In this document: in pieces, positions 1-64,000 of the stretch
Numbering within the stretch: the stretch's first letter is position 1
Layout of the letters: every line of letters starts with the position of its first letter
Assembly: GCF_000238775.2 (NCBI RefSeq)
Contig: NZ_AFEJ02000003.1
Location: forward strand, 1-64,000
DNA from: Acaryochloris sp. CCMEE 5410
GTDB taxonomy: Bacteria > Cyanobacteriota > Cyanobacteriia > Thermosynechococcales > Thermosynechococcaceae
Direction: 5' to 3'
DNA: 64,000 nt
The notes under the pieces: generated by a model
The model's input: the letters and a program-made list of their open reading frames with translations, nothing else
Database searches by the model: none
What the model was told of the DNA's origin: nothing
Made by a program: the position numbers and the translations under genes

Positions 1-3000
1 CCCCCCTCTGACAGGAATCGAAAAAATTGGTTGAACAGATTACGAAGACTCTTATCAAGGGACTGAGGAGACAGAACACTAAGATGCTGCAATACTCAAC
101 TTAACTAAAAGCTGAGAAAAATCGCCAGGTTTCTCATGGAACGGCCATCCTGGACCCCACCCACCATCAAACTCTCATCTAAATAGCGGCTAAATAACGG
201 AAAGCGTAATAACTGATAAAACAGCCCAGAGAAGGCATAGTTAGTGTTGTCCGTTAAATACAGGTGTTGTTGGCCAGCGATCTCGCCCATTTGAGCAAGT
301 CTTCATTCTCCGGCTTGCGCAGTTCTTGGGCAAATAGGGGAACACATTCTTGGTCATAGTATTGCCAAATACCTAGCTGAGCATCTTCAGCCACTTTCTG
401 GCCTGGGGAATTGGGGAATAGAAAGTAAGCGCCCCTATCATTAACCTAATCTCTTCACGATCAAAGAACTGATTCGAGCGCGGTGAATAGACGGGAATAC
501 CATTGGCCTCTAGGAACTGGGCCAGGGCAACAACTTTGTCATTCTTGACCGACCGGAAAAGAAATGCAACTTGGTTCCAGTCAGTAAGATGCCCTTGATT
601 GCGAAGATGAGATAGAAAGTCCAGCATTCTCGATGCCAGTCTTCTGGTGTGGGACCCGCAACCTTAATCACACAAGGGACATCAGTAAAATCATCATCAC
701 GAGCCTCTATTTGCTTATCAAAGCGAAAAATCCTGGCCATCACACTCCAACCTGATCATTCATCCAGTGTTATAGAACGGACAATATCAGGGTGGAACGA
801 TAATTGGTTTGAGCGTACTGTTCACACTGCCAGGAGAACTATTTTTGACTGCAAGATATGCGAATAGTAGCTCCTCTAAGCGATACAGCCCTTGATCATC
901 ATCCCAACAACGCAGATTCGGCTGATCCCAGCTAAAGATGAGCAATTGCTCTTGAACCGTATGGTATCTTGATATCATCACCATGAGATAGGTAATGGTC
1001 TGACGCAGCTTTGCTAACACCTGCGGATGGCTCTTCAGAGTTTTAAAGCTTCATATTGATAGTTGAAAATCCAGAGCGTTTCTTCATCAGCTGCTGTTGG
1101 TAAAGAGTATAGGCATGGCCCAACGCTTTGATCTCACTATGTTCAGCCTGCACTAGAGTTTGAGATCAAGCGCCTCTTCACTGACTACATTCAGCCATCG
1201 CAAAGTGAGCTGTTCTATCCCAAGTTTTCTGTCTGGAGTCAGGTCAATGATATGTTCAATACCAGTAAATTCTGATAGTGCGAAACACGTTGATAGAGAA
1301 TACTGTGATCAACTGATCCATCACGTGAGTTCCGTTGAGACGAGTAACTCTCGTATTCTTCTAGCCAACGTAAACAGATGAGTGGAAGGTGCCTAATACA
1401 TCTCATTGAGATTGAAGCGATATTCAGCTTCAATAAGCGACTCGCATTCGAGTAGTTAGTTCTTGAGCAGCCTTATCCGTGAACGTGACACAAAAGATTT
1501 CAGGTGCAACCTGCCGATGAGTATCAGGTAACAATGCGTTCAACCAGGGTGAAGGTTTCCCAGAACCAGGCCAGCATAATCAAAGTGGCCCATCCGTTTT
1601 CTGATCGCCTCAAGTTGTCGAGGATTCGCTTGACTAGAAAATACGATTTCTGTACAGCCTCAACCATATTACCCCTTGCACTCAGATTCAGCTATTTTGA
1701 ACTATTTATTTACTTCAAAAGCTTGGACACAAATACACAGCTATTCGCCACAAATAGATTATTCACTCTATTTTATCTATTCAGTCAGAAGTACTCATAG
1801 AGGCTTCAGCCTCTGATGGCTCTGAAGTTTATAGCTTTGGGAATGCATCCAGAAAGCGGCTTGGTGATTTCGGATATCCGCGATCGCAACTTGGTAGCCG
1901 GAGAGATACAACGCCTTCTTAGCTTCGTCATTGCCACATAGAAGGCACGCTTTTCTTCCTCTAATTTGGCCCTTTAAATTTCGAAATCGGGGAACTCTCC
2001 TTCTACTGCTCAGCAATGAAACGGTATCAAATTCCAGCCCTTTAGATTGATGCACTGTATGATCGGACCAAATTATCCTCTTCAGACATCATGTCAACAT
2101 TAGTGGAGCAGGCCGAAAGCACCAATAACTCTCTCAAGGCTGTCTCAGAATCAAGAGTGATTGGATCGTGATCGCGAAAGAATTTCACTAACTTCCATAA
2201 ATTTACGATTCGGTGAGGTTCTCGCTGATAATACGCATCTATCCAGCCTCCCTAATGATTTGTCGTAGAATTCAGGAGGGCGAGTGACCGACAATGCACT
2301 TTTCCATCGATTCATGTCTAAGGCCAAGTCATCAAACAAAGGCGCATAGGCTTGAACAACTTGGCAACGTTCTGCAATATCATGCTGCACCAAGGGAATC
2401 AACGAACGAGTAATCGGTTGTAGTTTTCGTATCTTCAAGCGCACTATGAGCCGCCTTTTTGCAGCTCAAAAACTTCGCTAAGGTTTCTAACTTGAAATTT
2501 CTTGTTCCTTTAACAAACCGTCGGCAATCTCGCAGGTGTCAGCATACGGAGGGATAGGAATATCAATATCCAAACGTCGAGCATGAGACCTCAACATTTT
2601 GATATCGAAGCCGACATTATGTCCCACCCACACAGCATCTTGTGCAAAGTCGATAAATCTTCGAACACAACCACTGCGGAACGTCCTTTAAGCGCTAGTC
2701 CTGCTCACTAATGCCATGGATGCGCTCTGATTCTCTATGGGTACTGTATTTTGAGGTAAGCATGAAACACTGTGGCGAAGACTGGCCATTCTCCAACTTA
2801 ATGCAGCTAACTCAATCACCTCATCACTACTAGCCAACAATCCTGTCGTCTCAACATCAAAGACGATAACTGTGCCAGAGGACCATGCCTTCATAACGGC
2901 GCAAATGGGTCTCCATCCTGCAACGTATGACATTGGATAAATCCGTGAGTCTCAAGCCACAAGAGCTGCCAGACGCAATAATTTTGCCCACGGTTGCCGA

Positions 3001-4250
3001 TCCAACCTTCTCGACAAGCGAAGTAATATTCGTCGCAAACTACCAGTATCAATGGGTTGCTTAGGAGTTTTAGATATGAGATCGCATCTTTCACTTCCTG
3101 ACGTCGGAAAATGCAATTCCTCAACCGTGACGCAAGCACCTGTGCTTGGCTAAGACACCTAACACGGCACTCGCTCTTCTATGGGTACGGGCAAGGACTG
3201 CAACTCGGTAATAGGCGAAGTCAGGATCTACAGCGGCTAAGTCCTGAATTCTCTGGGCAATCCATTGGCCCTCGTCTCTTTCTGTATAGCCTTCATAAAC
3301 CTGAATTGGGTACCTAACGGGCGATCTTGGCAGGTTGAGAATGCGTATAACGCTGCAAGAAACAGTCAGCAAAAGCGGAGGCAGCATTAACCAGGATCTG
3401 CGTTGCCCGGTAGTTTTCGTCAAATGATAGGTTGAGGGAGAAGCAACTCTCAAGGACTCCTTTAACTTGATGGGTTCAGATCCTCGCCACTCATAGATGG
3501 TTGATCCAAATCGCCAATCATGGCCAGATTTCTCGAATGTTGGCCAGCATCCATATCACTTCATACTCCGACCAATGAGTATCCTGAACTTCATCGACTT
3601 GAATGAACTCAAACACTTACACCATCGCTCTCTAGCTTCAGGTTCACAGACCAACAGGGCACGCACGTAGTAGACTAATCATCAAATCATCGCCTGCCGT
3701 TGTTGCAATTCATACTGATATTGGCAGGCAATTTTAAAGCCTTTTTCAGTCATCCTCTCATCAATAAGACTCGTAATCCTGAGGCCGTTCTAAGAGCGCT
3801 CCATATTCTCCAGAGGTAAGCTCAGTTTACAGGCTTGGATTTCTGAGTGAGTGGGGAGAGTCTTTACTATCTGAATTCCTGATAGTTCTTTGAGTAGATC
3901 TAATGAATCTTGCTCATCATAAATAACGAATTCCTGGCTTAAACCTATTTTGATGCTTCTTGACGAAGATATGAGCACATAATCCATGAAAGGTTTTGAC
4001 CGTCAATTGGTTCAGTTGATCACAAGCTTTGAGACCATCTTGCATTTGCTGCGCTGCACGGTTTGTAAAAGTCAGGCACAGCAATGTTGGGATGCACTCC
4101 CATTCGGATAGCCTGATCGACTCGTGCTGCTAAACAGAAGTTTTCCCAGTTCCCGCTGGAGCTAAAACTAAACCGGACCATTTGTATGGCCAATAATTTT
4201 TGCTGTTGGGAATTAGGAAAACTCTAGCACTAGCAATCAAGATACGTCAC
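1..4250 (-). pseudogene. Broken UvrD/Rep-type helicase with embedded DnaQ-like 3'-5' exonuclease
   Basis: The minus strand carries pieces of one long protein in several frames. Near 4130-4200 is a degraded Walker A region (GPV...LAPAGTGKT after repairing single-base gaps). At 3790-3987 is an N-terminal lobe fragment (EFVIYDEQDSLDLLKEL). At 3121-3453 comes the segment VPIQVYEGYTERDEGQWIA, and at 2891-3139 the RRQEVKDAISYLKLL motif typical of UvrD. At 2688-2933 is a DEDD exonuclease start (VFDVETTG). The late helicase motif MHQSKGLEFDTV is at 1795-2055, and C-terminal pieces lie at 373-627 and 105-290. Such helicase/exonuclease fusions are known on bacterial plasmids. Many single-base indels and stops make it non-functional as read, or poorly sequenced. 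The left end may run out of the window. Confidence 0.75.
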
Positions 4251-4489
4251 CACACAGGCTATTTCTTCCAAAGGATTCCCTCTAAATTACTTATCAACAA
4301 CTTATTCCATCGAAAAAGTGAAAGAAAGAATAAGTTAATATCTTCCTCAAAAACAAATATTATGTTGCAGTCTTAATGGTCTCCCAAGGATCACTATGGC
4401 CCTAAGTGGTTAATCAAGATGAACACAAAGACTATCTACACCTTCCTACTTCCACAGCTCATAGTGCTAATTGCTAGTACGTTATAGCT
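4251..4489. other. Spacer between divergent ruined genes
   Basis: About 240 bases, AT-rich, between the broken helicase (minus) and the broken recombinase (plus). No open frame or clear promoter stands out. Both flanking genes would be transcribed away from it, so their promoters should lie here. Confidence 0.4.
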
Positions 4490-6400
4490 ATGCGTTTATG
4501 GCTTGAAAAGATCTACAACACTACGTTTTTCCTGCGATCGCATCCCTACAGGACACACCAAAGGACCATGAAATAGCTGACCATTGGACAGCCTGGATGA
4601 AACAGCAATGGAAAACCCATGGGTTGGAAACCTTGAATCAGCAAAAGAATCTGATGGTCGAGGTCCGACAAGCTCTAAAGGAAGAGCTTGCAGAGAATCA
4701 CGTCATTTTGAGCATATGCGCTTCACCACTGACGAGTGGACGGAGATCAACCTTCAGGCAGGCTCTCAACCTCGTGAAGGCAGCATCCATCTCATCACCA
4801 ATCCTGATGCCATCGTTGCTAAGGCATCACAACTGCTCAAGAGCTGCCAATGGGCAAATATCATCGCGGGACTTACAGTCATTACAGGCCGCAGATGCGC
4901 CGAACTGCTCAAAACAGCCACCTTTTCTTACCAATCTCCTTTCAGTCTTTGGTTTACAGGGACACCAAAACTTCATCCAACTAAACCTCATCCTGCTTTC
5001 GAGTTGCCGACTCTGTACCTGCTGAACAGGTCATGGACTCAATTACACAGATCCGAGATCTGTTAGATACAAAGTTTATGGATAACCGGGAGATCAATCG
5101 TCATTATGGAAATGATGTTGCTCTAGCTTGCGATCTCAATTTCGCCGATCTCATCGATTACCAATCAGTAGAGGGAAACTTATACACCCAGCTCTCCAGA
5201 ACCATCTATGCTCGCATTGCAACCCATTGGTATGCCCCTCCCAAATTCTAGACATTGACTTTATGGCCGCCATTCAGGGACACTTCATCATCCTGCAAAC
5301 GAAAGACGTGGAAACGAAGAAATCCCTCGCTAAGAAGCGGCATTATTTTGATTACTTCATTGGCAATGAAATAGGCAAAATCAATAGACAACAAGGGATT
5401 CGTTTGCACGATCCAAATGTAAGTGTGCTAGTAGGCTTACACCCGGATGATGGACCTCCACCCAATCACTCCCGAGTGACCAAGCATCAGATTTTCCAGA
5501 TCTAGAACAAAGGATCGAACCGTCTCCGAACCTCCAAGCAGCCATCCAACACTTCCTTTCTGCACTTGCAACGCTTGAAACTCCTGAAGATATCAGAGAA
5601 TTAGTCAAAGGCGAGATTTCAAATTCAAGCATTACTCTGATTTTTTGGCGTTTATCAAGTGCCATTCAAGCAGCAGTCCACTCTGGTGATTTACCTCTAA
5701 TTGACAGTAAGACTGCATCCTGGAAGCGTTACACCAAAGAAGGATAAGTTACGAGGAACGACAACATTATGCCTTGGTCTTTTTAACGAACCCAGACATA
5801 CCTATTGCAACGCCATCTCCACCTCATCCGGTTTCAACTCCACCTCTAAAAAGCCACACTACACCCACCACCGCGAATCAGAGCTTAGACACCATTTCCC
5901 ATACTCTCTCTGAGTTATGTCAGACTTTGCTCCAACCACAACAGTCTCATGACAATATCGTGCCCAGCCCCTTAGAGCAGAAATAGATACCTTAATCGCT
6001 GCTCTCACTCAGCTATGTCTCGTTTTGCTTCAGCAACAGCAAATTTCTAAGCGCGTATCCAGCCCTTCACCGCCACAAGTTGCACCCCCTATCAAAAGCG
6101 AGGCAGGGGGCGTCTAGATCCCGAAGAAGCAAACGCCAAGATTCACCGCGCCATAGATGCCATTATGGCCTTCAACAACACTCCCAACCGGTCTCATGAG
6201 GAAATGTGGCGCATTGGGATTTCTTCACTTAAAAGGCTGACTCATTCGTCACAATCTGTCATTCAAAGAGTACATAAGCAAAGGGAAAAAGATATTGATG
6301 CCCATCATGAGAAGCATAATTTAGGAAAGTACCATAATCTCCCCATGGACATGCAGGCATAATGATCGATGAGGTTATCAAAGCTCCTGTGAATTCATAA
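4490..6400 (+). pseudogene. Ruined telomere-resolvase (protelomerase)-like recombinase
   Basis: The plus strand holds consecutive pieces of one protein of about 600 residues in at least four frames. They run from ATG 4490 (MRLWLEKIYNTTFF) through DHEIADHWTAWMKQQWKTHG, HMRFTTDEWTEIN, ANIIAGLTVITGRRCAELLK, MDSITQIRDLLDTKFMDN and HYFDYFIGNEIGKINRQQGI to SHEEMWRIGISSLKRLT and HHEKHNLGKYHN. The ITGRR..ELL segment resembles the first catalytic arginine region of tyrosine recombinases. The overall layout recalls the Telomere_res (ResT/TelK) family, which I recall having homologues on cyanobacterial plasmids. That assignment is from memory of the family, not an alignment. A proline-rich linker lies near 5790-5900. 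Single-base indels break it throughout; another plasmid recombinase or replication protein is possible. Confidence 0.5.
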
Positions 6401-6554
6401 ACAGAGGGCAAAGAGCACCTAATGTTTATCTCCAATACCCTCCAGACCTCTAGTACGTTGTTGAGGGCAGATGCGATCTCAGTGAAGCCTCCCATGCTCT
6501 CCACCCCTCATGTCGTAAGGTGGCTTCAGAACCATCATTTCTGGAGCAGCATTC

Positions 6555-6866
6555 ATGGCGACAGATATCCCCAAACCGACCGAAGTCATTCAGCAGATGA
6601 TTGATTTACGGATTCAACTCGCCGAACTAGAAGACCAAATCGAAGCCCTCAAACCGGCTTTCTTTGCAGCCTGTGCAACACAAGGAGACGACAAGTTTGA
6701 GCAAGAAGGGGCAATTATCGCGCGACGACTCACACCTGGCAAATGGATATATCCTAACCACATCACTGTCCAAGAGAGACAGCTCAAAATTCTCAAGGAA
6801 GAGTTTCGGCAAACCCACGAACCCACAGCAGGCAGGGAGATTATTTGGAGCATCAAATTCCTCTAG
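6555..6866 (+). CDS. Small conserved plasmid protein, unknown function
   Basis: An uninterrupted 103-residue frame in otherwise degraded DNA. The N-terminal 35 residues look helical and could form a coiled coil (EVIQQMIDLRIQLAELEDQI); the rest is mixed charged with no cysteine motif beyond a lone CAT. No signal peptide or membrane segment is visible. It follows the ruined recombinase on the same strand and precedes a Phd-type antitoxin. I do not recognise a function. Confidence 0.5.
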   Translation: MATDIPKPTEVIQQMIDLRIQLAELEDQIEALKPAFFAACATQGDDKFEQEGAIIARRLTPGKWIYPNHITVQERQLKILKEEFRQTHEPTAGREIIWSIKFL

Positions 6867-6917
6867 AACCTCCCTTTGATCTATGCGTTTTATCCAATAA
6901 CACTGGAACCAATTGAT

Positions 6918-7179
6918 ATGCCAGACGCCACAATCCTATCCATCACTGAAGCAAGCCAAACGCTCTCCGATCTCGTCGATCAAGTGAACGAGTCTCATGA
7001 ACCGATTATGATCGCAAGCGCGCAAGGCAATGCCGTTTTAGTCAGTGAACAGATTTGGAACGCATTGCAAGAACCCTCTATCTCAACTCCATTCCAGGGG
7101 TGTGGGATTCTATTGAAGTGGGCATCCAGACTCCCTTAAAGACTGCTCCGATACTTTAGCTTGGGCAGATCAATATTGA
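6918..7179 (+). pseudogene. Phd/YefM-type antitoxin, frameshifted
   Basis: The first 55 residues read cleanly from ATG 6918 (ATILSITEASQTLSDLVDQV, then SHEPIMIASAQGNAVLVSE). This is the DNA-binding and dimerisation core of Phd/YefM antitoxins. The family's usual C-terminus (ETLYLNSIPGVWDSIEVG and on to AWADQY) is recovered only after restoring one base near 7070 and one near 7137, both in short A runs. In intact systems it neutralises a RelE/YoeB-like RNase and autoregulates. No toxin frame follows; instead the convergent tniQ end lies 15 bases away. It is an orphan or remnant antitoxin, either way likely inactive as read. Confidence 0.7.
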
Positions 7180-7194
7180 ACGTCGCTGGGCCAA

Positions 7195-7714
7195 TCAAGG
7201 CGATTTTGCCGCTACCGGTAGCTGATCAGAAGCCATTTCTGCAAACGGTAAATGACAGTATTCACACTCACCAACCTGCCAATGCACTGGCAATTGGAAA
7301 GCGTTCCACATCGGGGACAAGCAGACAACAGTTGACGTTGATGACGATCGCAATGCGATATTTCAGCCATTTGCCAAGTCAATTGATGGGATGGAATTTC
7401 GGCATAACATAGCGCACAAAGGCGGGTCTGAAATAAAGCTGGGTCTCCTCTGAAACAGCATTAGGCACAGCCGAGCTACTTCCACCCCGTCAAATCAGAC
7501 AGGATATTGAGCGCAGCAGCATTCGGTATTCGACGACGAGAAGGCGTTTCCCAATAGGCAACCATATAGGATCTAAGTCTCAGCATGGTAGACAGGTGAC
7601 CACTACTCAGACAATTGGCTCGACGAAAGCGGCCCAAAAATGTCCAAAGCTTTCGTCTGGATAGGGTTGAACCTGAAACATCCAAGGTTGTAATGAGGCA
7701 ATCGATGGGGGCAT
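7195..7714 (-). pseudogene. tniQ: Short TniQ of type V-K CAST family, frameshifted
   Basis: TniQ links the target-selection complex to the TnsC filament in Tn7-like transposons. Reading minus from ATG 7714 gives PYPDESFGHFLGRFRRANCL in two frames, then WETPSRRRIPNAAALNILSD and LTGVEVARLCLMLF. It continues with LCALCYAEIPSHQLTWQ, HCDRHQRQLLSACPRCGTP and ECEYCHLPFAEMA, ending at 7195. The order, the length of about 172 residues and the two CxxC-type zinc ribbons match the small TniQ of Cas12k transposons closely (FLGRFRRAN and CPxC..PFAEMA are shared). Two or three single-base indels (near 7657, 7488 and 7288) interrupt it. It follows tnsC directly on the same strand, overlapping slightly. Confidence 0.85.
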
Positions 7715-7739
7715 CACACTCGAACCACAGCGAAGGCCA

Positions 7740-8582
7740 TCATAATGAACAGGATTTGACCACTTGCCTCAGGAGGCTATATTCAATGCGAGTTCGCCCC
7801 ATCAGTAAAGTTTGAATGGCTGCTTCTCGGAGAATTTGATCTAAGAGCCCTATATATCCTTGGGTTTTCTGAAGGAGCAGATCTTGAGCTTTAGCACTGG
7901 TGAGTTTTGAGGGTTCAGGTAGTTGCAGGATATGCTCTTCCAAAGGGCCGTGGTCTCTCGTAACTCTTCTGAATTTAGACGAGGCATATGATAGGTCAAC
8001 AGAAATCGATATTTAACTTGCTCATCCCAGCTCAGTACAGCATTAAGACGATCGGTTCCCACTAACACAACTGATATTTCCAACTTGTCGGAAATATCAC
8101 GGGCCTCAGATATGGCCCGTTCTGTCAGACGTTGCGCTTCATCCAGAATCAGCATCTCAACACCACAGTTGGAGAGAACGTTATACAGCCGTTCTCGTAA
8201 TTCTGGAATCCGGCCCCTGTTGCCCGATATTGGAGGAGTTGCAACAGACCTGTAAAAAGCCACTCACTGACAAGTTTTCTGGACAATGCCAATAGGCGAC
8301 TGGAATGATGGGCGCATAGCCTGGGTTCTGCGTGACGGTATGTTTCAAGTGGTAGGTATCACAGCTAATCGTTTTTCCCGTTCGTGATTCTCCAACCACT
8401 CGGCAGGATTGACGGGTCAAACGCTTGGCATCTAGCCAGGTATGAAATCGCGTCATCTGAGGCAGCTCAAGAATACGGCGTTTACCTAATTGCCTAATTT
8501 GCTCTTCCACATCGATGGGTTCAGCTTGCTCTTCGATAGGGAGCGCTTTAGTGGACGACTCATTCAGATGCTCTGATGCCAT
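7740..8582 (-). pseudogene. tnsC: TnsC-type AAA+ transposition regulator, V-K CAST family, frameshifted
   Basis: AAA+ ATPase that forms filaments on target DNA and recruits the transposase. From ATG 8582 the frame gives LDAKRLTRQSCRVVGESRTG followed by KT (Walker A). Restored downstream frames give LSNCGVEMLILDEAQRLTE (Walker B), ISVVLVGTDRLNAVLSWDEQ (sensor 1) and GYIGLLDQILREAAIQTLL. These match TnsC of Cas12k transposons segment by segment. Indels near 8255, 8215 and 7940, two of them in short homopolymers, split it into four reading pieces. Total length would be about 280 residues, normal for the family. Start codon lies 28 bases after the repaired tnsB stop. Confidence 0.85.
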
Positions 8583-8610
8583 AGGGGGTCACTCCATATG
8601 TTCAGTGGAC

Positions 8611-10277
8611 TTAGAGGCCATGTTCCCGACGTAGTGTGTCGTAGTCATACACCTGAATCTTAGGCAATGGCTGGGTAACAACGGGTTCATCAGGCGCTTC
8701 CTCTTCATTTTCGGTCGATGGTTGAGGGAGCAGGTCAGGTTGCTCTTCAGGCATGGGGAAAGGTTGCTCTAGCAAGTTGTCGATAAACTGGGTGCGATCT
8801 CGTACCTCAGCTAAGACGGATTTATTGGTGACTTCTTCTGAGGCTTGGCGCAGACGACGACTGATAGCTTTCGCTTCGGATAAGACAGACGCTCCGTTTC
8901 TAAGTTTTGAGCGCGGGCTCGGGTCAGAAAAACGTCTCTGGGGCCTTCTTGCCGATAAATCAGCAAGCTGGTGATATCACGCGGGTCATAACGAAGAACG
9001 ACTTGTTGTCCGGCATAGCCTGCTAGATATTCACCTCGATAAATAAGGTTGGAGAAGCGAATATACCCACCTCGATAGACTCGGCGACGATCCTGACGCA
9101 TCAAGAGAAGGTCTAAGTCTCGCTCTTCAATCAACGGGGGTTGGGCAATACGGCCTTCTTCCCAACGGGCTAAACGACTTTGTTTACCTAGACGCGGATC
9201 TGGGAGTTGGTTATACCGATCCACGATGTAGCGCACGAGTAAACGCTCTAGTTGATGGAGGGTCAGACGGGCTTCACTTTCAGCCCGTTTGCGGTGGTTC
9301 TTGAGGCAATTAGTGGTGTAGCCGGGAAGGGTTGAGAAAAACTCACTATTTAAGGTGCCAAAAGGCCGCTCAACGATCCCGCCATCTGAGGGTTTCCGAC
9401 GTAAACATAAAACGATGCCTAAGCTGGCAGCGACTTGATCAATATGATGGGACGTAAAGTCACTGCCGCCATCGGTATAGAGGTATTGGGGGACGCCATA
9501 GGTGCCCCAGAGGTTCATTAGCTCATACTCAGCTCCGTACTGCTTGGGTAAGATGGCGTGGCGCAGGGCCAAGCAGGTGACGGCGGCACTAGGGTAGGAC
9601 AGACCTAAGTGAATGCCCATGATGCACCGGGAATAGGTATCAACAATGGTAGTCAGGGTGGGACGACCCAGGATATCACCTTGCTGATCCACAACTAGGA
9701 TGTCGGCAGGGGTATGGTCGCATTGCCACACCTGATTGCTATATTCGATGTTCAGCTCTATCCCTTTACGAGTGGTGAGCTTTAAGGTTTCTCCATTCCA
9801 ACCAATCGCTCGACGTTTCTTCTTGAGCGATCGTGACTTCACTTCTGGCTCTAGAATACGGTAGACAGTAGCTCGACTGGGATATTCCGACTGACCGAGT
9901 TTTGCAGCCCTACTTTGCACAAGATTAGCAATTTGAGCAGGAGCTGTATGACGCATCCCACGGTTTCCTTTACGGTAGGTTTGCACAATAAACTGATGCC
10001 AATCTTCACTCACTTTGAGTTGCCCTTGATCTGAACGAGACTGACGAATGATTCCTTCTATACCTTGCTCACGGAATTGGTGTATCAGGCGACGCAGACT
10101 ACGATCACTGAGGCTTAACTCTTGAGCGGCCTTTTTTCGCTCTTGGACATATCTCTTGCACCCTTCGTAACTCTTTAACCGTTGCAATACCTCTAGACGG
10201 CGCTGCAAGTGATACGGAAGCGGTTCTGTATTGTTCAGAATCTTCTGTTCTACCCCGTCAGCTAATCCTTCTGACAA
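8611..10277 (-). pseudogene. tnsB: TnsB-type DDE transposase, V-K CAST family, one frameshift
   Basis: The transposase that binds the element ends and joins them to target DNA. A 488-residue frame from a TTG at 10277 contains winged-helix regions (RSLRRLIHQFREQGIEGII) and the retroviral-integrase-fold core. The DDE residues lie in WQCDHT, LYTDGGSDF and GGIVERPF. The C-terminal part (YRGEYLAGYAGQ, DPRDITSLLIYRQ) resembles the TnsB of Cas12k transposons strongly. One base missing near 8884 (LSLSEAKAISRRLR restored) shifts the frame. The shifted frame continues for another 90 residues to a TAA at 8611, ending VYDYDTLREHGL, the tail expected to contact TnsC. The upstream DNA at 10369-10712 carries its putative binding sites. 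Confidence 0.9.
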
Positions 10278-10368
10278 AGGAGTCTCCGATGTTTGTTCTA
10301 TAGTTGGTAAAAGTCAGACACGTCGCACTAAACCACTGACAATTTTCAAACATTTTTAGCCCGAGCAC

Positions 10369-10712
10369 GTCTCACGCTATTTGTCCGAAACTCATTTTAA
10401 GACTACGAGACAAAAGCGGTGAAACCTTCATCGAAAAAGAAATAGATGCAGCTCAGACAAAGTATAAAACGTCTCACGCTATTTGTCCGAAATAGTTAAG
10501 CAAAGTGTCTCACGCTATTTGTCCACAATTCCTATAGCCTTTACCCAGAAATAAATACAGCAAAGTAAAGCTTGATTAAAGAAGAATACTTTTGATAAGA
10601 AATGAACAGATCAATCAATTAAAGATGTCGCTGTAATGCTTACTGTAAAATCTTTTAGCTATATCTGGACAAATAGCGTGAGACGATAGGACAAATAGCG
10701 TGAGACATGACA
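10369..10712 (-). mobile_element. tnsB-proximal transposon end with five 18-bp repeats
   Basis: Five perfect copies of GTCTCACGCTATTTGTCC lie here: plus orientation at 10369-10386, 10471-10488 and 10507-10524, minus orientation at 10667-10684 and 10689-10706. The last two are 22 bases apart. Read inward on the minus strand the element begins TGTCATGTCTCACG at 10712, and TGT...ACA termini are the rule in Tn7-like elements. The following five bases (ctgat, 10713-10717) would be a target duplication if the other end were found. Position, sequence and repetition fit TnsB binding sites in the left end of a V-K-type element. Confidence 0.85.
10525..10666. other. AT-rich interior of transposon end
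   Basis: The stretch between the third and fourth 18-bp repeat has no open frame. It probably is only the spacer of the transposon end. Confidence 0.4.
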
Positions 10713-10983
10713 CTGATACTATTTTATATCACACCTATGAACTTACACCTAAAAATCATATAAGCGATCGCAGATCTACTCTGTGTGACGCAGGATCTCG
10801 GATCGGATCGTGTGATCACAGCGCTCATTCAAAAATCTTCCCCTGTGTTATCGCCTGTGCTCCTTACTGTGTATAGCTTATAGACTTTGTAAAGTTGCGC
10901 TACAATTTCCAATTCTACCCTTGCCTCTTTCTTATACCTATATGCTTCTCGTACCTATTTATTAATTCTCATATCTTAAATAC

Positions 10984-11012
10984 TTGACTTTAGGTGTGAA
11001 TATTGCTATATT
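10984..11012 (+). promoter_or_regulatory. Sigma-70-like promoter
   Basis: TTGACT at 10984-10989 and TATATT at 11007-11012 are separated by 17 bases. This is a near-consensus housekeeping promoter at the head of the rightward small-gene region, just outside the transposon end at 10712. It probably drives the plus-strand plasmid genes that follow. Confidence 0.5.
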
Positions 11013-11471
11013 AGGTACAGGTTGAGAGACAGGCCGTTCCTGCTCCACTCATTACTTCCACAACTAAATAGAACTGCGACGAATGCAGAAGGCTTATAGA
11101 CTGCCGCTCCTAGCCGTACCTATAAGGATTGCACCGCACCTCGAAGGATCAGTAGAGGGTTCTATTACCCCCACAATTTGCACCCTACAAAGGACGATGA
11201 CCGTATGGTACACCCCACGCTTACCCAACGTTCTAAAGCCTGGATCTCGCTCAATAAAAACTAGGCTTCGACCTGGAAATTCCCCTGTTGATGCGTCTCA
11301 TTTATGCGATACCTTGACCCTATTGAACTGATCGAACTGAAAGCAAATATTGATGCCGCTATAGAGTCTAAATTATTTGAAGCTACTACAGAATAAGGAT
11401 TATAGCTCTTTTCTTTCTTATGTAATTTGAACTTATTTTTACATAAGAAAGTCATACGGAGGCCCGCCGCA
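11013..11471 (+). other. Poorly coding stretch with a 30-residue frame
   Basis: No recognisable gene. A short plus frame at 11304-11396 (MRYLDPIELIELKANIDAAI...) has acidic, helical composition and ends just before an inverted AT-rich sequence near 11405-11450 (TTTCTTATGTAA...TTACATAAGAAA) that could form a hairpin terminator. The rest shows only shadows. Confidence 0.3.
11423..11453 (+). terminator. Hairpin, possible terminator
   Basis: TTTCTTATGTAA and TTACATAAGAAA form a 12-bp perfect inverted repeat with a short loop after the 30-residue frame. There is no long T tract, so intrinsic termination is plausible but not assured; it also resembles a generic palindromic repeat. Confidence 0.35.
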
Positions 11472-11603
11472 ATGCCCAAACCCTCTGACTACCGCTTGCT
11501 CTTACTCCTGGTCTTGGTGATCATTGTGCTCGACATTTGTTCACAGGCCAGATCACAGCCTCAAAACCATTTCCCTTCAGTCATACCTTCCACGCTGTTC
11601 TAA
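11472..11603 (+). CDS. Small membrane peptide, unknown
   Basis: A 43-residue frame from ATG 11472 to TAA 11601 with one strongly hydrophobic segment (LLLLLVLVIIVLDICSQA). It starts about 10 bases after a GGAGG motif (11458-11462), a good ribosome binding site. It could be a single-pass membrane or secreted peptide. No family recognised. Confidence 0.4.
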   Translation: MPKPSDYRLLLLLVLVIIVLDICSQARSQPQNHFPSVIPSTLF

Positions 11604-11948
11604 TCCATCACTAGCCATCTGTTCTTTGCGATCGCAATCGGAGGCCATCATGACAGCCACTCAAATACTGCCCAGGAACAACTTCTCGACAGACCGCTAG
11701 GATTTGGTGAAAGTCCTAGCGCTATTGCCATATTCTGCAATCGAGCTAACACTCATACTTGGTATACCCTCGATTCTAATTCCCAACCCAAGAAATCCCT
11801 CATCCTGCTCTCACTGGCTTCCTCAAAGCCTGGAGTTCATCAAAGGGGAATACAAAAGGAAACCCACCTGTAAATCAGAGTCAAGCTTCAGGCGCATCGT
11901 CCCTGCACCCTGGAAGCTGGTGCTGAGTCCGTCTTCGCTAAAGGCTTA
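11604..11948 (+). other. Degenerate small coding remnant
   Basis: After a GGAGG (11640) an ATG at 11650 opens a 16-codon frame (MTATQILPRNNFSTDR) ending in TAG. Beyond it, pieces such as ANTHTWYTLDSNSQPKK and SPHPALTGFLKAWSS appear in another frame. This looks like a small plasmid gene with indels. I do not recognise the family. Confidence 0.3.
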
Positions 11949-11951
11949 TTG

Positions 11952-12158
11952 ATGGCGATCGCGAATCTCAATACGAAACAGCTCCTTCAGCCCATCACCA
12001 TCGAGGCCGTCCCTTCAGATCAAGATGACAAGGTGCTGTTCTGCCGGGTCTGGTTGGGCACTCAAAAGGTCTTCCAACGGTGGGATGAAACAACCCATTG
12101 GCGCGATGTTGCCAAGAAAGCTATCGATAATGTCGCTCCCCTGCAACCGCAAGGTTGA
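11952..12158 (+). CDS. Small conserved plasmid protein, unknown
   Basis: About 68 residues (MAIANLNTKQLLQPITIEAV...), ending APLQPQG. The sequence is soluble with a beta-rich middle (DDKVLFCRVWLGTQKVFQRW). It overlaps a HIP1 site near its start. No signal peptide, motif or recognised domain; it resembles small orphan proteins common on cyanobacterial plasmids. Confidence 0.45.
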   Translation: MAIANLNTKQLLQPITIEAVPSDQDDKVLFCRVWLGTQKVFQRWDETTHWRDVAKKAIDNVAPLQPQG

Positions 12159-12240
12159 CTTTGAATGCTGAGATCGCCCCCAAACGGATGGGGGTGATCA
12201 CTAACCGATGATAAGACCACGCCACAATGAGGGCTGCATC

Positions 12241-12500
12241 ATGCAAATGTATAAACTCACTTTCCCAACCCAAAACCTCTACTCAACTCCAATGGATTGC
12301 CAATGTGCCCACGGCCAACAAGAGGAATACGGGGGAGAAGTTCTACCCTGTTTTGATTGCTTCTTGACGGATGGCAGCACCCGAGAGGATGGATCGGTCG
12401 CCATTCTCTCCCGTGAGTGGCTGACTATGACTGAACTGGAGAAATATAATTCAACGCGACAACATACCCAAGAAGTTTGGGAGCGGGTAACGCCTGCTGT
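12241..12500 (+). CDS. Cysteine-containing small protein A, unknown
   Basis: From ATG 12241 (MQMYKLTFPTQNLYSTPMDC) the frame contains CQCAHG and CFDCFLTDG followed by LSREWLTMTELEKYN. The CxxC pairs suggest a small metal-binding fold. The coding character fades near 12500, where a second related protein starts in another frame. The open frame formally runs to 12681 but its tail overlaps protein B and is probably out of frame. A and B may be one gene split by a frameshift. Confidence 0.4.
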
Positions 12501-12512
12501 TGCCAATACCCC

Positions 12513-12785
12513 ATGTATCAGGTGGTTAAACATGATGTGCCGTTCAATGTCATGGATCGACTGGCTGCTGAACAATTCCTGGAGCAGGATGAGGATGACC
12601 TGTGCTCGATGGAGCCCTGTCAAGATTGCATTTGGACATATACCGAAACCTGCCCTGACTCGGATTTTGATCCCTATATGACTGCCCGCTCCCGTGAATG
12701 GCTCTCTGCTAATCAATTAAACGAGCGGAATACACACCTAGAGTTCCTTGGACAAGCCTGGGTAATCGCTTCCCAATACTTCTAA
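12513..12785 (+). CDS. Cysteine-containing small protein B, related to A
   Basis: From ATG 12513 (MYQVVKHDVPFNVMDRLAAE) the frame carries SMEPCQDCIW and ARSREWLSANQLNERN, the same CxDC...SREWL arrangement as in protein A just upstream. It ends at 12785. Either a tandem duplication or the second half of a single frameshifted gene with two repeats. Function unknown. Confidence 0.4.
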   Translation: MYQVVKHDVPFNVMDRLAAEQFLEQDEDDLCSMEPCQDCIWTYTETCPDSDFDPYMTARSREWLSANQLNERNTHLEFLGQAWVIASQYF

Positions 12786-12843
12786 CTGTTCTGTAACTGC
12801 GATCGCAGATGCTCATCGTTGGGGATACTACCTGCGATCGCAA

Positions 12844-12889
12844 GGACAAATTGCGTGAGACAAAAGGACAAATTGCGTGAGACACGACA
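12844..12889 (-). mobile_element. Second transposon end of the same family
   Basis: Two copies of GGACAAATTGCGTGAGAC at 12844-12861 and 12866-12883 differ at one position from the 18-bp repeats at 10369-10706, and have the same 22-base spacing. They are followed by ACGACA ending at 12889, matching ATGACA at the 10712 end. The orientation is the same as the 10712 end, so the two cannot be opposite ends of one element. It is a relic or the end of a neighbouring element. Confidence 0.75.
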
Positions 12890-13092
12890 GCAACAATAGC
12901 CTATCTCCACAATGTTGAGAATGGAGTCAATAGCTATATCCCCGCGAGCTGCCCCCAGTCCCTCGGCCAACCCATCGCTGGAATACCTATAAATTCGTTG
13001 TTTTTCCTAAAGGCAGTACTTGTCTCTTAAAACAGCTATTGAGTATAGTTCTCAGCTACTCCTAACGACACATTCATAGAGGGTATTTCACC
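12890..13092. other. Spacer upstream of sigma factor gene
   Basis: No open frame of note. A TTGTCTC...-type sequence near 13019 and TATAGT near 13039 could serve as a weak promoter for the sigma factor gene at 13093; a GAGGG sits 13 bases before its ATG. Confidence 0.3.
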
Positions 13093-13811
13093 ATGACCTA
13101 TACCACTCCTTTCCCAACTCATCAGGGAAAACAACTCTCTGATCGACGATATCTAACCACTGATGAACAATTAGCCTTAGTCTCTCAAGTTCAGGCCCGT
13201 ACCCTACTCCTCAAACAGAAGAAAGCAGGGCTAACCCTCGAAGAAACAAGGATTTGCCTTCGCGGTGAACGCGCACTCAAAGCACTCGTGGAGGGACATC
13301 ACAAAATGATTTGGTTGATGATCCATCGCTTCAACTTTTCCGATCGTCTGACCACAGATGAGCTGTTCCAAATCGGCATCATCACCATTGAAAAGGCCGC
13401 TAACTACTACAACCCCACTCGGCCTGGACGATATAGAAGATTCTCAAGCTGGGTCTTTTCCTCCTCAGACAGAAGTTCCGCAACCTCTTCAAGCAAGAGC
13501 TGGGATATGAGCACAAACGCAAAACACTGTATGGGCAGCTCAGGATGAATGCTCCTCTATGCAATCATGACACCCCTCAAGACTTCGCCATCCTCGAAGA
13601 GTTGAAGCAACTGCTCAAGCCCCTCTCCAAGACGCTATCGTTCAAAAAGCAAATCCATGCATTCCGGGCCTTTTACCTGGACGGTGAAACCACTCAGCAG
13701 ATTGCCCTCAGCCTGGAACTGACGGTTGGCAGTGTCAAAGCCTATCTCTACGAAGCCCGAAAACAACTCAGGGGCAATCCCCAGATCCAAGAATGGGTAA
13801 GGCTGTACTGA
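13093..13811 (+). pseudogene. Sigma-70 family factor, one frameshift
   Basis: The first frame (13093-13548) gives LTTDEQLALVSQVQARTLLL and a region-2-like core (ALVEGHHKMIWLMIHRF, DELFQIGIITIEKAANYYNP). After restoring one base near 13464 (SFLRQKFRNLFKQELGYEHK) the downstream frame to 13811 supplies region 4 (FRAFYLDGETTQQIALSLEL, SVKAYLYEARKQLRG), a helix-turn-helix. About 240 residues in total, typical for a small plasmid-borne group 3 or orphan sigma factor. The single indel separates the core-binding from the -35-binding half. Confidence 0.7.
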
Positions 13812-13955
13812 ACTTTCCTTTGGCCAGGGGAAAACCCTATCCGCCTAGCTGGAATGCTAACCCCTGTGCGATCACAAACCCCTACTGCCGGGGATATAGC
13901 CTGCGATCGCAAAACCTCTTTCTACAAATCAATATCCCAATCAAAGAGACGATCT

Positions 13956-14105
13956 ATGAAAAGATTCACTCTCTCTTTCTCCCGTGTCCTTCAACGACTC
14001 AAGGACCATTTCAAGCTGCAACAATGCGCTTCCTGTGGACTGTGGTACAGAACACTGGAGCTTGACCAAGATGGCATCTGCCACGACTGTGGGCGCTATC
14101 TCTGA
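13956..14105 (+). CDS. 49-residue zinc-ribbon-like protein
   Basis: ATG 13956 to TGA 14105. The C-terminal half has CASCGLWYR and CHDCGRYL, a four-cysteine CxxC...CxxC ribbon; the N-terminal 20 residues are basic and helical. AGAG precedes the start. It probably binds zinc and nucleic acid or a protein. The longer overlapping frames in this region lack this motif and are likely shadows. Confidence 0.5.
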   Translation: MKRFTLSFSRVLQRLKDHFKLQQCASCGLWYRTLELDQDGICHDCGRYL

Positions 14106-14155
14106 TGAGGCAATACCCCTCGTATAGCCAATAATTACGCCTTGGAGGGCTCACC

Positions 14156-14335
14156 ATGACTCCTTTCGATTATGAACTTGCCAAGGGCAATTTAATCAGC
14201 GCTATCAATCTCGCGATCCAGGATGCAAACCAAGCTCTTGACGATGCCGAAAACGCGATCACTAACCTCAATAAACGACAACTACATATCCATCATCTCG
14301 CTCAAAACGCTCTCAACAAGTTTCAAAGACTGTAA
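14156..14335 (+). CDS. 59-residue helical protein, unknown
   Basis: ATG 14156 follows GGAGG (14144-14148) at a good distance. The sequence (MTPFDYELAKGNLISAINLA ... ALDDAENAITNLNKRQLHIH) looks like one or two long amphipathic helices. No cysteine, signal or membrane segment. It lies between the zinc-ribbon gene and the DUF6876-like gene, likely one transcript. Confidence 0.45.
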   Translation: MTPFDYELAKGNLISAINLAIQDANQALDDAENAITNLNKRQLHIHHLAQNALNKFQRL

Positions 14336-14394
14336 ACGAAGCACCTTACTTAACTGCTTCAACCCTCTCGCTACAAATTTCAGAGGAAACATTT

Positions 14395-14697
14395 ATGCTA
14401 ACTGCTTCTGAACTGCTTGCTGATCTTGATCATTACTATTGCACTACACAACATTACAAACACCCCTTTGGCCTTCTCTATACCGATGGCGTTAAGGCAC
14501 TGGCTATGGGTGGGGAATGCTACTGGCTCATCGATGCGATCGCGAGTTATCAACCTGGAAAAGTCATTCGCGCTAATCCCACGCTCTTAGAGTTCCAGCG
14601 CTGGATGTTAACGGTCAATCCTGACAAAAGTGCGCTCTTGGCTTGCTACGAAGATAGTCCCGAAACCCATAGAACAAAAAGGGTTGTGACTTTGTAG
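14395..14697 (+). CDS. DUF6876-like protein
   Basis: A clean 100-residue frame (HPFGLLYTDGVKALAMGGEC, YWLIDAIASYQPGKVIRA). The YTDGV..LA...YWL.D.IASYQ pattern is what I associate with DUF6876, a family of small proteins on plasmids and phages with no known function. GAGG precedes the ATG. It is the last of the small plasmid genes. Confidence 0.6.
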   Translation: MLTASELLADLDHYYCTTQHYKHPFGLLYTDGVKALAMGGECYWLIDAIASYQPGKVIRANPTLLEFQRWMLTVNPDKSALLACYEDSPETHRTKRVVTL

Positions 14698-15052
14698 ATC
14701 CTGCTAAGAGACTAGTGCCAGATCTTCAGGCAAGCAGGTTCTTATTACACTAAATTTCAGTAAGCCAGATACATTCTAAATTATCAAAAACCATATATAG
14801 CAATATTTTGACAGCTTAGCTAATTTTAAATTCTGATTTTGGTCAAAAACCTGGAATTAAAATCACCAATCTTATATAGTGATCCGCAAGTGCTGATTCA
14901 GTGGTCAAAATTATGTCGCGTTTCGCTCAAATTTCCGACATTCCACCAGTTCGTCTCGTTGAGTTGGGTTTGAAAAAATCGGATGAGAGCAAGTCTTAGT
15001 TACACTCAACTTATGCGTACAGGGCTGGTTCACAGGAGTTCCTGTAGAGCTT
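14698..15052. other. AT-rich spacer, no gene
   Basis: No supported frame. It separates rightward plasmid genes from the leftward efflux operon, so both transcripts end here. No clear hairpin with T tract was found by eye. Confidence 0.4.
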
Positions 15053-18000
15053 CTAAGGTTGATTCGATTGTAGTGCTTTTCGTTGCTTCCCCTGAGATCT
15101 TCTTTGCATGAAGCCCTTGATGAACTCCATAGCATCATCCACAAACGTATAGACAATCGGCACCACAATCAGCGTTAGCAGGGTCGAAATCACCAACCCT
15201 CCCAAAATTACCGTTGCAATGGATGAATAGGCATCTGAGCCAATTTCAGGAAAGAAGGCCAGCCGCACTACAACAATTAGTGTAGTTAGTGTAGTCATCA
15301 CAATTGCTTTTAGCCGTACTGGTCCAGCCTGTGAAATCGCCTCTTCTCTGGAAATACCTTCCCTTCGCTTGGTTAAAATCAGCTCCAATAGCAAAATTGC
15401 AGCTGACATAGACAGGCCCGAAAGAATGATAATCCCCAGAATTGAAACCGTGGACAGTGTTTGATTGGCGAGAATCAACCCACCAAAGACACCCACGAGT
15501 TGCAACGGTACCGATAACATCATCACCAAGGGGTGAATAAAGGAATTGAACTGGATGACCAGGATGATATAGATCAGCATTAGTGAAATGGCTAGACCAT
15601 TGAGCAGGCGTGTGAACTCAGTCATCATGTCGGTCATATCGCCCATGGAGTCAATCCCATAGCCAGGTGGAATCTCTAACTCAGCTCCAGCGTGCATGGC
15701 GATCGCCATGCTCAAATCCATTGAAGCAGGACCCTGGCGGCGGTAGTAGCCATTGACATAAACCACCCGCTTGCTGTTGACATGTTCAATCAATGTTGGT
15801 CCTTGACGATAGTCGAGCTGCACGAGCGTATTCAGGGGAACCTGTTGACCGTTGGGTGTTGTCAGGTAGGTACTTTCTAAATCTTGGACTGTTCCCCGAT
15901 CTACTTCGTCATAGCGCACCAAAATTGAATTCTGCCTTAGATTTGGTCGGTTGTAAGAACGCTGGGTCATGCCGCCATTGAGGGCAAATCGGGCTTGGGT
16001 GGCAATGGCTTCTACATTCAAGCCCAACTCTTGGGCACGGCGGCGATCAATATTTAGCATTAGCTCTGGCTGTGTCATGGCTGCACTAGTGTGAGCCATC
16101 ATTAGCCCCGGCGTCTCTTCAGCAATCCGCAATACATCGTTCGCCAGCGGGTGGAGGATATCGAGATCATCACCATAGATCGCCAGCTGAACGGGGGCGG
16201 CGGAGGTGGCCATGACATCCACACCCATTTCTTTGAGGGCCAACCGTCGGATACCGGAGATCGTTGCCATTGCCTCGGCGTGAACCTCATCCATCACTTG
16301 CCAGATGTCACGCTCACGATTCAGCTTCAGCGTCACGGTGAGCGAGGCGGTATTAGCATTGCCCATACTGTAGCCCGTAAAGTAAGTGCTATTCCGGGTA
16401 AGTTCAAAGCCTACTTGGGAGGAGACTTTTTCCACCTCCGGCTGTTGAAGCAACAATGCTTCTAGCTGGGCAGTACTGGTATCGGTTTTAGCGAAGGAAC
16501 TGCCTGCCTCCATTTCTAGTGTGGCCATAAACTGCCCAGAATCGCCTAAGGGCATCATTTCCTGAGGTACGAGCGGATAGAGCGAGATGGCCAAAACCAC
16601 CGTAGAAGCGATGACGGCCAAAGTCACTTCTCGGTTGCGAAGCGTTAGCTGCAAGAGCCATCTGTAACTGCGCTCTAATTGTTGGAAACTATAGCTAATG
16701 GGAGTCAGTAATTTTTGCAGCCAAGTTTTGCGGTGGGTTGGAGACCAGGTGCGATAAAAGAATGCCGCCAGCAGTGGTACCAGCGTGACCGACACTAGGA
16801 CCGACGCCACAAATGCAAAAATCATCGGCCACACAAGCCCCACAAACATGAGTCCTGTTAGACCGCCAGACAGCATGCTCGGCAGCAACGCAGCCACCAT
16901 CACACAACTGGCTGCGACACTGGCTAAAAAGACTTCGCCAGTTCCCCGAATTGCCGCTGCCAGTGGACGGAACCCCTGACGGATCTTTTGCTCAATGGAA
17001 TCAATCACAATGATGGAGTCATCCACCAGTTTCCCAATCGCCATCATCATGCCAATCAACGTCGAAGAGTTGAGGGACATCTGCATGGGACCAAAGGGCA
17101 ACGTTGAAAGCGCCAGCGACATGGGAATAGAAATCATGATCAGTGCTGTGGCGCGGAAGTCCTGTAGGAAGAGTAAAATCACTCCCCCGGCTAGGAGAAC
17201 ACTGATGAGCAGTTCCTTAAACGTGCTCTGCAAAATGATATTGACCAGGAAGGAGTTGTCATAAGCTTCTTGAAATTCCAATCCTGGATATTCCTGTTTA
17301 ATCTTCTCTACTTCTGCTCGCACCCGCTTAATCACCGCTGGAGAGCTAGAGTCCGGCTTTTGAATAATATTCACAGCCAGGGCCGCTTGGCTGTTGTAGC
17401 GGTAACTGCTGCGGCGTTCTTCAAAGGTATCCTCAACTGTCGCCACATCTCGAAGATAGACCACTTGGCCATCGCGCTCTAGGAGTGGATAGTCTAGCAG
17501 CGCCGCTGCATTTTGCACCCGCTCATCAGTGCGCACGAGAATTTCTGTATCCTCCCGCGTTAGGATGCCAGAGCCTTGGCTCAAATTATTCCGATCCAAG
17601 GCATCGCGCACCTCCACAATAGACAGCCCATAGGCTCCCAGCTTTTGGCGATCGACAATCACTTGTAGCTGTCGTCGGTAACCACCAAAGATCGAGACGG
17701 CCTGAACATGGTCCACTTGGGTGAGCCGATCCACTAGGGTATTATCGGCAAACTCCCGCAACTGCACCGGGTCCCATTGATCCCCCGTCAGGGCCAAGGT
17801 CAACACGGGGCGGTTTAAAGGGTCAATGGGCAACACCCAGTAGGACCGGGCGTTGAGTCCTTGTAGTTCAGTATCTCCCTCCGCTGCATTCATAAGGCTT
17901 TGGACAGATTGAACAGCCCGATTAATGTTGCCGCCCCAGCCAAACTGGATCGTTATCAGGGATAGATTTTGCTGGGAGGTTGAGCGCACAAACCGGACAT

Positions 18001-18232
18001 CTTCCAATACCGTCATGCGCTGTTCCAAGGGCTTGGTAATATAGGCTTCCACCTCCTCCGGTGACGAGCCAGGGGCTTGAGTAATGACGGCCACCAGCGG
18101 ACTTTCCACGTAGGGCATCATCCTCACGGGCAACCCCAGCAACACCAATAGTGACAGGATCAAGATACCGATATAGAGTGCAGTTACTAGAACTGGATGC
18201 TTGATAGACCAGCGGGTGAGAAATTCTTTCAT
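15053..18232 (-). CDS. RND efflux permease (heavy-metal/drug, CusA/AcrB-like)
   Basis: A 1059-residue inner-membrane proton-driven pump of the RND superfamily. The first membrane helix is at residues 13-35. The large periplasmic loop includes ESPLVAVITQAPGSSPEEVE. Transmembrane segment 4 carries the proton-relay pair in IGKLVDDSIIVID near residue 405. A second half repeats the fold after about residue 530. Family length is 1000-1070. The DD pair and operon place it among pumps exporting metals or small toxic compounds; the exact substrate is not readable. It is the last gene of the operon adaptor (20552) - YtkA lipoprotein - permease, with short gaps. A putative response-regulator box and a MerR-type palindrome lie upstream of the operon. 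Confidence 0.9.
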   Translation of the reverse strand: MKEFLTRWSIKHPVLVTALYIGILILSLLVLLGLPVRMMPYVESPLVAVITQAPGSSPEEVEAYITKPLEQRMTVLEDVRFVRSTSQQNLSLITIQFGWGGNINRAVQSVQSLMNAAEGDTELQGLNARSYWVLPIDPLNRPVLTLALTGDQWDPVQLREFADNTLVDRLTQVDHVQAVSIFGGYRRQLQVIVDRQKLGAYGLSIVEVRDALDRNNLSQGSGILTREDTEILVRTDERVQNAAALLDYPLLERDGQVVYLRDVATVEDTFEERRSSYRYNSQAALAVNIIQKPDSSSPAVIKRVRAEVEKIKQEYPGLEFQEAYDNSFLVNIILQSTFKELLISVLLAGGVILLFLQDFRATALIMISIPMSLALSTLPFGPMQMSLNSSTLIGMMMAIGKLVDDSIIVIDSIEQKIRQGFRPLAAAIRGTGEVFLASVAASCVMVAALLPSMLSGGLTGLMFVGLVWPMIFAFVASVLVSVTLVPLLAAFFYRTWSPTHRKTWLQKLLTPISYSFQQLERSYRWLLQLTLRNREVTLAVIASTVVLAISLYPLVPQEMMPLGDSGQFMATLEMEAGSSFAKTDTSTAQLEALLLQQPEVEKVSSQVGFELTRNSTYFTGYSMGNANTASLTVTLKLNRERDIWQVMDEVHAEAMATISGIRRLALKEMGVDVMATSAAPVQLAIYGDDLDILHPLANDVLRIAEETPGLMMAHTSAAMTQPELMLNIDRRRAQELGLNVEAIATQARFALNGGMTQRSYNRPNLRQNSILVRYDEVDRGTVQDLESTYLTTPNGQQVPLNTLVQLDYRQGPTLIEHVNSKRVVYVNGYYRRQGPASMDLSMAIAMHAGAELEIPPGYGIDSMGDMTDMMTEFTRLLNGLAISLMLIYIILVIQFNSFIHPLVMMLSVPLQLVGVFGGLILANQTLSTVSILGIIILSGLSMSAAILLLELILTKRREGISREEAISQAGPVRLKAIVMTTLTTLIVVVRLAFFPEIGSDAYSSIATVILGGLVISTLLTLIVVPIVYTFVDDAMEFIKGFMQRRSQGKQRKALQSNQP

Positions 18233-18253
18233 CGGGCTTACGCCTTCATTGAC

Positions 18254-18709
18254 CTACTTCACCTCAAAGGCTAGGGTTGCAGGTTCAGCATCCTTGGCCT
18301 TTACCTGCACTGTCCAAGGACCAGCCATCCCAAAGTTGGTTTTAATTTTGAACTCCTGGGCTTTATCTCCGGGTTCCACAATGGCCAGAGAGGTCATATC
18401 CGCTTCGCCTTCCATGGGCATTGAGACTTGGACAGAGACATCCTCGGGCGTGAGATTCTCCTTCTCAACGCGAACCACCAGTTCGGCATCGCCCATGGGC
18501 ACTTCGGCGGATTTAGGACTCACTAAATGAATATCCTTAGATGTGTTGCTGGGGTCCATGCCTTCCTTGTCACCATCAGGCTTGGATTTTGCCTGCTCTG
18601 TGGGAGCTTCTGCGCTGTCCGATGTCTCTGCAGCTTGTTCTCCTGATTGGGCACTACAGGAAAATAGAAAGGTGCTCACAAGAGCGATCGCCAAAAAGAT
18701 TTTCTTCAT
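18254..18709 (-). CDS. YtkA/FixH-like domain lipoprotein
   Basis: About 151 residues from ATG 18709, chosen because GAGGA lies 7 bases upstream; a GTG at 18721 is the alternative. The N-terminus is a lipoprotein signal (LVSTFLFSC). An acidic serine/alanine-rich linker follows, then a beta-sandwich domain (LVSPKSAEVPMGDAELVV ... KIKTNFGMAGPWTVQVK). The domain resembles YtkA-like (PF13115) modules. It is also a clear paralogue of the last 95 residues of the adaptor encoded next door (KTHFGMKGDWVIKAQVKDAE). It may work as an extra periplasmic partner or metal-binding module of the efflux system. Confidence 0.75.
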   Translation of the reverse strand: MKKIFLAIALVSTFLFSCSAQSGEQAAETSDSAEAPTEQAKSKPDGDKEGMDPSNTSKDIHLVSPKSAEVPMGDAELVVRVEKENLTPEDVSVQVSMPMEGEADMTSLAIVEPGDKAQEFKIKTNFGMAGPWTVQVKAKDAEPATLAFEVK

Positions 18710-18773
18710 ATCAGTCCTCACAATGAATGATGTTGATATTGTTTGAGGTCAATTCAATCCCTCGAAAGGCGTT

Positions 18774-20552
18774 CTATTGAGCCGTTAGCTTGAACTGGGC
18801 GCGTCCTAGATGCTCGGCATCCTTGACCTGGGCCTTAATCACCCAGTCTCCCTTCATCCCAAAATGGGTCTTTACCCGAAACTTACCCGGTTCCGGTAAA
18901 GCTTTGAGGTCTACCATGGCCGTCATGGGAGCCATATTTTTCATCGGCATAGTCACATCCACTTCAAGCTGCTTAATGGCCAAGGGGGATAGAGTGTCCG
19001 CATCGACCACTTGCAAAATCAACTCCTCGGTCCCGGCTTTCACTGTTTTCGTCTTGGGACGGACCAGCTGAATTGAGACATTTCCCGCAGTCGGCGTGGA
19101 CAATGAAGCTACGGGCTCACCAGCCGCGTTGACGACCGCAACCTTTGAGTCTTCTAACAATCGCGAAGTGCCCGTTGTAATGACATGATCGCCGGACTTC
19201 AAGCCCTTCACTATTTCAACACGATCACCACTCACGAGCCCCCGTTTTACCCTGCGCCTCACTGCGACTGCCTCTTCGCCATTACCCTGCACCACCCACA
19301 CCGCTGGCTGCCCCTGAAACTGATGCAGAGCCGTCTGGGGGACGGACAGTGTTGCGGGTTTACTGGCCTTGATGATCTGCATTTCTAGAAACTGACCCGA
19401 CAGTAGCTGATCGCTGGGGTTATTCACCACTGCCTCTACAGTGACTGTGCGCGTTCGAGGATCGGCGCTGGGGAAAATGCTGGTGATTTCACCAGTGATC
19501 GGTGGCATCTTCGTACCCGGAATCAGGGCTTTGACGCGGGTTCCTTTACCAATTCCGACCGCATCGGCCTGAGCGACATTTGCCCGTAACCTCACCCGGC
19601 TATAGTCCCCAATTTTGAGCACCCCCATTCCGGGCTGAACCACTACCCCCGGATCGGCCATCCGAGACTGCACAATCCCGCTAATGGGGGCGGTGAGATT
19701 GGTGTAGCGCTCCATGACAACCGCCGTGTTCGCCTTTGCTTGGAATTGATTGATCTTGGCACGGTCTCGCCCTAGCTCTGCCTTCATTCGCACCCACTTG
19801 GTTTTTGCTCCAGAGATCGCTGACTCCTTGGCTGCCACCTCTGATGCGACGAGGTCATAGTCGTTTTGGGAAATGGCCCCGCCTGCAGCCAGAGCCTTAA
19901 AGCGTTTGGCCTTGAGCTTCATGTAATCCAGTTCAGCAGCCATACGGTCAATCTCGCGCTGTTGCTCCTCCAACTGCATGCTGTTAGCGACTAGAATCTC
20001 ACGCATGACGTCCCTCTCAGCCTTCGCTTCGACCAGTTCAGTTCGTCGTTCTAAGGCATCAAGTTGGGCAATCACTTGGCCCTTGGTAACGCGATCGCCT
20101 GGGTAAATTGAGTAATCTCTGAGTTGTCCCGCGACGCGCGGGTACACCGTGACTTCTAGGTAGGGATACACCGATCCCGTATACTGAATCGTTTCCTGAA
20201 CCAAACCGGGGCGGATTTCCTCTACCTGAACGGGTATTGCATTGAAAGCCCCATCCACGGCCATCATCTCATCATGAGACATACCCCCATGATCCATTGT
20301 CCCCTGCTCTGTATCTGCCATCGCCATCTCACCGAACTGCTTGACAGCAAACCAGATGCCACCTGAGAGGACCATGAAAATGCCCAAGGCAAATAAACTT
20401 TGGAACGGACGAAAGCCAGGGGAATGACTGATAGAGGCGACCTGGGAGTCATTATCCTCGCACGCATCGCCTTCGGCCTCCTCAACTTTGGCTAATGGAG
20501 AAACAGATATTTCTGATTCAGCAGGGTTAGACTCGACACGATCTTGGGTCAT
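18774..20552 (-). CDS. RND periplasmic adaptor (HlyD/CusB-like) with C-terminal YtkA domain
   Basis: A 592-residue membrane-fusion protein. There is a membrane anchor around residues 52-72 and a MGMS-type histidine/methionine stretch at 80-95 (MDHGGMSHDEMMA). The lipoyl/barrel regions are YPYLEVTVYPRVAGQLRDY and TNLTAPISGIVQSRMADPG, with a coiled-coil hairpin between. Usual adaptors are 350-450 residues. Here about 95 extra residues (498-592) form a YtkA-like domain that is paralogous to the lipoprotein next door. It connects the permease to an outer-membrane channel. No outer-membrane channel gene is present in the window. Confidence 0.88.
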   Translation of the reverse strand: MTQDRVESNPAESEISVSPLAKVEEAEGDACEDNDSQVASISHSPGFRPFQSLFALGIFMVLSGGIWFAVKQFGEMAMADTEQGTMDHGGMSHDEMMAVDGAFNAIPVQVEEIRPGLVQETIQYTGSVYPYLEVTVYPRVAGQLRDYSIYPGDRVTKGQVIAQLDALERRTELVEAKAERDVMREILVANSMQLEEQQREIDRMAAELDYMKLKAKRFKALAAGGAISQNDYDLVASEVAAKESAISGAKTKWVRMKAELGRDRAKINQFQAKANTAVVMERYTNLTAPISGIVQSRMADPGVVVQPGMGVLKIGDYSRVRLRANVAQADAVGIGKGTRVKALIPGTKMPPITGEITSIFPSADPRTRTVTVEAVVNNPSDQLLSGQFLEMQIIKASKPATLSVPQTALHQFQGQPAVWVVQGNGEEAVAVRRRVKRGLVSGDRVEIVKGLKSGDHVITTGTSRLLEDSKVAVVNAAGEPVASLSTPTAGNVSIQLVRPKTKTVKAGTEELILQVVDADTLSPLAIKQLEVDVTMPMKNMAPMTAMVDLKALPEPGKFRVKTHFGMKGDWVIKAQVKDAEHLGRAQFKLTAQ

Positions 20553-20623
20553 TCTTTTGTCGTTACTAAATTTGTAAGGCTGAACTGATAAGACGTTTGC
20601 TTACACAAGCATAAATACCAATT

Positions 20624-20640
20624 ATGAAATCAGGATGAGA
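20624..20640 (-). promoter_or_regulatory. 17-bp box upstream of RND operon
   Basis: Minus strand TCTCATCCTGATTTCAT, 72 bases upstream of the adaptor start. The same box recurs at 45044, 56902, 61976 and 63533. The two TCAT elements are about 11 bases apart, one helical turn, as in OmpR/PhoB-type response-regulator sites. Confidence 0.55.
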
Positions 20641-20719
20641 TGGAAGCCAAGAGAGAGAGGATTTGGAAAACAGTGATTGCTGGAGCAGAGCAGCTCTTTG
20701 AATGATATGCACGGTCTAG

Positions 20720-20741
20720 ACTCTCAATCTAACTTGAGAGT
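20720..20741. promoter_or_regulatory. MerR-type palindromic operator
   Basis: ACTCTCAATCTAACTTGAGAGT is a near-perfect inverted repeat. On the minus strand it sits between TAGACT and CTAGAC elements 19 bases apart, the stretched spacer characteristic of MerR-activated promoters. The RND adaptor gene starts 168 bases downstream. Confidence 0.6.
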
Positions 20742-20824
20742 CTAGAGTCGAGTATCAGTTAACTCAAGGAGTAGGAGGTTGAGTCTGAGAACTTTACCCC
20801 TGTCCGACACCTGTCTGGATGAGT

Positions 20825-20973
20825 GATCCCTCTTCTGTCACTTTAGGGGGAGGATAAATTCTTGATTGTTTCTCGTCTATTTCCGTATTTTTGCGCCGAA
20901 GAACAATTTTTAACAATAACGGGAAATCGTTATTACAGATTTTATCTGGCCAGAGTGACAAAAGAGGGGTGAT
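20825..20973. repeat. 150-bp inverted-repeat element
   Basis: GATCCCTCTTCTGTCACT at 20825-20842 is repeated inverted as AGTGACAAAAGAGGGGTGAT at 20954-20973. The interior has no coding potential. Size and structure suggest a non-autonomous insertion element; it abuts the next MITE. Confidence 0.5.
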
Positions 20974-21088
20974 ACCAAATCCGACTTTGATACCCCCGAT
21001 ATCCTAAAACGCTAGAAAGTTTCAAGAACAATGATAGTGAAAGCTACGGAGATAATCGTTTCGGGGTTTAGCAAGCCGGATTTGGTAT
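20972..21088. repeat. 117-bp MITE
   Basis: ATACCAAATCCGACTT at 20972 and AAGCCGGATTTGGTAT ending 21088 form near-perfect terminal inverted repeats. ATACCAAATCCGG termini are a familiar signature of small cyanobacterial insertion elements. It sits directly against the 3' end of the thioredoxin-like gene 21109-21330. Confidence 0.65.
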
Positions 21089-21108
21089 GACTTACAGGAA
21101 ACAGGCTT

Positions 21109-21330
21109 CTAATTCTGACAGCAGCCCGACAGTTTGCTGTTTACCACCATCGCTGGAACCCGATGAATGCCATACTGAGTAGCTTGCTCAAGACGCTGAG
21201 CGGTATCATCTGCACCAAGGTGCCAAATCTGGATCTTACAGGAGGGGCAAGCTAACTCTTCTACAGACTGGACCGTACCATCGCAAATGGGGCAATCCTC
21301 TTTAAAGACTTCTTTTGAATGCTGAGTCAT
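21109..21330 (-). CDS. Thioredoxin-fold protein, 3' truncated
   Basis: 73 residues with CPIC (residues 13-16), a second CPSC, then IHRVPAMVVNSKLSGCCQN. It is a paralogue of the 91-residue protein at 21898 (IHRVPTVVVDGKL.ECCQNQ). A TAG replaces the next glutamine codon, and the expected tail (KPVS...) continues only a few codons before the MITE at 21088. It therefore lacks about 18 residues. A MerR-type promoter lies upstream on this strand (21361-21391). It probably was a small disulfide or metal-handling redox protein. Confidence 0.65.
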   Translation of the reverse strand: MTQHSKEVFKEDCPICDGTVQSVEELACPSCKIQIWHLGADDTAQRLEQATQYGIHRVPAMVVNSKLSGCCQN

Positions 21331-21360
21331 TTTTTAAGCCTCTATAACCGTTGTGAAATA

Positions 21361-21391
21361 GCTTAAACCCTGCAGCTAACTTGAGAGTCAA
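21361..21391 (-). promoter_or_regulatory. MerR-type promoter for the truncated thioredoxin-like gene
   Basis: On the minus strand TTGACT (21391-21386) and TTAAGC (21366-21361) are 19 bases apart. The operator CTCAAGTTAGCTGCAGGG lies between. The spacing is typical of MerR-controlled promoters. Confidence 0.55.
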
Positions 21392-21497
21392 GCCTTAGGT
21401 GTAAAAATGCATATTTTTCTTGAATGGGGTAGTTTCCTTGGAAATTGAGTCTGCGATAGATAGGATTTCATCGTTTGCAGATTCATGCTACACCTAA

Positions 21498-21519
21498 ACT
21501 CTCAAGTTAGCTTGAGAGT
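21498..21519. promoter_or_regulatory. Perfect MerR-type palindrome
   Basis: ACTCTCAAGTTAGCTTGAGAGT is palindromic except for one central base. It is flanked on both sides by CCTAA/TTAGG, extending the symmetry. It stands before a degenerate short frame at 21560 (MSQITKAQEVHSTISALKYG, stop at 21632). Confidence 0.6.
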
Positions 21520-21833
21520 TTAGGTTAGAAACAATGCAGTTATCAAAAGTGTGGTGAGAATGAGCCAGATCACGAAAGCTCAAGAAGTACACTCCACTAT
21601 ATCAGCGTTGAAGTATGGCGAGTTGGCTACTTAGACAGCGGTAGCGATCGCCGCTTTAATTGAGGCAGGGGTATCTTACCCCCCATATTGACCGGAATGC
21701 CTATCTAAAGCATCTGCCTTTTGAGGTCTTGAGTGCGGACTGGGAGTAGCATCTTATGCAAAAACGAACGAACAACGCCAACTTAATGCTTTTGGAGCAG
21801 GCTTTGTCATAGATAGGCTATTTGTAAGCACCC
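21520..21833 (+). other. Degenerate stretch, no intact gene
   Basis: An ATG at 21560 opens a 24-codon frame ending at TAG 21632, and coding-like fragments (AVAIAALIEAGVS, YLKHLPFEVLSADWE) follow in shifted frames. It appears to be the ruin of a short MerR-controlled gene of unknown family. Confidence 0.3.
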
Positions 21834-21865
21834 TTGACCTTAAACCCAACTTCAAGGTCTAAGTT
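21834..21865 (+). promoter_or_regulatory. MerR-type promoter for 21898 gene
   Basis: TTGACC at 21834-21839 and TAAGTT at 21860-21865 are 20 bases apart with ACCTT...AAGGT symmetry between them. This layout is known for CueR/MerR-class promoters. The thioredoxin-fold gene starts 33 bases downstream. Confidence 0.55.
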
Positions 21866-21897
21866 AGGGATATATAGCTTAAAAAGGAGCAATAACA

Positions 21898-22173
21898 ATG
21901 GCCAAGCGTCAAGTTGAAGTGTTTACTGCCGGATGCCCCCTCTGCGACCCTGCGGTTCAATTAATACGGGAGCTGGCCTGTAACAACTGCGAGGTTCAGG
22001 TTTACGACTTGCGAGACGACTGTGCAACCAATGTTTGCCGAGACAAGGTTACGCAGTACGGGATTCACCGGGTTCCAACCGTAGTTGTGGATGGCAAATT
22101 GACGGAATGTTGTCAGAACCAGCAGTTAATCTCGCGAGATGCTCTGATTGCTGCTGGTATTGGACAAAGTTAA
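21898..22173 (+). CDS. Thioredoxin-fold protein
   Basis: 91 residues (MAKRQVEVFTAGCPLCDPAV...), with CPLC as the redox pair, CNNC, then a cis-proline region IHRVPTVVVDGKL and a terminal CCQNQ. An AAGGAG precedes the ATG. Such small glutaredoxin/thioredoxin-like proteins accompany mercury or copper genes in cyanobacteria. It is followed by merR and merF on the same strand and has two paralogues here (21109 and 63248). Confidence 0.8.
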   Translation: MAKRQVEVFTAGCPLCDPAVQLIRELACNNCEVQVYDLRDDCATNVCRDKVTQYGIHRVPTVVVDGKLTECCQNQQLISRDALIAAGIGQS

Positions 22174-22213
22174 CTCTAGAGTGGAATCTGCTCCCCTGGC
22201 ATCAAGGAGGTTA

Positions 22214-22693
22214 ATGAGCGTGAATCAAGGATTATTGATCGGCGAACTGAGTCGTCAGGCAGATGTCCCAGTATCAACCATTCGCTACTACGAGAGCCAG
22301 GGACTCCTTAAGGCTCCTGAGCGCACCCGTTCCCAGTATCGAGTCTATTCGCAAGAAGCTAAGGAACGTTTGCAGTTTATTCAAAAAGCCAAGCGCTTTA
22401 GGCTTTCCTTAGAAGAAATCAAACAGATCCTGGCCCTCAGTGAGCAGGGCATAGCTCCGTGCAAGCGCGTTAGTCAGATGCTAAAGCAACACCTGGTTGC
22501 ATTAGATCAGCACATACAGGAAATGGTGGTTTTGCGCCAAGAGCTAGCCAATCGATATCAACGCATTAGGACAGTACTCCCCGATGATGATTTAGAGGAG
22601 TTCCCCGAAGAGCTGTGTAATGGCAGCGTCTGTGGTTTCATTGAGCACGATGATGACAACCATCTCCTTAAGGCAGAACCACATGAAGCCTAA
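22214..22693 (+). CDS. MerR-family metal-responsive regulator
   Basis: About 159 residues. ATG 22214 is chosen because AGGAGG lies 5 bases upstream; longer starts add residues without homology. The N-terminal winged helix (GELSRQADVPVSTIRYYESQ) is followed by a dimer helix (QMLKQHLVALDQHIQEMVVL). Metal-ligand cysteines lie in APCKR and ELCNGSVCG, in positions recalling the three Hg-binding cysteines of MerR, with a His/Asp tail. It probably activates the stretched promoters nearby. Its stop overlaps the merF start. Confidence 0.85.
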   Translation: MSVNQGLLIGELSRQADVPVSTIRYYESQGLLKAPERTRSQYRVYSQEAKERLQFIQKAKRFRLSLEEIKQILALSEQGIAPCKRVSQMLKQHLVALDQHIQEMVVLRQELANRYQRIRTVLPDDDLEEFPEELCNGSVCGFIEHDDDNHLLKAEPHEA

Positions 22694-22901
22694 AAATGCA
22701 CTGATTGCAAGTTTGACAGGAACGGTTGTTGTTGCGCTTTGCTGTTTTACGCCGATCTTGGTCATTGGGCTGGGTGTGTTGGGCTTGGGAGCGTGGGTCG
22801 GCTATCTCGATTATGTTCTGCTGCCTGCTTTAGGAGCCTTGATAGGACTGACCTTCTGGTCCTACAGGCGTTATCGTTGCCATTGCCGCAAGCAAAACTA
22901 A
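22683..22901 (+). CDS. merF: MerF-like mercury transport protein
   Basis: 72 residues with two membrane helices. ALIASLTGTVVVALCCFTP carries the vicinal cysteine pair of MerF, and GYLDYVLLPALGALIGLTF the second helix; a short Cys/His tail follows. The GYLDYVLLPAL segment is nearly invariant in MerF. It brings Hg(II) into the cytosol for MerA. No merA is present in the window, so the role may be atypical. The start overlaps the merR stop by 11 bases, implying coupling. Confidence 0.85.
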   Translation: MKPKNALIASLTGTVVVALCCFTPILVIGLGVLGLGAWVGYLDYVLLPALGALIGLTFWSYRRYRCHCRKQN

Positions 22902-22921
22902 CGACTGGGAATAAGGATTAT

Positions 22922-23392
22922 ATGAGCCAATGTTGTTGTCCACCTTCATCCTCTACCAAGACATCGTTCACCTGTCCTCAGGGGAACTGCCGAGGGAAGC
23001 CAATTCAACTCATTACCTTAAAAAGTTTACTTAAACCCGCTGCCCTAGAGCGCTTAGAGCCACGCAGTGATTATCGCTTCTGTGATACGCCAGCATGCCC
23101 GGTTGTTTACTTTTCCAATCAAGGCAGTGCCTATACCGTGCAAGATTTGAAGGTATCTGTATTCCAAAAAGATAATAGAGATGATGTCCCGGTTTGCTAC
23201 TGCTTTGGGTGGACTAGACAACGGATTCAGTCTGAAATGGAATGGTCAGAAAATCCTCAAGTCGTCAAGATCATCACGGCCCACATCAAAACAAAACGTT
23301 GTGGTTGTGAAGTAAATAACCCCCAGGGCAGTTGCTGTCTAGCCAATGTACGCCATGTGATTGTTGATTATCGACATCCTGATAGTCACTAA
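22922..23392 (+). CDS. CopZ-type Fe-S metallochaperone-like protein
   Basis: 156 residues. Cysteine clusters are CCCPP at the start, CPQGNC, then FCDTPACPVVYF, VCYCFGWTR and a terminal RCGCEVNNPQGSCC. The pattern fits the family annotated as putative iron-sulfur cluster-binding metallochaperone (the N-terminal region of Archaeoglobus CopZ). It lies 20 bases after merF on the same strand, forming merR-merF-chaperone. A broken second copy is at 55183-56898. Confidence 0.75.
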   Translation: MSQCCCPPSSSTKTSFTCPQGNCRGKPIQLITLKSLLKPAALERLEPRSDYRFCDTPACPVVYFSNQGSAYTVQDLKVSVFQKDNRDDVPVCYCFGWTRQRIQSEMEWSENPQVVKIITAHIKTKRCGCEVNNPQGSCCLANVRHVIVDYRHPDSH

Positions 23393-23516
23393 CGATGCGC
23401 AAATGGGCATACACAACCCCTAACGACAATCGTTTCCGAGAAAAACGGTATTCAGTATTTATTCGGACGGATATGTCTAGTATTAAACCCAAATAACCGG
23501 GCATATCCGTTCAGAT

Positions 23517-23552
23517 TAAGTGGAGGTTTAAATCAAACACCTCTCACTTTAG
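23517..23552 (+). terminator. Possible terminator after mer-like operon
   Basis: AAGTGGAGGTTT and AAACACCTCTCACTTT form an imperfect hairpin. There is a second inverted pair (GGATATG/CATATCC) just before it. No long T run; a modest candidate for the end of the merR-merF transcript. Confidence 0.3.
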
Positions 23553-23636
23553 ATTATCTCAAATGCTTATTGAGTAAAGACTACAGCTTATTCGCATTTA
23601 ATATAGGTCCGATATTCTGTTTGCGGATCGTAACAG

Positions 23637-23810
23637 TTAGCGAGAGAAATAGCTAAAGGCTTCGTGAATTAATTTTGGAGAATGGCAAACGAGCAGGCAG
23701 GCAAAAAACATAACCATCAATCCAATAGCTGCTTTGGCTCGCTTTTTGATATTTGAGATATCGCTTTGAGAACTCTGAGGTTCATTAATTGCAGGGATTT
23801 GTTTGTCCAT
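23637..23810 (-). CDS. 57-residue single-pass membrane protein
   Basis: ATG 23810 to TAA 23637 on the minus strand, preceded by GGAGA at a good distance. The sequence starts MDKQIPAINEPQSSQSDISN and has one membrane helix (AAIGLMVMFFACLLVCH). Reminiscent of small stress-related or HLIP-size membrane proteins but without an HLIP motif. Function unknown. Confidence 0.45.
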   Translation of the reverse strand: MDKQIPAINEPQSSQSDISNIKKRAKAAIGLMVMFFACLLVCHSPKLIHEAFSYFSR

Positions 23811-24258
23811 AGAATTTCTCCAAAGAGAATGAATTAGTTTAGGTGAAACTCTGAATTAAACAGTTTGACTGCAAATCCTGAACTCTCGCCTAGAGTGAAC
23901 AGCTTTGTATATAGTTTAGTTATTAGAGTCATATACGAAGCCATTCCTAAAGACTAAAAAAGAAGAATAGAAACAAAGCTTTTCCAATTCACAACTCGGG
24001 CAACGTTAGTTCAATTGAGATGGGAGATACAACTTAAAAAACTACTGTCATCTGGGGGTTTAGAGCAAGAAATAGGAAGTAGGTTGCATAGATTTCTCCT
24101 GTGATCGCGGCTGTCGAGATGAGGAGCCTCCCAGTATGAGAAGGCATAGAAAAATTACTGATTGTTCGACAACCATATTTTGGTTAAACATTGAATTTTA
24201 TTATTTAAATTTCAATGTTTTAAATCTTTGATGAACTCAGCCACACTTGAATTGAGTA
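23811..24258. other. AT-rich spacer, no gene
   Basis: No supported frame. It precedes the minus-strand 57-residue gene and ends at the inverted-repeat element beginning at 24259. Confidence 0.4.
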
Positions 24259-24546
24259 GGCCCAAAGGTAGCGACGCTGCAACAAAGTGCCACGCGATCG
24301 TTGTAACCTTTACTAGGCTGTGATCCCAGAAAAATTTTTACAAACTTGCGCGAGAACAGTCATTTATGGGCAAGTTTTATGAGAAAAAAGCCCTGGAATG
24401 CCTATTCTGCCGTTGTTTTTGTCGAAGAGCCAACCACTATTTATGGGCAAGTTAACAAAAACCACAAAAATATTTTTAAAACCCTTGCTGAGTATAACTT
24501 CTAGCCGTTGCGTGGCACTTCGTTGCGGCGTCGCTACCTTTGAGCC
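24259..24546. repeat. 288-bp inverted-repeat element with 37-bp termini
   Basis: The termini are near-perfect inverted repeats of about 37 bp (starting GGCYCAAAGGTAGCGACGC). They are flanked by GAGTA at 24254-24258 and 24547-24551, a 5-bp target duplication. The interior has no transposase; it contains TTTATGGGCAAGTT twice (24362 and 24441). Size, terminus length and duplication resemble Tn3-derived miniature elements, but the ends do not begin GGGG. Confidence 0.65.
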
Positions 24547-24551
24547 GAGTA

Positions 24552-25021
24552 GTATTGGTTTCAACTTCACTGGAGCTACAAATTAAACCATTCCTAAAAA
24601 AACAAGGAACTAGGTATTGCTGAAATATGGCCCCCATTCAGCAGATTGTAGAGCAGATTTTTGAATAATGCATAAAACCCATACAGAGAAAGGCTTATAA
24701 AATGAGTCTTTTAGAAAAATTCATAAAGCCTCTCAACAATGCACCTTTATTAAGGATGAGATCATTACCGATTGCTGCAACTTTAGTCGTTTTGAGAATA
24801 TTATTTTGAAACACTCCTTGCTGTTGAATTTCTGGCGATAATTATTTTGCTCTCTAGAAATTTTTCCGGCAGCGAAAACTGGACAGGGAAATCGATTGCT
24901 CAAGATAGTAGAAATGACTTGACCTGGTAATGCTACCATCTCTTTATTCTCAATTTTTAGCATTTATTATAGATATACTTCTTCCAGATTGTAAAATACC
25001 AAGCCCAATCAGAAAAATTGC
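24552..25021. other. Spacer, no gene
   Basis: AT-rich DNA downstream of the minus-strand YHS-phosphorylase gene. Small open frames here have no coding character. Confidence 0.4.
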
Positions 25022-26887
25022 TCACGATCGAGATAGATACGCATTTGTCACATACTGCTGCACCATACGATGGGTATTAAAAAAGGAAGCATTCAGAGCA
25101 ATAGATTGCCGCATTACATCGATCCATCGCTTCCGCTCACGATAAAACATGGGTGCGATTAGGTTCTCTATCTTCCAATACAAGTCCTCTCCATCCGCTT
25201 GGTTTAGAGATTCCAAATCAGAGGCATCTTGTTCCCGTGAACCAACTGACCAACCCGTCACGCCATCGATATATCCTTCAATCCACCAACCATCCGGGAC
25301 GCTGAAACTGGGAACACCATTGTGTGCTGCTTTCATGCCAGAGGTACCAGAGGCTTCTAAAGGTCGCTGTGGAGTATTGAGCCAGAGGTCAACACCTGAC
25401 ACGAGTATTCTGGCTAGATCCAGATCGTAGTTCTGCAAAAAAACTACAGAGATTTCACCCTTTAATTGGTTAGCCACCCTAAAGATTCGGCGAATCAATT
25501 CCTTACCAGGATCATCTTTAGGATGGGCTTTACCAGCAAACACAAATTGGAGGCGACCTATTTTGTCAGTAATCTCTCTCAGTCGATTAATATCAGAGAA
25601 AATTAAATCTACTCGTTTATAAGAAGTGGATCTGCGAGCAAACCCAACTGTCATAACATTCATCTCCAGAGAACAGTTCGTTCGTACTTTAATCAATTCA
25701 AGTAGCTCAGTTTTTGCATCAATATGGGCTTGCCAAATTTCAGTTTTAGGAATATCGATCGCATGCCTGAGCATTGCAGGGTCTTTACTCCAACCAGGAA
25801 TATAACGATCAAAAAGAATTCTAAAACTATCACAAGTCCAAGTCCATGAATGAACACCGTTAGTAATGTGGTGAATGGGCTGAGCGGGGAACATTATTTG
25901 GGAGACTTCTTCGTGACGCTTAGCTACGCCGTTAACGTAATGACTCAGATTGAGCCCTAATACCGTCATATTTAAGCAATCGTCACCAGCCAGCATTTGT
26001 AGTACATTTAAAGGCACAATTTCCTCCCCAACAGACTGGACCAAATCGTATTGAAATTGATCATGTCCTGCTGGAACTGGGGTATGGGTAGTGAAGACAC
26101 ATTGGCTTCTGATACTGTTATAGTCCCACTCTGACGTTTGTCCCTTATGCTGTTTGCTTAAGAGTTCTAAAACCAGCAAACTGGCATGTCCCTCGTTCAT
26201 ATGGAATCGCTCAATGCCTTGATAACCAAGAGTCTCAAGCATTCTAATCCCACCGATTCCTAGAAGGGTTTCCTGGGCGAATCGATATGTTTCATCACCG
26301 CCGTATAGAGTGTCAGTCAGTGTACGGTCGAACTCTGCATTTTCTTCAACCCTAGTGTCCAAGAAGATAAGGGGGACAGTATAGCCACTGAGGCCGACGA
26401 TATCATATTGCCAAGCTCGAACTCGAACTAATCGTTGCTCGATCGTGACTGTGATACTTTCAGTTAAGAGGCGTAAAAAACGCTCTGGCTCCCATTGCAC
26501 AGGCTTTTCCTCCTGAGCCCCCCAGTCATCTAATACCTGTTCAAAATAGCCCTGGTGATAAAGTAAACTCACACCAACAATAGGGACTTGCAAATCGGCA
26601 CAGGATTTTAGAGTATCCCCAGCAAGAACACCTAAACCACCGCTATAACTAGGGATAGCAGAACCCACTGCTACTTCCATTGAGAAATAGGCAATTTTCC
26701 GATTCTCCCTATTGCCTTCATCGCTGCTCGTCACCAGTGCCGTAGTGTAGATCTCTGGATGCTCAAAAAACTTGTAGCGACAAAATTCTGAGCAGAAGTG
26801 GATTTCCTGTTCCTGGTAGAACGCACTTAGTGCTCTGTCCGCCTGTAGAGACATTCCACACACTGGGTCTTTTAAAGTACTATTCAT
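25022..26887 (-). CDS. YHS-domain alpha-glucan phosphorylase
   Basis: 621 residues. Residues 1-46 form a YHS/TRASH-like metal domain (DPVCGM at 7-12, FCSEFCRYKF near 32-41). The rest is a GT35 alpha-glucan phosphorylase of the shorter type (IAYFSMEVAVGSAIPSYSGG, HMNEGHAS, and EASGTSGMKAAHNG with the PLP lysine near residue 520). It splits terminal glucose from alpha-1,4-glucan with phosphate to give glucose-1-phosphate. A YHS fusion is unusual and suggests metal or redox control. The start overlaps the stop of the upstream methyltransferase by 8 bases, so the two are probably translationally coupled. Confidence 0.85.
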   Translation of the reverse strand: MNSTLKDPVCGMSLQADRALSAFYQEQEIHFCSEFCRYKFFEHPEIYTTALVTSSDEGNRENRKIAYFSMEVAVGSAIPSYSGGLGVLAGDTLKSCADLQVPIVGVSLLYHQGYFEQVLDDWGAQEEKPVQWEPERFLRLLTESITVTIEQRLVRVRAWQYDIVGLSGYTVPLIFLDTRVEENAEFDRTLTDTLYGGDETYRFAQETLLGIGGIRMLETLGYQGIERFHMNEGHASLLVLELLSKQHKGQTSEWDYNSIRSQCVFTTHTPVPAGHDQFQYDLVQSVGEEIVPLNVLQMLAGDDCLNMTVLGLNLSHYVNGVAKRHEEVSQIMFPAQPIHHITNGVHSWTWTCDSFRILFDRYIPGWSKDPAMLRHAIDIPKTEIWQAHIDAKTELLELIKVRTNCSLEMNVMTVGFARRSTSYKRVDLIFSDINRLREITDKIGRLQFVFAGKAHPKDDPGKELIRRIFRVANQLKGEISVVFLQNYDLDLARILVSGVDLWLNTPQRPLEASGTSGMKAAHNGVPSFSVPDGWWIEGYIDGVTGWSVGSREQDASDLESLNQADGEDLYWKIENLIAPMFYRERKRWIDVMRQSIALNASFFNTHRMVQQYVTNAYLSRS

Positions 26888-27587
26888 AATTTTCTCCCTT
26901 TTGGCTTTTCTCGCCCACAGCTATATATGCAAAGCCCATCAATAGCTCAGTGAAGATAGACTTTGGCAGATATTGTTGGATCGGTTCCCAGGGGTGGCGA
27001 TCTGTCACCTTCAAATTTGCACCAAAGGGTCGAAGAAAGGGGTAAGACAACAATGGAGCCGACAATGACAACCAATTTTTTGGCTTTTTGAAATCTAAAA
27101 TGCACCACCTTTTTCCGGGAGAGAGTGCTTGACAACCATTTTGAATCACATGATCAAATTCAGGAACGAGGGTGATTGCCCATGTCGAGAGAATCCCATC
27201 AACTCCTTTAGGGAATGAATACTCTGCTGCATTAGCTTGAACAAGCTCTACATTGTTCCAGTGATTTTCTTCTACTCGTTGGTGAGCTTGGGCCAGCATT
27301 TCGGCTGTTAGATCAACACCAATAATTTTGCCTTCAGAGCCAATCGCTTTTTCCAACAGAGGGAAGTTTAGACCTGTGCCACAGCATAGATCGATCACAG
27401 TATCACCAGGTTGAAGCTGCATGGACGAGATCGCTTGCTTTCGATAGTTAAAGTAGCCGAAGGGGCTTAAAATCAGGCCCAGAAGTCTTTCCCCAAGAAA
27501 GTCATAACTTTTAGCTAATCTTTGATAGGTCTTGGCAATATTGTCCTGCTCTGATATTTTCTGTTGATGGTGTGGGGAATAAGTCAT
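26880..27587 (-). CDS. Class I SAM-dependent methyltransferase
   Basis: 235 residues with the Rossmann SAM motif VIDLCCGTGLNFPLLEKA, motif post-I IIGVDLTAEMLAQA and ILSTWAITLVPEFD. The layout resembles UbiE/Coq5 or phospholipid N-methyltransferases; a basic C-terminal segment may touch the membrane. It sits between FAD oxidoreductases and the YHS-phosphorylase on the same strand. The substrate is unknown; a lipid or quinone is plausible. Confidence 0.8.
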   Translation of the reverse strand: MTYSPHHQQKISEQDNIAKTYQRLAKSYDFLGERLLGLILSPFGYFNYRKQAISSMQLQPGDTVIDLCCGTGLNFPLLEKAIGSEGKIIGVDLTAEMLAQAHQRVEENHWNNVELVQANAAEYSFPKGVDGILSTWAITLVPEFDHVIQNGCQALSPGKRWCILDFKKPKNWLSLSAPLLSYPFLRPFGANLKVTDRHPWEPIQQYLPKSIFTELLMGFAYIAVGEKSQKGENYE

Positions 27588-27670
27588 TTATATTTCCTCT
27601 ATAGTGACTCTAAATTCTTAATAATTTAGAGTATTCATAAATCATGAAAAGCTCATCACTGTAGCGAAGA

Positions 27671-28906
27671 TTATCCAATCATATCGGCAACTTTCATTGC
27701 AGAAGTTATGGCACCTTCATGTAAACCATCCCCAAGATAAGCTCCTACATAGTAGGTACTATTTTCCCCATTAGTGGCAGCGATTTCATCTCGATATCGG
27801 AATGACTCTGTTGTATACAATGGGGTGTGATGTTTCTGGATATGAACAATCTTATCTTTGGCAATAATTTCTTCTAACTGAAATGATAAGAAATAATGCT
27901 CTGCTGATGCAGGGAGACCACAAAGTTGATTCAGGCAGCCGTTATATCCCCATCGGGTATCTGTCTGAAAGAAATCAAATTCTGAAGGTTGACGGATGCC
28001 GTACTTGTCATACATTGAAGTATCTGTATGAACTGTAGTGGTTACAAAATTGGCTTGCCAAGCTGAAAATCGTCTAAGCTCAGCATCAGTTGGATCTGAG
28101 AGCAGCGACATTACTTGGTCAGGTGGTGTGGCAAATACAACTTTATCAAATTCCTGAATTTCACCCTGGGATTGCTCAATACTGATAATATCTGGATTTC
28201 TGGAAATATTAGCAATTTGAACATCGAGCAAAACCTCGCCTTTAAACCGTTTTAGAATCTTTTCAATGTAGGTATATACGCCTCCTTCAACCCTCAGCCA
28301 GTTGACTGCGAGGTAATCGCGTAACATAGGAATTGCTAATTCTGCAGGGAAGTCATTGATGAGTTTAAAGGGAATCGAGTAGCTATACATCGTCAACAAC
28401 TTGAGCCAGAGGTTGCTGGTACTATCGTCTTTCAGGTAGCGAGATAGTGACTGATCGTAGAAATCATCCATGTCAGTAAATCGAGTTTTCAACCATAATC
28501 CAGCTGAACGAACATGGAGACTATTAAATCGAAGATATTCAATTAGACGTTGGATGCCTTTGAAGTTTTTCTCAATCGCAACATCTGACAAAAAGTTACT
28601 GCTATCTTTGAGAAACAACTCTGAACCAACATTTACAGGTACCAATTCCACTTCTAGTTCTTGCATGAGAGCGACGAAGTTATGAAATGCGTCGGGAAAT
28701 TCGAGAGGTCCACTTTCCAAAATTTCATTGCACAAAATTTCATTGCACTCAAATTGGCTGGGTTTCACGTTTTTGTTTAGAGTCCGAATATGTCCCCCTA
28801 GTATGGGCTGCCGCTCAAATACGGTAATGTGATGATCTAGTTTATCGAGTAGATAAGCTGTGGCCATTCCAGCAGCGCCGCCGCCAATAACTGCAATTCT
28901 CATCAC
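27671..28906 (-). CDS. FAD-dependent oxidoreductase (amine-oxidase superfamily)
   Basis: 411 residues with an N-terminal dinucleotide motif (IAVIGGGAAGMATAYLLDKL) and GGH after FERQPIL. The C-terminal FAD motif includes NSTYYVGAYLGDGLHEGAIT. Similar proteins occur beside cyclopropane-synthase or lipid-modifying genes. The gene lies 44 bases from the CrtI-like gene upstream and 83 bases before the methyltransferase, so all four probably form one leftward operon. Substrate unknown. Confidence 0.8.
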   Translation of the reverse strand: MMRIAVIGGGAAGMATAYLLDKLDHHITVFERQPILGGHIRTLNKNVKPSQFECNEILCNEILESGPLEFPDAFHNFVALMQELEVELVPVNVGSELFLKDSSNFLSDVAIEKNFKGIQRLIEYLRFNSLHVRSAGLWLKTRFTDMDDFYDQSLSRYLKDDSTSNLWLKLLTMYSYSIPFKLINDFPAELAIPMLRDYLAVNWLRVEGGVYTYIEKILKRFKGEVLLDVQIANISRNPDIISIEQSQGEIQEFDKVVFATPPDQVMSLLSDPTDAELRRFSAWQANFVTTTVHTDTSMYDKYGIRQPSEFDFFQTDTRWGYNGCLNQLCGLPASAEHYFLSFQLEEIIAKDKIVHIQKHHTPLYTTESFRYRDEIAATNGENSTYYVGAYLGDGLHEGAITSAMKVADMIG

Positions 28907-28950
28907 GAACTCCTAAATTAACTGATTGAGCGGATATTACTAAAGCGTCT

Positions 28951-30489
28951 TTAACCGTTGCCGAGAAACACGTCACCAGATAAGCGCTGATACAGTAATG
29001 CTCCCGTCCAAAAGGTAGGAGCAAAACCTGGATATCCAGACGAGGCATTGCAGAAGTAAAAGTGATTCAGGGACGTTTTATGGTTCAGCCGCCCCAGCCC
29101 CATATTTTGTGGTGTCAAGCTTGAGCCATAGGAATTACCTGCAGGACTCCAACAAAAGCGTTCATTGGTTGTAGGACTGCCTGTGATGTGAAAAACCATA
29201 TGCTTCCTAAAATTTGGGACATAGTGTTCTTCCACAACATTCAGGATGGAATCAAAAATTTCTTGCTTTTTGCGGTTGTAGGCTTTGTGATCGTTTTCTC
29301 GTAATTGCTTGAAGTAGTTGTAATTAGCAACGGTGAGAAATTCAACAATCTGGCAGTCCTCTGGGCAATCATGATTCTCTTCTGTTAACAAAGTGGGTGT
29401 GGTAATAGCGAAGCTGGGATTGGAATAGTCGCTATACTCATACATTTGAGCAAAGGCTTCATTGAGATCTACATGCCCCGTATGAGAGAAATTCCATTTT
29501 CCAAATCCGTAGTCTCTCAGGTCAAGATCTTTGATGACACAATATGCCATGTAATTCGATGCTGAATAGTCATACCTCAGCTTTCGGCGAATAGATGGGG
29601 CAAATTGTGATTCTCCAATCATCTTGGCGGCTTGTTGGGGATCAATATTACAAATCACATTATTGCCCGTGAATTCATGGGTTTGATGGGTAGTTAGATC
29701 CATTACCTCAACGCCAGTGACTGTTCGGTCTACGACCCTGAAATTTGTAACTTCATGATTGAGTAGTAACTGTCCTCCGTGTGATTCAAGTACTTTGACT
29801 AACGAAGTGATGACATACTCAAAATGCTGGGTTGGGTAAAATGCACCTGCTTGGTAACCTCTGAATAACGCAACCCAGGCGTAGAATGACAGTTGATTTG
29901 GAGGTAGCAAAAAATCTGGCCATTGCAGTGCTAATAGAGTTTGAGCAGCTTGAGGCAGCTTGAACCTATCAAATACATCCTGAAGTGTGCTGTTGAGGTA
30001 TTGGACGGCACAAGATACCTCTTCTATATGCTTTAACAGTTCAATTGGCTTAACAGGAGGCGCAAGTTTTTTTAAGCCTGCACCAGCTTTTTCAACTTCG
30101 TTGATGAATTGGCGAATACAATCACTATGGGCAGGAAACAACTTAGATAATCGCTGGATCAATTTGTCTGAGTCCGAGGGAATGTCCAATGCATATCCCG
30201 GCATTCGCATATGGTCAAAGCCATCTGGGTCATAACGCTCAAAGGTTACTTCCTGAGCCAACCCTAATTTTTTGAGTACTCGATTCACCGTTTGCCCTTC
30301 ACCACAGTCCCATACATAATGGAGTTGGGCATTAAATCTATATTTTTTAGCCATTGTAAATGTATGCCCAAAACCTCCTGGATGCTCATGGGCCTCTAAC
30401 ATTCGAACAGTTTTGCCACTTTTTGCTATTAGAGAACCAAAAACCAATGCTGACAAGCCACTGCCTACGATTAGGTAATCTGTTTGCAT
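28951..30489 (-). CDS. CrtI/retinol-saturase-like FAD oxidoreductase
   Basis: 512 residues. The N-terminus is YLIVGSGLSALVFGSLIAKS (FAD/NAD-binding), with GGFGHTF and LHYVWDCGEG. The C-terminal region is FCNASSGYPGFAPTFWTGAL. The fold belongs to the phytoene-desaturase-like group that includes CrtISO, CrtO and retinol saturases. It probably oxidises, saturates or isomerises a lipid or carotenoid. It is the first gene of the leftward operon; a long AT-rich upstream region precedes it. Confidence 0.8.
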   Translation of the reverse strand: MQTDYLIVGSGLSALVFGSLIAKSGKTVRMLEAHEHPGGFGHTFTMAKKYRFNAQLHYVWDCGEGQTVNRVLKKLGLAQEVTFERYDPDGFDHMRMPGYALDIPSDSDKLIQRLSKLFPAHSDCIRQFINEVEKAGAGLKKLAPPVKPIELLKHIEEVSCAVQYLNSTLQDVFDRFKLPQAAQTLLALQWPDFLLPPNQLSFYAWVALFRGYQAGAFYPTQHFEYVITSLVKVLESHGGQLLLNHEVTNFRVVDRTVTGVEVMDLTTHQTHEFTGNNVICNIDPQQAAKMIGESQFAPSIRRKLRYDYSASNYMAYCVIKDLDLRDYGFGKWNFSHTGHVDLNEAFAQMYEYSDYSNPSFAITTPTLLTEENHDCPEDCQIVEFLTVANYNYFKQLRENDHKAYNRKKQEIFDSILNVVEEHYVPNFRKHMVFHITGSPTTNERFCWSPAGNSYGSSLTPQNMGLGRLNHKTSLNHFYFCNASSGYPGFAPTFWTGALLYQRLSGDVFLGNG

Positions 30490-31310
30490 GCTTGTGGATC
30501 CTTACTTGATAGTGAGTAGTAGTGATAGTAGAAGGGAAACCATAACTATTATTGGAATGATGAACTATAACCGTTTCTATAGGTTCTAAATTGCAATATT
30601 GAGCCAATTCTTTAAGACTTTTAATTACTTAGAAATCTTAAAGAATATTCCCAATCTTTTTTCAGGGTAAATGTTAATTTTGACTAACCTCCAAGAAATC
30701 TATTTATTGCGATTACTTTGAATAGTATGTGTTGAAGATGTAATTCAGTAATTATCTTAATTACCCCTATACTACACAAACTAAAAGAACAAAATTTATT
30801 TAAAAAATTGTATATTTAGCAGATAAAGTAAGCTTAATGAGATAACGAAAATTGCCGCAAGAAAATGGTGATTATTAGAATAATGAAAAGTGTTCGCTAA
30901 ATATCATGGGGCTTTACTATGCATGCTAATTCTGCTCTCCATAGCTTTTGTATAAGTGCTGGTATTGTATATTTCTATCTATGTAGATATTGCATAACTA
31001 AAATCAGTAGTAATCGATTGTGATTGAGAGTGTTAGAAAACCATAAATTATACCCTTTAAGTACGATTTTTAATCATCAAATTAACTTCATATTTTTATC
31101 TAAATTGCGAATCTAACTCAACTGTAAATCAAAAAACCTTTTGAGTAAATGATTAAAATCTCAATCTAAAAAAACAGGTATTTATTTTTATTTAAGGTTT
31201 TTTAGATATATCATAGAGGTCAAAATTTCTAGGTCAGAAGCTTACAAAACTCGTTTTTTTTAGCTTACTTTTATAAAATTTTCTCAGGGTTGCAACAAAC
31301 AGTTTGAGTA
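30490..31310. other. AT-rich intergenic region
   Basis: About 820 bases with no coding potential between divergent operons. It must hold the promoter of the minus-strand oxidoreductase operon. Apart from poly-A/T tracts nothing distinct was seen. Confidence 0.4.
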
Positions 31311-31460
31311 GGCGTTGTTGCATAAATAAAGCTAGTCACAGTATTGGTTTCAGAGCTTAGAGCTGGGGAAAATCTTCGATTTTTATTCATTTTGGACAAT
31401 CTGGATCGCTGAAACCTTCTCACAGCAAGGATCGATTCATGCAACAAAGCCGTTTGAGTA
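31302..31460. repeat. 141-bp IS5/IS903-type MITE with 9-bp target duplication
   Basis: The element 31311-31451 has termini GGCGTTGTTGCATAAAT and (inverted) GGCTTTGTTGCATGAAT. GTTTGAGTA flanks it exactly on both sides (31302-31310 and 31452-31460). The GGCTTTGTTG terminus and 9-bp duplication are those of the IS903 group of the IS5 family. There is no transposase inside. Confidence 0.8.
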
Positions 31461-31527
31461 AATTTTCTGAAGTATTCGGCATAATTTATAGACTTGAATC
31501 ATAAGCCTTAATTATTGCAATCCTTTA

Positions 31528-31666
31528 AGAGCTGATTTCTTAAGTCGCTGAAACCCTATAGAAACAGGGATCTAAGAAATCAGTTTGAGTCAGACTTGCA
31601 GCTCACCATAATCATTGCATCACAAAGAACGCAGGCGTTTTAAGATTTACTTTAGAAATCAGCTCT
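31528..31666. repeat. 139-bp MITE, copy 1
   Basis: Termini AGAGCTGATTTCTTAAGT and (inverted) AGAGCTGATTTCTAAAGT. The body is non-coding and includes TCGCTGAAACCCT. A second copy lies at 32097-32233, with similar termini and interior. Confidence 0.75.
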
Positions 31667-31780
31667 AAAAACATTTTTGATTTTCTCTATTTCTTGGTAT
31701 TCTTTGAGCTACATCTAGCACCTAAAATTTGCTGACCTAAGTATGGGCTGTTGCCATCGAAAAAGAAAATATAGTACCTA

Positions 31781-31857
31781 TATAATATCTTAAAAGATTT
31801 AGCCTTGATTACTCATACCATTTTTGAGGCGAATTGATACTTGGAAAGTATCAATAA
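31781..31857 (+). promoter_or_regulatory. Conserved 77-bp block, copy A
   Basis: TAATATC, 15 variable bases, TTGATTACTCATACCA, TTTTGAGG and the inverted repeat TTGATACTT/AAGTATCAA. It aligns without gaps to blocks at 42184 and 43582. About 410 bases upstream of the aldolase gene. The inverted repeat would suit a LysR-type site, but an RNA leader is also possible. Confidence 0.5.
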
Positions 31858-32096
31858 CTTATTTACCATGCTCACAATCTAAGTTGTATTGCTATCTGAC
31901 ATTGCTTTTACTTATAAAGTTTAAGATCAACGACATGGAGTGAATAATTAGAATCTCTAGTAATTAAAAGGCATTAATATCCTGTGAGGAAAGTTATGCA
32001 ACCTATTCTAGATAAAAAATATAGATTTTTTGTCTCTTTTGTTCCTAATCTATATAAGATATCTTGTAGCAAACTATATTAATAATCCTTAGCCTA

Positions 32097-32233
32097 AGAG
32101 CTGATTTATTAAGTCGCTGAAACCCTCTAGAAACAAGAATTTAAGAACTCACTTTAATCGGGCTTGCAACTGTCATAGTCATTACCACACAGGGGATGTA
32201 GGTATTTTAAGATTTACTTTAGAAATCAGCTCT
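32097..32233. repeat. 137-bp MITE, copy 2, just upstream of aldolase
   Basis: Same termini as copy 1 (AGAGCTGATTTATTAAGT; right end AGAAATCAGCTCT). It ends 30 bases before the aldolase start codon, so it lies in the promoter or 5' leader and probably affects expression. Confidence 0.75.
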
Positions 32234-32263
32234 AAGATTTTTATACGTAGTAGGAGACATGCA

Positions 32264-33304
32264 ATGACTGTCTATGCTCAAGAGCTAAAAGCCATAGCCC
32301 AATCCATGGTCACCCGAGGTAAAGGTCTGTTAGCAATTGATGAAAGTAATGGCACTTGTAATAATCGCTTTGAAAAACTGGGCATACCAACCACTGAGGA
32401 AAATCGCAGAGCCTATCGTGAGCTACTTCTGACCACTCCCAATCTTGCAAATTATATAAGTGGACTTATTCTCTTTGACGAGACGATTCGTCAAACGACT
32501 AAGGAGGGGAAGCCCTTTGCCCAAGTGATTGCTAATTTGGGTATGATCCCTGGCATAAAGGTTGATACAGGGGCAAAAGATTTGGCAGGCCATCAAGGCG
32601 AGAAGGTGACCGAAGGGTTAGATAATTTGCGAGATCGCATTGCTGAGTACTACAAGATGGGAGCCCGATTTGCTAAGTGGCGTGCTGTGATTACCATCGG
32701 GAATAAGATTCCAAGTGATGCTTGCATGTTAGCAAATGCTCATGCCCTAGCTCGGTATGCTGTTTTATGTCAGGAAGGTGGCCTAGTTCCAATCGTTGAG
32801 CCTGAGGTCCTTATTGATGGGGAACACACCCTAGAGCAGTCTTTTGAGGTTACTGATCAGACACTGCATTCAGTCTTTAATCAACTTCATACTCAAGGGA
32901 TTGAGTATGATCAAATGGTGCTCAAACCTAGCATGGTCATTGCAGGCCAAGAAAGTAGTCATCAGTCAAGTATTGATGCAGTTGCAGAGGCAACCGTTAA
33001 ATGTCTGTTAAAGAATGTGCCTGCAACCGTCACTGGCATAGCCTTCCTTTCAGGGGGTCAAAGCAATGAACAAGCTTCAGCTCATTTAAACCTTATGAAT
33101 GAACGGTTTTACGATCAATGCCCTTGGCCAATAACCTTCTCCTACGGACGTGCCATTCAGCAACCCGCTCTCGACTATTGGCAGGGGGATAGCAATCGAG
33201 TTGCCGAAGCTCAAAAACGGCTGCTTCACCGAGCAAAATGCAATAGCCTAGCTAGTTTAGGTAAATATAATCCAGATGTCGAACGAGAACTAGGTTACGG
33301 ATAA
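32264..33304 (+). CDS. Class I fructose-bisphosphate aldolase
   Basis: 346 residues of the animal/plant-type class I aldolase: KGLLAIDESNGTCNNRFEKL, LILFDETIRQ, FAKWRAVI, IVEPEVL, and MVLKPSMV with the Schiff-base lysine. It cleaves fructose-1,6-bisphosphate to triose phosphates without a metal. AGGAG precedes the ATG. It stands alone on the plus strand, convergent with a leftward glycolytic group, and a MITE sits immediately upstream. Confidence 0.92.
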   Translation: MTVYAQELKAIAQSMVTRGKGLLAIDESNGTCNNRFEKLGIPTTEENRRAYRELLLTTPNLANYISGLILFDETIRQTTKEGKPFAQVIANLGMIPGIKVDTGAKDLAGHQGEKVTEGLDNLRDRIAEYYKMGARFAKWRAVITIGNKIPSDACMLANAHALARYAVLCQEGGLVPIVEPEVLIDGEHTLEQSFEVTDQTLHSVFNQLHTQGIEYDQMVLKPSMVIAGQESSHQSSIDAVAEATVKCLLKNVPATVTGIAFLSGGQSNEQASAHLNLMNERFYDQCPWPITFSYGRAIQQPALDYWQGDSNRVAEAQKRLLHRAKCNSLASLGKYNPDVERELGYG

Positions 33305-33377
33305 GTTAAAAAAGTACGATGGGACTACCATGTTATCAACTGAAACCTACATTATGGATGAGAATCTTCATGGATAA

Positions 33378-34016
33378 TCATGTGCCTATTCGGTTACGAA
33401 GCTGGTATGGTAAATGATCTCGATCTCCTAAGCGCTTCAACATAGGACCATGGCGATCAAACTCTACCAAACTGACAGAGGCGACTAGCATCTCAATGCG
33501 ATCACGATAGCGACCCAGGTCAATCCCAAGAAGGCTACAGAGCATAATGCGAATCGTTGCTTTGTGGCCAACAACTAGCACATTGCCTGCAGGGAAAGTC
33601 TCTTCGATTTCTGCAATCACCAACGAAGCACGACTGGCAACTTGAACTGCTGTCTCTCCCCCTGTAAGCGGATTCCAGGCTGGTTCAGTGAGCCAGCGGA
33701 CGTAATCCTCAGCGTAGTTTGCCTGTACATAATCAGGAGATCGATCTTCCCATTCCCCATAGCTAATCTCTTTGAGACCGTCCCGAAGCTGCAGATCAAC
33801 CCCCGTAGCCTCACATAAAGGCATAGCTGTGGCGATGGTACGTTTCATGGGACTTGTATAAACAGCAGCCCATAAGATCCTTTGGTAAGTATTCCTGAAG
33901 GCTTGCGCCATTTGTAAACCCGAGGGGGTTAGTTCTGGGTCTAGTTCTCCACAATACCCTCCAGTCTGGCTGTGGGACGTTTCACCATGCCGTAGAAAAT
34001 AGAGGTTTAAACTCAT
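33378..34016 (-). CDS. Histidine phosphatase (phosphoglycerate-mutase-like)
   Basis: 212 residues. LYFLRHGETSHSQTGGYCGE holds the RHG catalytic histidine, GLKEISYGEWEDR the acid-base glutamate, and VLVVGHKATIRIML the second histidine. Members act as phosphoglycerate mutases or as sugar-phosphate phosphatases; the substrate cannot be decided. It starts 23 bases after the glycogen phosphorylase stop, same strand, so probably co-transcribed. Confidence 0.85.
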   Translation of the reverse strand: MSLNLYFLRHGETSHSQTGGYCGELDPELTPSGLQMAQAFRNTYQRILWAAVYTSPMKRTIATAMPLCEATGVDLQLRDGLKEISYGEWEDRSPDYVQANYAEDYVRWLTEPAWNPLTGGETAVQVASRASLVIAEIEETFPAGNVLVVGHKATIRIMLCSLLGIDLGRYRDRIEMLVASVSLVEFDRHGPMLKRLGDRDHLPYQLRNRIGT

Positions 34017-34039
34017 ATGTGGGTGTCAGTCAATATCAA

Positions 34040-36568
34040 TCAATTAAATAAGGCAGTATCGTCCTGAGTGTAGTAATTCATTTCAATTGGAATAGACGGA
34101 ACATGCCAGATATTTTCGGCGTACTCCCGAATGGAACGATCTGATGAGAAGTAGCCCACGCGAGCTGTATTCAGGATAGACATGCGAACCCAATGATCTG
34201 GGTCAAGATAGGCTTGACTTACCTGCTCTTGGCATTCGATGTAGGACTGATAATCGGCGCAAAGAAGATATGGGTCATGGCAGAGTAGCGCATCAACGAG
34301 CGGTCGAAATAAGTTGCGATCACCGTGAGAAAAAAAACCAGATTCAATCCGATGCATGGCCAGAAGAAGATCAGGATTGTGCTCACAATACTCACGGGGA
34401 GAATACCCTTGGGCTTCTATCTGAACTACTTCGTCAACTGCGAGTCCAAAGAGGAAGAAATTCTCTACCCCAACCGCCTCACGAATTTCGACGTTAGCAC
34501 CGCCAAGCGTTCCAATGGTGAGTGCTCCATTCAGAGACAACTTCATGTTGCCTGTCCCCGAGGCTTCCTTTCCGGCAGTGGATATCTGCTCAGATAGGTC
34601 AGCAGCGGGGTAGACAGGCTGGCTATTGGTGACATTAAAGTCTGGTAGAAATACCACCTTGATTCGATCTTGAATATCTGGATCATTGTTAACCACATCC
34701 CCCACAGATGTAATCAGTTTAATAATTAGCTTCGCCAAAAAATTGTCAGGTGCAGCCTTACCAGCAAAAATAAAAGTCCGCTCAGGAAGATCCAGATCTG
34801 AGTTCTGTTTGAGGCGGTTGTAGAGCGTGATGATGTGCAGGACATTAAGATGCTGACGATTGCACTCGCGGATGCGCTTCACCTGAATATCAAACATCGA
34901 GTCAGGGTTGACGGTGATTCCAGTTCGATCTAGGATTCGCTGGGCAAGGGCTTGCTTTTTCAGTCGTTTGACCTGCTGCCACGCAGCCCGAAAAGTTGGG
35001 TCCTCAGCCAGGGGTTCTAGCTGTTTCAAGTCCTGTAAATGAGTGATCCAGCGATCTCCAATTTTTTGGCTAATCAGATCAGTGAGCTGTGGGTTGCTCA
35101 AAGCCATCCAGCGTCGTGGTGTAACTCCGTTGGTTACGTGGGTGAGCTTCTCAGGCCAGAGTTCATGGAAGTCCTGCAGAACCGTTTGCTTGAGCAAGTT
35201 ACTTTGGAGTGCAGCCACACCGTTAACGGTATGGCTGCCGACACAGGCCAAGTGAGCCATACGTACGAACTTTTCACCGCTCTCATCAATGAGGGATAGC
35301 TGAGAAAGCTTTTTCCCATCATTGAAGTACTTTAACCGCAATACATCCAGAAATCGTTGATTGATTTCATAAATGATTTCCAGATGTCGGGGTAATAGAC
35401 TCTCGAAAAGGCTGAGAGACCATTTCTCTAATGCTTCAGGTAGAAGAGTATGGCTGGTATATGCGAAGGTTTTTTGGGTAATATCCCAAGCCTTGTTCCA
35501 GTCCAGATGATGCTCATCTACCAACAAGCGCATTAGTTCAGCAATTCCAATAGAAGGATGGGTGCCATTGAGTTGAACAGCAAATTTTTCAGAAAAGCAC
35601 TCCAAACGCTTCCCTGTTGCAAGGTGAATGCGTATCATATCTTGAAGCGCACATGACACAAAAAAGTACTGCTGCTCTAACCGCAATTGCTTACCCTGAA
35701 TTGGCTCGTCATCAGGATAGAGGACTTTTGTGAGGCTTTCAGACACTACCTTTTGGTTAACTGCATCGTAATAATTCCCAACATTAAACGCATCAAACTC
35801 AAAGGATTCAGGGGCTTCTGCCTTCCAAAGGCGCAGTGTGTTGGCTGTATTGACCCGATAGCCCAGAATAGGTGTGTCATAGGGAATACCCTTAACAACC
35901 TTATGTGGCACCCAGCGAATATGGTAGCGTTCCTCAGAATCTGTAAACGTATCTGTATGACCACCAAAACCAATTAATACCGATTCTTCTGGCCGGGATA
36001 TCTCCCATGGATTTCCAAATTTTAACCACTTATTAGTGATCTCCACCTGCCACCCATCACAAATTTCCTGCTCAAATATGCCGAAGTCGTAGCGGATGCC
36101 GTAACCTATAGCCGGGATCTCCTGCGTCGCTAGAGAGTCCATATAGCAAGCCACCAGTCGCCCAAGGCCCCCATTCCCCAATCCCGGTTCCTCTTCCTGC
36201 TCAAGGAGTACATCCAGATCAAGTCCCGATTCGGTCATGGCCTGTTTCACTTCGTCGTATATTCCCAGGTTAATCAAGTTATTTCCTAGATGAGGCCCCT
36301 CCAGAAATTCTGCAGAAAGGTAGGCCACCACCTTCACCTGGGGTTGCATACAGGTTTCTGCTGTGGCCAGCCAACGCTGCAACAGGCGATCTCGAACAGT
36401 GTAGGCCAACGCCATATAGTAGTCATTCTGACTTGCAGTAGCGGGGATCTTACCCTGAACATAGAACAAATTGTCCGCGAATGCTCGCTTGATCGTCTCC
36501 ACACTCCGCCCAGTCCGGTTATCCTCAAACTGTACCGCCTGAGTTGCTGATAAATCTGTGACTGTCAT
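34040..36568 (-). CDS. glgP: Glycogen/starch phosphorylase
   Basis: About 842 residues from ATG 36568, chosen because GGAGG stands 8 bases upstream; a longer frame to 36718 has no homology. It is a full-length GT35 phosphorylase: EEEPGLGNGGLGRLVACYMD, HLACVGSHTVNGVAALQSNL, THVTNGVTPRRWMALSNP, and EASGTGNMKLSLNGALTIGT with the PLP lysine. It releases glucose-1-phosphate from glycogen. It follows phosphoketolase at 117 bases on the same strand. It differs from the short YHS-fused enzyme at 25022, so two phosphorylases serve this island. Confidence 0.93.
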   Translation of the reverse strand: MTVTDLSATQAVQFEDNRTGRSVETIKRAFADNLFYVQGKIPATASQNDYYMALAYTVRDRLLQRWLATAETCMQPQVKVVAYLSAEFLEGPHLGNNLINLGIYDEVKQAMTESGLDLDVLLEQEEEPGLGNGGLGRLVACYMDSLATQEIPAIGYGIRYDFGIFEQEICDGWQVEITNKWLKFGNPWEISRPEESVLIGFGGHTDTFTDSEERYHIRWVPHKVVKGIPYDTPILGYRVNTANTLRLWKAEAPESFEFDAFNVGNYYDAVNQKVVSESLTKVLYPDDEPIQGKQLRLEQQYFFVSCALQDMIRIHLATGKRLECFSEKFAVQLNGTHPSIGIAELMRLLVDEHHLDWNKAWDITQKTFAYTSHTLLPEALEKWSLSLFESLLPRHLEIIYEINQRFLDVLRLKYFNDGKKLSQLSLIDESGEKFVRMAHLACVGSHTVNGVAALQSNLLKQTVLQDFHELWPEKLTHVTNGVTPRRWMALSNPQLTDLISQKIGDRWITHLQDLKQLEPLAEDPTFRAAWQQVKRLKKQALAQRILDRTGITVNPDSMFDIQVKRIRECNRQHLNVLHIITLYNRLKQNSDLDLPERTFIFAGKAAPDNFLAKLIIKLITSVGDVVNNDPDIQDRIKVVFLPDFNVTNSQPVYPAADLSEQISTAGKEASGTGNMKLSLNGALTIGTLGGANVEIREAVGVENFFLFGLAVDEVVQIEAQGYSPREYCEHNPDLLLAMHRIESGFFSHGDRNLFRPLVDALLCHDPYLLCADYQSYIECQEQVSQAYLDPDHWVRMSILNTARVGYFSSDRSIREYAENIWHVPSIPIEMNYYTQDDTALFN

Positions 36569-36684
36569 AGGAAGTCCTCCATATCTTTTAGGCTGGCTCA
36601 CACTGTTCTCAAGTCTTAATGTTCCTATGTCTCTCAGTAATAAAAGGCTCCTGTAAAGGCACATGGTTAAGCACTCTTCAGGGT

Positions 36685-39114
36685 TTATCCAGACAGTTCT
36701 GAATAGGGCCATTGCCAATTCACTATCTCATCTTGGTCCTTGCCATACTCATGAGCGTAGGCCAAGCACTCAATGATTTTGTTCTTCATCCGCTCCTTCG
36801 CATGGCCTGCCGCTGAGCCCAATTTGGGCACCCGATCAATCACGTCAATCACCAAGTTAAAGCGGTCAACTTCGTTTTTAATTGCCAGCTCCAGTGGAGT
36901 ATTAATATTGCCCTGTTCCTTGTAGCCTCGCACATGGATGCGCTCTTGATTAGAACGACGATACACTAACTTGTGGATCAACCAAGGATAGCCGTGGAAG
37001 TTGAAGATAATAGGCTTATCTGGTGTAAATAGAGAGTCGAAATCCCAATCAGACAGACCATGAGGATGTTCTCCTTCGGACACCATCTTGAACAAATCCA
37101 CCACATTGACAAAGCGCACCTTGAGCTGGGGAAACTCCTCCCGTAAAATTGCCGTTGCTGCCAGCGATTCCATTGTGGGAATGTCACCACAACAAGCCAT
37201 TACCACGTCCGGCTCATCCGGCACTGTACCGCAGTCATCATTGCTGGCCCAGTCCCAAATGCCAACCCCCTTTGTACAGTGGGCAACGGCCTCTTCCATC
37301 GATAAATATTGCAAGTGTTTTTGTTTATCCGCAATGATCACGTTGACATAGTCAACACTTCGGAAGCAGTGGTCCGCAACTGAAAGCAAGCAATTGGCAT
37401 CCGGTGGGAAGTAAACCCGCACTACATCTGGGCTCTTATTTGTCACCAGATCCACATAGCCCGGATCTTGATGACTAAACCCATTATGGTCTTGTCGCCA
37501 CACTAACGACGACAACAGGATATTCAATGACGAGACAGAGCGTCGCCAAGGCACATGATTTCGACAAATGTCTAGCCACTTGGCATGCTGATTAAACATC
37601 GAATCCACGACATGGGCAAAAGCTTCGTAGGTGTGAAATAGGCCGTGACGTCCGGTGAGTAGGTAAGTTTCGAGCCAACCCTGCAAAGTGTGCTCACTCA
37701 GCATCTCCATAACCCGGCCGTCGCGAGCTAATTCTGAGCCTCCCTCGTCTTCTGGGAAGAGTTCTGCCATCCAGACCTTCTTCGTGACCTGGTAAACATC
37801 TTGTAGACGGTTTGAGGCGGTTTCATCCGGCCCCATCAAGCGGAAGTTGTTGGGATTATCCCGCATGATATCCCGTATGAATAAGCCTAGCACTTTCGTA
37901 TTCTCAAACTCTACGAAGCCGCGTTGATCTCCAATATCAATCGCAAGATCATGGAAGTTAGGTAGCTTTAGCGCCTTACGCAATAGGCCACCATTGGCAT
38001 GGGGATTGGAGCCCATACGGCGTGTACCAGCAGGCGATAGGTCCTTTAGTTCGGGGATCAGTGCCCCGGTTTCGTCAAACAGTTCTTCTGGCTTGTAGCC
38101 ACTCATCCATTCTTCGAGCTTGCGTAGGTGATCAGGGTTGTTGTGTATACTGCCCATCGGGACTTGGTGAGATCGCCAAAAGTCCTCAACTTTTTTGCCA
38201 TCCACTTCCTGAGGGCCAGTCCAGCCTTTCGGTGTTCGTAGTACAATCATCGGCCAGCGGGGTCGCTCAATTTTGCCCGTGGCCCGTGCTTCATGCTGAA
38301 CTTCTCGAATCTTGAGAATACATTCCTCCATAGTTTTAGCCATTTTCTGGTGCATCTGCGCCGGATCTCGTCCCTCCACAAAATAGGGCGTATAGCCATA
38401 GCCTTGAAACAGATAATCCAGCTCTTGGCGGGAGATACGAGCCAGAATCGTGGGATTCGCAATTTTATATCCATTCAGGTTCAAAACCGGAAGCACTGCA
38501 CCATCGCGAGCAGGGTTTATGAACTTGTTGGAATGCCAGGAAGTTGACAGCGGCCCTGTTTCCGATTCACCGTCCCCCACCACACAGGTTACAATCAAGT
38601 CTGGGTTATCCAAGATAGCTCCGTAGGCATGGGAAATGCTGTATCCCAGTTCTCCCCCTTCATGGATTGAACCTGGTGTTTCAGGGGTAACGTGGCTACC
38701 TATAAAACCAGGGAAGGAGAACTGCTTGAAAAATCGTTGCATCCCCTCAGCGTCCTCACTCTTGTCCGGGTAGATTTCGGAGTAGGTGCCTTCTAGATAC
38801 ACTGGACCAAGGACACCGGGCGCACCATGCCCCGGACCTGCCATAAAAATCATGTCTAGATCATATTTCTTGATTAGTCGGTTGCAGTGAACATAAGTGA
38901 AACTCAAGGCTGGAGAAGCTCCCCAATGCCCTAGCAGTCGATGCTTCACATGCTTAGCCTGGAGGGGCTCTTTGAGCAGTGGGTTATCACATAAATAAAT
39001 CATCCCAACGGCGAGATAATTGCAGGCTCGCCAATAAGCATTAATGTTGTTTAACTCATCTTCAGCCAGCGGTTCTGACTCCAATGGTGTTTGTTGGACA
39101 GAGGCTTGAACCAT
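36685..39114 (-). CDS. xfp: Phosphoketolase (Xfp)
   Basis: About 809 residues from ATG 39114 (GGGAG upstream; the longer frame to 39150 is less likely). It is a TPP enzyme: [58 protein letters not shown] (the TPP-binding GDGE motif), and [10 protein letters not shown]-type segments near 520. It splits xylulose-5-phosphate or fructose-6-phosphate with phosphate to acetyl-phosphate and a sugar phosphate. With GlgP and aldolase it gives a carbon-saving route from glycogen. No ackA or pta is in the window. Confidence 0.92.
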
Positions 39115-39204
39115 CTTTTGTCTCTCCCTAATCTCGACTGAAAGCGTCAAATTTTGTTGATTTTTTACTGAAAATCATTGCTCTTCCAAAATCTTTGATG
39201 AAAA

Positions 39205-39489
39205 TCACCTGACCCTTTTGGGGTGGATTAGAAGCTCATAAAGCTGAAGCATCAAAGTGATAACCAGTAATGTTGCCACAAAAAACAGAATAAAGCTGGG
39301 AATAATTCCTTTCCAAGTTGCTAGTTGAGCTTTACTTACTAAATCGAGGTGAAAGGAAAACTGGAGAAACCTGTTTAGACCTTGGGCAACAAGGATAATT
39401 AGCAGAATGAGAACAGAATAGAAAATTCCTATTAAGAATCCAGAAGTTAATCCCGAGCCTATAAGCTGTAATCGGGTTTTGAACCTCAT
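39205..39489 (-). CDS. Small membrane protein, unknown
   Basis: 94 residues from ATG 39489 (GAGGAG upstream). Two or three hydrophobic segments (LIGSGLTSGFLIGIFYSVLI, IIPSFILFFVATLLVITLML). It lies between the P-type ATPase and phosphoketolase on the same strand. No family recognised. Confidence 0.6.
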   Translation of the reverse strand: MRFKTRLQLIGSGLTSGFLIGIFYSVLILLIILVAQGLNRFLQFSFHLDLVSKAQLATWKGIIPSFILFFVATLLVITLMLQLYELLIHPKRVR

Positions 39490-39572
39490 TACAACACTCC
39501 TCTTAAGGCAATTATTTTTTTGATCCAATTCAAACAATTAATGCTGCGAAGTTATCCCTAGTGTTCTGTGAT

Positions 39573-41621
39573 CTAGTTCAACCTCACCCGGCGCAGGGTT
39601 ATGGCATTAAGAGCCACAATCACTGTGGAAAGGCTCATAAACACCGCTCCTACAGCTGGAGAAAGCACAAAGCCGAAAGGATAGGCCACACCAGCGGCCA
39701 GAGGGATTGCCACAACGTTATAACCAGTTGCCCAGAACAAATTCTGCATCATCTTGTTGTTGGTCGCTTTGCCCAGCTTTATGGCACGTCCGACATCCAA
39801 GGGGTCATCCTCAACCAACACTAGGTCGGCAGATTCAATCGCAACGTTCGTTCCGGCACCAATGGCAATTCCTAGGTTGGCCTCTAATAGCGCAGGAGCG
39901 TCATTGATCCCATCCCCTGTGAAGGCTGTAGCCCCTTCAATTTTTAGTTCTTTCACAATTCGGACTTTGTCTTGAGGCAATACGCGAGCATAGTAACGTT
40001 GAATACCCAAGTCACTGGCAACAGCTTGGGCTACAGCTTTTGCATCACCAGTAATCATCACAACTTGGACGCCAATTGCTTCTAAGCTTCGGACTGCTTT
40101 TCTAGCACTTTCACGAACTTGATCTGCCAAAGCAAAAAGTGCCAGGGTTTTTCCTTCAACCATTAAAGCAATGACACTTTCTCCCCTTGCTTCAGCTTTT
40201 GCTAATCCATGTTCAAGTTTGGGAGAGAAGTAATAACCCAGCTCTTTTGACCACTCTGGTCGTCCTACTCGGTAAGTTCTACCATCAATGGTTCCCTCTA
40301 CACCTTTACCTGGGACTGCCTTAAACCCACTAACGGTAGGAGGGTTCACTCTTTGTCGTTTTGCTGCTTCTACTATAGCCTGTGCTAAAGGGTGTTCTGA
40401 GAGGGACTCTAAAGCAGTTGCAATAGCCAAAGCATTCTCATCACTCAAGCCTTCAGTATAAATTTGCTGAACGCCAAATCTTCCCTCTGTTAATGTACCA
40501 GTTTTGTCAAAAGCAGCTGATTTAATAGTTTTTGCTCGCTCGAAAGCTTCACGATTACGGACGAGAATTCCATTTTTTGCAGCGATCGCAGTTCCATTAA
40601 CAATCACTAGAGGGATTGCCAGTCCCAAGGCATGGGGACATGCAATAACTAATACAGTCACCGTACGACCAATAGCAAATACTAGATCGCTCAGTGAAAT
40701 CCAGACAATGAATGTCAATGTTCCAATACCAATAGCAATCAAAGTCAACCAATATGCTGCTTTGTCGGCCAAAACCTGATACTTACTTCTCGAATTTTGG
40801 GCCTCTTCGACCAGGCGCATCATCTGGCTGAGGGTAGTATTTTCTCCCGTTCGAGTCACTTGGGCCTTTAAGGCTCCTTCACCATTGACTGCTCCAGTCA
40901 CAACTTCATCTCCTTCCTGTTTAGTCACAGGACGTGATTCACCCGTGAGGAAAGATTCGTTGGCACTTGAAGTTCCTTCAACAACAACTCCGTCAATGGG
41001 GACTTGCTCACCAGGCCGAATCAAGATCAGGTCACCTTCTCGGAGTTGCTCTAAGGAAACATCTTCAAGCTGCCCTCCTACTAGCCGATGAGCTACTGAT
41101 GGCATGAGTTTAGCGAGTTGTTCTAAGGCACGGCTAGCTCCTTGAACAGAGGCCATTTCAATCCAGTGACCCAGTAGCATAACATCGATTAACGTGACCA
41201 ATTCCCAGAAAAATGGCTCACCTTCCAAGCCGAAAGTTACGGCCAAACTATAGATAAAAGCAACAGTGATGGCCAGGGAGATTAGGGTCATCATGCCCAC
41301 CTTCCCCTTTATCTCTCGCTGAGCACCTTGGAGAAAGACCCAACCTCCGTAAAAGAAAACGACAATTGCTAGGATTGGGTTTACCCAGTTTGATGCAGGA
41401 AACTGTATCGCCTGATAGTTAAACCAAGATTGAAAAGATGGTGAAAAATAAAGAACGGGGAAAGTGAGTATTAAACAGACAAAAAAGCGATTTTTGAACA
41501 TCTCGGGACTATGCCCTGCATGTTTATCATGCCCTCCATGATTTTTGTGTGAATGATGGTGTTGTGTATGTCCCTGGCTATGTAGATGTTGCATATCTAT
41601 AACTGGTAGTGATCTGTTCAA
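39573..41621 (-). CDS. copB: CopB-type heavy-metal P-type ATPase
   Basis: 682 residues. The N-terminus is histidine-rich (HLHSQGHTQHHHSHKNHGGH) and lacks an HMA domain. Membrane motif ACPHALGLAIP (CPH, not CPC) marks the CopB subgroup of PIB ATPases. Other landmarks are FLTGESRPVTK, DKTGTLTEG with the phosphorylated aspartate, and [14 protein letters not shown]. It exports copper or silver from the cytosol. The His-rich end may collect metal. A remnant of a second copy is at 59449-59679. Confidence 0.92.
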   Translation of the reverse strand: MNRSLPVIDMQHLHSQGHTQHHHSHKNHGGHDKHAGHSPEMFKNRFFVCLILTFPVLYFSPSFQSWFNYQAIQFPASNWVNPILAIVVFFYGGWVFLQGAQREIKGKVGMMTLISLAITVAFIYSLAVTFGLEGEPFFWELVTLIDVMLLGHWIEMASVQGASRALEQLAKLMPSVAHRLVGGQLEDVSLEQLREGDLILIRPGEQVPIDGVVVEGTSSANESFLTGESRPVTKQEGDEVVTGAVNGEGALKAQVTRTGENTTLSQMMRLVEEAQNSRSKYQVLADKAAYWLTLIAIGIGTLTFIVWISLSDLVFAIGRTVTVLVIACPHALGLAIPLVIVNGTAIAAKNGILVRNREAFERAKTIKSAAFDKTGTLTEGRFGVQQIYTEGLSDENALAIATALESLSEHPLAQAIVEAAKRQRVNPPTVSGFKAVPGKGVEGTIDGRTYRVGRPEWSKELGYYFSPKLEHGLAKAEARGESVIALMVEGKTLALFALADQVRESARKAVRSLEAIGVQVVMITGDAKAVAQAVASDLGIQRYYARVLPQDKVRIVKELKIEGATAFTGDGINDAPALLEANLGIAIGAGTNVAIESADLVLVEDDPLDVGRAIKLGKATNNKMMQNLFWATGYNVVAIPLAAGVAYPFGFVLSPAVGAVFMSLSTVIVALNAITLRRVRLN

Positions 41622-42183
41622 TCTGGACGTATTGAAAGTTAAAGATCCTATTCTGAAAGCATTCTGCTAAATCAACTGCTCCCCTGAGCTGGAAGGTTTT
41701 TAGCTTCATACTGTACCAATATTCCTTTGTTCCACGTGATTCAGGAGATTTTTGGAACGCTTAATATTAACGATTTTTCTTGCATTCTCAAATAGCCTAC
41801 AATTCAAAACGATAATATTTTTCTTGAATAAATTTTTGGACCTTAGGCTAGATAATAAATGGCTATTTCAAGCGTTTTTAAGATTTTTTAGGGCAACAGA
41901 GAGGTATAAAATGGATATTCTAGAGATCAGAAGACCTCATTTCTCTAAATTTGATTATTGCAGATGAATTTTATTTAAACTGAAAAAAATTTCATTTTAA
42001 TTGTGTTAATCCAGAAAAGGTAGACAGGTGAATTTGAGTTACTAGTCTTATTGTCGAAACTTTAGAAAATATGCTTAGCTTCTTGCCATTTCTCTATCAT
42101 TGGATCTGAAGAAAAGGAAGAAATACGTTGATGTTTAAGTTGGCACTAAATTCCTATTGTCTATATAAAAATAAAGTTGTCTA
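41622..42183. other. AT-rich spacer, no gene
   Basis: About 560 bases upstream of the CopB gene. No supported frame; the CopB promoter should be near 41640-41700, but no MerR-type palindrome was seen here. Confidence 0.4.
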
Positions 42184-42260
42184 TGTAATATCATAGAGGG
42201 TTAAGTGTTGATGACTCTTACCAGTTTTGAGATAAATTGATACTTAATCAGTATTAATCA
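42184..42260 (+). promoter_or_regulatory. Conserved 77-bp block, copy B
   Basis: GTAATATC, 15 bases, TTGATGACTCTTACCAGTTT, TGAGATAAATTGATACTT, then AGTATTAATCATT. It aligns to copies A (31781) and C (43582). No open frame follows directly, so its target is unclear. Confidence 0.5.
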
Positions 42261-42748
42261 TTCTCCATAGGCTCTTCAGGCCAGATCAAACAGCTTTTAA
42301 ACCTCAATACATCTTTTTAAAAAACTACTGGTTCCTTTCGGGTAAAAACTGATGGTAGCCAGTCATAGGTTAGATTGGTCCAGCATTATTATAATCTGGC
42401 CAAAATGCCACAAGTTCATGAACAATAGAATAGGCTGGCGTTTTTAACGCCATGGCATAAAGCTAATTTGATGGATACTTAAGTTAAAACAAGATCATCT
42501 TGCAAAGTCCGAACAGCTTGGGATAGCTAACGTTTATACTCAATTGGTTAATTGAGTCGCTCTAGGGAAAGTCTAATCAGTTCAACCGCTTGATGCGTCT
42601 ATACCAATCTCAAGGAATATCACTAATAACCATTTATTGATAATCAATTCCAAATTTCAAAAACTTTGATAGACAGGGGTTTTAGAGACCACAACGGATT
42701 TGATGTCAGCTTGTGAATATGCGGTAGGCTTTGGACAGACATCCACTT
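42261..42748. other. Spacer, no gene
   Basis: No supported coding frame between block B and the end of the DUF1830 gene. Confidence 0.4.
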
Positions 42749-43102
42749 TTATGGGGGATAGAACTCCCTGTAGATTAAACGATGACACAAAATTTTGTCT
42801 GACAAAATTGAACTAATTGGGTTACCTGTATGAACTTCTAAGTAGTCATCTGGACTTGCCTCAAAGATAATTTTCTTGTGGGGCAGCACAACCCGTTCGA
42901 GGAAGCCACTTGCAACGTTATCAATCCGAACAATCTGAGTTTGAGTGGTGGGGTTAATGTAACAACACCGAACTCGGCTGCTTTGCTGTGAACATCGTAG
43001 TTGCGAGATTTCTTTCGAAAACTTTTGAGAAGAAGATCCATTGTAATTTTTCTTTAGAAAATTAATCTGATTCGTTTTAATCATTATCATCGCTTTCTTC
43101 AA
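42749..43102 (-). CDS. DUF1830 protein
   Basis: Up to 117 residues (several in-frame ATGs near 43084-43102). VRCCYINPTTQTQIVRIDNV followed by FLERVVLPHKKIIFEASPDD and SDKILCHRL is the DUF1830 signature of cyanobacteria. No function is known. The basic N-terminal 30 residues have no signal peptide. It sits alone on the minus strand downstream of the LysR gene. Confidence 0.75.
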   Translation of the reverse strand: MKKAMIMIKTNQINFLKKNYNGSSSQKFSKEISQLRCSQQSSRVRCCYINPTTQTQIVRIDNVASGFLERVVLPHKKIIFEASPDDYLEVHTGNPISSILSDKILCHRLIYREFYPP

Positions 43103-43581
43103 ATTTTATTATGGTCATCATTTTAGATTTTATAGAGATGTAGTTTGAGTAAATATTCAAGCTACGTTTCGATATTTTTCTCAGATAGAGGGCTTTTGAT
43201 CTATTACTCTTTCTGCTATTTTTTATCTTATATAGCAGGATAAATTCTATTTTTAAGTGAAGTCATTACTGGATATAACTGGGTTTATAGAACTATCAAA
43301 TGACCTAAGCGACATTCAGTGGAAGTAGGCAAAGACTCAAGTGTTCATTCCAAAAAATATTATTTGGTAGTCATACACTTTTTCTTATAAATAAAGTCAC
43401 CTTAGATTATATTTCAATTAGAGGTAAATATCGCTCGATCTGAGGCTTTCTTATCATCCTTGTAGCTTAGGCAATAATTTCCCTTTATTACTAGTCAATC
43501 TCTAGACTAAATCTAATATCCTGACAGCCTAACTTTTGACAATAGCTTGAATTAATGTTGATTGCAAAATATGAGTTCCTT
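43103..43581. other. Spacer, no gene
   Basis: AT-rich, no coding frame; contains upstream DNA of the DUF1830 gene. Confidence 0.4.
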
Positions 43582-43658
43582 ATCTAATATCCTATATGGA
43601 TTTTTCTTGATGACTCGTACCAGTTATGAGGCAAATTATTGTTTAAAAGGTATCAATA
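43582..43658 (+). promoter_or_regulatory. Conserved 77-bp block, copy C
   Basis: CTAATATC, 15 bases, TTGATGACTCGTACCAGTTA, TGAGGCAAATTATTG, then GGTATCAATAATG. It aligns gap-free with A and B. It overlaps the stop codon of the LysR gene, which lies on the other strand. Confidence 0.5.
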
Positions 43659-44612
43659 ATGTGTTGCCACTTCTACAAGCTGAGAAATATTGGTTTCTGG
43701 CATTGCTTTATCCCCTAATATTTGATGAACAACCTTTTGTACCACATCCAAGAATGCAGGCAACATCGGTGGCGCATTTTTTGAGCGCCATGCAATAACT
43801 AAGTTAAGCTTCTCCAAAGGCGGATTGAAGGGACGGTAAGTGATATGAGATCGTTGCAATCGTTGTACAGAAGCTGGCAACAGTGCAACCCCTAAACCTG
43901 CTGCTACAAAACCTAGAATGCTCTGTACTTCGTGAGTTTCCTGAATCAACTTGGGACTAAATCCAGCCTCATGGCAAACTGTGATGGTATGGTCATACAA
44001 CCCGCACTGATACTGGCGAGGACAAATAATAAATGTTTCATCTCTTAGAGTACTCAAATTGACAACAGGCTGACTCGCGGATACGTGATCTCGGGGTAAA
44101 ACAGCAACCAAAGGTTCCTGCAAAATAGTCTTGGTCTTAAGGTCAGGCCCGTAAAAGCCTAGTGGTACCATAAACCCCACTCCAACTCTCCCCTCACGAA
44201 TTGCCTGAACCTGATCACCTGTGGCCATCTCGTGTGCAAACACAGTAACATCAGGGCATCTCTCCTTGAATGCTCTGACTGATTCCGGGACAATATCGTA
44301 AGCCGAAGATCCTTCAAATCCAATTCTGAGATGGCCAAACTTACCTTGCTCTGCCAGTTTTGCTACAGCAGAGGCTTGTTTAACCTGGGCCAGTACCCGT
44401 TTAGCTTCTGGTAGATACATTTGACCTGCCGCAGTCAACTCTGTTTTTCGTGTTGTCCGGTGTAATAACTCGACTCCAATTTCTTGCTCTAATTGGCGAA
44501 TCTTTCGGCTAAGAGGAGGTTGAGCGATGTGAAGGCGCTCAGCAGCCCGACGAAAATTTAACTCTTCTGCAACTACTACAAAGTATTCAAGCTGGCGAAG
44601 TTCAATCGTCAT
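43653..44612 (-). CDS. LysR-family transcription regulator
   Basis: 319 residues. The N-terminal helix-turn-helix reads ELNFRRAAERLHIAQPPLSR and the effector domain follows from residue 90 (GHLRIGFEGSSAYDIVPESV ... GLGVALLPASVQRL). It resembles BenM/CatM-CbbR-class regulators. Effector unknown. It is isolated on the minus strand. The palindromic blocks A-C could be its sites, since LysR proteins recognise T-N11-A dyads, but copy C lies at its 3' end rather than its promoter. Confidence 0.88.
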   Translation of the reverse strand: MTIELRQLEYFVVVAEELNFRRAAERLHIAQPPLSRKIRQLEQEIGVELLHRTTRKTELTAAGQMYLPEAKRVLAQVKQASAVAKLAEQGKFGHLRIGFEGSSAYDIVPESVRAFKERCPDVTVFAHEMATGDQVQAIREGRVGVGFMVPLGFYGPDLKTKTILQEPLVAVLPRDHVSASQPVVNLSTLRDETFIICPRQYQCGLYDHTITVCHEAGFSPKLIQETHEVQSILGFVAAGLGVALLPASVQRLQRSHITYRPFNPPLEKLNLVIAWRSKNAPPMLPAFLDVVQKVVHQILGDKAMPETNISQLVEVATHY

Positions 44613-44805
44613 AACCTTTTCCTACAACATCTGAGCTAATCAAATCTTGCAAAACTACCTTGATTTAGGTTGATTTGGCCAACTAAGGCTGCTTTGAAGT
44701 CATACCCCCCCTATCACGTCAATCATGACGAGTAAGCCCACCAGCTATGTAACTTCGATATTTTCCGAACTTTCTACTGAAGCCAAGTCAAAGCCTTGCT
44801 AATTG

Positions 44806-44962
44806 TGTTTAAACTGCCTAACATCATGGTCTGAGAAGGGAAGCTCATCAGTGATTAATTTCGCAATAGTCTGAGCATAGAGATTCCAGCGAATTAGAGA
44901 GTGGGGCCAGCTATCAAGGACATAGCAGCAATTGTTAATGACCTTAGCAGCAAATTATGAAA
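44806..44962 (-). pseudogene. Unrecognised protein fragment
   Basis: An open minus-strand stretch of about 50 codons without a start (CYVLDSWPHSLIRWNLYAQ ... LITDELPFSDHDVRQFKHN) ends at a stop near 44806. It reads like the C-terminus of a real protein. Family not recognised; a fragment left by rearrangement. Confidence 0.3.
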
Positions 44963-45060
44963 TAGGAATGAGATAGAAGCATTTGTAGTAAATAGCAATT
45001 ATCTAAGACTAAAAATCTTTCTATTTGTTACGCACTGAGAAAATATCATCCTGATTTCAT
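44957..45060. promoter_or_regulatory. Paired 17-bp boxes upstream of DUF2808 gene
   Basis: TATCATCCTGATTTCAT is at 45044-45060. An inverted diverged copy (ATGAAATAGGAATGAGA) is at 44957-44973. The first matches boxes at 20624, 56902, 61976 and 63533. A divergent arrangement suits control of the gene at 45328. Confidence 0.5.
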
Positions 45061-45327
45061 TTTTGTTTGACAAATTAAGAGTAACTAGAGCCGCATTCTA
45101 GGGTGAAAGGGAATCTTGGTACCTCTTTTGGATGTCTGTACAAATTAGCTAACGTTCTAAGCTATCTGTTGCAAGATTCGTTCCGAAATGTATCAACGGA
45201 TGAGTTTCTGATCATTGGTGTACATCAATCTCAAGTCAATTGAGTATTCTCTTTCTTTTATTCAGGGTGGAGCAAATGGTAAGGAACTTCCCTAATGTTT
45301 AATCCTTAATAATTCAGAGGTAAGAAA

Positions 45328-45909
45328 ATGTCTAAATCACTGATAGCGCATTCACACTATTCACCTCAAAAACACTTTCTGAGTATGAGTATGCTTATAC
45401 TCACTGCTCTAGTACCGACTACACTGCTGGCTAAGTCTTCATCTGCTGTTCCGCTGCCTAATGGCCAAACTGCCTTTAACTCTCCTCCGAACTTGATTAA
45501 AGCCGCAAGTAGCTACAGCAGCAGCAATTTGCCGTCAACGTATTTCTTCACTTTGAAAATCCCCGACAATGCTGGGGAACCGCTTAAAGCAGTAAAGATC
45601 GTTCAGCGTAAAAACCGAGAAACCATTCGTTACAAAGGCAATGCTACGCGAGCGTTTCGAGGAAATAGGTGGGCACGAGGGCCTCAACTCTCCCTGGCTG
45701 CAATTGGAGGACCTACTAAACCAGGGGAAATGATGGTTGTGTTTGATCCACCTGTACAACCAGGCAAGACTGTGACAGTTGCGCTCAAGGCCAAGCAAAA
45801 CCCCACATTTGGTGGTGTTTATCAGTTTGGTGTGACCGCTTATCCAGCAGGAGAGAGGAGCATTGGTCAGTTCCTCGGCTATGGCCGACTTAACTTTTAC
45901 AGCGACTAA
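45328..45909 (+). CDS. DUF2808 protein, secreted
   Basis: 193 residues with an N-terminal signal segment (MSMLILTALVPTTLLAKSS). The body shows STYFFTLKIPDNAGEPLKAV and MVVFDPPVQPGKTVTVALK, then FGVTAYPAG. This is the DUF2808 pattern, common in cyanobacteria, often extracytoplasmic. Function unknown. It precedes the copper cluster and may be driven from the 45044 box. Confidence 0.8.
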   Translation: MSKSLIAHSHYSPQKHFLSMSMLILTALVPTTLLAKSSSAVPLPNGQTAFNSPPNLIKAASSYSSSNLPSTYFFTLKIPDNAGEPLKAVKIVQRKNRETIRYKGNATRAFRGNRWARGPQLSLAAIGGPTKPGEMMVVFDPPVQPGKTVTVALKAKQNPTFGGVYQFGVTAYPAGERSIGQFLGYGRLNFYSD

Positions 45910-46057
45910 AGTGTTGTTTGAAAGTGCCAAGAGGCAAGCGTTAATCAGGCGGTTGATCTTTATCAGTTATCTCAGGAATACTGCTGAGTCTTCCAAACTC
46001 TATAGATACTGTCAGCCATGCACAAAATTAGCCTTCAAGAACTTTTGTTGCTGTCAC

Positions 46058-46088
46058 TAGACTCTCCAGTTAAATAGAGAGTTTAACC
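46058..46088 (+). promoter_or_regulatory. MerR-type promoter of copper cluster
   Basis: TAGACT at 46058 and TTAACC at 46083 are 19 bases apart. ACTCTCCAGTTAAATAGAGAGT, between them, is an imperfect palindrome. It lies just upstream of the His/Met-rich gene (46117). Confidence 0.6.
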
Positions 46089-46116
46089 TGAAATTTATAA
46101 GGCAAGGAGAAGAACC

Positions 46117-46527
46117 ATGTTCAAAATTTTAACCAAAACTGTGGTGACGGGCACAGCGCTATTAGCCTTGACTGTTTCACCATTACTAGCTCAGACCGTC
46201 TCAGAGCCCTCATCTAACCAAACCAAGGCGAAGACTGAGAAACCAACGACTCCAGAGCAAATGCGTCAGCACCATCAAAGGATGTTAGGGAAGATGCAGA
46301 AGATGATGGAGCAGATGCAACAGCGGGTCTCTCAGATGACCCCAGAGCAAATACGCCTGCACCATGAGCAGATGATGACGCATCACCAGAAGATGATGGG
46401 GCAGATGCAGATGATGAAGAAACAAATGGGGCAAGGCAAAACTGAAGCGCATCAAGGGACTGAAATGATGCAGAACCCTAATCATCAGCCTGAGCACCCA
46501 ATGAGTAACCCCATACCGACTCCGTAG
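46117..46527 (+). CDS. His/Met-rich periplasmic metal-binding protein
   Basis: 136 residues with a signal peptide (ALLALTVSPLLA then QT). The mature part is dense in M, H and Q (MRQHHQRMLGKMQKMMEQMQ, LHHEQMMTHHQKMMGQMQMM). Repeated MxxM and HH pairs suggest Cu(I)/Ag(I) or Cu(II) binding in the periplasm, as in CopM- or PcoE-like proteins. No folded domain recognised. AAGGAG precedes the ATG. First gene of the copper cluster. Confidence 0.75.
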   Translation: MFKILTKTVVTGTALLALTVSPLLAQTVSEPSSNQTKAKTEKPTTPEQMRQHHQRMLGKMQKMMEQMQQRVSQMTPEQIRLHHEQMMTHHQKMMGQMQMMKKQMGQGKTEAHQGTEMMQNPNHQPEHPMSNPIPTP

Positions 46528-46585
46528 GTTTTTTACCTTCTTGCGTATCACCTAGCAAATCATGAAATTCGTGAAATCTTGCCCT

Positions 46586-46825
46586 ATGAAAACTCGTCTT
46601 CTCCACTTAAAGAATATTAATTGTGACTTTTGCGCTGACACGATCGAACGGGCCGTTAACAGTCTGTCGGGTGTAATTGAGTGCCAGGTGAATGTTGACC
46701 TGAAGCAGGCCATGGTTCAATATAATCCTCAACTCATCATGTTGGCGACCATTCAGAGCGCTCTCGCTAAGGCAGGGTATGAGGTTGAGCTGCTTACTGA
46801 GCATACCAATCCGTTAACGAGTTAA
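46586..46825 (+). CDS. HMA-domain copper chaperone (CopZ-like)
   Basis: 79 residues from ATG 46586 (an earlier in-frame ATG is 46562; neither has a strong ribosome site). Ferredoxin-like HMA fold: RLLHLKNINCDFCADTIERA, then VECQVNVDLKQAMVQYNPQL-type beta strands. The metal pair is CDFC, preceded by N rather than the usual GM. It would hand copper to CopA, encoded 60 bases downstream. Confidence 0.75.
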   Translation: MKTRLLHLKNINCDFCADTIERAVNSLSGVIECQVNVDLKQAMVQYNPQLIMLATIQSALAKAGYEVELLTEHTNPLTS

Positions 46826-46885
46826 AAATCACCCTGCCCATCTGGGTGCAACAGATCTTGATATGAAGGTTAGTGCGAGTGATCT

Positions 46886-49144
46886 ATGGAAACAAGACAT
46901 CTACGCTTGAGAGGCATGAGCTGTGCTTCCTGCGCCAATACCATTGAGCAAGCTATTCGTGCTGTTCGGGGTGTTGAAGACTGCAACGTCAATTTCGCGA
47001 TGGAACAAGCCACCGTTCAGTACAATCCCCTAACCACTAATCTAGAAGCGGTCCAGCAGGCAGTGGCTGATGCTGGATATGCAGCTCAACCCGTCCAAGA
47101 CATTGCTCATGATGCCGAGGATGCAGAGAAAGTCGCCCGTGAAGCGGAGCAGCGGGAACTTTCCCGTAAGTTGATGGTTGGTAGCATCCTCAGTGTCCTA
47201 CTCGTGATAGCTGTCCTGCCCAATATGACCGGACTAGCTTTACCCTGGATTCCGCTATGGTTGCGGAATTCCTGGACGCAGTTGGTGCTAGCCACACCTG
47301 TTCAGTTCTGGGTGGGTAAAGCTTTCTTTGTCGGCGCTTGGAAAGCCTTCAAGCGTCATGCCGCTGATATGAATACGCTGGTCGCCTTGGGAACAGGTGT
47401 GGCATACCTCTATTCACTATTTGTCACTGCTTTTCCCAGGGTTCTGCTGGCTCAGGGAATTAGACCGGATGTTTACTACGAAGTGGCAGCCGTCGTTGTC
47501 ACGCTAGTTTTGTTGGGGCGGTTGTTAGAAAATCGCGCTAGGGGCCAAACCTCAGAAGCCATTCGCAAGCTTATGGGACTACAAGCAAAAACCGCTCGGG
47601 TCATTCGGGCTGGAGAAGAAATTGATCTGCCGCTAGAAGCTGTAGTTGTTGATGATGTGATTGTCGTGCGTCCAGGCGAAAAAATTCCGGTAGATGGCAA
47701 TGTGATCGAAGGCGCTTCAAGCGTGGATGAGGCAATGGTGACTGGGGAACCCATGCCTGTATCCAAGAAAAGTGGAGACGAAGTGATAGGGGCTACGATC
47801 AACAAGACGGGCAGCTTCAAGTTTCGAGCGTCAAGAGTAGGGAAGGATACGGTACTCGCGCAGATTGTCCAGCTCGTGCAAGATGCTCAAGGCTCAAAAG
47901 CCCCCATTCAACAATTGGCCGATCAGGTCACGGGCTGGTTTGTGCCCGTGGTCATGGCAATCGCCATCGCCACCTTTGTGATCTGGTTTGATACGATGGG
48001 CAACCTGACGCTGGCCCTATTGACCACAGTTGGTGTGTTGATTATTGCCTGTCCCTGTGCCTTGGGGTTGGCCACACCCACATCGATCATGGTGGGAACG
48101 GGCAAAGGAGCTGAAAATGGCATCTTGATCAAGGATGCAGAAAGTTTGGAACTGGCCCATCAATTGCAAGCCATTATCCTGGATAAGACGGGAACGCTCA
48201 CCCAGGGAAAACCCACTGTCACTAACTATGCCACGTTGAAAGGGACGGCTAATGGTCAAGAGCTAACCCTTCTGCAAATGGCAGCAGCGGTGGAACGAAA
48301 CTCGGAACATCCTCTGGCAGATGCCGTAGTTCAGTATGCCAAAGCCCAAGGTATTCAGTGGCCCTTACCGGACGTTCATCAGTTTGAGGCTGTAGCGGGG
48401 ATGGGTGCTCAAGGAGTTGTGTTTAATCGTTTTGTCCAAATCGGAACACAGCGCTGGATGGATGCCTTAGGATTCGATACGCAACCGTTGCAAACACAAC
48501 GTCAAGCTTGGGAAGCCAACGCCAAGACCACGGCCTGGATTGTTGTCGATGGTCAAGTTGAAGGACTGATGGGGATTGCTGATGCCCTGAAGCCCACCTC
48601 AGTAGAAGCAGTCCGAACCCTGCAAAGAATGTACTTAGAAGTGGTGATGCTGACGGGAGACAACCAGCAGACAGCTGAAGCAATTGCTCGTGAGGTTGGT
48701 ATTAAACGAGTATTTGCTGAAGTTCGCCCTGACCAAAAGGCAGCTCAGGTAAAAGCGTTGCAAGCTGAGGGAAAACGAGTTGCTATGGTTGGGGACGGGA
48801 TCAATGATGCCCCGGCCCTGGCTCAAGCTGATGTGGGGATTGCGATTGGCACGGGGACGGATGTGGCGATTGCCGCCAGTGACATCACACTCATTTCTGG
48901 TGATCTCGGGGGTATCGTGACTGCCATACAACTGAGCCACGCCACAATGCGCAACATTCGCCAAAATCTCTTCTTTGCGTACATTTACAACGTCTCGGGC
49001 ATTCCCATTGCGGCAGGGATTCTGTATCCCTTCTTCGGCTGGCTTCTCAGTCCGATGATTGCTGGGGCAGCAATGGCCTTTAGTTCAGTTTCGGTCGTGA
49101 CCAACGCCCTGCGGTTGCGACACTTTCAGCCTACTACTCGCTGA
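46886..49144 (+). CDS. copA: CopA-type copper-exporting P-type ATPase
   Basis: 752 residues. One N-terminal HMA domain (MSCASC at 11-16). Membrane CPC motif in [18 protein letters not shown]. Other motifs are [32 protein letters not shown] and [14 protein letters not shown]. It is a PIB-1 ATPase that moves Cu(I) across the inner or thylakoid membrane. Length is normal for the family. It follows the chaperone in one cluster with the His/Met-rich protein. Confidence 0.94.
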
Positions 49145-49164
49145 GAAAGGAGAAATAAAAAATC

Positions 49165-49641
49165 GTGGTGAACGACTCAATGACCAAACAGTATCAACGG
49201 GCCTTATCAGTGGGTTTGGCACTCAGTTTATTGGGTGAACTGATTTACTGGGTGATCTGGGGACTCATTTTGTTTCCAAGCCACCCCTGGATCACCTTTA
49301 AGTGGTCGTTGGTCTGTGGCTTTGGTATGGGATCAGTTGTGGGTACCCTTACCTGTCTAGTATTGATAGATCGGTTCAGAGGTTGGCAGGCAGTTGTTAC
49401 TGGATTTGCGGTTGCTTTTGGCATTTTCATCTTTTGCGCTATTAATTGCTTTCTGATGGATCAGCAATCGAATTATTGGGGGGCGGCAACTCATCCCCAG
49501 TGGTTTTTAATGGGGGGTGTAGTAGGGGCAATCCTGGGGAGCCTTATGTATACATGGCTTGTGTTTACGTCTACAGGCAGCCAATTCTTAGATCGAGGCT
49601 TTTGGAATATCTTGTCACGCCCTGGCGTACCAAGATCATGA
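49165..49641 (+). CDS. Polytopic membrane protein, unknown
   Basis: 158 residues, GTG start (AAGGAG 12 bases upstream). Four hydrophobic segments (LSLLGELIYWVIWGLIL, WSLVCGFGMGSVVGTLTCLV, AVVTGFAVAFGIFIFCAI, WFLMGGVVGAILGSLMYTW). No metal motif. Only 20 bases after copA, so probably in the same transcript. Confidence 0.65.
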   Translation: MVNDSMTKQYQRALSVGLALSLLGELIYWVIWGLILFPSHPWITFKWSLVCGFGMGSVVGTLTCLVLIDRFRGWQAVVTGFAVAFGIFIFCAINCFLMDQQSNYWGAATHPQWFLMGGVVGAILGSLMYTWLVFTSTGSQFLDRGFWNILSRPGVPRS

Positions 49642-49707
49642 TACTTTCCATCGGCATGACACCATTAAGTCGGACTGTAGCCTATTGACAATTGAGGAAC
49701 ATTAATT

Positions 49708-50637
49708 ATGTTGCCGAAAGACAAGCTGTTGAACAATCTCTTTGGTTTGGGATTATTGCTAGGAATTCTGACCAGTACAGCCGTTGCCCAACCAACAGAC
49801 TCAAACTCGCAACAGACCAGTCAATTTCGCCGCATTGAGCAACCTCTATCACTAAAAGTGGGTGTCACTCTAGGAGGCTTAGCGTTGATTGGCTTGGAAC
49901 TGTGGTGGTTTCAATTTAGTAAAACTAAAGCTCAACGAGCTGAAGTACACCAAGGTTTTCAGGAAATCGACGTCATCGTCGATGGTGGTTATGATCCAAA
50001 CCGAATTATGCTTCAGGCTGGTCGGCCCGTTCGACTTAATTTTTTACGCAAGGATCCCAGCAGCTGCCTTGAGAAAGTGATATTACCAGATTTCCACAAA
50101 TCAGTAGATTTAATCTTGAATAATACAACTACAGTAGAATTCACCCCACAACAACCAGGAACCTATACCTTCCACTGCGGTATGAATATGTTTCGAGGAA
50201 CCTTAAATGTGCAAGGGGGAAAACAAACAGTTCCCTCAGAGAATTCCCAGGTGGATCAAGAGGGTTTGGCATCCGCTACCTTGACAAAGCCAACCGCAGT
50301 CGTGCAGTTAGCTCAACTCTATCAAGGGGTTCAGGAAGCGAGTATTACCGTTGATAAAGGGTATATACCTGACCGTGTGATTGTTCAAGCGGGTCTCCCT
50401 GTAAAGCTCAAGTTTTTGCGCAAGGATGCCAATTCCTGTTTGCAAAAGGTTGTGCTACAAGACTTTGATCTGGTTGTGGAACTACCGCTTGATCAGACCA
50501 CTCCTGTGGATTTTATTCCTCAGCACCCCGGAGAATATCAGTTTACCTGTGGTATGGGGATGTTTCAAGGTGTTGTGGAAGTTCAGGCATCTCGAATGAA
50601 AGGGTGTTGTGGAGGCCCAAGCGTCAATAACAGTTAA
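49708..50637 (+). CDS. Membrane-anchored tandem cupredoxin protein
   Basis: 309 residues. A signal/anchor lies at 10-30 and a second hydrophobic stretch at about 50-70. Two homologous cupredoxin repeats follow: DVIVDGGYDPNRIMLQAG ... FHCGMNMFRGTLNVQGG and ITVDKGYIPDRVIVQAG ... FTCGMGMFQGVVEVQ. Each has SSCLEKV or NSCLQKV and CGM, with C and M in the expected ligand positions; the first also has FH before C. Likely periplasmic copper binding or oxidation. It shares the copper cluster. Confidence 0.8.
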   Translation: MLPKDKLLNNLFGLGLLLGILTSTAVAQPTDSNSQQTSQFRRIEQPLSLKVGVTLGGLALIGLELWWFQFSKTKAQRAEVHQGFQEIDVIVDGGYDPNRIMLQAGRPVRLNFLRKDPSSCLEKVILPDFHKSVDLILNNTTTVEFTPQQPGTYTFHCGMNMFRGTLNVQGGKQTVPSENSQVDQEGLASATLTKPTAVVQLAQLYQGVQEASITVDKGYIPDRVIVQAGLPVKLKFLRKDANSCLQKVVLQDFDLVVELPLDQTTPVDFIPQHPGEYQFTCGMGMFQGVVEVQASRMKGCCGGPSVNNS

Positions 50638-50923
50638 AAGAGCTAGACTCAACGATCAATGACTACCATCACAATGCGCAAACCAAACAATTCAGATTCG
50701 AGTTCAATAAATAGACTTTCTAGGGCAAACCATCTACTACTCCTGCATTACTGATCATGAAGATTTAGGAATGATGGATGTTGTTGTAATGAGAGGCTAG
50801 TGCCGATATCGACCTCTTTAGGTAGGTTGTGTACACAAGAGAACATTAATAAATCAACATTTTCAAAGCTACTTTTTCAAGCATTCACATACTTAATGAT
50901 GTTCTCAAATCAGGAGTCAACAG

Positions 50924-51622
50924 TTGATGTTTCGCCAGTTATTTGACCATGCATCGTGTACATATACATACTTGATTGCTGATCCTGTAATCAACGCTGC
51001 TATTTTAGTTGATCCAGTTCTAGAACAAGTAGATCGTGACCTCAAACTTCTGGATGAGTTGGGATTAACACTGCAGTTTTGCCTAGAGACCCATATACAT
51101 GCAGACCATGTCACAGGAACAGGTAAGTTGCGAGATATCGCAGGGTGCTTGGGAATTGTGCCCCAAGGCGCACAGGCATCCTGCGCGGATCGATACATTC
51201 AAGACCTTGAATTGCTTGAACTGGGCAAGGTCATCATTCAGGCGCTCGCTACGCCAGGACATACTGACAACCACATGGCCTACATGGTTAACGGGAACCT
51301 TATTCTCACAGGTGATGCTCTCTTAATTCGAGGGTGTGGGCGAACGGATTTCCAAGGTGGGGATGCTGGAACTCTCTACGACACAATCACACAACGCCTG
51401 TTCACCCTGCCAGATACCACACTCGTTTACCCTGGCCATGACTATAGAGGATTTACTGCTTCTACGATTGGTGAAGAAAAGCAGTGGAACCTCCGCATTG
51501 TCGGTCGGGATCGAGACAGCTTTGTCCAGTTCATGAGCCATCTTGACCTCCCCGACCCCAAGAAAATGATGGAGGCTATTCCTGCAAATGAGGAATGTGG
51601 TCGCGTGTCAGTTGTTGTATAA
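50924..51622 (+). CDS. MBL-fold hydrolase, persulfide-dioxygenase-like
   Basis: 232 residues: YTYLIADPVINAAILVDPVL, ETHIHADHVTGTGKLRD (HxHxDH metal motif), TPGHTDNHMAYMV, and VYPGHDYRG. It belongs to the ETHE1/Blh group that oxidises glutathione persulfide using one iron. About 76% of residues by eye are shared with the copy at 62211. It is followed 30 bases on by DUF2933, as in the second copy. Sulfide and metal stress often meet. Confidence 0.85.
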   Translation: MMFRQLFDHASCTYTYLIADPVINAAILVDPVLEQVDRDLKLLDELGLTLQFCLETHIHADHVTGTGKLRDIAGCLGIVPQGAQASCADRYIQDLELLELGKVIIQALATPGHTDNHMAYMVNGNLILTGDALLIRGCGRTDFQGGDAGTLYDTITQRLFTLPDTTLVYPGHDYRGFTASTIGEEKQWNLRIVGRDRDSFVQFMSHLDLPDPKKMMEAIPANEECGRVSVVV

Positions 51623-51653
51623 GTATTGATTTCCCTTATCTTAGGAGACAGTC

Positions 51654-51926
51654 ATGGCTAAGCATCATGCAATCCGTTGGCGATCGCCCGCTGGAATCGC
51701 CCTATTGATATTTCTCGGCATTATCACCTTTTTTCTGGTGACTGAACATTTAGCACATGTCATTCCTGTCTTACCCTGGCTTTTGCTCCTTGCTTGCCCG
51801 TTCATTCATTTATTTATGCATAGCGGACACGGTGGGCACAGTGGACATAGTGGACATGGTGGGCATAGTGAACATGGCGTACATGGCAATGACAACAAAG
51901 ATAGCTTAGAAGGAGGGCCAAGATGA
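51654..51926 (+). CDS. DUF2933 protein
   Basis: 90 residues. IALLIFLGIITFFLVTEHLA and PWLLLLACPFIHLFMHSG are membrane helices. The tail is GHGGHSGHSGHGGHSEHG, strongly histidine-rich. This is the DUF2933 layout, often beside heavy-metal genes. A GGAGA precedes the start. The stop overlaps the next gene by 4 bases. Likely an inner-membrane metal-binding small protein. Confidence 0.8.
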   Translation: MAKHHAIRWRSPAGIALLIFLGIITFFLVTEHLAHVIPVLPWLLLLACPFIHLFMHSGHGGHSGHSGHGGHSEHGVHGNDNKDSLEGGPR

Positions 51927-52582
51927 AATATTCTGCTTATGGTCTGTGGTCCTTGGTGATTATTAACTCTCTCGTCTTTATTTTTTTTGCTTTCAGCTTT
52001 ACCAAACCAAATAATCCCCGTGATTGGCGCTCTTTTGGGGCATTCTCAGCTTTCATCGTGGCTTTGTTTACAGAAATGTATGGTTTTCCCCTAACGATCT
52101 ATCTGCTTTCAGGTTGGTTACAAAGCCGCTTTCCACAGCTAGATCTCCTTTCTCACGAAGCAGGACATCTTTGGCATACGTTGTTGGGCTTGAAGGGGAA
52201 TCCGCACTTCGACCCCCTCCACATCCTTAGTAACGTTCTTATTTTTGCTGGATTTATTCTCATTGCTTTAGCCTGGAGAGTTCTCTATGCAGCCCAACAG
52301 CGTCACCAATTAGCCATCACGGGCCTCTATGAAAGAGTACGCCATCCTCAGTACGACGGGTTTGTGCTGATTATGTTGGGCTTCCTTTTGCAGTGGCCTA
52401 CCATTCTAACCTTGCTGATGTTTCCAGTCTTGGTGTGGATGTATACCCGGTTAGCGGTTCTAGAAGAGCACGAAATGCGCAAAGAGTTTGGTGATGTTTA
52501 TCGTCGCTACGCGGCCCAAACACCTGCTTTTTTCCCTCGATTTGGCAGAGCGAAACAAAATCGCCATAAAACACCTCAATAA
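51923..52582 (+). CDS. Isoprenylcysteine-carboxyl-methyltransferase-like membrane protein
   Basis: 219 residues with four or five membrane helices. The C-terminal segment holds GLYERVRHPQYDGFVLIMLG and EHEMRKEFGDVYRRYAAQTP, the RHPxY...E..M motif of ICMT/PEMT-like methyltransferases. SAM-dependent methylation of an unknown small molecule is plausible. Coupled to DUF2933 by an ATGA overlap. Confidence 0.8.
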   Translation: MKYSAYGLWSLVIINSLVFIFFAFSFTKPNNPRDWRSFGAFSAFIVALFTEMYGFPLTIYLLSGWLQSRFPQLDLLSHEAGHLWHTLLGLKGNPHFDPLHILSNVLIFAGFILIALAWRVLYAAQQRHQLAITGLYERVRHPQYDGFVLIMLGFLLQWPTILTLLMFPVLVWMYTRLAVLEEHEMRKEFGDVYRRYAAQTPAFFPRFGRAKQNRHKTPQ

Positions 52583-52761
52583 ATCGGCATATAACTGTGA
52601 CTCCCTTGTTCTCAAAATGGCGCTACCGGGAGCTAGGATTGTGCCGATGATGAGCACGACTGCTGCTTCTCAGACACTAGCTGAAAAGAACAGAGGAAGC
52701 TAATGGATAAAGTCGAGCTAAGAGTAATGAGGGTGTTTGAAATTTTTTAGCTTAAGTACTC

Positions 52762-52792
52762 TTGACTCTACAGTTGACTTGAGAGTTTAGAC
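52762..52792 (+). promoter_or_regulatory. MerR-type promoter of DUF1326 gene
   Basis: TTGACT at 52762-52767 and TTAGAC at 52787-52792 are 19 bases apart, with ACTCTACAGTTGACTTGAGAGT between and across the elements. The DUF1326 gene starts 35 bases downstream. Confidence 0.65.
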
Positions 52793-52826
52793 TTAGAGCA
52801 ATTCTCTTTTTACAAGGAGTTTGATT

Positions 52827-53489
52827 ATGACTGTAACTGTGAAATCAAAAACTGATGTTCAGTGGTATTTGAAGGGCGAGTGGTTTGACATATGTAGTTG
52901 CAAACTACCTTGTCCATGTACATTTGCACAGGAACCAACTTATGGCGATTGCTTGTTTACCCTGGTGTGGCAAATACATCAAGGTCAATATGGCGATGTC
53001 AGGCTTGATAATTTAAATGTAGTTGCAATTGGTGAAGTTGAGGGAAATCAGTGGGTAGAGGATCTTATTCCCTCCATGAAATTGTTATTTTACATTGACA
53101 AACGGGCTAACGATTCTCAGCGTCAGGCTCTCGAAAAGCTATTTACTGGTCAAGCTGGAGGTTGGCCGCATGAATTTAGCAAACTCTTTAGCGATATTCG
53201 CGGGATTTCATATGTACCGATTGAAGTTGTAATTGCTGAAGACCTGAGCTACTGGCGGGCTGAGATTCCAGGCAAAGTAGTTGCAGCGGTCGAAGCTCTT
53301 ACTGGTCCGACAGCAGACCCAAATCAACGGGTGCAGTTATTTAATCCCCCTGGTTCGGAAACAGGACCAGGACAAATTGCAACCTGGGGTATTGTCAAGG
53401 AAAGTTCAGCTTCTGGTTTTGATTATTCCCATCCTTTTGAAGGGCAGTCGAGCAAACATATTCCCTTTGATTGGAAAGTGCCGTCATAG
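52827..53489 (+). CDS. DUF1326 protein
   Basis: About 220 residues from ATG 52827 (AAGGAG 7 bases upstream; TTG 52821 is less likely). QWYLKGEWFDICSCKLPCPC is the DUF1326 start, with a Cys-rich CSCKLPCPC cluster suited to metal binding. The rest is soluble. Function unknown. It has its own MerR-type promoter. Confidence 0.8.
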   Translation: MTVTVKSKTDVQWYLKGEWFDICSCKLPCPCTFAQEPTYGDCLFTLVWQIHQGQYGDVRLDNLNVVAIGEVEGNQWVEDLIPSMKLLFYIDKRANDSQRQALEKLFTGQAGGWPHEFSKLFSDIRGISYVPIEVVIAEDLSYWRAEIPGKVVAAVEALTGPTADPNQRVQLFNPPGSETGPGQIATWGIVKESSASGFDYSHPFEGQSSKHIPFDWKVPS

Positions 53490-53574
53490 TTTTGATGGGG
53501 ACGTTCGACAAGCCATTACAAACTGTTGAGGCTTTATTTAGCATTAGACACAGCTCGACCTTTCCCTCTAAATT

Positions 53575-54867
53575 ATGCCAAATCAGGGAGTGAACAAAAA
53601 AAGAGGACAAGACCCTTCTTATCTTCTAAATAGCTGCTTTACTCTTAGGCTTGTTGTGAACAAAAACCTATTGCTATTGCTAGTCTGTATATTTGTCCTG
53701 ATGGTGGGCTTTGGCATCACTTTGCCAGTGCTGCCCTATTATGCCGAGCGTCTTAACTCAGCAGATAGGGTATCCCGAGAAACCATGGTCGTCCACGTCA
53801 GTCTCTTGACCAGCATTTATGCCTTGATGCAGTTTATTTTTGCACCGCTATGGGGAAAGTTGTCAGACCGATTTGGGAGAAAACCATTGTTGCTATTGGG
53901 ACTTGGTGGTTCTGCGATCGCACAAGTGCTATTTGGCATTACGACCTCCTTGGGGATGCTTTACCTTGTGCGGGGAATTGATGGACTCTTGTCTTCAGCC
54001 GCTTTACCTGCTTCGACAGCTTATGTGTCTGACATCACCACAGAACGGGATCGTAGTCGTGGGATGGCCTGGTTTGGTACTGCAACCAGTTTAGGTGTTG
54101 TTGCTGGACCAGTAGTAGGAGGGTTATCAACCCGTAGAGATCTCCACTTTAATGTCATTTTTAGACATATCGAAATTGATAGTTTTTCGCTACCGTTCTT
54201 AATTTCGGCAGTGTTAATGCTAATTATGTTCTTTGCAGCTAAGCTTTGGCTGCCGGAATCCCTATCATCTCAGTATGTTTCTACCTCCACCACTCAATCA
54301 TCCATCAGATGGCAAAACCTAGGTAATAAATTGCTAGTCCTGTTGAGCCTGACGGCCATTGGGCAGCTAGGATTAGCAATATTTGAAGGAACATTCGCGC
54401 TTTATGCCCAAGAACAGTTGAGCTATGGACCGGTAGAAACTGGGCTTGTTTTCATGATTTGCGGGTTAGTCATGGCGGTTTTGCAAACAGTTTCTATCAG
54501 CTTTTTTTCAAGGTGGCTTTGTGTACCTAGTCAAATTGCTCTAGGTTTTAGTTTGATGGGAGTTGCTAGTGTCCTGCTGATCATAGTTCGAACATTACCC
54601 TATGTCTTAAGCACCGTTGGGTTGTTAGCATTTGGCGTGTCCTTAATCGCTCCCAATCTCTCGGCCTTAATTTCAAAGCGGGGAGGTCAACATACTGGCA
54701 AAGCTTTGGGGATGCAAAATTCTGCTAATAGCTTGGGACAGGTAGGTGGTCCAGCCTTGGGAGGAATGCTATTTGCCTGGCAAGTAGGAGCACCTTATTT
54801 ATTTGCTGGTGCCATTCTAATTGGAGTTGGTTTAACACTTAGTATGACAAAAAAACTGACCATATAA
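53575..54867 (+). CDS. MFS efflux transporter
   Basis: 430 residues, twelve predicted helices. LLVCIFVLMVGFGITLPVLP and GKLSDRFGRKPLLLLGL (the loop 2-3 G-x-x-x-D-R-x-G-R-K motif) place it in the MFS drug:H+ antiporter group (TetA-like). A later start near 53656 would drop an unusual hydrophilic leader. Substrate unknown. Same strand as DUF1326. Confidence 0.85.
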   Translation: MPNQGVNKKRGQDPSYLLNSCFTLRLVVNKNLLLLLVCIFVLMVGFGITLPVLPYYAERLNSADRVSRETMVVHVSLLTSIYALMQFIFAPLWGKLSDRFGRKPLLLLGLGGSAIAQVLFGITTSLGMLYLVRGIDGLLSSAALPASTAYVSDITTERDRSRGMAWFGTATSLGVVAGPVVGGLSTRRDLHFNVIFRHIEIDSFSLPFLISAVLMLIMFFAAKLWLPESLSSQYVSTSTTQSSIRWQNLGNKLLVLLSLTAIGQLGLAIFEGTFALYAQEQLSYGPVETGLVFMICGLVMAVLQTVSISFFSRWLCVPSQIALGFSLMGVASVLLIIVRTLPYVLSTVGLLAFGVSLIAPNLSALISKRGGQHTGKALGMQNSANSLGQVGGPALGGMLFAWQVGAPYLFAGAILIGVGLTLSMTKKLTI

Positions 54868-54948
54868 TTTGATGCCATCTCCTACTGATCTCATCGGGAT
54901 ATGCCAACCTTATGGATGAAGAAAGATGCTGCTCAGAGGTGTAAAATT

Positions 54949-55092
54949 ATGCGGTGCTACTCGTTGAAGATGAACCAGACCTTGGTGCTGCTATTCAGCG
55001 AACCTTTTCTCAAGAAGCTTACACCGTAGACTGTGTATAAAATGGATCGGAGGCTTGGGCTTGCTTAGAGAACCAATGGGTACAGTATACCC
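54949..55092 (+). pseudogene. Response-regulator N-terminal fragment
   Basis: After one missing base near 54954 the frame reads MR.LLVEDEPDLGAAIQRTF, then SQEAYTVDCV, a stop, NGSEAWACLENQWVQYT. This is the receiver-domain start of an OmpR-type regulator like that at 57457. It ends where the 55093-55180 inverted-repeat element begins. Confidence 0.65.
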
Positions 55093-55180
55093 AGGGGGGA
55101 GTGGTCCAGATGTAAGGTCTAATGAATGGCAAGATAGAGCTTTCAGCAGCAAATATCATTACTTGTGGGGCACTCCCCCT
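55093..55180. repeat. 88-bp inverted-repeat element
   Basis: AGGGGGGAGTGGTCC and GGGGCACTCCCCCT are inverted at the two ends. It separates a response-regulator fragment from a metallochaperone fragment and carries no gene. Confidence 0.45.
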
Positions 55181-55362
55181 ATTTCAAAAGGATCTAGGGA
55201 GAGATATCCCCGTATACTATTGCTTCCGCTAGAGCTAACAATGGATTGAAGACGCAGTGAAAATTATAACAGTCAACCAATTTCTGAAATTAAGGCCCAG
55301 GTTAACGCTCAAAGTTTCGGGTGTGAAGTGAATAATTTCCAAGGTCATTGTTTCCTGAGCAA

Positions 55363-56864
55363 TGTCCAACGGGGCGTAGCCACTAGTTGGGGGAGTACAG
55401 ATTGGGTCTGAGCGCTTCCTCAGGAAATAGCTCATCAAACCTATGATTAACCCAGTTAAGCCTCAGATGAAGTAAGTGGTTGAGTCCATCTTCACTCCAT
55501 CGCATCCCGACCCCCTTAAATCGTTGCTGAATCAGCCACTTACAAGCACTTTCGACCAAGCCAGATCCGAGGGGAAAGTCTTGCTTGTCACAGCGTTGAT
55601 AGCGAATGTGCTGACGATGGCATTGTAGGTAGCGCTGCACTTGCATCAACGTCTCCAGCGCAGGGTCTGAGAGATCATCCCGATTGATCAGTTGGGTCAA
55701 CTCAGTCAACAGCCGTTGTTCCCCGCCATGACGCAATAAATGTCGCCATCGCTCGAAGCACCATCGTGCATCAGCCGTGCGACCGTCGAGCCAAGCGGCG
55801 GCGGCTCGCCACAATTGCCCAGCCGCATGGTAAAAATCGAGAATGCCCTGTCCATATCGGGCAAAGTATTGATGATAGAGCCGCCAAAAGCCCTTGCCCC
55901 CATCACTGATCCACACTACTTTGGGAGCGCTCAGTAAACCTTGACGTAGCGCCTCCATCTGCAACCACGGTGCAAACTCATCAATCGTCCCCAACCGTGC
56001 TACCAGCCGACGTTGATACAGACGTTTGACCCGGTTGCCTGTGCGCGTCCAATGCTCACCTAAACGGGCCACCACAGCCACCTTGACCTCCTGCCACACA
56101 ATCTTACCCTTGGGCTGACCACCGCTGGGGCGCATCGGCACCATCACCCCATCCGCACCAATCACCATCAGCATCTGGCAAATGAATGCCTCCATCTCCT
56201 CAGGGATCACTGCCTCCCCTAACCTCAGGGCCTGGACTTGAGCTTCTAGTCGCGTTTTGGCCTGTTGACCTCGCTGTTGCACCCAGTTCCACAAGGTTGA
56301 CGAGCAGAGGGAATGCCCACTGATTTGCCCGAGCAGCTCAGCGGCTAACTCAAAGGGAACAAATAAGCTGAGTAAACACCCGAGCCGCTCTAACTCAACA
56401 CTAGTCCGTTGATGGGCGCTGATGCCCAATGCAGTATCCAAGGGAATTACCTCGCAGCCGTGACAATGCCCTGGGCAACGCCCGACGCGACGACGCCAAT
56501 GGATCATCCCCAAGCAGGTGAGCATCTGTCTGGATCTGAACCCTTTAGACCGAAGACGTCGGCCACATCCGGGGCAATCAGGCCATTGAGTGTGGGCTTG
56601 GGCGCGGTGCTCTAGTGCTTGTTCAACAAGATTGCGGGCAAGCCACAAACCTAGGGCCAGAGCTGCCCAAACCATGGCACTCAGGCTAGAGGAGTCATTG
56701 AGGCGTTGGTGATAGCGTTGCCACTGTTCAGGCTCTAGGCAAAGGGAGGTGATGGGATCTATAGTCAAAGGAGCTTTTTTATTTGGTAGGGATGGTGTGA
56801 TGCCATCCTTCTTTCTTATAGAGTATTTGGACTCCCCCAACTAGTGGCTACGCCCTGTCCAACG
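55363..56864 (-). mobile_element. ISKra4-like insertion sequence with 9-bp target duplication
   Basis: The element 55372-56855 (1484 bp) has ends GGGCGTAGCCACTAGTTGGG and its inverse. TGTCCAACG flanks both sides (55363-55371 and 56856-56864). Removing the element and one duplicate restores the reading frame of the interrupted metallochaperone fragment. Confidence 0.85.
55383..56840 (-). CDS. ISKra4-family transposase
   Basis: 485 residues, intact. Zinc-finger-like CPGCGRRLRSKGFRSRQML near residue 94, WISDGGKGFWRLYHQYF with an acidic catalytic residue, GILDFYHAAGQLWRAAAAWL, and KQDFPLGSGLVESACKWLIQ, which fit the ISKra4/UPF0236-like transposases. It fills the element between its inverted repeats, and the start is likely near the right end. 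Confidence 0.8.
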   Translation of the reverse strand: MGESKYSIRKKDGITPSLPNKKAPLTIDPITSLCLEPEQWQRYHQRLNDSSSLSAMVWAALALGLWLARNLVEQALEHRAQAHTQWPDCPGCGRRLRSKGFRSRQMLTCLGMIHWRRRVGRCPGHCHGCEVIPLDTALGISAHQRTSVELERLGCLLSLFVPFELAAELLGQISGHSLCSSTLWNWVQQRGQQAKTRLEAQVQALRLGEAVIPEEMEAFICQMLMVIGADGVMVPMRPSGGQPKGKIVWQEVKVAVVARLGEHWTRTGNRVKRLYQRRLVARLGTIDEFAPWLQMEALRQGLLSAPKVVWISDGGKGFWRLYHQYFARYGQGILDFYHAAGQLWRAAAAWLDGRTADARWCFERWRHLLRHGGEQRLLTELTQLINRDDLSDPALETLMQVQRYLQCHRQHIRYQRCDKQDFPLGSGLVESACKWLIQQRFKGVGMRWSEDGLNHLLHLRLNWVNHRFDELFPEEALRPNLYSPN

Positions 56865-56901
56865 TTTTCTAGAGACAATTTTGAAAGGATAAATTCTTCG
56901 A

Positions 56902-56918
56902 TATCATCCTGATCTCAT
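56902..56918 (+). promoter_or_regulatory. 17-bp box upstream of merR copy
   Basis: TATCATCCTGATCTCAT, 116 bases before the MerR start at 57034. The 56900-57045 region is repeated nearly exactly before the second copy at 63664. Confidence 0.55.
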
Positions 56919-57033
56919 CTTGTCCTGCAAACCTAGAAATAGTGAGATGTTCGCACAGGAATGCGAGCCGCCTTGATCCTATAGCTGACCAGAGGATTTA
57001 AGGGTGAGATAGCTGCTCTGAGAGGACCGTTCA

Positions 57034-57450
57034 ATGGTTGTTGCAACACGCTTAAAAATTGGTGAGGTCTCCAAGCAAACCAGTACCTCTGTGGGGGCGT
57101 TGCGCTATTACGAGAGCCTTGGTTTGCTGGAATCAGAGCGAGGCGCAAACGGCTACCGCTATTACTCACAGGAAGCAGTGCAACAGGTGCTGTTTATTAA
57201 GAAAGTACAGGCTTTAGGCTTTTCTCTGGAGGATATCCATGAGGTGCTGACTGGGCATCAGCAGGGAGATGTGCCTTGTGAATTTGTCCAGTCACTGCTG
57301 CAGGACAAGATCGAACAACTTGAGGCGCAGATCCAGAAGATGATGGCATTTAAATCAGAGCTGGAACAATATCGAGATAGCTGGTCTACCGCTCAACTGC
57401 ATCCCCAACCAGGCGATATTTGTCCCCTCATTCAATCGGTATCGATATAG
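57034..57450 (+). CDS. MerR-family regulator
   Basis: 138 residues: LKIGEVSKQTSTSVGALRYY, NGYRYYSQEAVQQVLFIKKV and a helical dimer region. Cysteines in DVPCEFV and GDICPLI could be ligands, as in metal-sensing MerR proteins. It differs from the 22214 regulator. A near copy begins at 63664. A broken response-regulator gene starts 6 bases after its stop. Confidence 0.85.
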   Translation: MVVATRLKIGEVSKQTSTSVGALRYYESLGLLESERGANGYRYYSQEAVQQVLFIKKVQALGFSLEDIHEVLTGHQQGDVPCEFVQSLLQDKIEQLEAQIQKMMAFKSELEQYRDSWSTAQLHPQPGDICPLIQSVSI

Positions 57451-57456
57451 AAGACG

Positions 57457-57720
57457 ATGCGGGTGTTATTGGTCGAAGATGAACCAGATTTAGGCGCTGC
57501 CATCAAGCGTACCCTCACCCATTAGGCTTACATTGTAGATTGGGCTCAAGATAGTTTAGACGCTTGGGGCCACCTGGAGAGCCAGTGGACACAATATACC
57601 CTCGCTATTTTCGATTGGCTATTGCCGGGACTCTCTGGTGTTGAGCTGTGTCAACGCCTCCGCACTCAGAATAGCCCCCTACCTGTATTGATGTTGACGG
57701 AAAAGGATCACCCAGAAGAC
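57457..57720 (+). pseudogene. Broken response regulator (OmpR/RppA-like)
   Basis: MRVLLVEDEPDLGAAIKRTL, TH, TAG stop, AYIVDWAQDSLDAW, then LAIFDWLLPGLSGVELCQRL with the phosphoacceptor aspartate, and PVLMLTEKDHPED. The receiver domain is present but has one in-frame stop, and the gene ends abruptly near 57720, where it abuts the broken permease on the other strand. No DNA-binding domain remains. It might have recognised the 17-bp boxes. Confidence 0.75.
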
Positions 57721-58526
57721 ACCGCCGAAGCTGACACCGTTTGATTAGTGGATCGATGCCAGCGGAATATTGCCCATCGAGCCATTGAAAGTGGCAAAGG
57801 CCGCCACTGGACCGACCAAAATATTTTCTAGAACAGCAAAGAACCCTGGATTGGTGCCTTGCCCTACCCCAATGAAGAGTGCTTGGAAAAAAGATTTTGG
57901 GACGAAGGCGGCAATGATACCCGCAACGGTAAAGCCGACCGTTACATCTTTCCAGACCATTCCCCATTCCATGAAGTACTGACGCGCCACCTGCCGCCAG
58001 CCCTTTTTGCTTTGAAGTTTTTGGAGCCAGTCGTCTTGTTCACTATCCTCCTGATTGTTGCCGTCCTGCTCTCGAAGCCTTCGCTGGACCTTCTTCAGCA
58101 GCTTATTCGGGCGGGTCAGGTTTACCACTAACTACGTGAACAAAATCAGCAGCAGTCCACCGATATATTCCCCAGCCACTAGCTGCCAGCTTAGGAAGAC
58201 AGCAATGATGATGCCCAGCTCATCACTAGGTTGGTGGAGGCCAGCATGAACGCTAGGGTAGGTACGAAGCCCGCCCTTTTCTAAAACAGCGCTTTGGTGG
58301 TGGCTAGAGCTGAAAAGCTACAGGAGCTGGAGATAAACCCGAAAAAAGCGGCCAGGGTGATACTACCCTGGCCAGCTTCCCCCATCGCCTGCTCCATGCG
58401 ATCTCGGGTGACAAACACCTGAATGGCGCTACTGACGATGTAGCCCAAAATGAAAGCCCACAATACTTTCCAAAAAAAGCCGATGCTGGTGAGGGCCGCC
58501 TCACCGTAGAGTTGCCAAAAGTTCAT
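57721..58526 (-). pseudogene. Broken ArsP/UPF0718-type permease
   Basis: From ATG 58526: WQLYGEAALTSIGFFWKVLW, EAGQGSITLAAFFGFISSSC, SFSALATTKALF, then a stop, KGAGFVPTLAFMLASTNLV in a shifted frame, VAGEYIGGLLLILF and later ARQYFMEWGMVWKDVTVGFT and GPVAAFATFNGSMGNIPLAS. This is the permease family related to ArsP. It has nonsense changes, a frameshift and a truncated C-terminus joined to the response-regulator ruin near 57720. Confidence 0.75.
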
Positions 58527-58553
58527 GCATCAAAATCTTGTTGTCGTTAAGGG

Positions 58554-59363
58554 CTATACCACTGGCTTGAAGTCGTCGTGTACCTGAATGACAGTAGGCG
58601 GTAGTGATTCTAGAGACCGCGCTGCTTCCGGCTTACCTTCACCAGCCGCCGTGAAAATCAGGAATGCACCCATCCCAGCCATGATTGCATTTTCAGCAAA
58701 ACTGATGATGCCAAGTGGAGTCCTTGTGTTGCCGCCAACACAAGCACAATTCAAATCCAGCTTGTCAATATAAACTGCCTTGAAAACTGAAATACCGCCG
58801 CTGGTGCCAATCAGTAACGAGCTGATGCCAGTCACAAGTGGTGCCACACCGGACAAGAACCCCAGACCAATTAGCAGTTCTGCAAAAGGGTATGCCTTAG
58901 CGTATGGCTTGAAGCGCTGTGTAATTAGGTCATACTTCTGGAACCCTTCAACGAAAGCATCAATATCCATGAGCTTCAGCGATGCCAGCATGGAGAGCGA
59001 AACGCCCATCAGACCCGTCACTCCTAAAGAAGCCGCTAGAGTGATCAGTCCAGCCGTTGAAAAAACGGCAATAACGGGCGCATAGGAATACTCGGCTGAT
59101 TCTGCTTCAACATCAAAACGCTCAGCTAAGTCGGTGTAGCCGCCGACGCGCTCCTCCCCGAAGAAAATCTGAGGTGTCGTGGGAACGTTGTGCTTGGCTT
59201 TGAAGGTCTCAACTTCCTCTTTAGAGGTCAACTTGTGGTCTTCAAACTCAATGCCTTGCTCGTTGAGTAGGTTGATCATTTTGAGCCCCCAGGGACATTC
59301 ATGCTCTGGCAGGGACATTCGGTAGACTTTGACGGGTTCCTGGGTTGCAGTTTGATTTGGCAT
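58554..59363 (-). CDS. Glutaredoxin-MauE/DoxX fusion protein
   Basis: 269 residues. Residues 10-85 are glutaredoxin-like (YRMSLPEHECPWGLKMINLL, NVPTTPQIFFGEERVGGYTD), with CP-W-G instead of CPYC. Residues 95-250 form about four membrane helices of MauE/DoxX type, with NCACVGGN between helices. Likely acts in disulfide or metal handling at the membrane. Its promoter is of MerR type (59405-59435). Confidence 0.8.
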   Translation of the reverse strand: MPNQTATQEPVKVYRMSLPEHECPWGLKMINLLNEQGIEFEDHKLTSKEEVETFKAKHNVPTTPQIFFGEERVGGYTDLAERFDVEAESAEYSYAPVIAVFSTAGLITLAASLGVTGLMGVSLSMLASLKLMDIDAFVEGFQKYDLITQRFKPYAKAYPFAELLIGLGFLSGVAPLVTGISSLLIGTSGGISVFKAVYIDKLDLNCACVGGNTRTPLGIISFAENAIMAGMGAFLIFTAAGEGKPEAARSLESLPPTVIQVHDDFKPVV

Positions 59364-59404
59364 AGTTCTTCCTCGTATTCAGATACCTTTTTCTCAGATC
59401 ACTA

Positions 59405-59435
59405 ACCTAAACTCTCTAGTTGACTTGAGAGTCAA
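59405..59435 (-). promoter_or_regulatory. MerR-type promoter of glutaredoxin-MauE gene
   Basis: Minus strand TTGACT (59435-59430) and TTAGGT (59410-59405) are 19 bases apart around ACTCTCAAGTCAACTAGAGAGT. Confidence 0.65.
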
Positions 59436-59448
59436 CGTCATTCGCAGA

Positions 59449-59679
59449 TCAAGCTAGCTTGGCTCGACGTAGCATCACGGTGTTAATCGAAACGATGACT
59501 GTAGACGGACTCACCAGTAACGCCCCACTACAGGCTAGGGTAAAAGTCCCAGCGACAGAGGAATCCCAAAAACTGGGTTAATCCAGTTCGATCTAGGGAA
59601 AGCGATGGTCATGAGAGTCATAGCGGAATGGCTCTGGTGCATGGGTATGGTGATGATGTGCTTTTGAATAGTGAGCCAT
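59449..59679 (-). pseudogene. Internally deleted CopB-type ATPase remnant
   Basis: The frame starts at ATG 59679 with AHYSKAHHHHTHAPEPFRY and reaches RSNWINPVFGIPLSLGL, matching the first helices of a CopB protein (NWVNPILAIVVF in the intact one). It then passes directly to SGALLVSPSTVIVSINTVML and RRAKLA, the extreme C-terminus. All catalytic domains are missing: an internal deletion. Confidence 0.7.
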
Positions 59680-59780
59680 GGCGTTGCTCCTTGACGGCAG
59701 ATTTCTGTGTTAAAAGAGGTCACTGCTGTAACTGAACTGACGTGAAAGACAGTGACCTGAAGTCAACCTAAATGCTCTAG

Positions 59781-60870
59781 TTAAGTAGATAGCCAGAAAT
59801 ATTTACATCATAATAAGTGGTTTCAGTTAAGTTGATAGCGAATAGCTTGTAGCCCAATGAAACAACGTTTTATCCAGGGATTGAGCCCAGAAACCATCCA
59901 TTTACTCAGCCGGATTCATCGCCAAAGTCATCACCACCAAGTCCGTCAACGTGCCCATTGCATTTTGTTGAGTTTTGAAGGGTTCAATGTCACGGAGTTA
60001 ATGAGTATCTTTGCCGTCACCCGAAAAACGGTTTATACCTGGTTAGATGCTTGGGATAACCACTGCTTGGTGGGTCTGTATGATCAGCCGGGCCGGGGCC
60101 GTAAACCTAAGTTGAACGACGTGCAGAAGGAGCAAATCCGAGAGTGGGCAAAGATGACTCCGCATAACCTCAATACCGTGTTGGCAAAGATCAAAGAAGC
60201 CTGGAACATCAAGGTGAGCAAAACCACCCTCAAGCGCATCCTCAAAGCATGTTCCATGAGCTGGCGTCGTCTCAGGCGAGTCGTTGCGGGCCAGCCAGAT
60301 CCAGTGGAGTATGAAACCAAACGTCAACAGTTAGAGGTCTTGAAGTATCAAGAGGAAAAAGGTGAGCTGGACCTGAGATATCTCGATGAAAGCGGGTTTT
60401 GCTTAGTACCGTACGTTCCCTACGCTTGGCAAGAAAAGGGGGAGACGCTAGGACTTCCCAGTCAACGCAGTAGTCGATTCAATGTGTTGGGGCTGATGAA
60501 TCGGCACAATGACCTAACCTCCTATGTGTTTGACAAGAGTATTACCAGTGCAGTGGTGGTGGCCTGTATCGATGATTTTAGTCGGACCTGTAATCAACGC
60601 ACGATCGTGGTGATGGATCAAGCCAGCGTCCATAAAAACGCCGAAATCGAAGAAAAAATTGAGGACTGGAAAACCAAGAATATCGAAATTTTCTGGCTAC
60701 CCACCTATTCACCACATCTGAATTTGATTGAGATTTTCTGGCGTTTTATGAAATATGAGTGGATTGAATTTGCTGCCTACAAGTGTTTAGGTAGCCTGAG
60801 CCTGTACATTGACAAAATCCTTAAGGGCTTTGGAAAAGATTATGTAATTGATTTTGGATAGGTACTTAAC
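59781..60870 (+). mobile_element. IS630-type insertion sequence
   Basis: The left end GTTAAGTAGATAGCCAGAAAT near 59780 matches the inverse of the right end (GTTAAGTACCTATCCAAAATC, near 60870). The element encloses one transposase. Exact boundaries and a TA duplication are not certain. Confidence 0.65.
59857..60861 (+). CDS. IS630-family transposase
   Basis: 334 residues. N-terminal HTH (LMSIFAVTRKTVYTWLDAWD), then the DDE core: LDLRYLDESGFCLVPYVPYA, RTIVVMDQASVHKNAEIEE, and WLPTYSPHLNLIEIFWRFMK with the last glutamate. It is intact and of normal length. Confidence 0.9.
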   Translation: MKQRFIQGLSPETIHLLSRIHRQSHHHQVRQRAHCILLSFEGFNVTELMSIFAVTRKTVYTWLDAWDNHCLVGLYDQPGRGRKPKLNDVQKEQIREWAKMTPHNLNTVLAKIKEAWNIKVSKTTLKRILKACSMSWRRLRRVVAGQPDPVEYETKRQQLEVLKYQEEKGELDLRYLDESGFCLVPYVPYAWQEKGETLGLPSQRSSRFNVLGLMNRHNDLTSYVFDKSITSAVVVACIDDFSRTCNQRTIVVMDQASVHKNAEIEEKIEDWKTKNIEIFWLPTYSPHLNLIEIFWRFMKYEWIEFAAYKCLGSLSLYIDKILKGFGKDYVIDFG

Positions 60871-60887
60871 AAGAGGTTCAAGAATCT

Positions 60888-61466
60888 CTATTCGGGGCTT
60901 AAGGAAAAGTCTGGCAGTGGTCTCACCTCTACCTCGGCTGGTGTATTTGCCGCGCCATTGTCTCTGATATCAGCAATCAACCACTCCATCTCTTTAATTT
61001 CTCGGCGTTGGGCTTTGATAATTTCATCTGCCAATTCACGAACCCGCGCGTCCTTTATCCGAGCACGTTCACTCGTCAAAATTGCAATGGAGTGGTGGGG
61101 AATCATACCTTCCATGTAGTCCACATCACTGACCGTAATTTGGCTACGCACCAGCCATAACGCTACCCCAAACAGTAGAATGGCGAGCGAAAAGATGGCG
61201 ATGTTCATCTTTCTGCTCTTATACATGTTCAGCATAAATCCCAACATGATCACCATCATGGCGGCTCCCATAATCAGGGCCATGAACACTCGTGTTTCGC
61301 TGAACCAAGCGTGATCGAGAATTTGGTAAGAGTGCAGGTACATCAAGAAGAACATGGTCACGATTGAGGTGCCAATCATGGCAAAGAACTTGACGTAGCT
61401 TCCCTGCATTCTGCTGTGATTCTGGATCCCTGTATGGCTTGCGATCTCGCTATCTCTGGTAGTCAT
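60888..61466 (-). CDS. DUF305 membrane protein
   Basis: 192 residues with three hydrophobic helices (MIGTSIVTMFFLMYLHSYQI, FMALIMGAAMMVIMLGFMLN, IAIFSLAILLFGVALWLV). A DUF305 tail follows: DYMEGMIPHHSIAILTSERA and REIKEMEWLIADI. The M-x-x-HH motif may bind metal. Often next to copper genes. It ends just beyond the IS630 element. Confidence 0.85.
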   Translation of the reverse strand: MTTRDSEIASHTGIQNHSRMQGSYVKFFAMIGTSIVTMFFLMYLHSYQILDHAWFSETRVFMALIMGAAMMVIMLGFMLNMYKSRKMNIAIFSLAILLFGVALWLVRSQITVSDVDYMEGMIPHHSIAILTSERARIKDARVRELADEIIKAQRREIKEMEWLIADIRDNGAANTPAEVEVRPLPDFSLSPE

Positions 61467-61516
61467 AGAATTTTCCGGTAAAAGGACTGTGACAAGAAAG
61501 CTGAAGGTCTAGCACC

Positions 61517-61852
61517 TTACTTGGCTACGCTTGCGATTTGACGGTAGGCGTCAACTGCTCTACGACAAGCCTGAGCACACTTTTTGCAGTGTTCCATCTC
61601 GTGCTGTTCACACTCTTGAGCGCAAGCTTCACAAATTTCGGCACAAGCTCTCGCGAGGTGGGCAACAAAGTAGGAGCCACGAACCATAAAGGTCGCCGCT
61701 GTACGGCAGATTTCAGCGCAATCTAAACAAGTGCGGGCACACTTGGCCATCTCTGGTTTACCGATGCAGGCTTCGGTACAGTGTTCACACTCCACCATGC
61801 ACTTCATGGCCTCATCAAAGCTAGACTGATATTCTTCGTGATTAAGCAGCAT
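61517..61852 (-). CDS. Four-helix copper-storage (Csp-like) protein
   Basis: 111 residues with CMVECEHCTEACIGK, CARTCLDCAEICRTAAT, ACAEICEACAQECEQH and CKKCAQACRRAVDAY: about 16 cysteines on four helices, the pattern of cytosolic Csp3-type copper-storage proteins. No signal peptide. It could hold many Cu(I) ions in the bundle core. Minus strand; the box at 61976 lies just beyond its start. Confidence 0.88.
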   Translation of the reverse strand: MLLNHEEYQSSFDEAMKCMVECEHCTEACIGKPEMAKCARTCLDCAEICRTAATFMVRGSYFVAHLARACAEICEACAQECEQHEMEHCKKCAQACRRAVDAYRQIASVAK

Positions 61853-61975
61853 AATTCTTTCCTTGGTATGACGTTTGTAGCAAAATTTGTCGTTATCCGC
61901 ACCATAGTTTTCTCACTTTGCAGATGCGTCTACCAGAGGTTAGAAAGGCAAAATCTATCGAATGCAGTAGGGCGA

Positions 61976-61992
61976 TCTCATCCTGATTTCAT
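61976..61992 (+). promoter_or_regulatory. 17-bp box between Csp and MBL genes
   Basis: TCTCATCCTGATTTCAT lies between the minus-strand Csp gene (start 61852) and the plus-strand MBL gene (62211), so it could act on either. It is identical to the box at 20624-20640 on the opposite strand. Confidence 0.55.
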
Positions 61993-62210
61993 ATTTGTAT
62001 GCTGATCGATTTAATGTCTCTCAACCCAGTCCTGTTGGGCTGATTAAAACAGTAATACTTTGCAATAAGAAACAGTAGCAGAACTTCATTTCTATCTCAT
62101 AATTATGTGGCCTAATCAATAAGGAGGCTGTCTACCCCGGTTCTTGAAATAAGGGTCAGCCGAGGTATAAGGCAGTTCCCTAGATATCTAATTAACTGAA
62201 GGGCTAAACG

Positions 62211-62909
62211 ATGCTGTTTCGTCAATTGTTTGATAGTGAATCAAGTACCTACACCTACCTGATTGCAGATCCTAAGCTTAAGGAAGCCATACTTGTTGAT
62301 CCGGTCCTGGAGCAGGTAGAGAGAGACTGCCGATTGCTGAAAGAACTGGACCTGACTCTCCGCTATTGCCTAGAAACCCATATTCATGCAGACCACATCA
62401 CTGGCACTGGCAAGCTGCGGGAACTGACGGGTTGCCGAGGCATTGTCCCCGATCAGGCTCAGGCAAGCTGCGCGGATCGACAGATTCAGGATCTGGAGAT
62501 TTTGGAACTCGGTGAGATTGTGATTCAGGCGATCGCAACCCCAGGGCACACTGACAGCCACATGGCTTATCACCTCAACAACAACGCAGTTCTCACTGGC
62601 GATTCTCTTTTTATCAGGGGGTGTGGGCGCACCGATTTCCAGAGTGGTGATGCAGGTATTCTGTACGATTCCGTCACCCAGCAGCTGTTTACGCTACCGG
62701 CCCCCACGCTCGTTTATCCGGCCCACGACTACCGAGGATGTACTGTTTCGACGATGGGTGAAGAGCTGCGATGGAATCCTCGGTTTGCAGGCCGAGACCG
62801 CAACGGTTTCATTGACTTTATGAACCATCTAGACCTCCCTGATCCCAAGAAAATGATGGAGGCGGTTCCTGCCAATGAGCAATGTGGCCGGACATCGGTG
62901 GCGGCATAA
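62211..62909 (+). CDS. MBL-fold hydrolase, persulfide-dioxygenase-like, copy 2
   Basis: 232 residues, close paralogue of 50924-51622: ETHIHADHITGTGKLRELTG, TPGHTDSHMAYHL, VYPAHDYRG. Same length and all metal ligands. Followed by a DUF2933 gene as in copy 1. Confidence 0.85.
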   Translation: MLFRQLFDSESSTYTYLIADPKLKEAILVDPVLEQVERDCRLLKELDLTLRYCLETHIHADHITGTGKLRELTGCRGIVPDQAQASCADRQIQDLEILELGEIVIQAIATPGHTDSHMAYHLNNNAVLTGDSLFIRGCGRTDFQSGDAGILYDSVTQQLFTLPAPTLVYPAHDYRGCTVSTMGEELRWNPRFAGRDRNGFIDFMNHLDLPDPKKMMEAVPANEQCGRTSVAA

Positions 62910-62931
62910 GTTGATGACAAGGAGACTGAAT

Positions 62932-63141
62932 ATGGCTCAGCATTTTCGTTGGCGCTGGCGATCGCCAGTTGGCATCGCGCTGTTAGTCTGTCTGGGGGTG
63001 GCGACCTTCCTGGTCGTCACCAAAGCGCCTGCCCTATCCTGGCTGTTTCTGCTGGTTTGTCCTTTGATGCATCTGTTTATGCATGGGGGACATGGAGGTC
63101 ACAGTGGGCAGGGCAACCAGGAAGAGAGCGATAGGGATTGA
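62932..63141 (+). CDS. DUF2933 protein, copy 2
   Basis: 69 residues from ATG 62932 (AAGGAG upstream). VGIALLVCLGVATFLVVTK and WLFLLVCPLMHLFMHGGHGG are membrane helices; the His-rich tail is shorter than in the copy at 51654. 22 bases after the MBL gene. Confidence 0.75.
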   Translation: MAQHFRWRWRSPVGIALLVCLGVATFLVVTKAPALSWLFLLVCPLMHLFMHGGHGGHSGQGNQEESDRD

Positions 63142-63188
63142 TGAATACTCTAATCTACAGTTTCTGCTGTCACTAACGAGAAAAAGAC

Positions 63189-63219
63189 TTGACCTTGAAG
63201 TCAGGTAGAGCGTTTAGGC
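63189..63219 (+). promoter_or_regulatory. MerR-type promoter of thioredoxin-like copy
   Basis: TTGACC at 63189 and TTAGGC at 63214 with a 19-base spacer. Similar to the promoter at 21834 for the paralogous gene. Confidence 0.5.
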
Positions 63220-63247
63220 TGAGCCTAGAACCATTGAGGATATTGAT

Positions 63248-63524
63248 ATGGCCGAGCGCTCTATTGAAATTTTTACCGCTGGGTGCCCACTATGCGATTC
63301 TACCGTTGAGCTAGTTAGAGGGCTAGCCGCGTCTGAATTTCCAGGTACAGGTTTGGGATCTACACAAAGGCTGTGCAGCTAATGAATGTCGAGACAAAGC
63401 AGCGCAGTACGGAATCCACCGCCTTCCAGCAGTAGTCATTGACGGTCAACTGGCAGAATGTTGCCAAAACCAAAGGCCCATTTCCCGTGAATCACTCATT
63501 GCATCTGGCATTGGACAGGACTGA
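63248..63524 (+). pseudogene. Thioredoxin-fold protein, third copy, frameshifted
   Basis: MAERSIEIFTAGCPLCDSTV, then one extra base near 63341; restored reading FQVQVWDLHKGCAANECRDK and AAQYGIHRLPAVVIDGQLAE, CCQNQRPISRESLIASGIGQ. It parallels the intact gene at 21898 over its whole length. Confidence 0.75.
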
Positions 63525-63532
63525 AGCCTTCA

Positions 63533-63549
63533 TCTCATCCTGATCTCAT
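63533..63549 (+). promoter_or_regulatory. 17-bp box upstream of second merR copy
   Basis: TCTCATCCTGATCTCAT, 115 bases before the MerR start at 63664, in a stretch nearly identical to 56900-57045. Confidence 0.55.
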
Positions 63550-63663
63550 CATGTCCTGCCAACCTAGAATAGTGGGATATTCGCACAGGAATGCGAGCCG
63601 CCTTGATCCTATAGCTGACCAGAGGGTTTAAGGTTGAGTTAGCTACTCTGAGAGGACCGTTCA

Positions 63664-64000
63664 ATGGTTGTTGCGACACGCTTAAAAATTGGTGAGGTCT
63701 CCAAGCAGACCAGTACCTCTGTGGGGGCGTTGCGCTACTACGAGAGCCTTGGCTTACTAGAATCAGAGCGAGGCGAGAACGGCTACCGCTATTATCCCCA
63801 GGAAGCGGTGCAGCAGGTGCTGTTTATCAAGAAGGCACAGGCTCTTGGATTTTCTCTGGAGGATATCCATGAGGTGTTGACTATGCATCAGCAGGGAGAT
63901 GTACCTTGTGAATTTGTTCAATCTCTCCTTCAAGACAAGATCGAACAACTTGAGGTTCAGATCCAGAAGATGATGGCATTTAAATCAGAGATGGAACAAT
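63664..64000 (+). CDS. MerR-family regulator, second copy, cut by window end
   Basis: Nearly identical to the regulator at 57034-57450 (LKIGEVSKQTSTSVGALRYY, NGYRYYPQEAVQQVLFIKKA). At least 112 codons are present; the end lies outside the window. The upstream DNA is also duplicated, so this is a segmental copy. Confidence 0.85.
   Translation, partial: MVVATRLKIGEVSKQTSTSVGALRYYESLGLLESERGENGYRYYPQEAVQQVLFIKKAQALGFSLEDIHEVLTMHQQGDVPCEFVQSLLQDKIEQLEVQIQKMMAFKSEMEQ

Follow-up and report, generated by a model that had tools for sequence, protein, structure and literature searches.

A five-copy repeat near the start of a contig from Acaryochloris sp. CCMEE 5410 very probably contains the sole end of a telomeric transposon of Tn7-like type (TnsB-TnsC-TniQ), an element whose other boundary is a hairpin telomere and which inserts at the centre of telomeres and caps the tips of replicons. 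Telomeric transposons reportedly combine one transposon end with a telomere and reside on linear replicons of cyanobacteria and Streptomyces. The present element fits this class with its single end and telomere boundary, and is regarded as a new member, with no new class claimed. Telomeric transposons are cited as a distinct class in PMC12669027, and work on them is also cited in PMC13228271 (Hsieh et al., Science 2025, 387:eadp1973).

The window, which is the whole stretch analysed, comprises 64,000 nucleotides (C3:1-64000) of an 8.09 Mb assembly. The 18-mer GTCTCACGCTATTTGTCC occurs exactly at 10369-10386, 10471-10488 and 10507-10524 on the plus strand and at 10667-10684 and 10689-10706 on the minus strand. 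The five identical copies in two orientations described by a sequence-only reading are therefore present as three plus and two minus sites, and the 22 nt that it gave between the outer two holds when measured start to start. When up to 3 mismatches were allowed, the window held 7 matches against 0.05 expected from shuffles. Further copies of the site are present elsewhere in the genome. The additional window matches form a second pair that was overlooked in the earlier reading (12844-12861 and 12866-12883, 1 mismatch per site), which has its terminus at 12889 and is oriented like the outer pair of the first end.

That first end finishes at 10712, where the sequence reads GTGAGACATGACA followed by CTGAT, a terminus of the TGT...ACA type. 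A second copy of the element, on contig C1, is essentially identical in alignment up to ATGACA/CTGAT and divergent from there, which bears out the boundary that had been predicted precisely at this position. The end proper, consisting of two 18-mer sites and the terminus ATGACA (10667..10712, minus strand), is also supported by relatives, to whose ends the terminus can be aligned gap-free. As the sequence-only reading had proposed, it lies upstream of tnsB, which is found just inside it. The end is exact and single. The telomeric transposon itself occupies 1..10712 of the window on the minus strand, with its distal part lost at the contig end; the copies in C1 and C3 match it as far as 10712 and continue to the ends of their contigs, the one in C1 reaching about 4.4 kb beyond the distal limit of the window copy.

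Both Tn7-like transposase genes and a telomere resolvase are encoded within the element. The tnsB gene (8611..10277, minus strand; rve, Mu-transpos_C) consists of a 488-aa frame at 8811-10277 followed by a shifted 54-aa C-terminal piece at 8611-8775, and may start at a GTG slightly upstream of the annotated frame. It is followed by tnsC/tniB (7740..8582, minus strand; PF05621), which is broken into two fragments by assembly indels, and by tniQ (approximately 7195..7720, minus strand), which is whole in the C1 copy (175 aa; PF06527, E 9.4e-9). Further genes are a Phd/YefM-type antitoxin (6876..7139, plus strand; PF02604) and the indel-broken telomere resolvase (approximately 4560..6362, plus strand), which has a match at C3:4800-5018 and is intact in the C1 copy (614 aa; PF16684, E 2.8e-24), with similarity to TelA structures. 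A cargo gene for a UvrD-type helicase with an exonuclease domain follows (approximately 1795..4250, minus strand; C1 copy 6256-8772); the element holds two UvrD-type helicase/nucleases, and its C1 copy additionally encodes an N6/N4 methylase and a ResIII helicase. Two more telomere resolvase genes with long open frames are located away from contig ends, at C1:329535-330089 (713 aa) and C3:312348-312836 (670 aa).

The broken frames are complementary between copies: the window has a near-whole tnsB but a split resolvase, and C1 an intact resolvase but a split tnsB. Over 10.9 kb, the C1 and window copies differ by 38 substitutions and 176 gap positions. Most of these indels look like assembly noise, since the self-overlapping ends of contig C4 show similar gaps (132 gap positions in 14.9 kb, against 17 substitutions), and this accounts for the broken reading frames in the element copies.

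Three copies of the element are present in the genome, and every one faces inward and runs to a contig end. C1 also holds the five-site set, and an inverted set lies close to the opposite end of C3. The C3 termini form an inverted repeat of 11.1 kb (window 3548-14656 against C3:405169-416239, L024), unlike the ends of C4 and C5, which overlap directly, as in circles. The C3 repeat has its inner limit within an open reading frame near 14652, with no transposon end there; the repeat therefore arose by terminal duplication and not by insertion itself. A viral-contig search and a search for near plasmid matches found nothing. The telomere is unassembled in this genome, its contigs stopping inside the element, and its form is suggested by relatives and by flank similarity: it would be a palindrome whose arms are of the ATACTATT type, at a distance of at least about 15 kb from the end at 10712. 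Substrates centred on AATAGTATCTGATACTATT are predicted to be turned into hairpin products by the 614-aa resolvase.

Relatives in which the assembly reaches further supply the second boundary. TnsB relatives were gathered at 79 loci and placed in a TnsB tree, in which the window falls in a 16-row clade (100/100). In all 14 of the closest relatives (L034-L047), a contig end lies at most 4.6 kb downstream of tnsB (for instance, 1292 in L035 and 3071 in L037); small contigs could inflate this proximity, but on the upstream side these loci extend for as much as 65 and 195 kb. Perfect palindromes of 72 bp and 42 bp terminate the contigs of L038 and L037, respectively, while the contigs of L034 and L036 stop at or just past half a palindrome. 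The L036 contig ends in GTATCTGATACTATT, and its telomere has an odd centre (GTATCTGATAC), with no perfect even palindrome. The second boundary is thus a telomere in L034, L036, L037 and L038. The short elements of L034, L036 and L038 lack the resolvase. The L036 contig (RFGN01000779.1), which belongs by its title to a gammaproteobacterial MAG, contains a member of the cyanobacterial subclade and is likely mis-binned.

The sequence-only reading had anticipated a mirror-image counterpart on the left with CTGAT after it. None was found in scans of the window, the contig ends or the whole assembly, and in the three telomere-reaching relatives L034, L036 and L038 the stretch from the TnsB-side end to the telomere holds no further end-like site. 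An ordinary two-ended Tn7-like transposon, with its right end absent from a fragmented assembly and with contig breaks caused by its repeated copies, would fit the observations that contigs do break in the repeated element and that its distal part is absent from the assembly. However, relatives that reach the telomere palindrome have no second end, and the copies are found at replicon or contig ends, facing inward, in 3 of 3 cases in this genome and 4 of 4 in G303, a near-complete genome drawn from an evenly sampled set of 390 genomes. With no inverted second end found, the two-ended reading is not supported and is considered quite improbable. The three copies here, the inverted C3 termini and the four G303 ends place the element, as far as sequence can tell, at the ends of linear replicons in an inward-facing position, in keeping with a telomeric transposon.

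The DNA just outside the end indicates where insertion takes place. In L038, L036 and L034, this DNA is homologous to the telomere half over 200, 188 and 88 bp, respectively, and the L035 flank is homologous to the L037 end of the same genome over about 170 bp. For L038 and the L035/L037 pair, the homology begins 2 nt before the palindrome centre, an offset that fits a 5-bp stagger. Judging from these alignments, the elements of the relatives were inserted into an older telomere, at the centre of its palindrome. In G303, the element is found at all four ends of contigs of 0.50 Mb and 5.46 Mb, which end short of the telomere, and next to every copy lies AATTCCAAAAAAC, identical to the initial 13 nt of the telomere half in L038. 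Members outside the subclade described below, such as that of PCC 7822, have flanks that resemble ordinary genes.

For the present element, insertion at telomere centres is indicated by flank similarity. The flanks at C3 10713 (CTGATACTATTTTATATCACACCTA), C1 15274 (TAAATACTATTGCTTATGACACCTA) and C1 16786 (TTAATACTATTTATCTCATACCTA) are alike, and this mutual likeness provides a clue to the insertion target. The segment at 10713..10962, which starts with CTGATACTATT, is read as an old telomere half with subtelomeric DNA and is related to both C1 flanks, to the flank of G082:C813 and to the L036 contig end. The G082:C813 flank (CTGATACTATTCTATATTCCACCTA) is of the same type as that of the window (alignment score 35, shuffle maximum 27). 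The CTGAT beyond 10712, predicted in the sequence-only reading to be a target duplication, probably marks the old telomere's centre. Homology between the G303 plasmid and chromosome copies runs on for about 0.8 kb past the end; such continuation, there and at the two C3 ends of this genome, may be explained by a shared older telomere or by an exchanged terminus. A third flank type (AGAAAGAAATGCATTACC) was observed outside the end in L217 (G082:C566) and L219 (G030:C114), and is repeated outside both stacked ends of G030.

Ends stacked in series occur in the window (10712 and 12889) and in C1 (15273 and 16785), as well as in G303 C1 and G030:C114. The two segments between stacked ends in this genome, 10713-12889 (minus strand) and C1:15274-16785, have a telomere half at the start and a terminal site pair at the finish, with different bodies and no tnsB found in either. 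They may be older mini-elements that were capped by the present element. In the window, the pair closing the segment (12844..12889, minus strand; terminus ACGACA) has site matches at this inner end only, and its flank (GCAACAATAG) is not of the telomere type. These pair-only segments, read as capped older mini-elements, suggest that an end needs no more than the terminal pair. From the window segment, a 200-bp sequence (10958-11162) has four more copies in C3 with 82-86% identity (C3:295293, 299205, 305903 and 404836), three of them within 20 kb of a second resolvase gene. Genes of the AcrB/HlyD efflux type (window 15053-20552) follow inward of the old ends at a distance of a few kb.

The idea of a five-repeat transposon end therefore stands in part. 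The terminal pair is the end, and the three inverted sites (10369..10524, plus strand) are probably regulatory, because the two older mini-elements of the same genome carry the pair only. In a fully supported subclade of seven rows in the TnsB tree (the window and L034-L039), the inner sites point opposite to the terminal pair at every intact end, and so they do in loci of G303, G082 and G030; in other clade members and in type V-K ends, inner and terminal sites share one orientation. The inner spacings of 36 and 102 are common to the window subclade and the non-inverted L042, in identical order. A block inversion of the triple would reverse this order and is thus ruled out. Since the outer pair is in register with other ends, the inner sites are the likelier set to have flipped, with some uncertainty because the sites are partly palindromic.

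The inner triple might alternatively be a second, outward-facing or relic end that provides the missing partner, both ends working side by side. Its opposite orientation is conserved in the telomere-located subclade, and TTTCATG, close to the true TGTCATG terminus, precedes some of the innermost sites. Yet the inner side has no TGT terminus, and the TTTCATG of L035 and L036, where a possible tnsB start lies directly against the innermost site, is the ATGAAA of that start on the tnsB strand. The pair-only segments also appear to have acted as ends, and the 36 and 102 spacings keep the order of the non-inverted L042. The outward-facing or relic end is accordingly judged a distinctly unlikely explanation. 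The triple as a dead right end was rejected as the main reading on the overlap of TTTCATG with a possible tnsB start in some relatives and on the retained spacing order. In its simplest reading, the triple is probably an operator through which TnsB represses its own gene.

The element resembles type V-K CASTs of the ShCAST kind, which likewise combine TnsB, TnsC and TniQ without a recognised TnsA and have, near tnsB, an end that terminates in TGT and contains several TnsB sites. It could thus be a V-K CAST whose Cas12k part lies past the contig end; its TnsB, TnsC and short TniQ are of the V-K kind, and the window end aligns in register with V-K ends. However, no Cas12k was found at the 14 closest loci, and the genome gave no match with one query in a search run without a positive control. 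As regards a tracrRNA and a CRISPR array, no Rfam hit was obtained in the window, L023 or L024, the distal part of the element lying outside the assembly. The TnsB clade is separate (100/100) from Cas12k-bearing rows, the second end is replaced by a telomere, and the inner sites are inverted. The CAST identity was rejected on the missing Cas12k match and Rfam hit, and is regarded as extremely unlikely.

A telomeric transposon of this kind could move as follows. Replication through the hairpin would yield an inverted dimer in which two elements flank a telomere palindrome and carry their ends on the outside. This dimer would supply TnsB with the two ends needed. Through a cut staggered by about 5 bp, TnsB, TnsC and TniQ would then insert it at the centre of a further replicated telomere, TniQ/TnsC perhaps recognising the telomere via hairpin or cruciform DNA. 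By cutting and closing the new central telomere, the resolvase would give the element to both sister molecules. In the relatives, with insertion at the telomere centre, the new element caps the molecule and leaves the old telomere half just outside its end, so that repeated rounds of insertion would leave stacked ends. The two terminal sites are the end proper, and the inverted inner three near the tnsB start would most likely serve TnsB self-repression.

Other linear replicons share parts of this arrangement. The linear plasmid Cy782202 of Gloeothece PCC 7822 carries a protelomerase gene and inward-facing tniQ-tniB-tnsB within 16 kb of the record end, but its end flank is gene-like, with no telomere half, and it lies outside the inverted-site subclade. 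Gloeocapsa PCC 7428 has a linear plasmid (pGLO7428.02) with a protelomerase gene, a terminal palindrome (TACATTGTTATATTGGAATTCCAATATAACAATGTA) and a terminal tnsB remnant, although this tnsB copy is without its end. An RND efflux gene lies directly inside the remnant, comparable to the efflux genes of the window. In Drosophila, the telomeric retrotransposons HeT-A and TART are added successively at chromosome tips. They use reverse transcription, in contrast to the DDE transposase and resolvase here, and the machinery is unrelated. Within the present genome, one perfect 24-bp palindrome with telomere-like arms (AATAGTATCAATATTGATACTATT; C1:785230-785253, L171), the sole palindrome of that pattern, was rejected as a telomere. 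It is probably an operator, because by sequence reading it lies just upstream of a hicA-like gene.

Taken further, one TnsB subclade may couple an inner triple flipped in place with insertion at the exact centre of hairpin-telomere palindromes, in a telomere-on-telomere capping that fossilises old telomeres in series and renews bacterial chromosome ends; this broader proposal is tentative and somewhat less probable than an even chance. The telomeric-transposon reading itself would tie a simple repeat pattern to the way in which bacterial chromosomes can be linear with ever-changing tips. A transposase would move telomeres, with the telomere itself as the target, and past rounds would be legible as stacked ends. 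The anatomy provides short, testable DNA parts, namely the two-site end, the telomere target and the candidate operator. The reading would also explain why searches for a second end of such elements fail.

Follow-up and report, generated by a model that had tools for sequence, protein, structure and literature searches.

The window analyzed here comprises the first 64,000 nucleotides of contig NZ_AFEJ02000003.1 (C3) of Acaryochloris sp. CCMEE 5410. It contains two transposon ends that face the same way, an inner one and an outer one (Table 1), which raises the question of which of them is in use and how the other came to lie there. On the + strand of the outer end, the 18-mer GGACAAATTGCGTGAGAC was found twice with a start-to-start distance of 22 nucleotides, and the second copy is followed by ACACGACA up to position 12889. 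Compared with the 18-mers of the inner end (10667-10684 and 10689-10706), they differ by one base, a T for an A in the ninth position, and between the complete 46-mers of the two ends, both on the same strand, there are 5 differences in 46 positions. A sequence-only reading of this locus had described two 18-mers with one mismatch to those of the inner end, the same 22-base spacing, an ACGACA terminus and the same facing, all of which are present in the sequence.

The assignment of both ends to the same transposon family also holds. Within the window, seven matches to the 18-mer (up to 3 mismatches) were found compared to 0.08 expected, and none of 100 shuffled sequences reached this number. 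In the whole genome (up to 2 mismatches), 21 of the 22 matches fall within three transposon loci, namely the window locus, a second copy on the same contig and one locus on the chromosomal contig C1, instead of being scattered over many unrelated sites. The remaining match lies alone at C1:3501425 (2 mismatches). In six other Acaryochloris genomes, no match with up to 1 mismatch was found (0/6). A dispersed or chance repeat unrelated to transposition has a practically negligible probability in view of these counts, and positions 12844-12889 were confirmed as a real end motif that is tied to transposon ends.

Table 1. Features of the transposon module, its two ends and the flanking DNA in the window.
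Feature	Position	Strand	Description
Telomere-resolvase-family gene	4489..6321	+	Frame-broken here, intact in C1; approximate coordinates
orf103	6555..6866	+	Convergent to tniQ; conserved in 15/79 TnsB loci
tniQ (small)	7195..7710	-	Approximate coordinates by offset from C1 copy
tnsC (TniB family)	7850..8582	-	Frame-broken in this assembly
tnsB	8811..10277	-	488 aa open in window; Pfam rve + Mu-transpos_C (DDE core, Mu C-terminal domain)
Three inverted 18-mer sites inside LE	10369..10524	+	10369-10386, 10471-10488, 10507-10524
Inner end (LE) of resident element	10667..10712	-	Terminus 5'-TGTCAT; exact boundary of copy common to C1
Flank motif	10716..10737	+	ATACTATT...ACACCTA just outside inner end
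Interval between the two ends	10713..12843	.	
Outer solo transposon end	12844..12889	-	tnsB-proximal (LE) type; two sites + terminus 5'-TGTCGT
18-mer, inner of outer-end pair	12844..12861	-	Putative TnsB-binding site
18-mer, terminal of outer-end pair	12866..12883	-	Putative TnsB-binding site
DNA past outer end	12890..14656	.	Still common to inverted second C3 copy

The module of the resident element was found in three copies (C1:1-15273, C3:1-10712 and C3:409128-416239), each located at a contig end with the LE towards the interior, with a gene of the telomere resolvase family and no opposite end found. The C1 copy is bounded exactly at the inner end. Directly past position 10712, the first three bases of the two flanks differ (CTG against TAA), followed by a short similar stretch and then by unrelated sequence. 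Since the C1 and C3 modules agree up to 10712 and their flanks then diverge, the inner end was shown to be a real boundary and the working end of the resident element. The second copy on C3 (C3:405169-416239, inverted) does not stop at the inner end but runs on through the interval, the outer end and another 1.77 kb, up to 14656, so that its boundary is not at 12889; the homology breaks off inside a DUF6876-like gene (14395-14697). This copy is an inverted duplicated arm and not an independent case, and it is uninformative on the use of position 12889. The proposal that the segment 10713-12843 was mobilized by way of the outer end was not upheld, as the C1 copy, the only one with an independent placement, has other DNA outside its inner end, and neither was an element ending at 12889 found in this genome. 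Among the Acaryochloris plasmids pREC1, pMB01 and pMB08, no relative with an empty site was detected; these gave single-gene alignments and no junction.

No tnsB remnant or older transposase was recognized in the stretch that separates the two ends, and part of this stretch resembles Acaryochloris plasmid DNA. Positions 10969-11162 look like a promoter segment and contain a conserved leader of ~150 nt, without an Rfam match in window 1-20000. Segments of this type are repeated at C3:295293, 299205, 305903 and 404836 before different genes, with an identity of 82-86%.

The tnsB-proximal end of this clade has a TGTC terminus and mostly two sites 21-32 bp apart, the distance being 22 in the inner as well as the outer end of the window. 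A candidate opposite end, read by eye at L045:12555-12683, has widely spaced sites of which the terminal one is degenerate. By this spacing, the inner and the outer end were both shown to be of the LE type, and the outer end is consequently not the partner of the inner one. As the opposite end (RE) of the resident element it was rejected, since both its facing and its spacing are wrong. A terminal TGT and several TnsB-type sites are present at one end of the resident element, and in the 15.3 kb of the C1 module no opposite end was found with up to 5 mismatches; the contig ends there. The layout of three inverted sites inside the LE recurs in relatives. The outer end holds only two sites and lacks inverted ones, and its left neighbour (12798-12843) resembles an intergenic unit at 13867-13912. 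Because of the missing inverted sites and this ordinary-looking neighbour, the outer end is probably a truncated LE relic left by an older relative of the resident element. In locus L041, the LE sites are locally duplicated in tandem. A further case of stacked ends was seen by eye at L099:12937-13659, where two RE-like ends face the same way at a distance of ~600 bp and enclose an LE-like end.

Judged by its predicted genes, the resident element is a Tn7-like transposon with tnsB, tnsC, a small tniQ and an antisense ORF of ~100 aa. The gene order leftwards from 10712 is tnsB, tnsC, tniQ, orf103 (convergent) and a gene of the telomere resolvase family, whose enzymes form the closed tips of linear DNA. 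The relatives of tnsB are about 570 aa long, and TnsB could be aligned to ShCAST TnsB (PDB 7svw) over residues 20-467 (6.8e-160). The tniQ copy on C1 (L024:6748-7275) matches PF06527. For orf103, the predicted structure (mean pLDDT 73.7, pTM 0.42) would consist of a coiled coil and a hairpin and is not informative, and a PHROGs search gave no match. The telomere resolvase gene is intact in C1 (L024:4030-5874, 614 aa, PF16684 2.8e-24) and is weakly similar to protelomerases of solved structure, 4dwp among them. Homologues of it lie inside the locus in 6 of the 79 TnsB loci, all of the same clade, and two of these six (L045 and L092) look cut by the LE. Farther out in C1, a UvrD-type helicase with an exonuclease domain, a PD-(D/E)XK protein and an N6/N4 DNA methylase were read, and the gene cut by the contig end has homologues annotated as DEAD/DEAH helicase or TnsA-N proteins. 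Together these genes make up a restriction-like set distal to the module (L025:1-4846 and L024:1257-3773).

An alignment of the C1 and C3 modules over 10,908 bp shows 7 mismatches and 176 gap positions, and of the 118 gap events that separate the two C3 copies, 72 are located in homopolymers. Due to the many indels relative to the C1 copy, mostly of the homopolymer type as checked between the C3 copies, the broken frames and apparent pseudogenes in window 1-10700 are probably assembly (sequencing) errors.

For the placement of the element, a TnsB tree of 71 rows was used, taken from a set of 79 TnsB loci. The window TnsB falls into a clade of 18 rows (support 100/99), in 14 of which orf103 adjoins tniQ. 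Cas12k was found at 14 of the 79 loci, none of them in this clade and 12 of them in the tree, all outside it; as some of the contigs are short, absence at one locus means little. The profile NF038191 (Cas12k) had no match in the whole genome. In this tree, the clade appears as a well-supported Cas12k-less group, separate from the Cas12k (type V-K CAST) clades. Guide-RNA targeting was considered and rejected, with no Cas12k in the genome and no Rfam match in window 1-20000, L024 and L154. No tRNA was found in L023-L025.

An outer LE of its own was identified on C1 (C1:16740-16785), 1.47 kb outside the C1 inner end and with the same facing. Of its 46 positions, 8 are different in the window outer end and 7 in the inner end. 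Since C1 thus has its own, different, same-facing relic, the stacking of ends was shown to have occurred at least twice, at two distinct loci. If two orphan ends were placed randomly in 8.09 Mb, the chance that both lie within ~2.2 kb of a resident end and face as it does is estimated at about one in ten million. A gene fragment with an FGE-sulfatase domain (L024:11263-11493) is located just inside the C1 outer end.

The sequence just outside these ends is also conserved. The motif ATACTATT...AYACCTA follows three of the four distinct ends (window-inner, C1-inner and C1-outer). Its four matches in the genome all adjoin ends (three distinct sites, one of them present twice), and 28 further genomes of the order gave no match. 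The heptamer ATAGTAT was found at -10 to -4 outside the same three ends as well as in L034 and L036, which are relatives from other genomes. A different flank is common to L035, L038 and L039; in L039 only its final seven bases are visible. In the sampled stretches, clusters of AYRCCTA were confined to the neighbourhood of these ends of the genome studied here. The flank motif supports the existence of preferred insertion sites. The window outer end is without it, so that shared targeting is shown for the C1 outer end and not for the window relic. No unoccupied copy of the motif is present in the genome, contrary to what a plain target would predict. At 21492-21525, a palindrome of 34 bp was observed whose arms begin with ACCTAAA, akin to the motif beside the transposon ends.

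Repeated, polar insertion at preferred sites is the favoured explanation of the stacked ends, with a probability of roughly 0.6. An earlier insertion of a related element would have left the truncated orphan LE at 12844-12889, and the resident element would have inserted later, 2.13 kb away and with the same polarity, using the inner end at 10712. The same facing of the stacked ends would then arise from preferred sites together with a fixed end polarity. We infer this order of events, along with the binding of TnsB, the control of polarity and the loss of transposition by the relic. Several observations speak against repeated insertion: the motif is missing at the window outer end, neither an unoccupied motif copy nor a relative with an empty site was found, the interval is without a recognizable older transposase, and a second solo LE outside the mapped one was found in 0 of 14 mapped relatives, several of which have very short upstream flanks.

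The sequence-only reading had left the choice between a tandem insertion and end capture, of which successive insertion is the better reading and end capture gained no positive evidence. In an end capture, a functional outer end would pair with the distal end, and the segment 10713-12843 would move in a longer element. The two intact-looking sites and the TGTC terminus of the outer end are in keeping with such a use, but the boundary of C1 at the inner end, the passage of the second C3 copy beyond 12889 and the lack of any copy ending there make it very unlikely. The 46 bp could also be a tiny end fragment that was inserted or rearranged. Four identical bases (GCAA) are found on either side of the outer end (12840-12843 and 12890-12893), and to its left lies what seems to be an ordinary intergenic repeat unit. 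However, the expected duplication is 5 bp and not 4, a four-base match is weak and the C1 outer end has no such flanking pair, and such an origin is highly improbable.

A succession of ends linked to telomeres is considered rather unlikely. The module would be a subtelomeric segment of linear replicons without an opposite end, with the layout inner LE, tnsB, tnsC, tniQ, orf103, telomere resolvase, more genes and tip. It would spread by LE joining, for example through an LE-to-LE unit formed by a replicated telomere before resolution, and new ends would take the place of old arms, with the older LEs left behind at more internal positions and always directed inwards. All three module copies sit at contig ends and have their LE turned inwards, which fits this, as does the lack of an opposite end in the C1 module. 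At C1:1 a gene is cut off, and the assembly does not contain its C-terminal half. The ends of C3 are inverted and have no direct overlap; C4 and C5 overlap directly, as circles do. In addition, C1:18739-29012 corresponds to C2:1-10185 with zero mismatches. These inverted duplications at the C3 (1-14656 and 405169-416239) and C1/C2 contig ends suggest linear replicons or a palindromic junction. Cy782202 of Gloeothece PCC 7822, recorded as linear and also called linear in PMC4320622, carries from its left end a telomere resolvase, a small ORF, tniQ, tniB and tnsB, which is the gene order of the window module; no clear opposite end was found there, with one ambiguous match (2 mismatches) at 1212. 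Gloeocapsa pGLO7428.02, likewise recorded as linear, has identical inverted ends of 1,340 bp (L205:1-1340 and L214:18484-19823), whose tips are perfect palindromes of 36 bp and resemble a hairpin telomere. It has a tnsB relative at 3.1-4.7 kb, but this gene is split and has no recognizable LE.

Against a telomeric origin, assemblies broken at repeats likewise end contigs inside transposons, and the resolvase family is also found on plasmids recorded as circular. The arms of C3 have DNA in common past the LE, which is not expected from simple insertion. At the end of the C1/C2 block lies a transposase gene, and this block may therefore be an IS-mediated duplication. Furthermore, the interval between the stacked ends is not recognizably older module DNA. 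The idea that a telomere resolvase always goes with a linear plasmid was rejected because of the circular records. No terminal palindrome was found at the contig ends (two are internal in C3 and others internal to C6 and C14), and Rfam gave no match at the right ends of C1 and C2. As a synthetic Tn7 with two tnsB-proximal ends is functional according to a review (PMC11406308), transposition of a replicated telomere with an LE on either side would be possible in principle. It is conceivable, but doubtful, that a one-ended Tn7-like module with a telomere resolvase acts as a transposable telomere, moving as LE-module-telomere-module-LE between replication and resolution. If this were true, its insertion would linearize circular replicons or swap their ends and leave stacked same-facing relics. 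Should the contig-end placement and the resolvase link hold, a transposase would spread bacterial telomeres, which would give a testable way for circular replicons to become linear. No publication combining a telomere resolvase with tnsB was found, and in the titles and abstract openings retrieved for protelomerase with Tn7, transposon, cyanobacteria or linearization this link was not recognized.

The resident element can be compared with known Tn7-like systems. It is similar to the type V-K CASTs in the alignment of TnsB to 7svw and in the small tniQ, and the arrayed end sites of the two presumably resemble each other. It differs from them in that no Cas12k is present in this genome and that TnsB belongs to another, well-supported clade. 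Repeated polar stacking of ends and a conserved site outside the end are documented here for a sister group of the V-K CASTs that lacks Cas12k, and because of the conserved site just outside the end this group may choose its targets without a CRISPR effector.

The element is placed near Tn5469, which is probably of the same kind and presumably has a small antisense ORF as well. As in the resident element, a single small tniQ and no CRISPR effector are described for Tn5469 in a review (PMC11406308), where it is a cyanobacterial Tn7-like transposon with one TniQ, without cargo and apparently untargeted. In contrast to this, a flank motif common to the LEs and extra genes beside the module are found here, and an opposite end was not found. 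With the Tn5053 family, for which insertion at preferred sites is stated in the same review (PMC11406308), the element has in common a DDE transposase, a TniB-type ATPase and TniQ. The differences are that no Tn5053-type resolvase was detected among the proteins scanned here and that TnsB is nearer to V-K.

Telomere resolvases and tyrosine recombinases have a related chemistry, and the position of a telomere resolvase beside a Tn7-like element is reminiscent of Tn6022 and its TnsF. There, according to PMC10293859, a tyrosine-recombinase-like protein serves a Tn7-like element. TnsF is described as being without a catalytic site (PMC10293859), whereas the predicted telomere resolvase of the module retains the expected catalytic R, K, R, H and Y.
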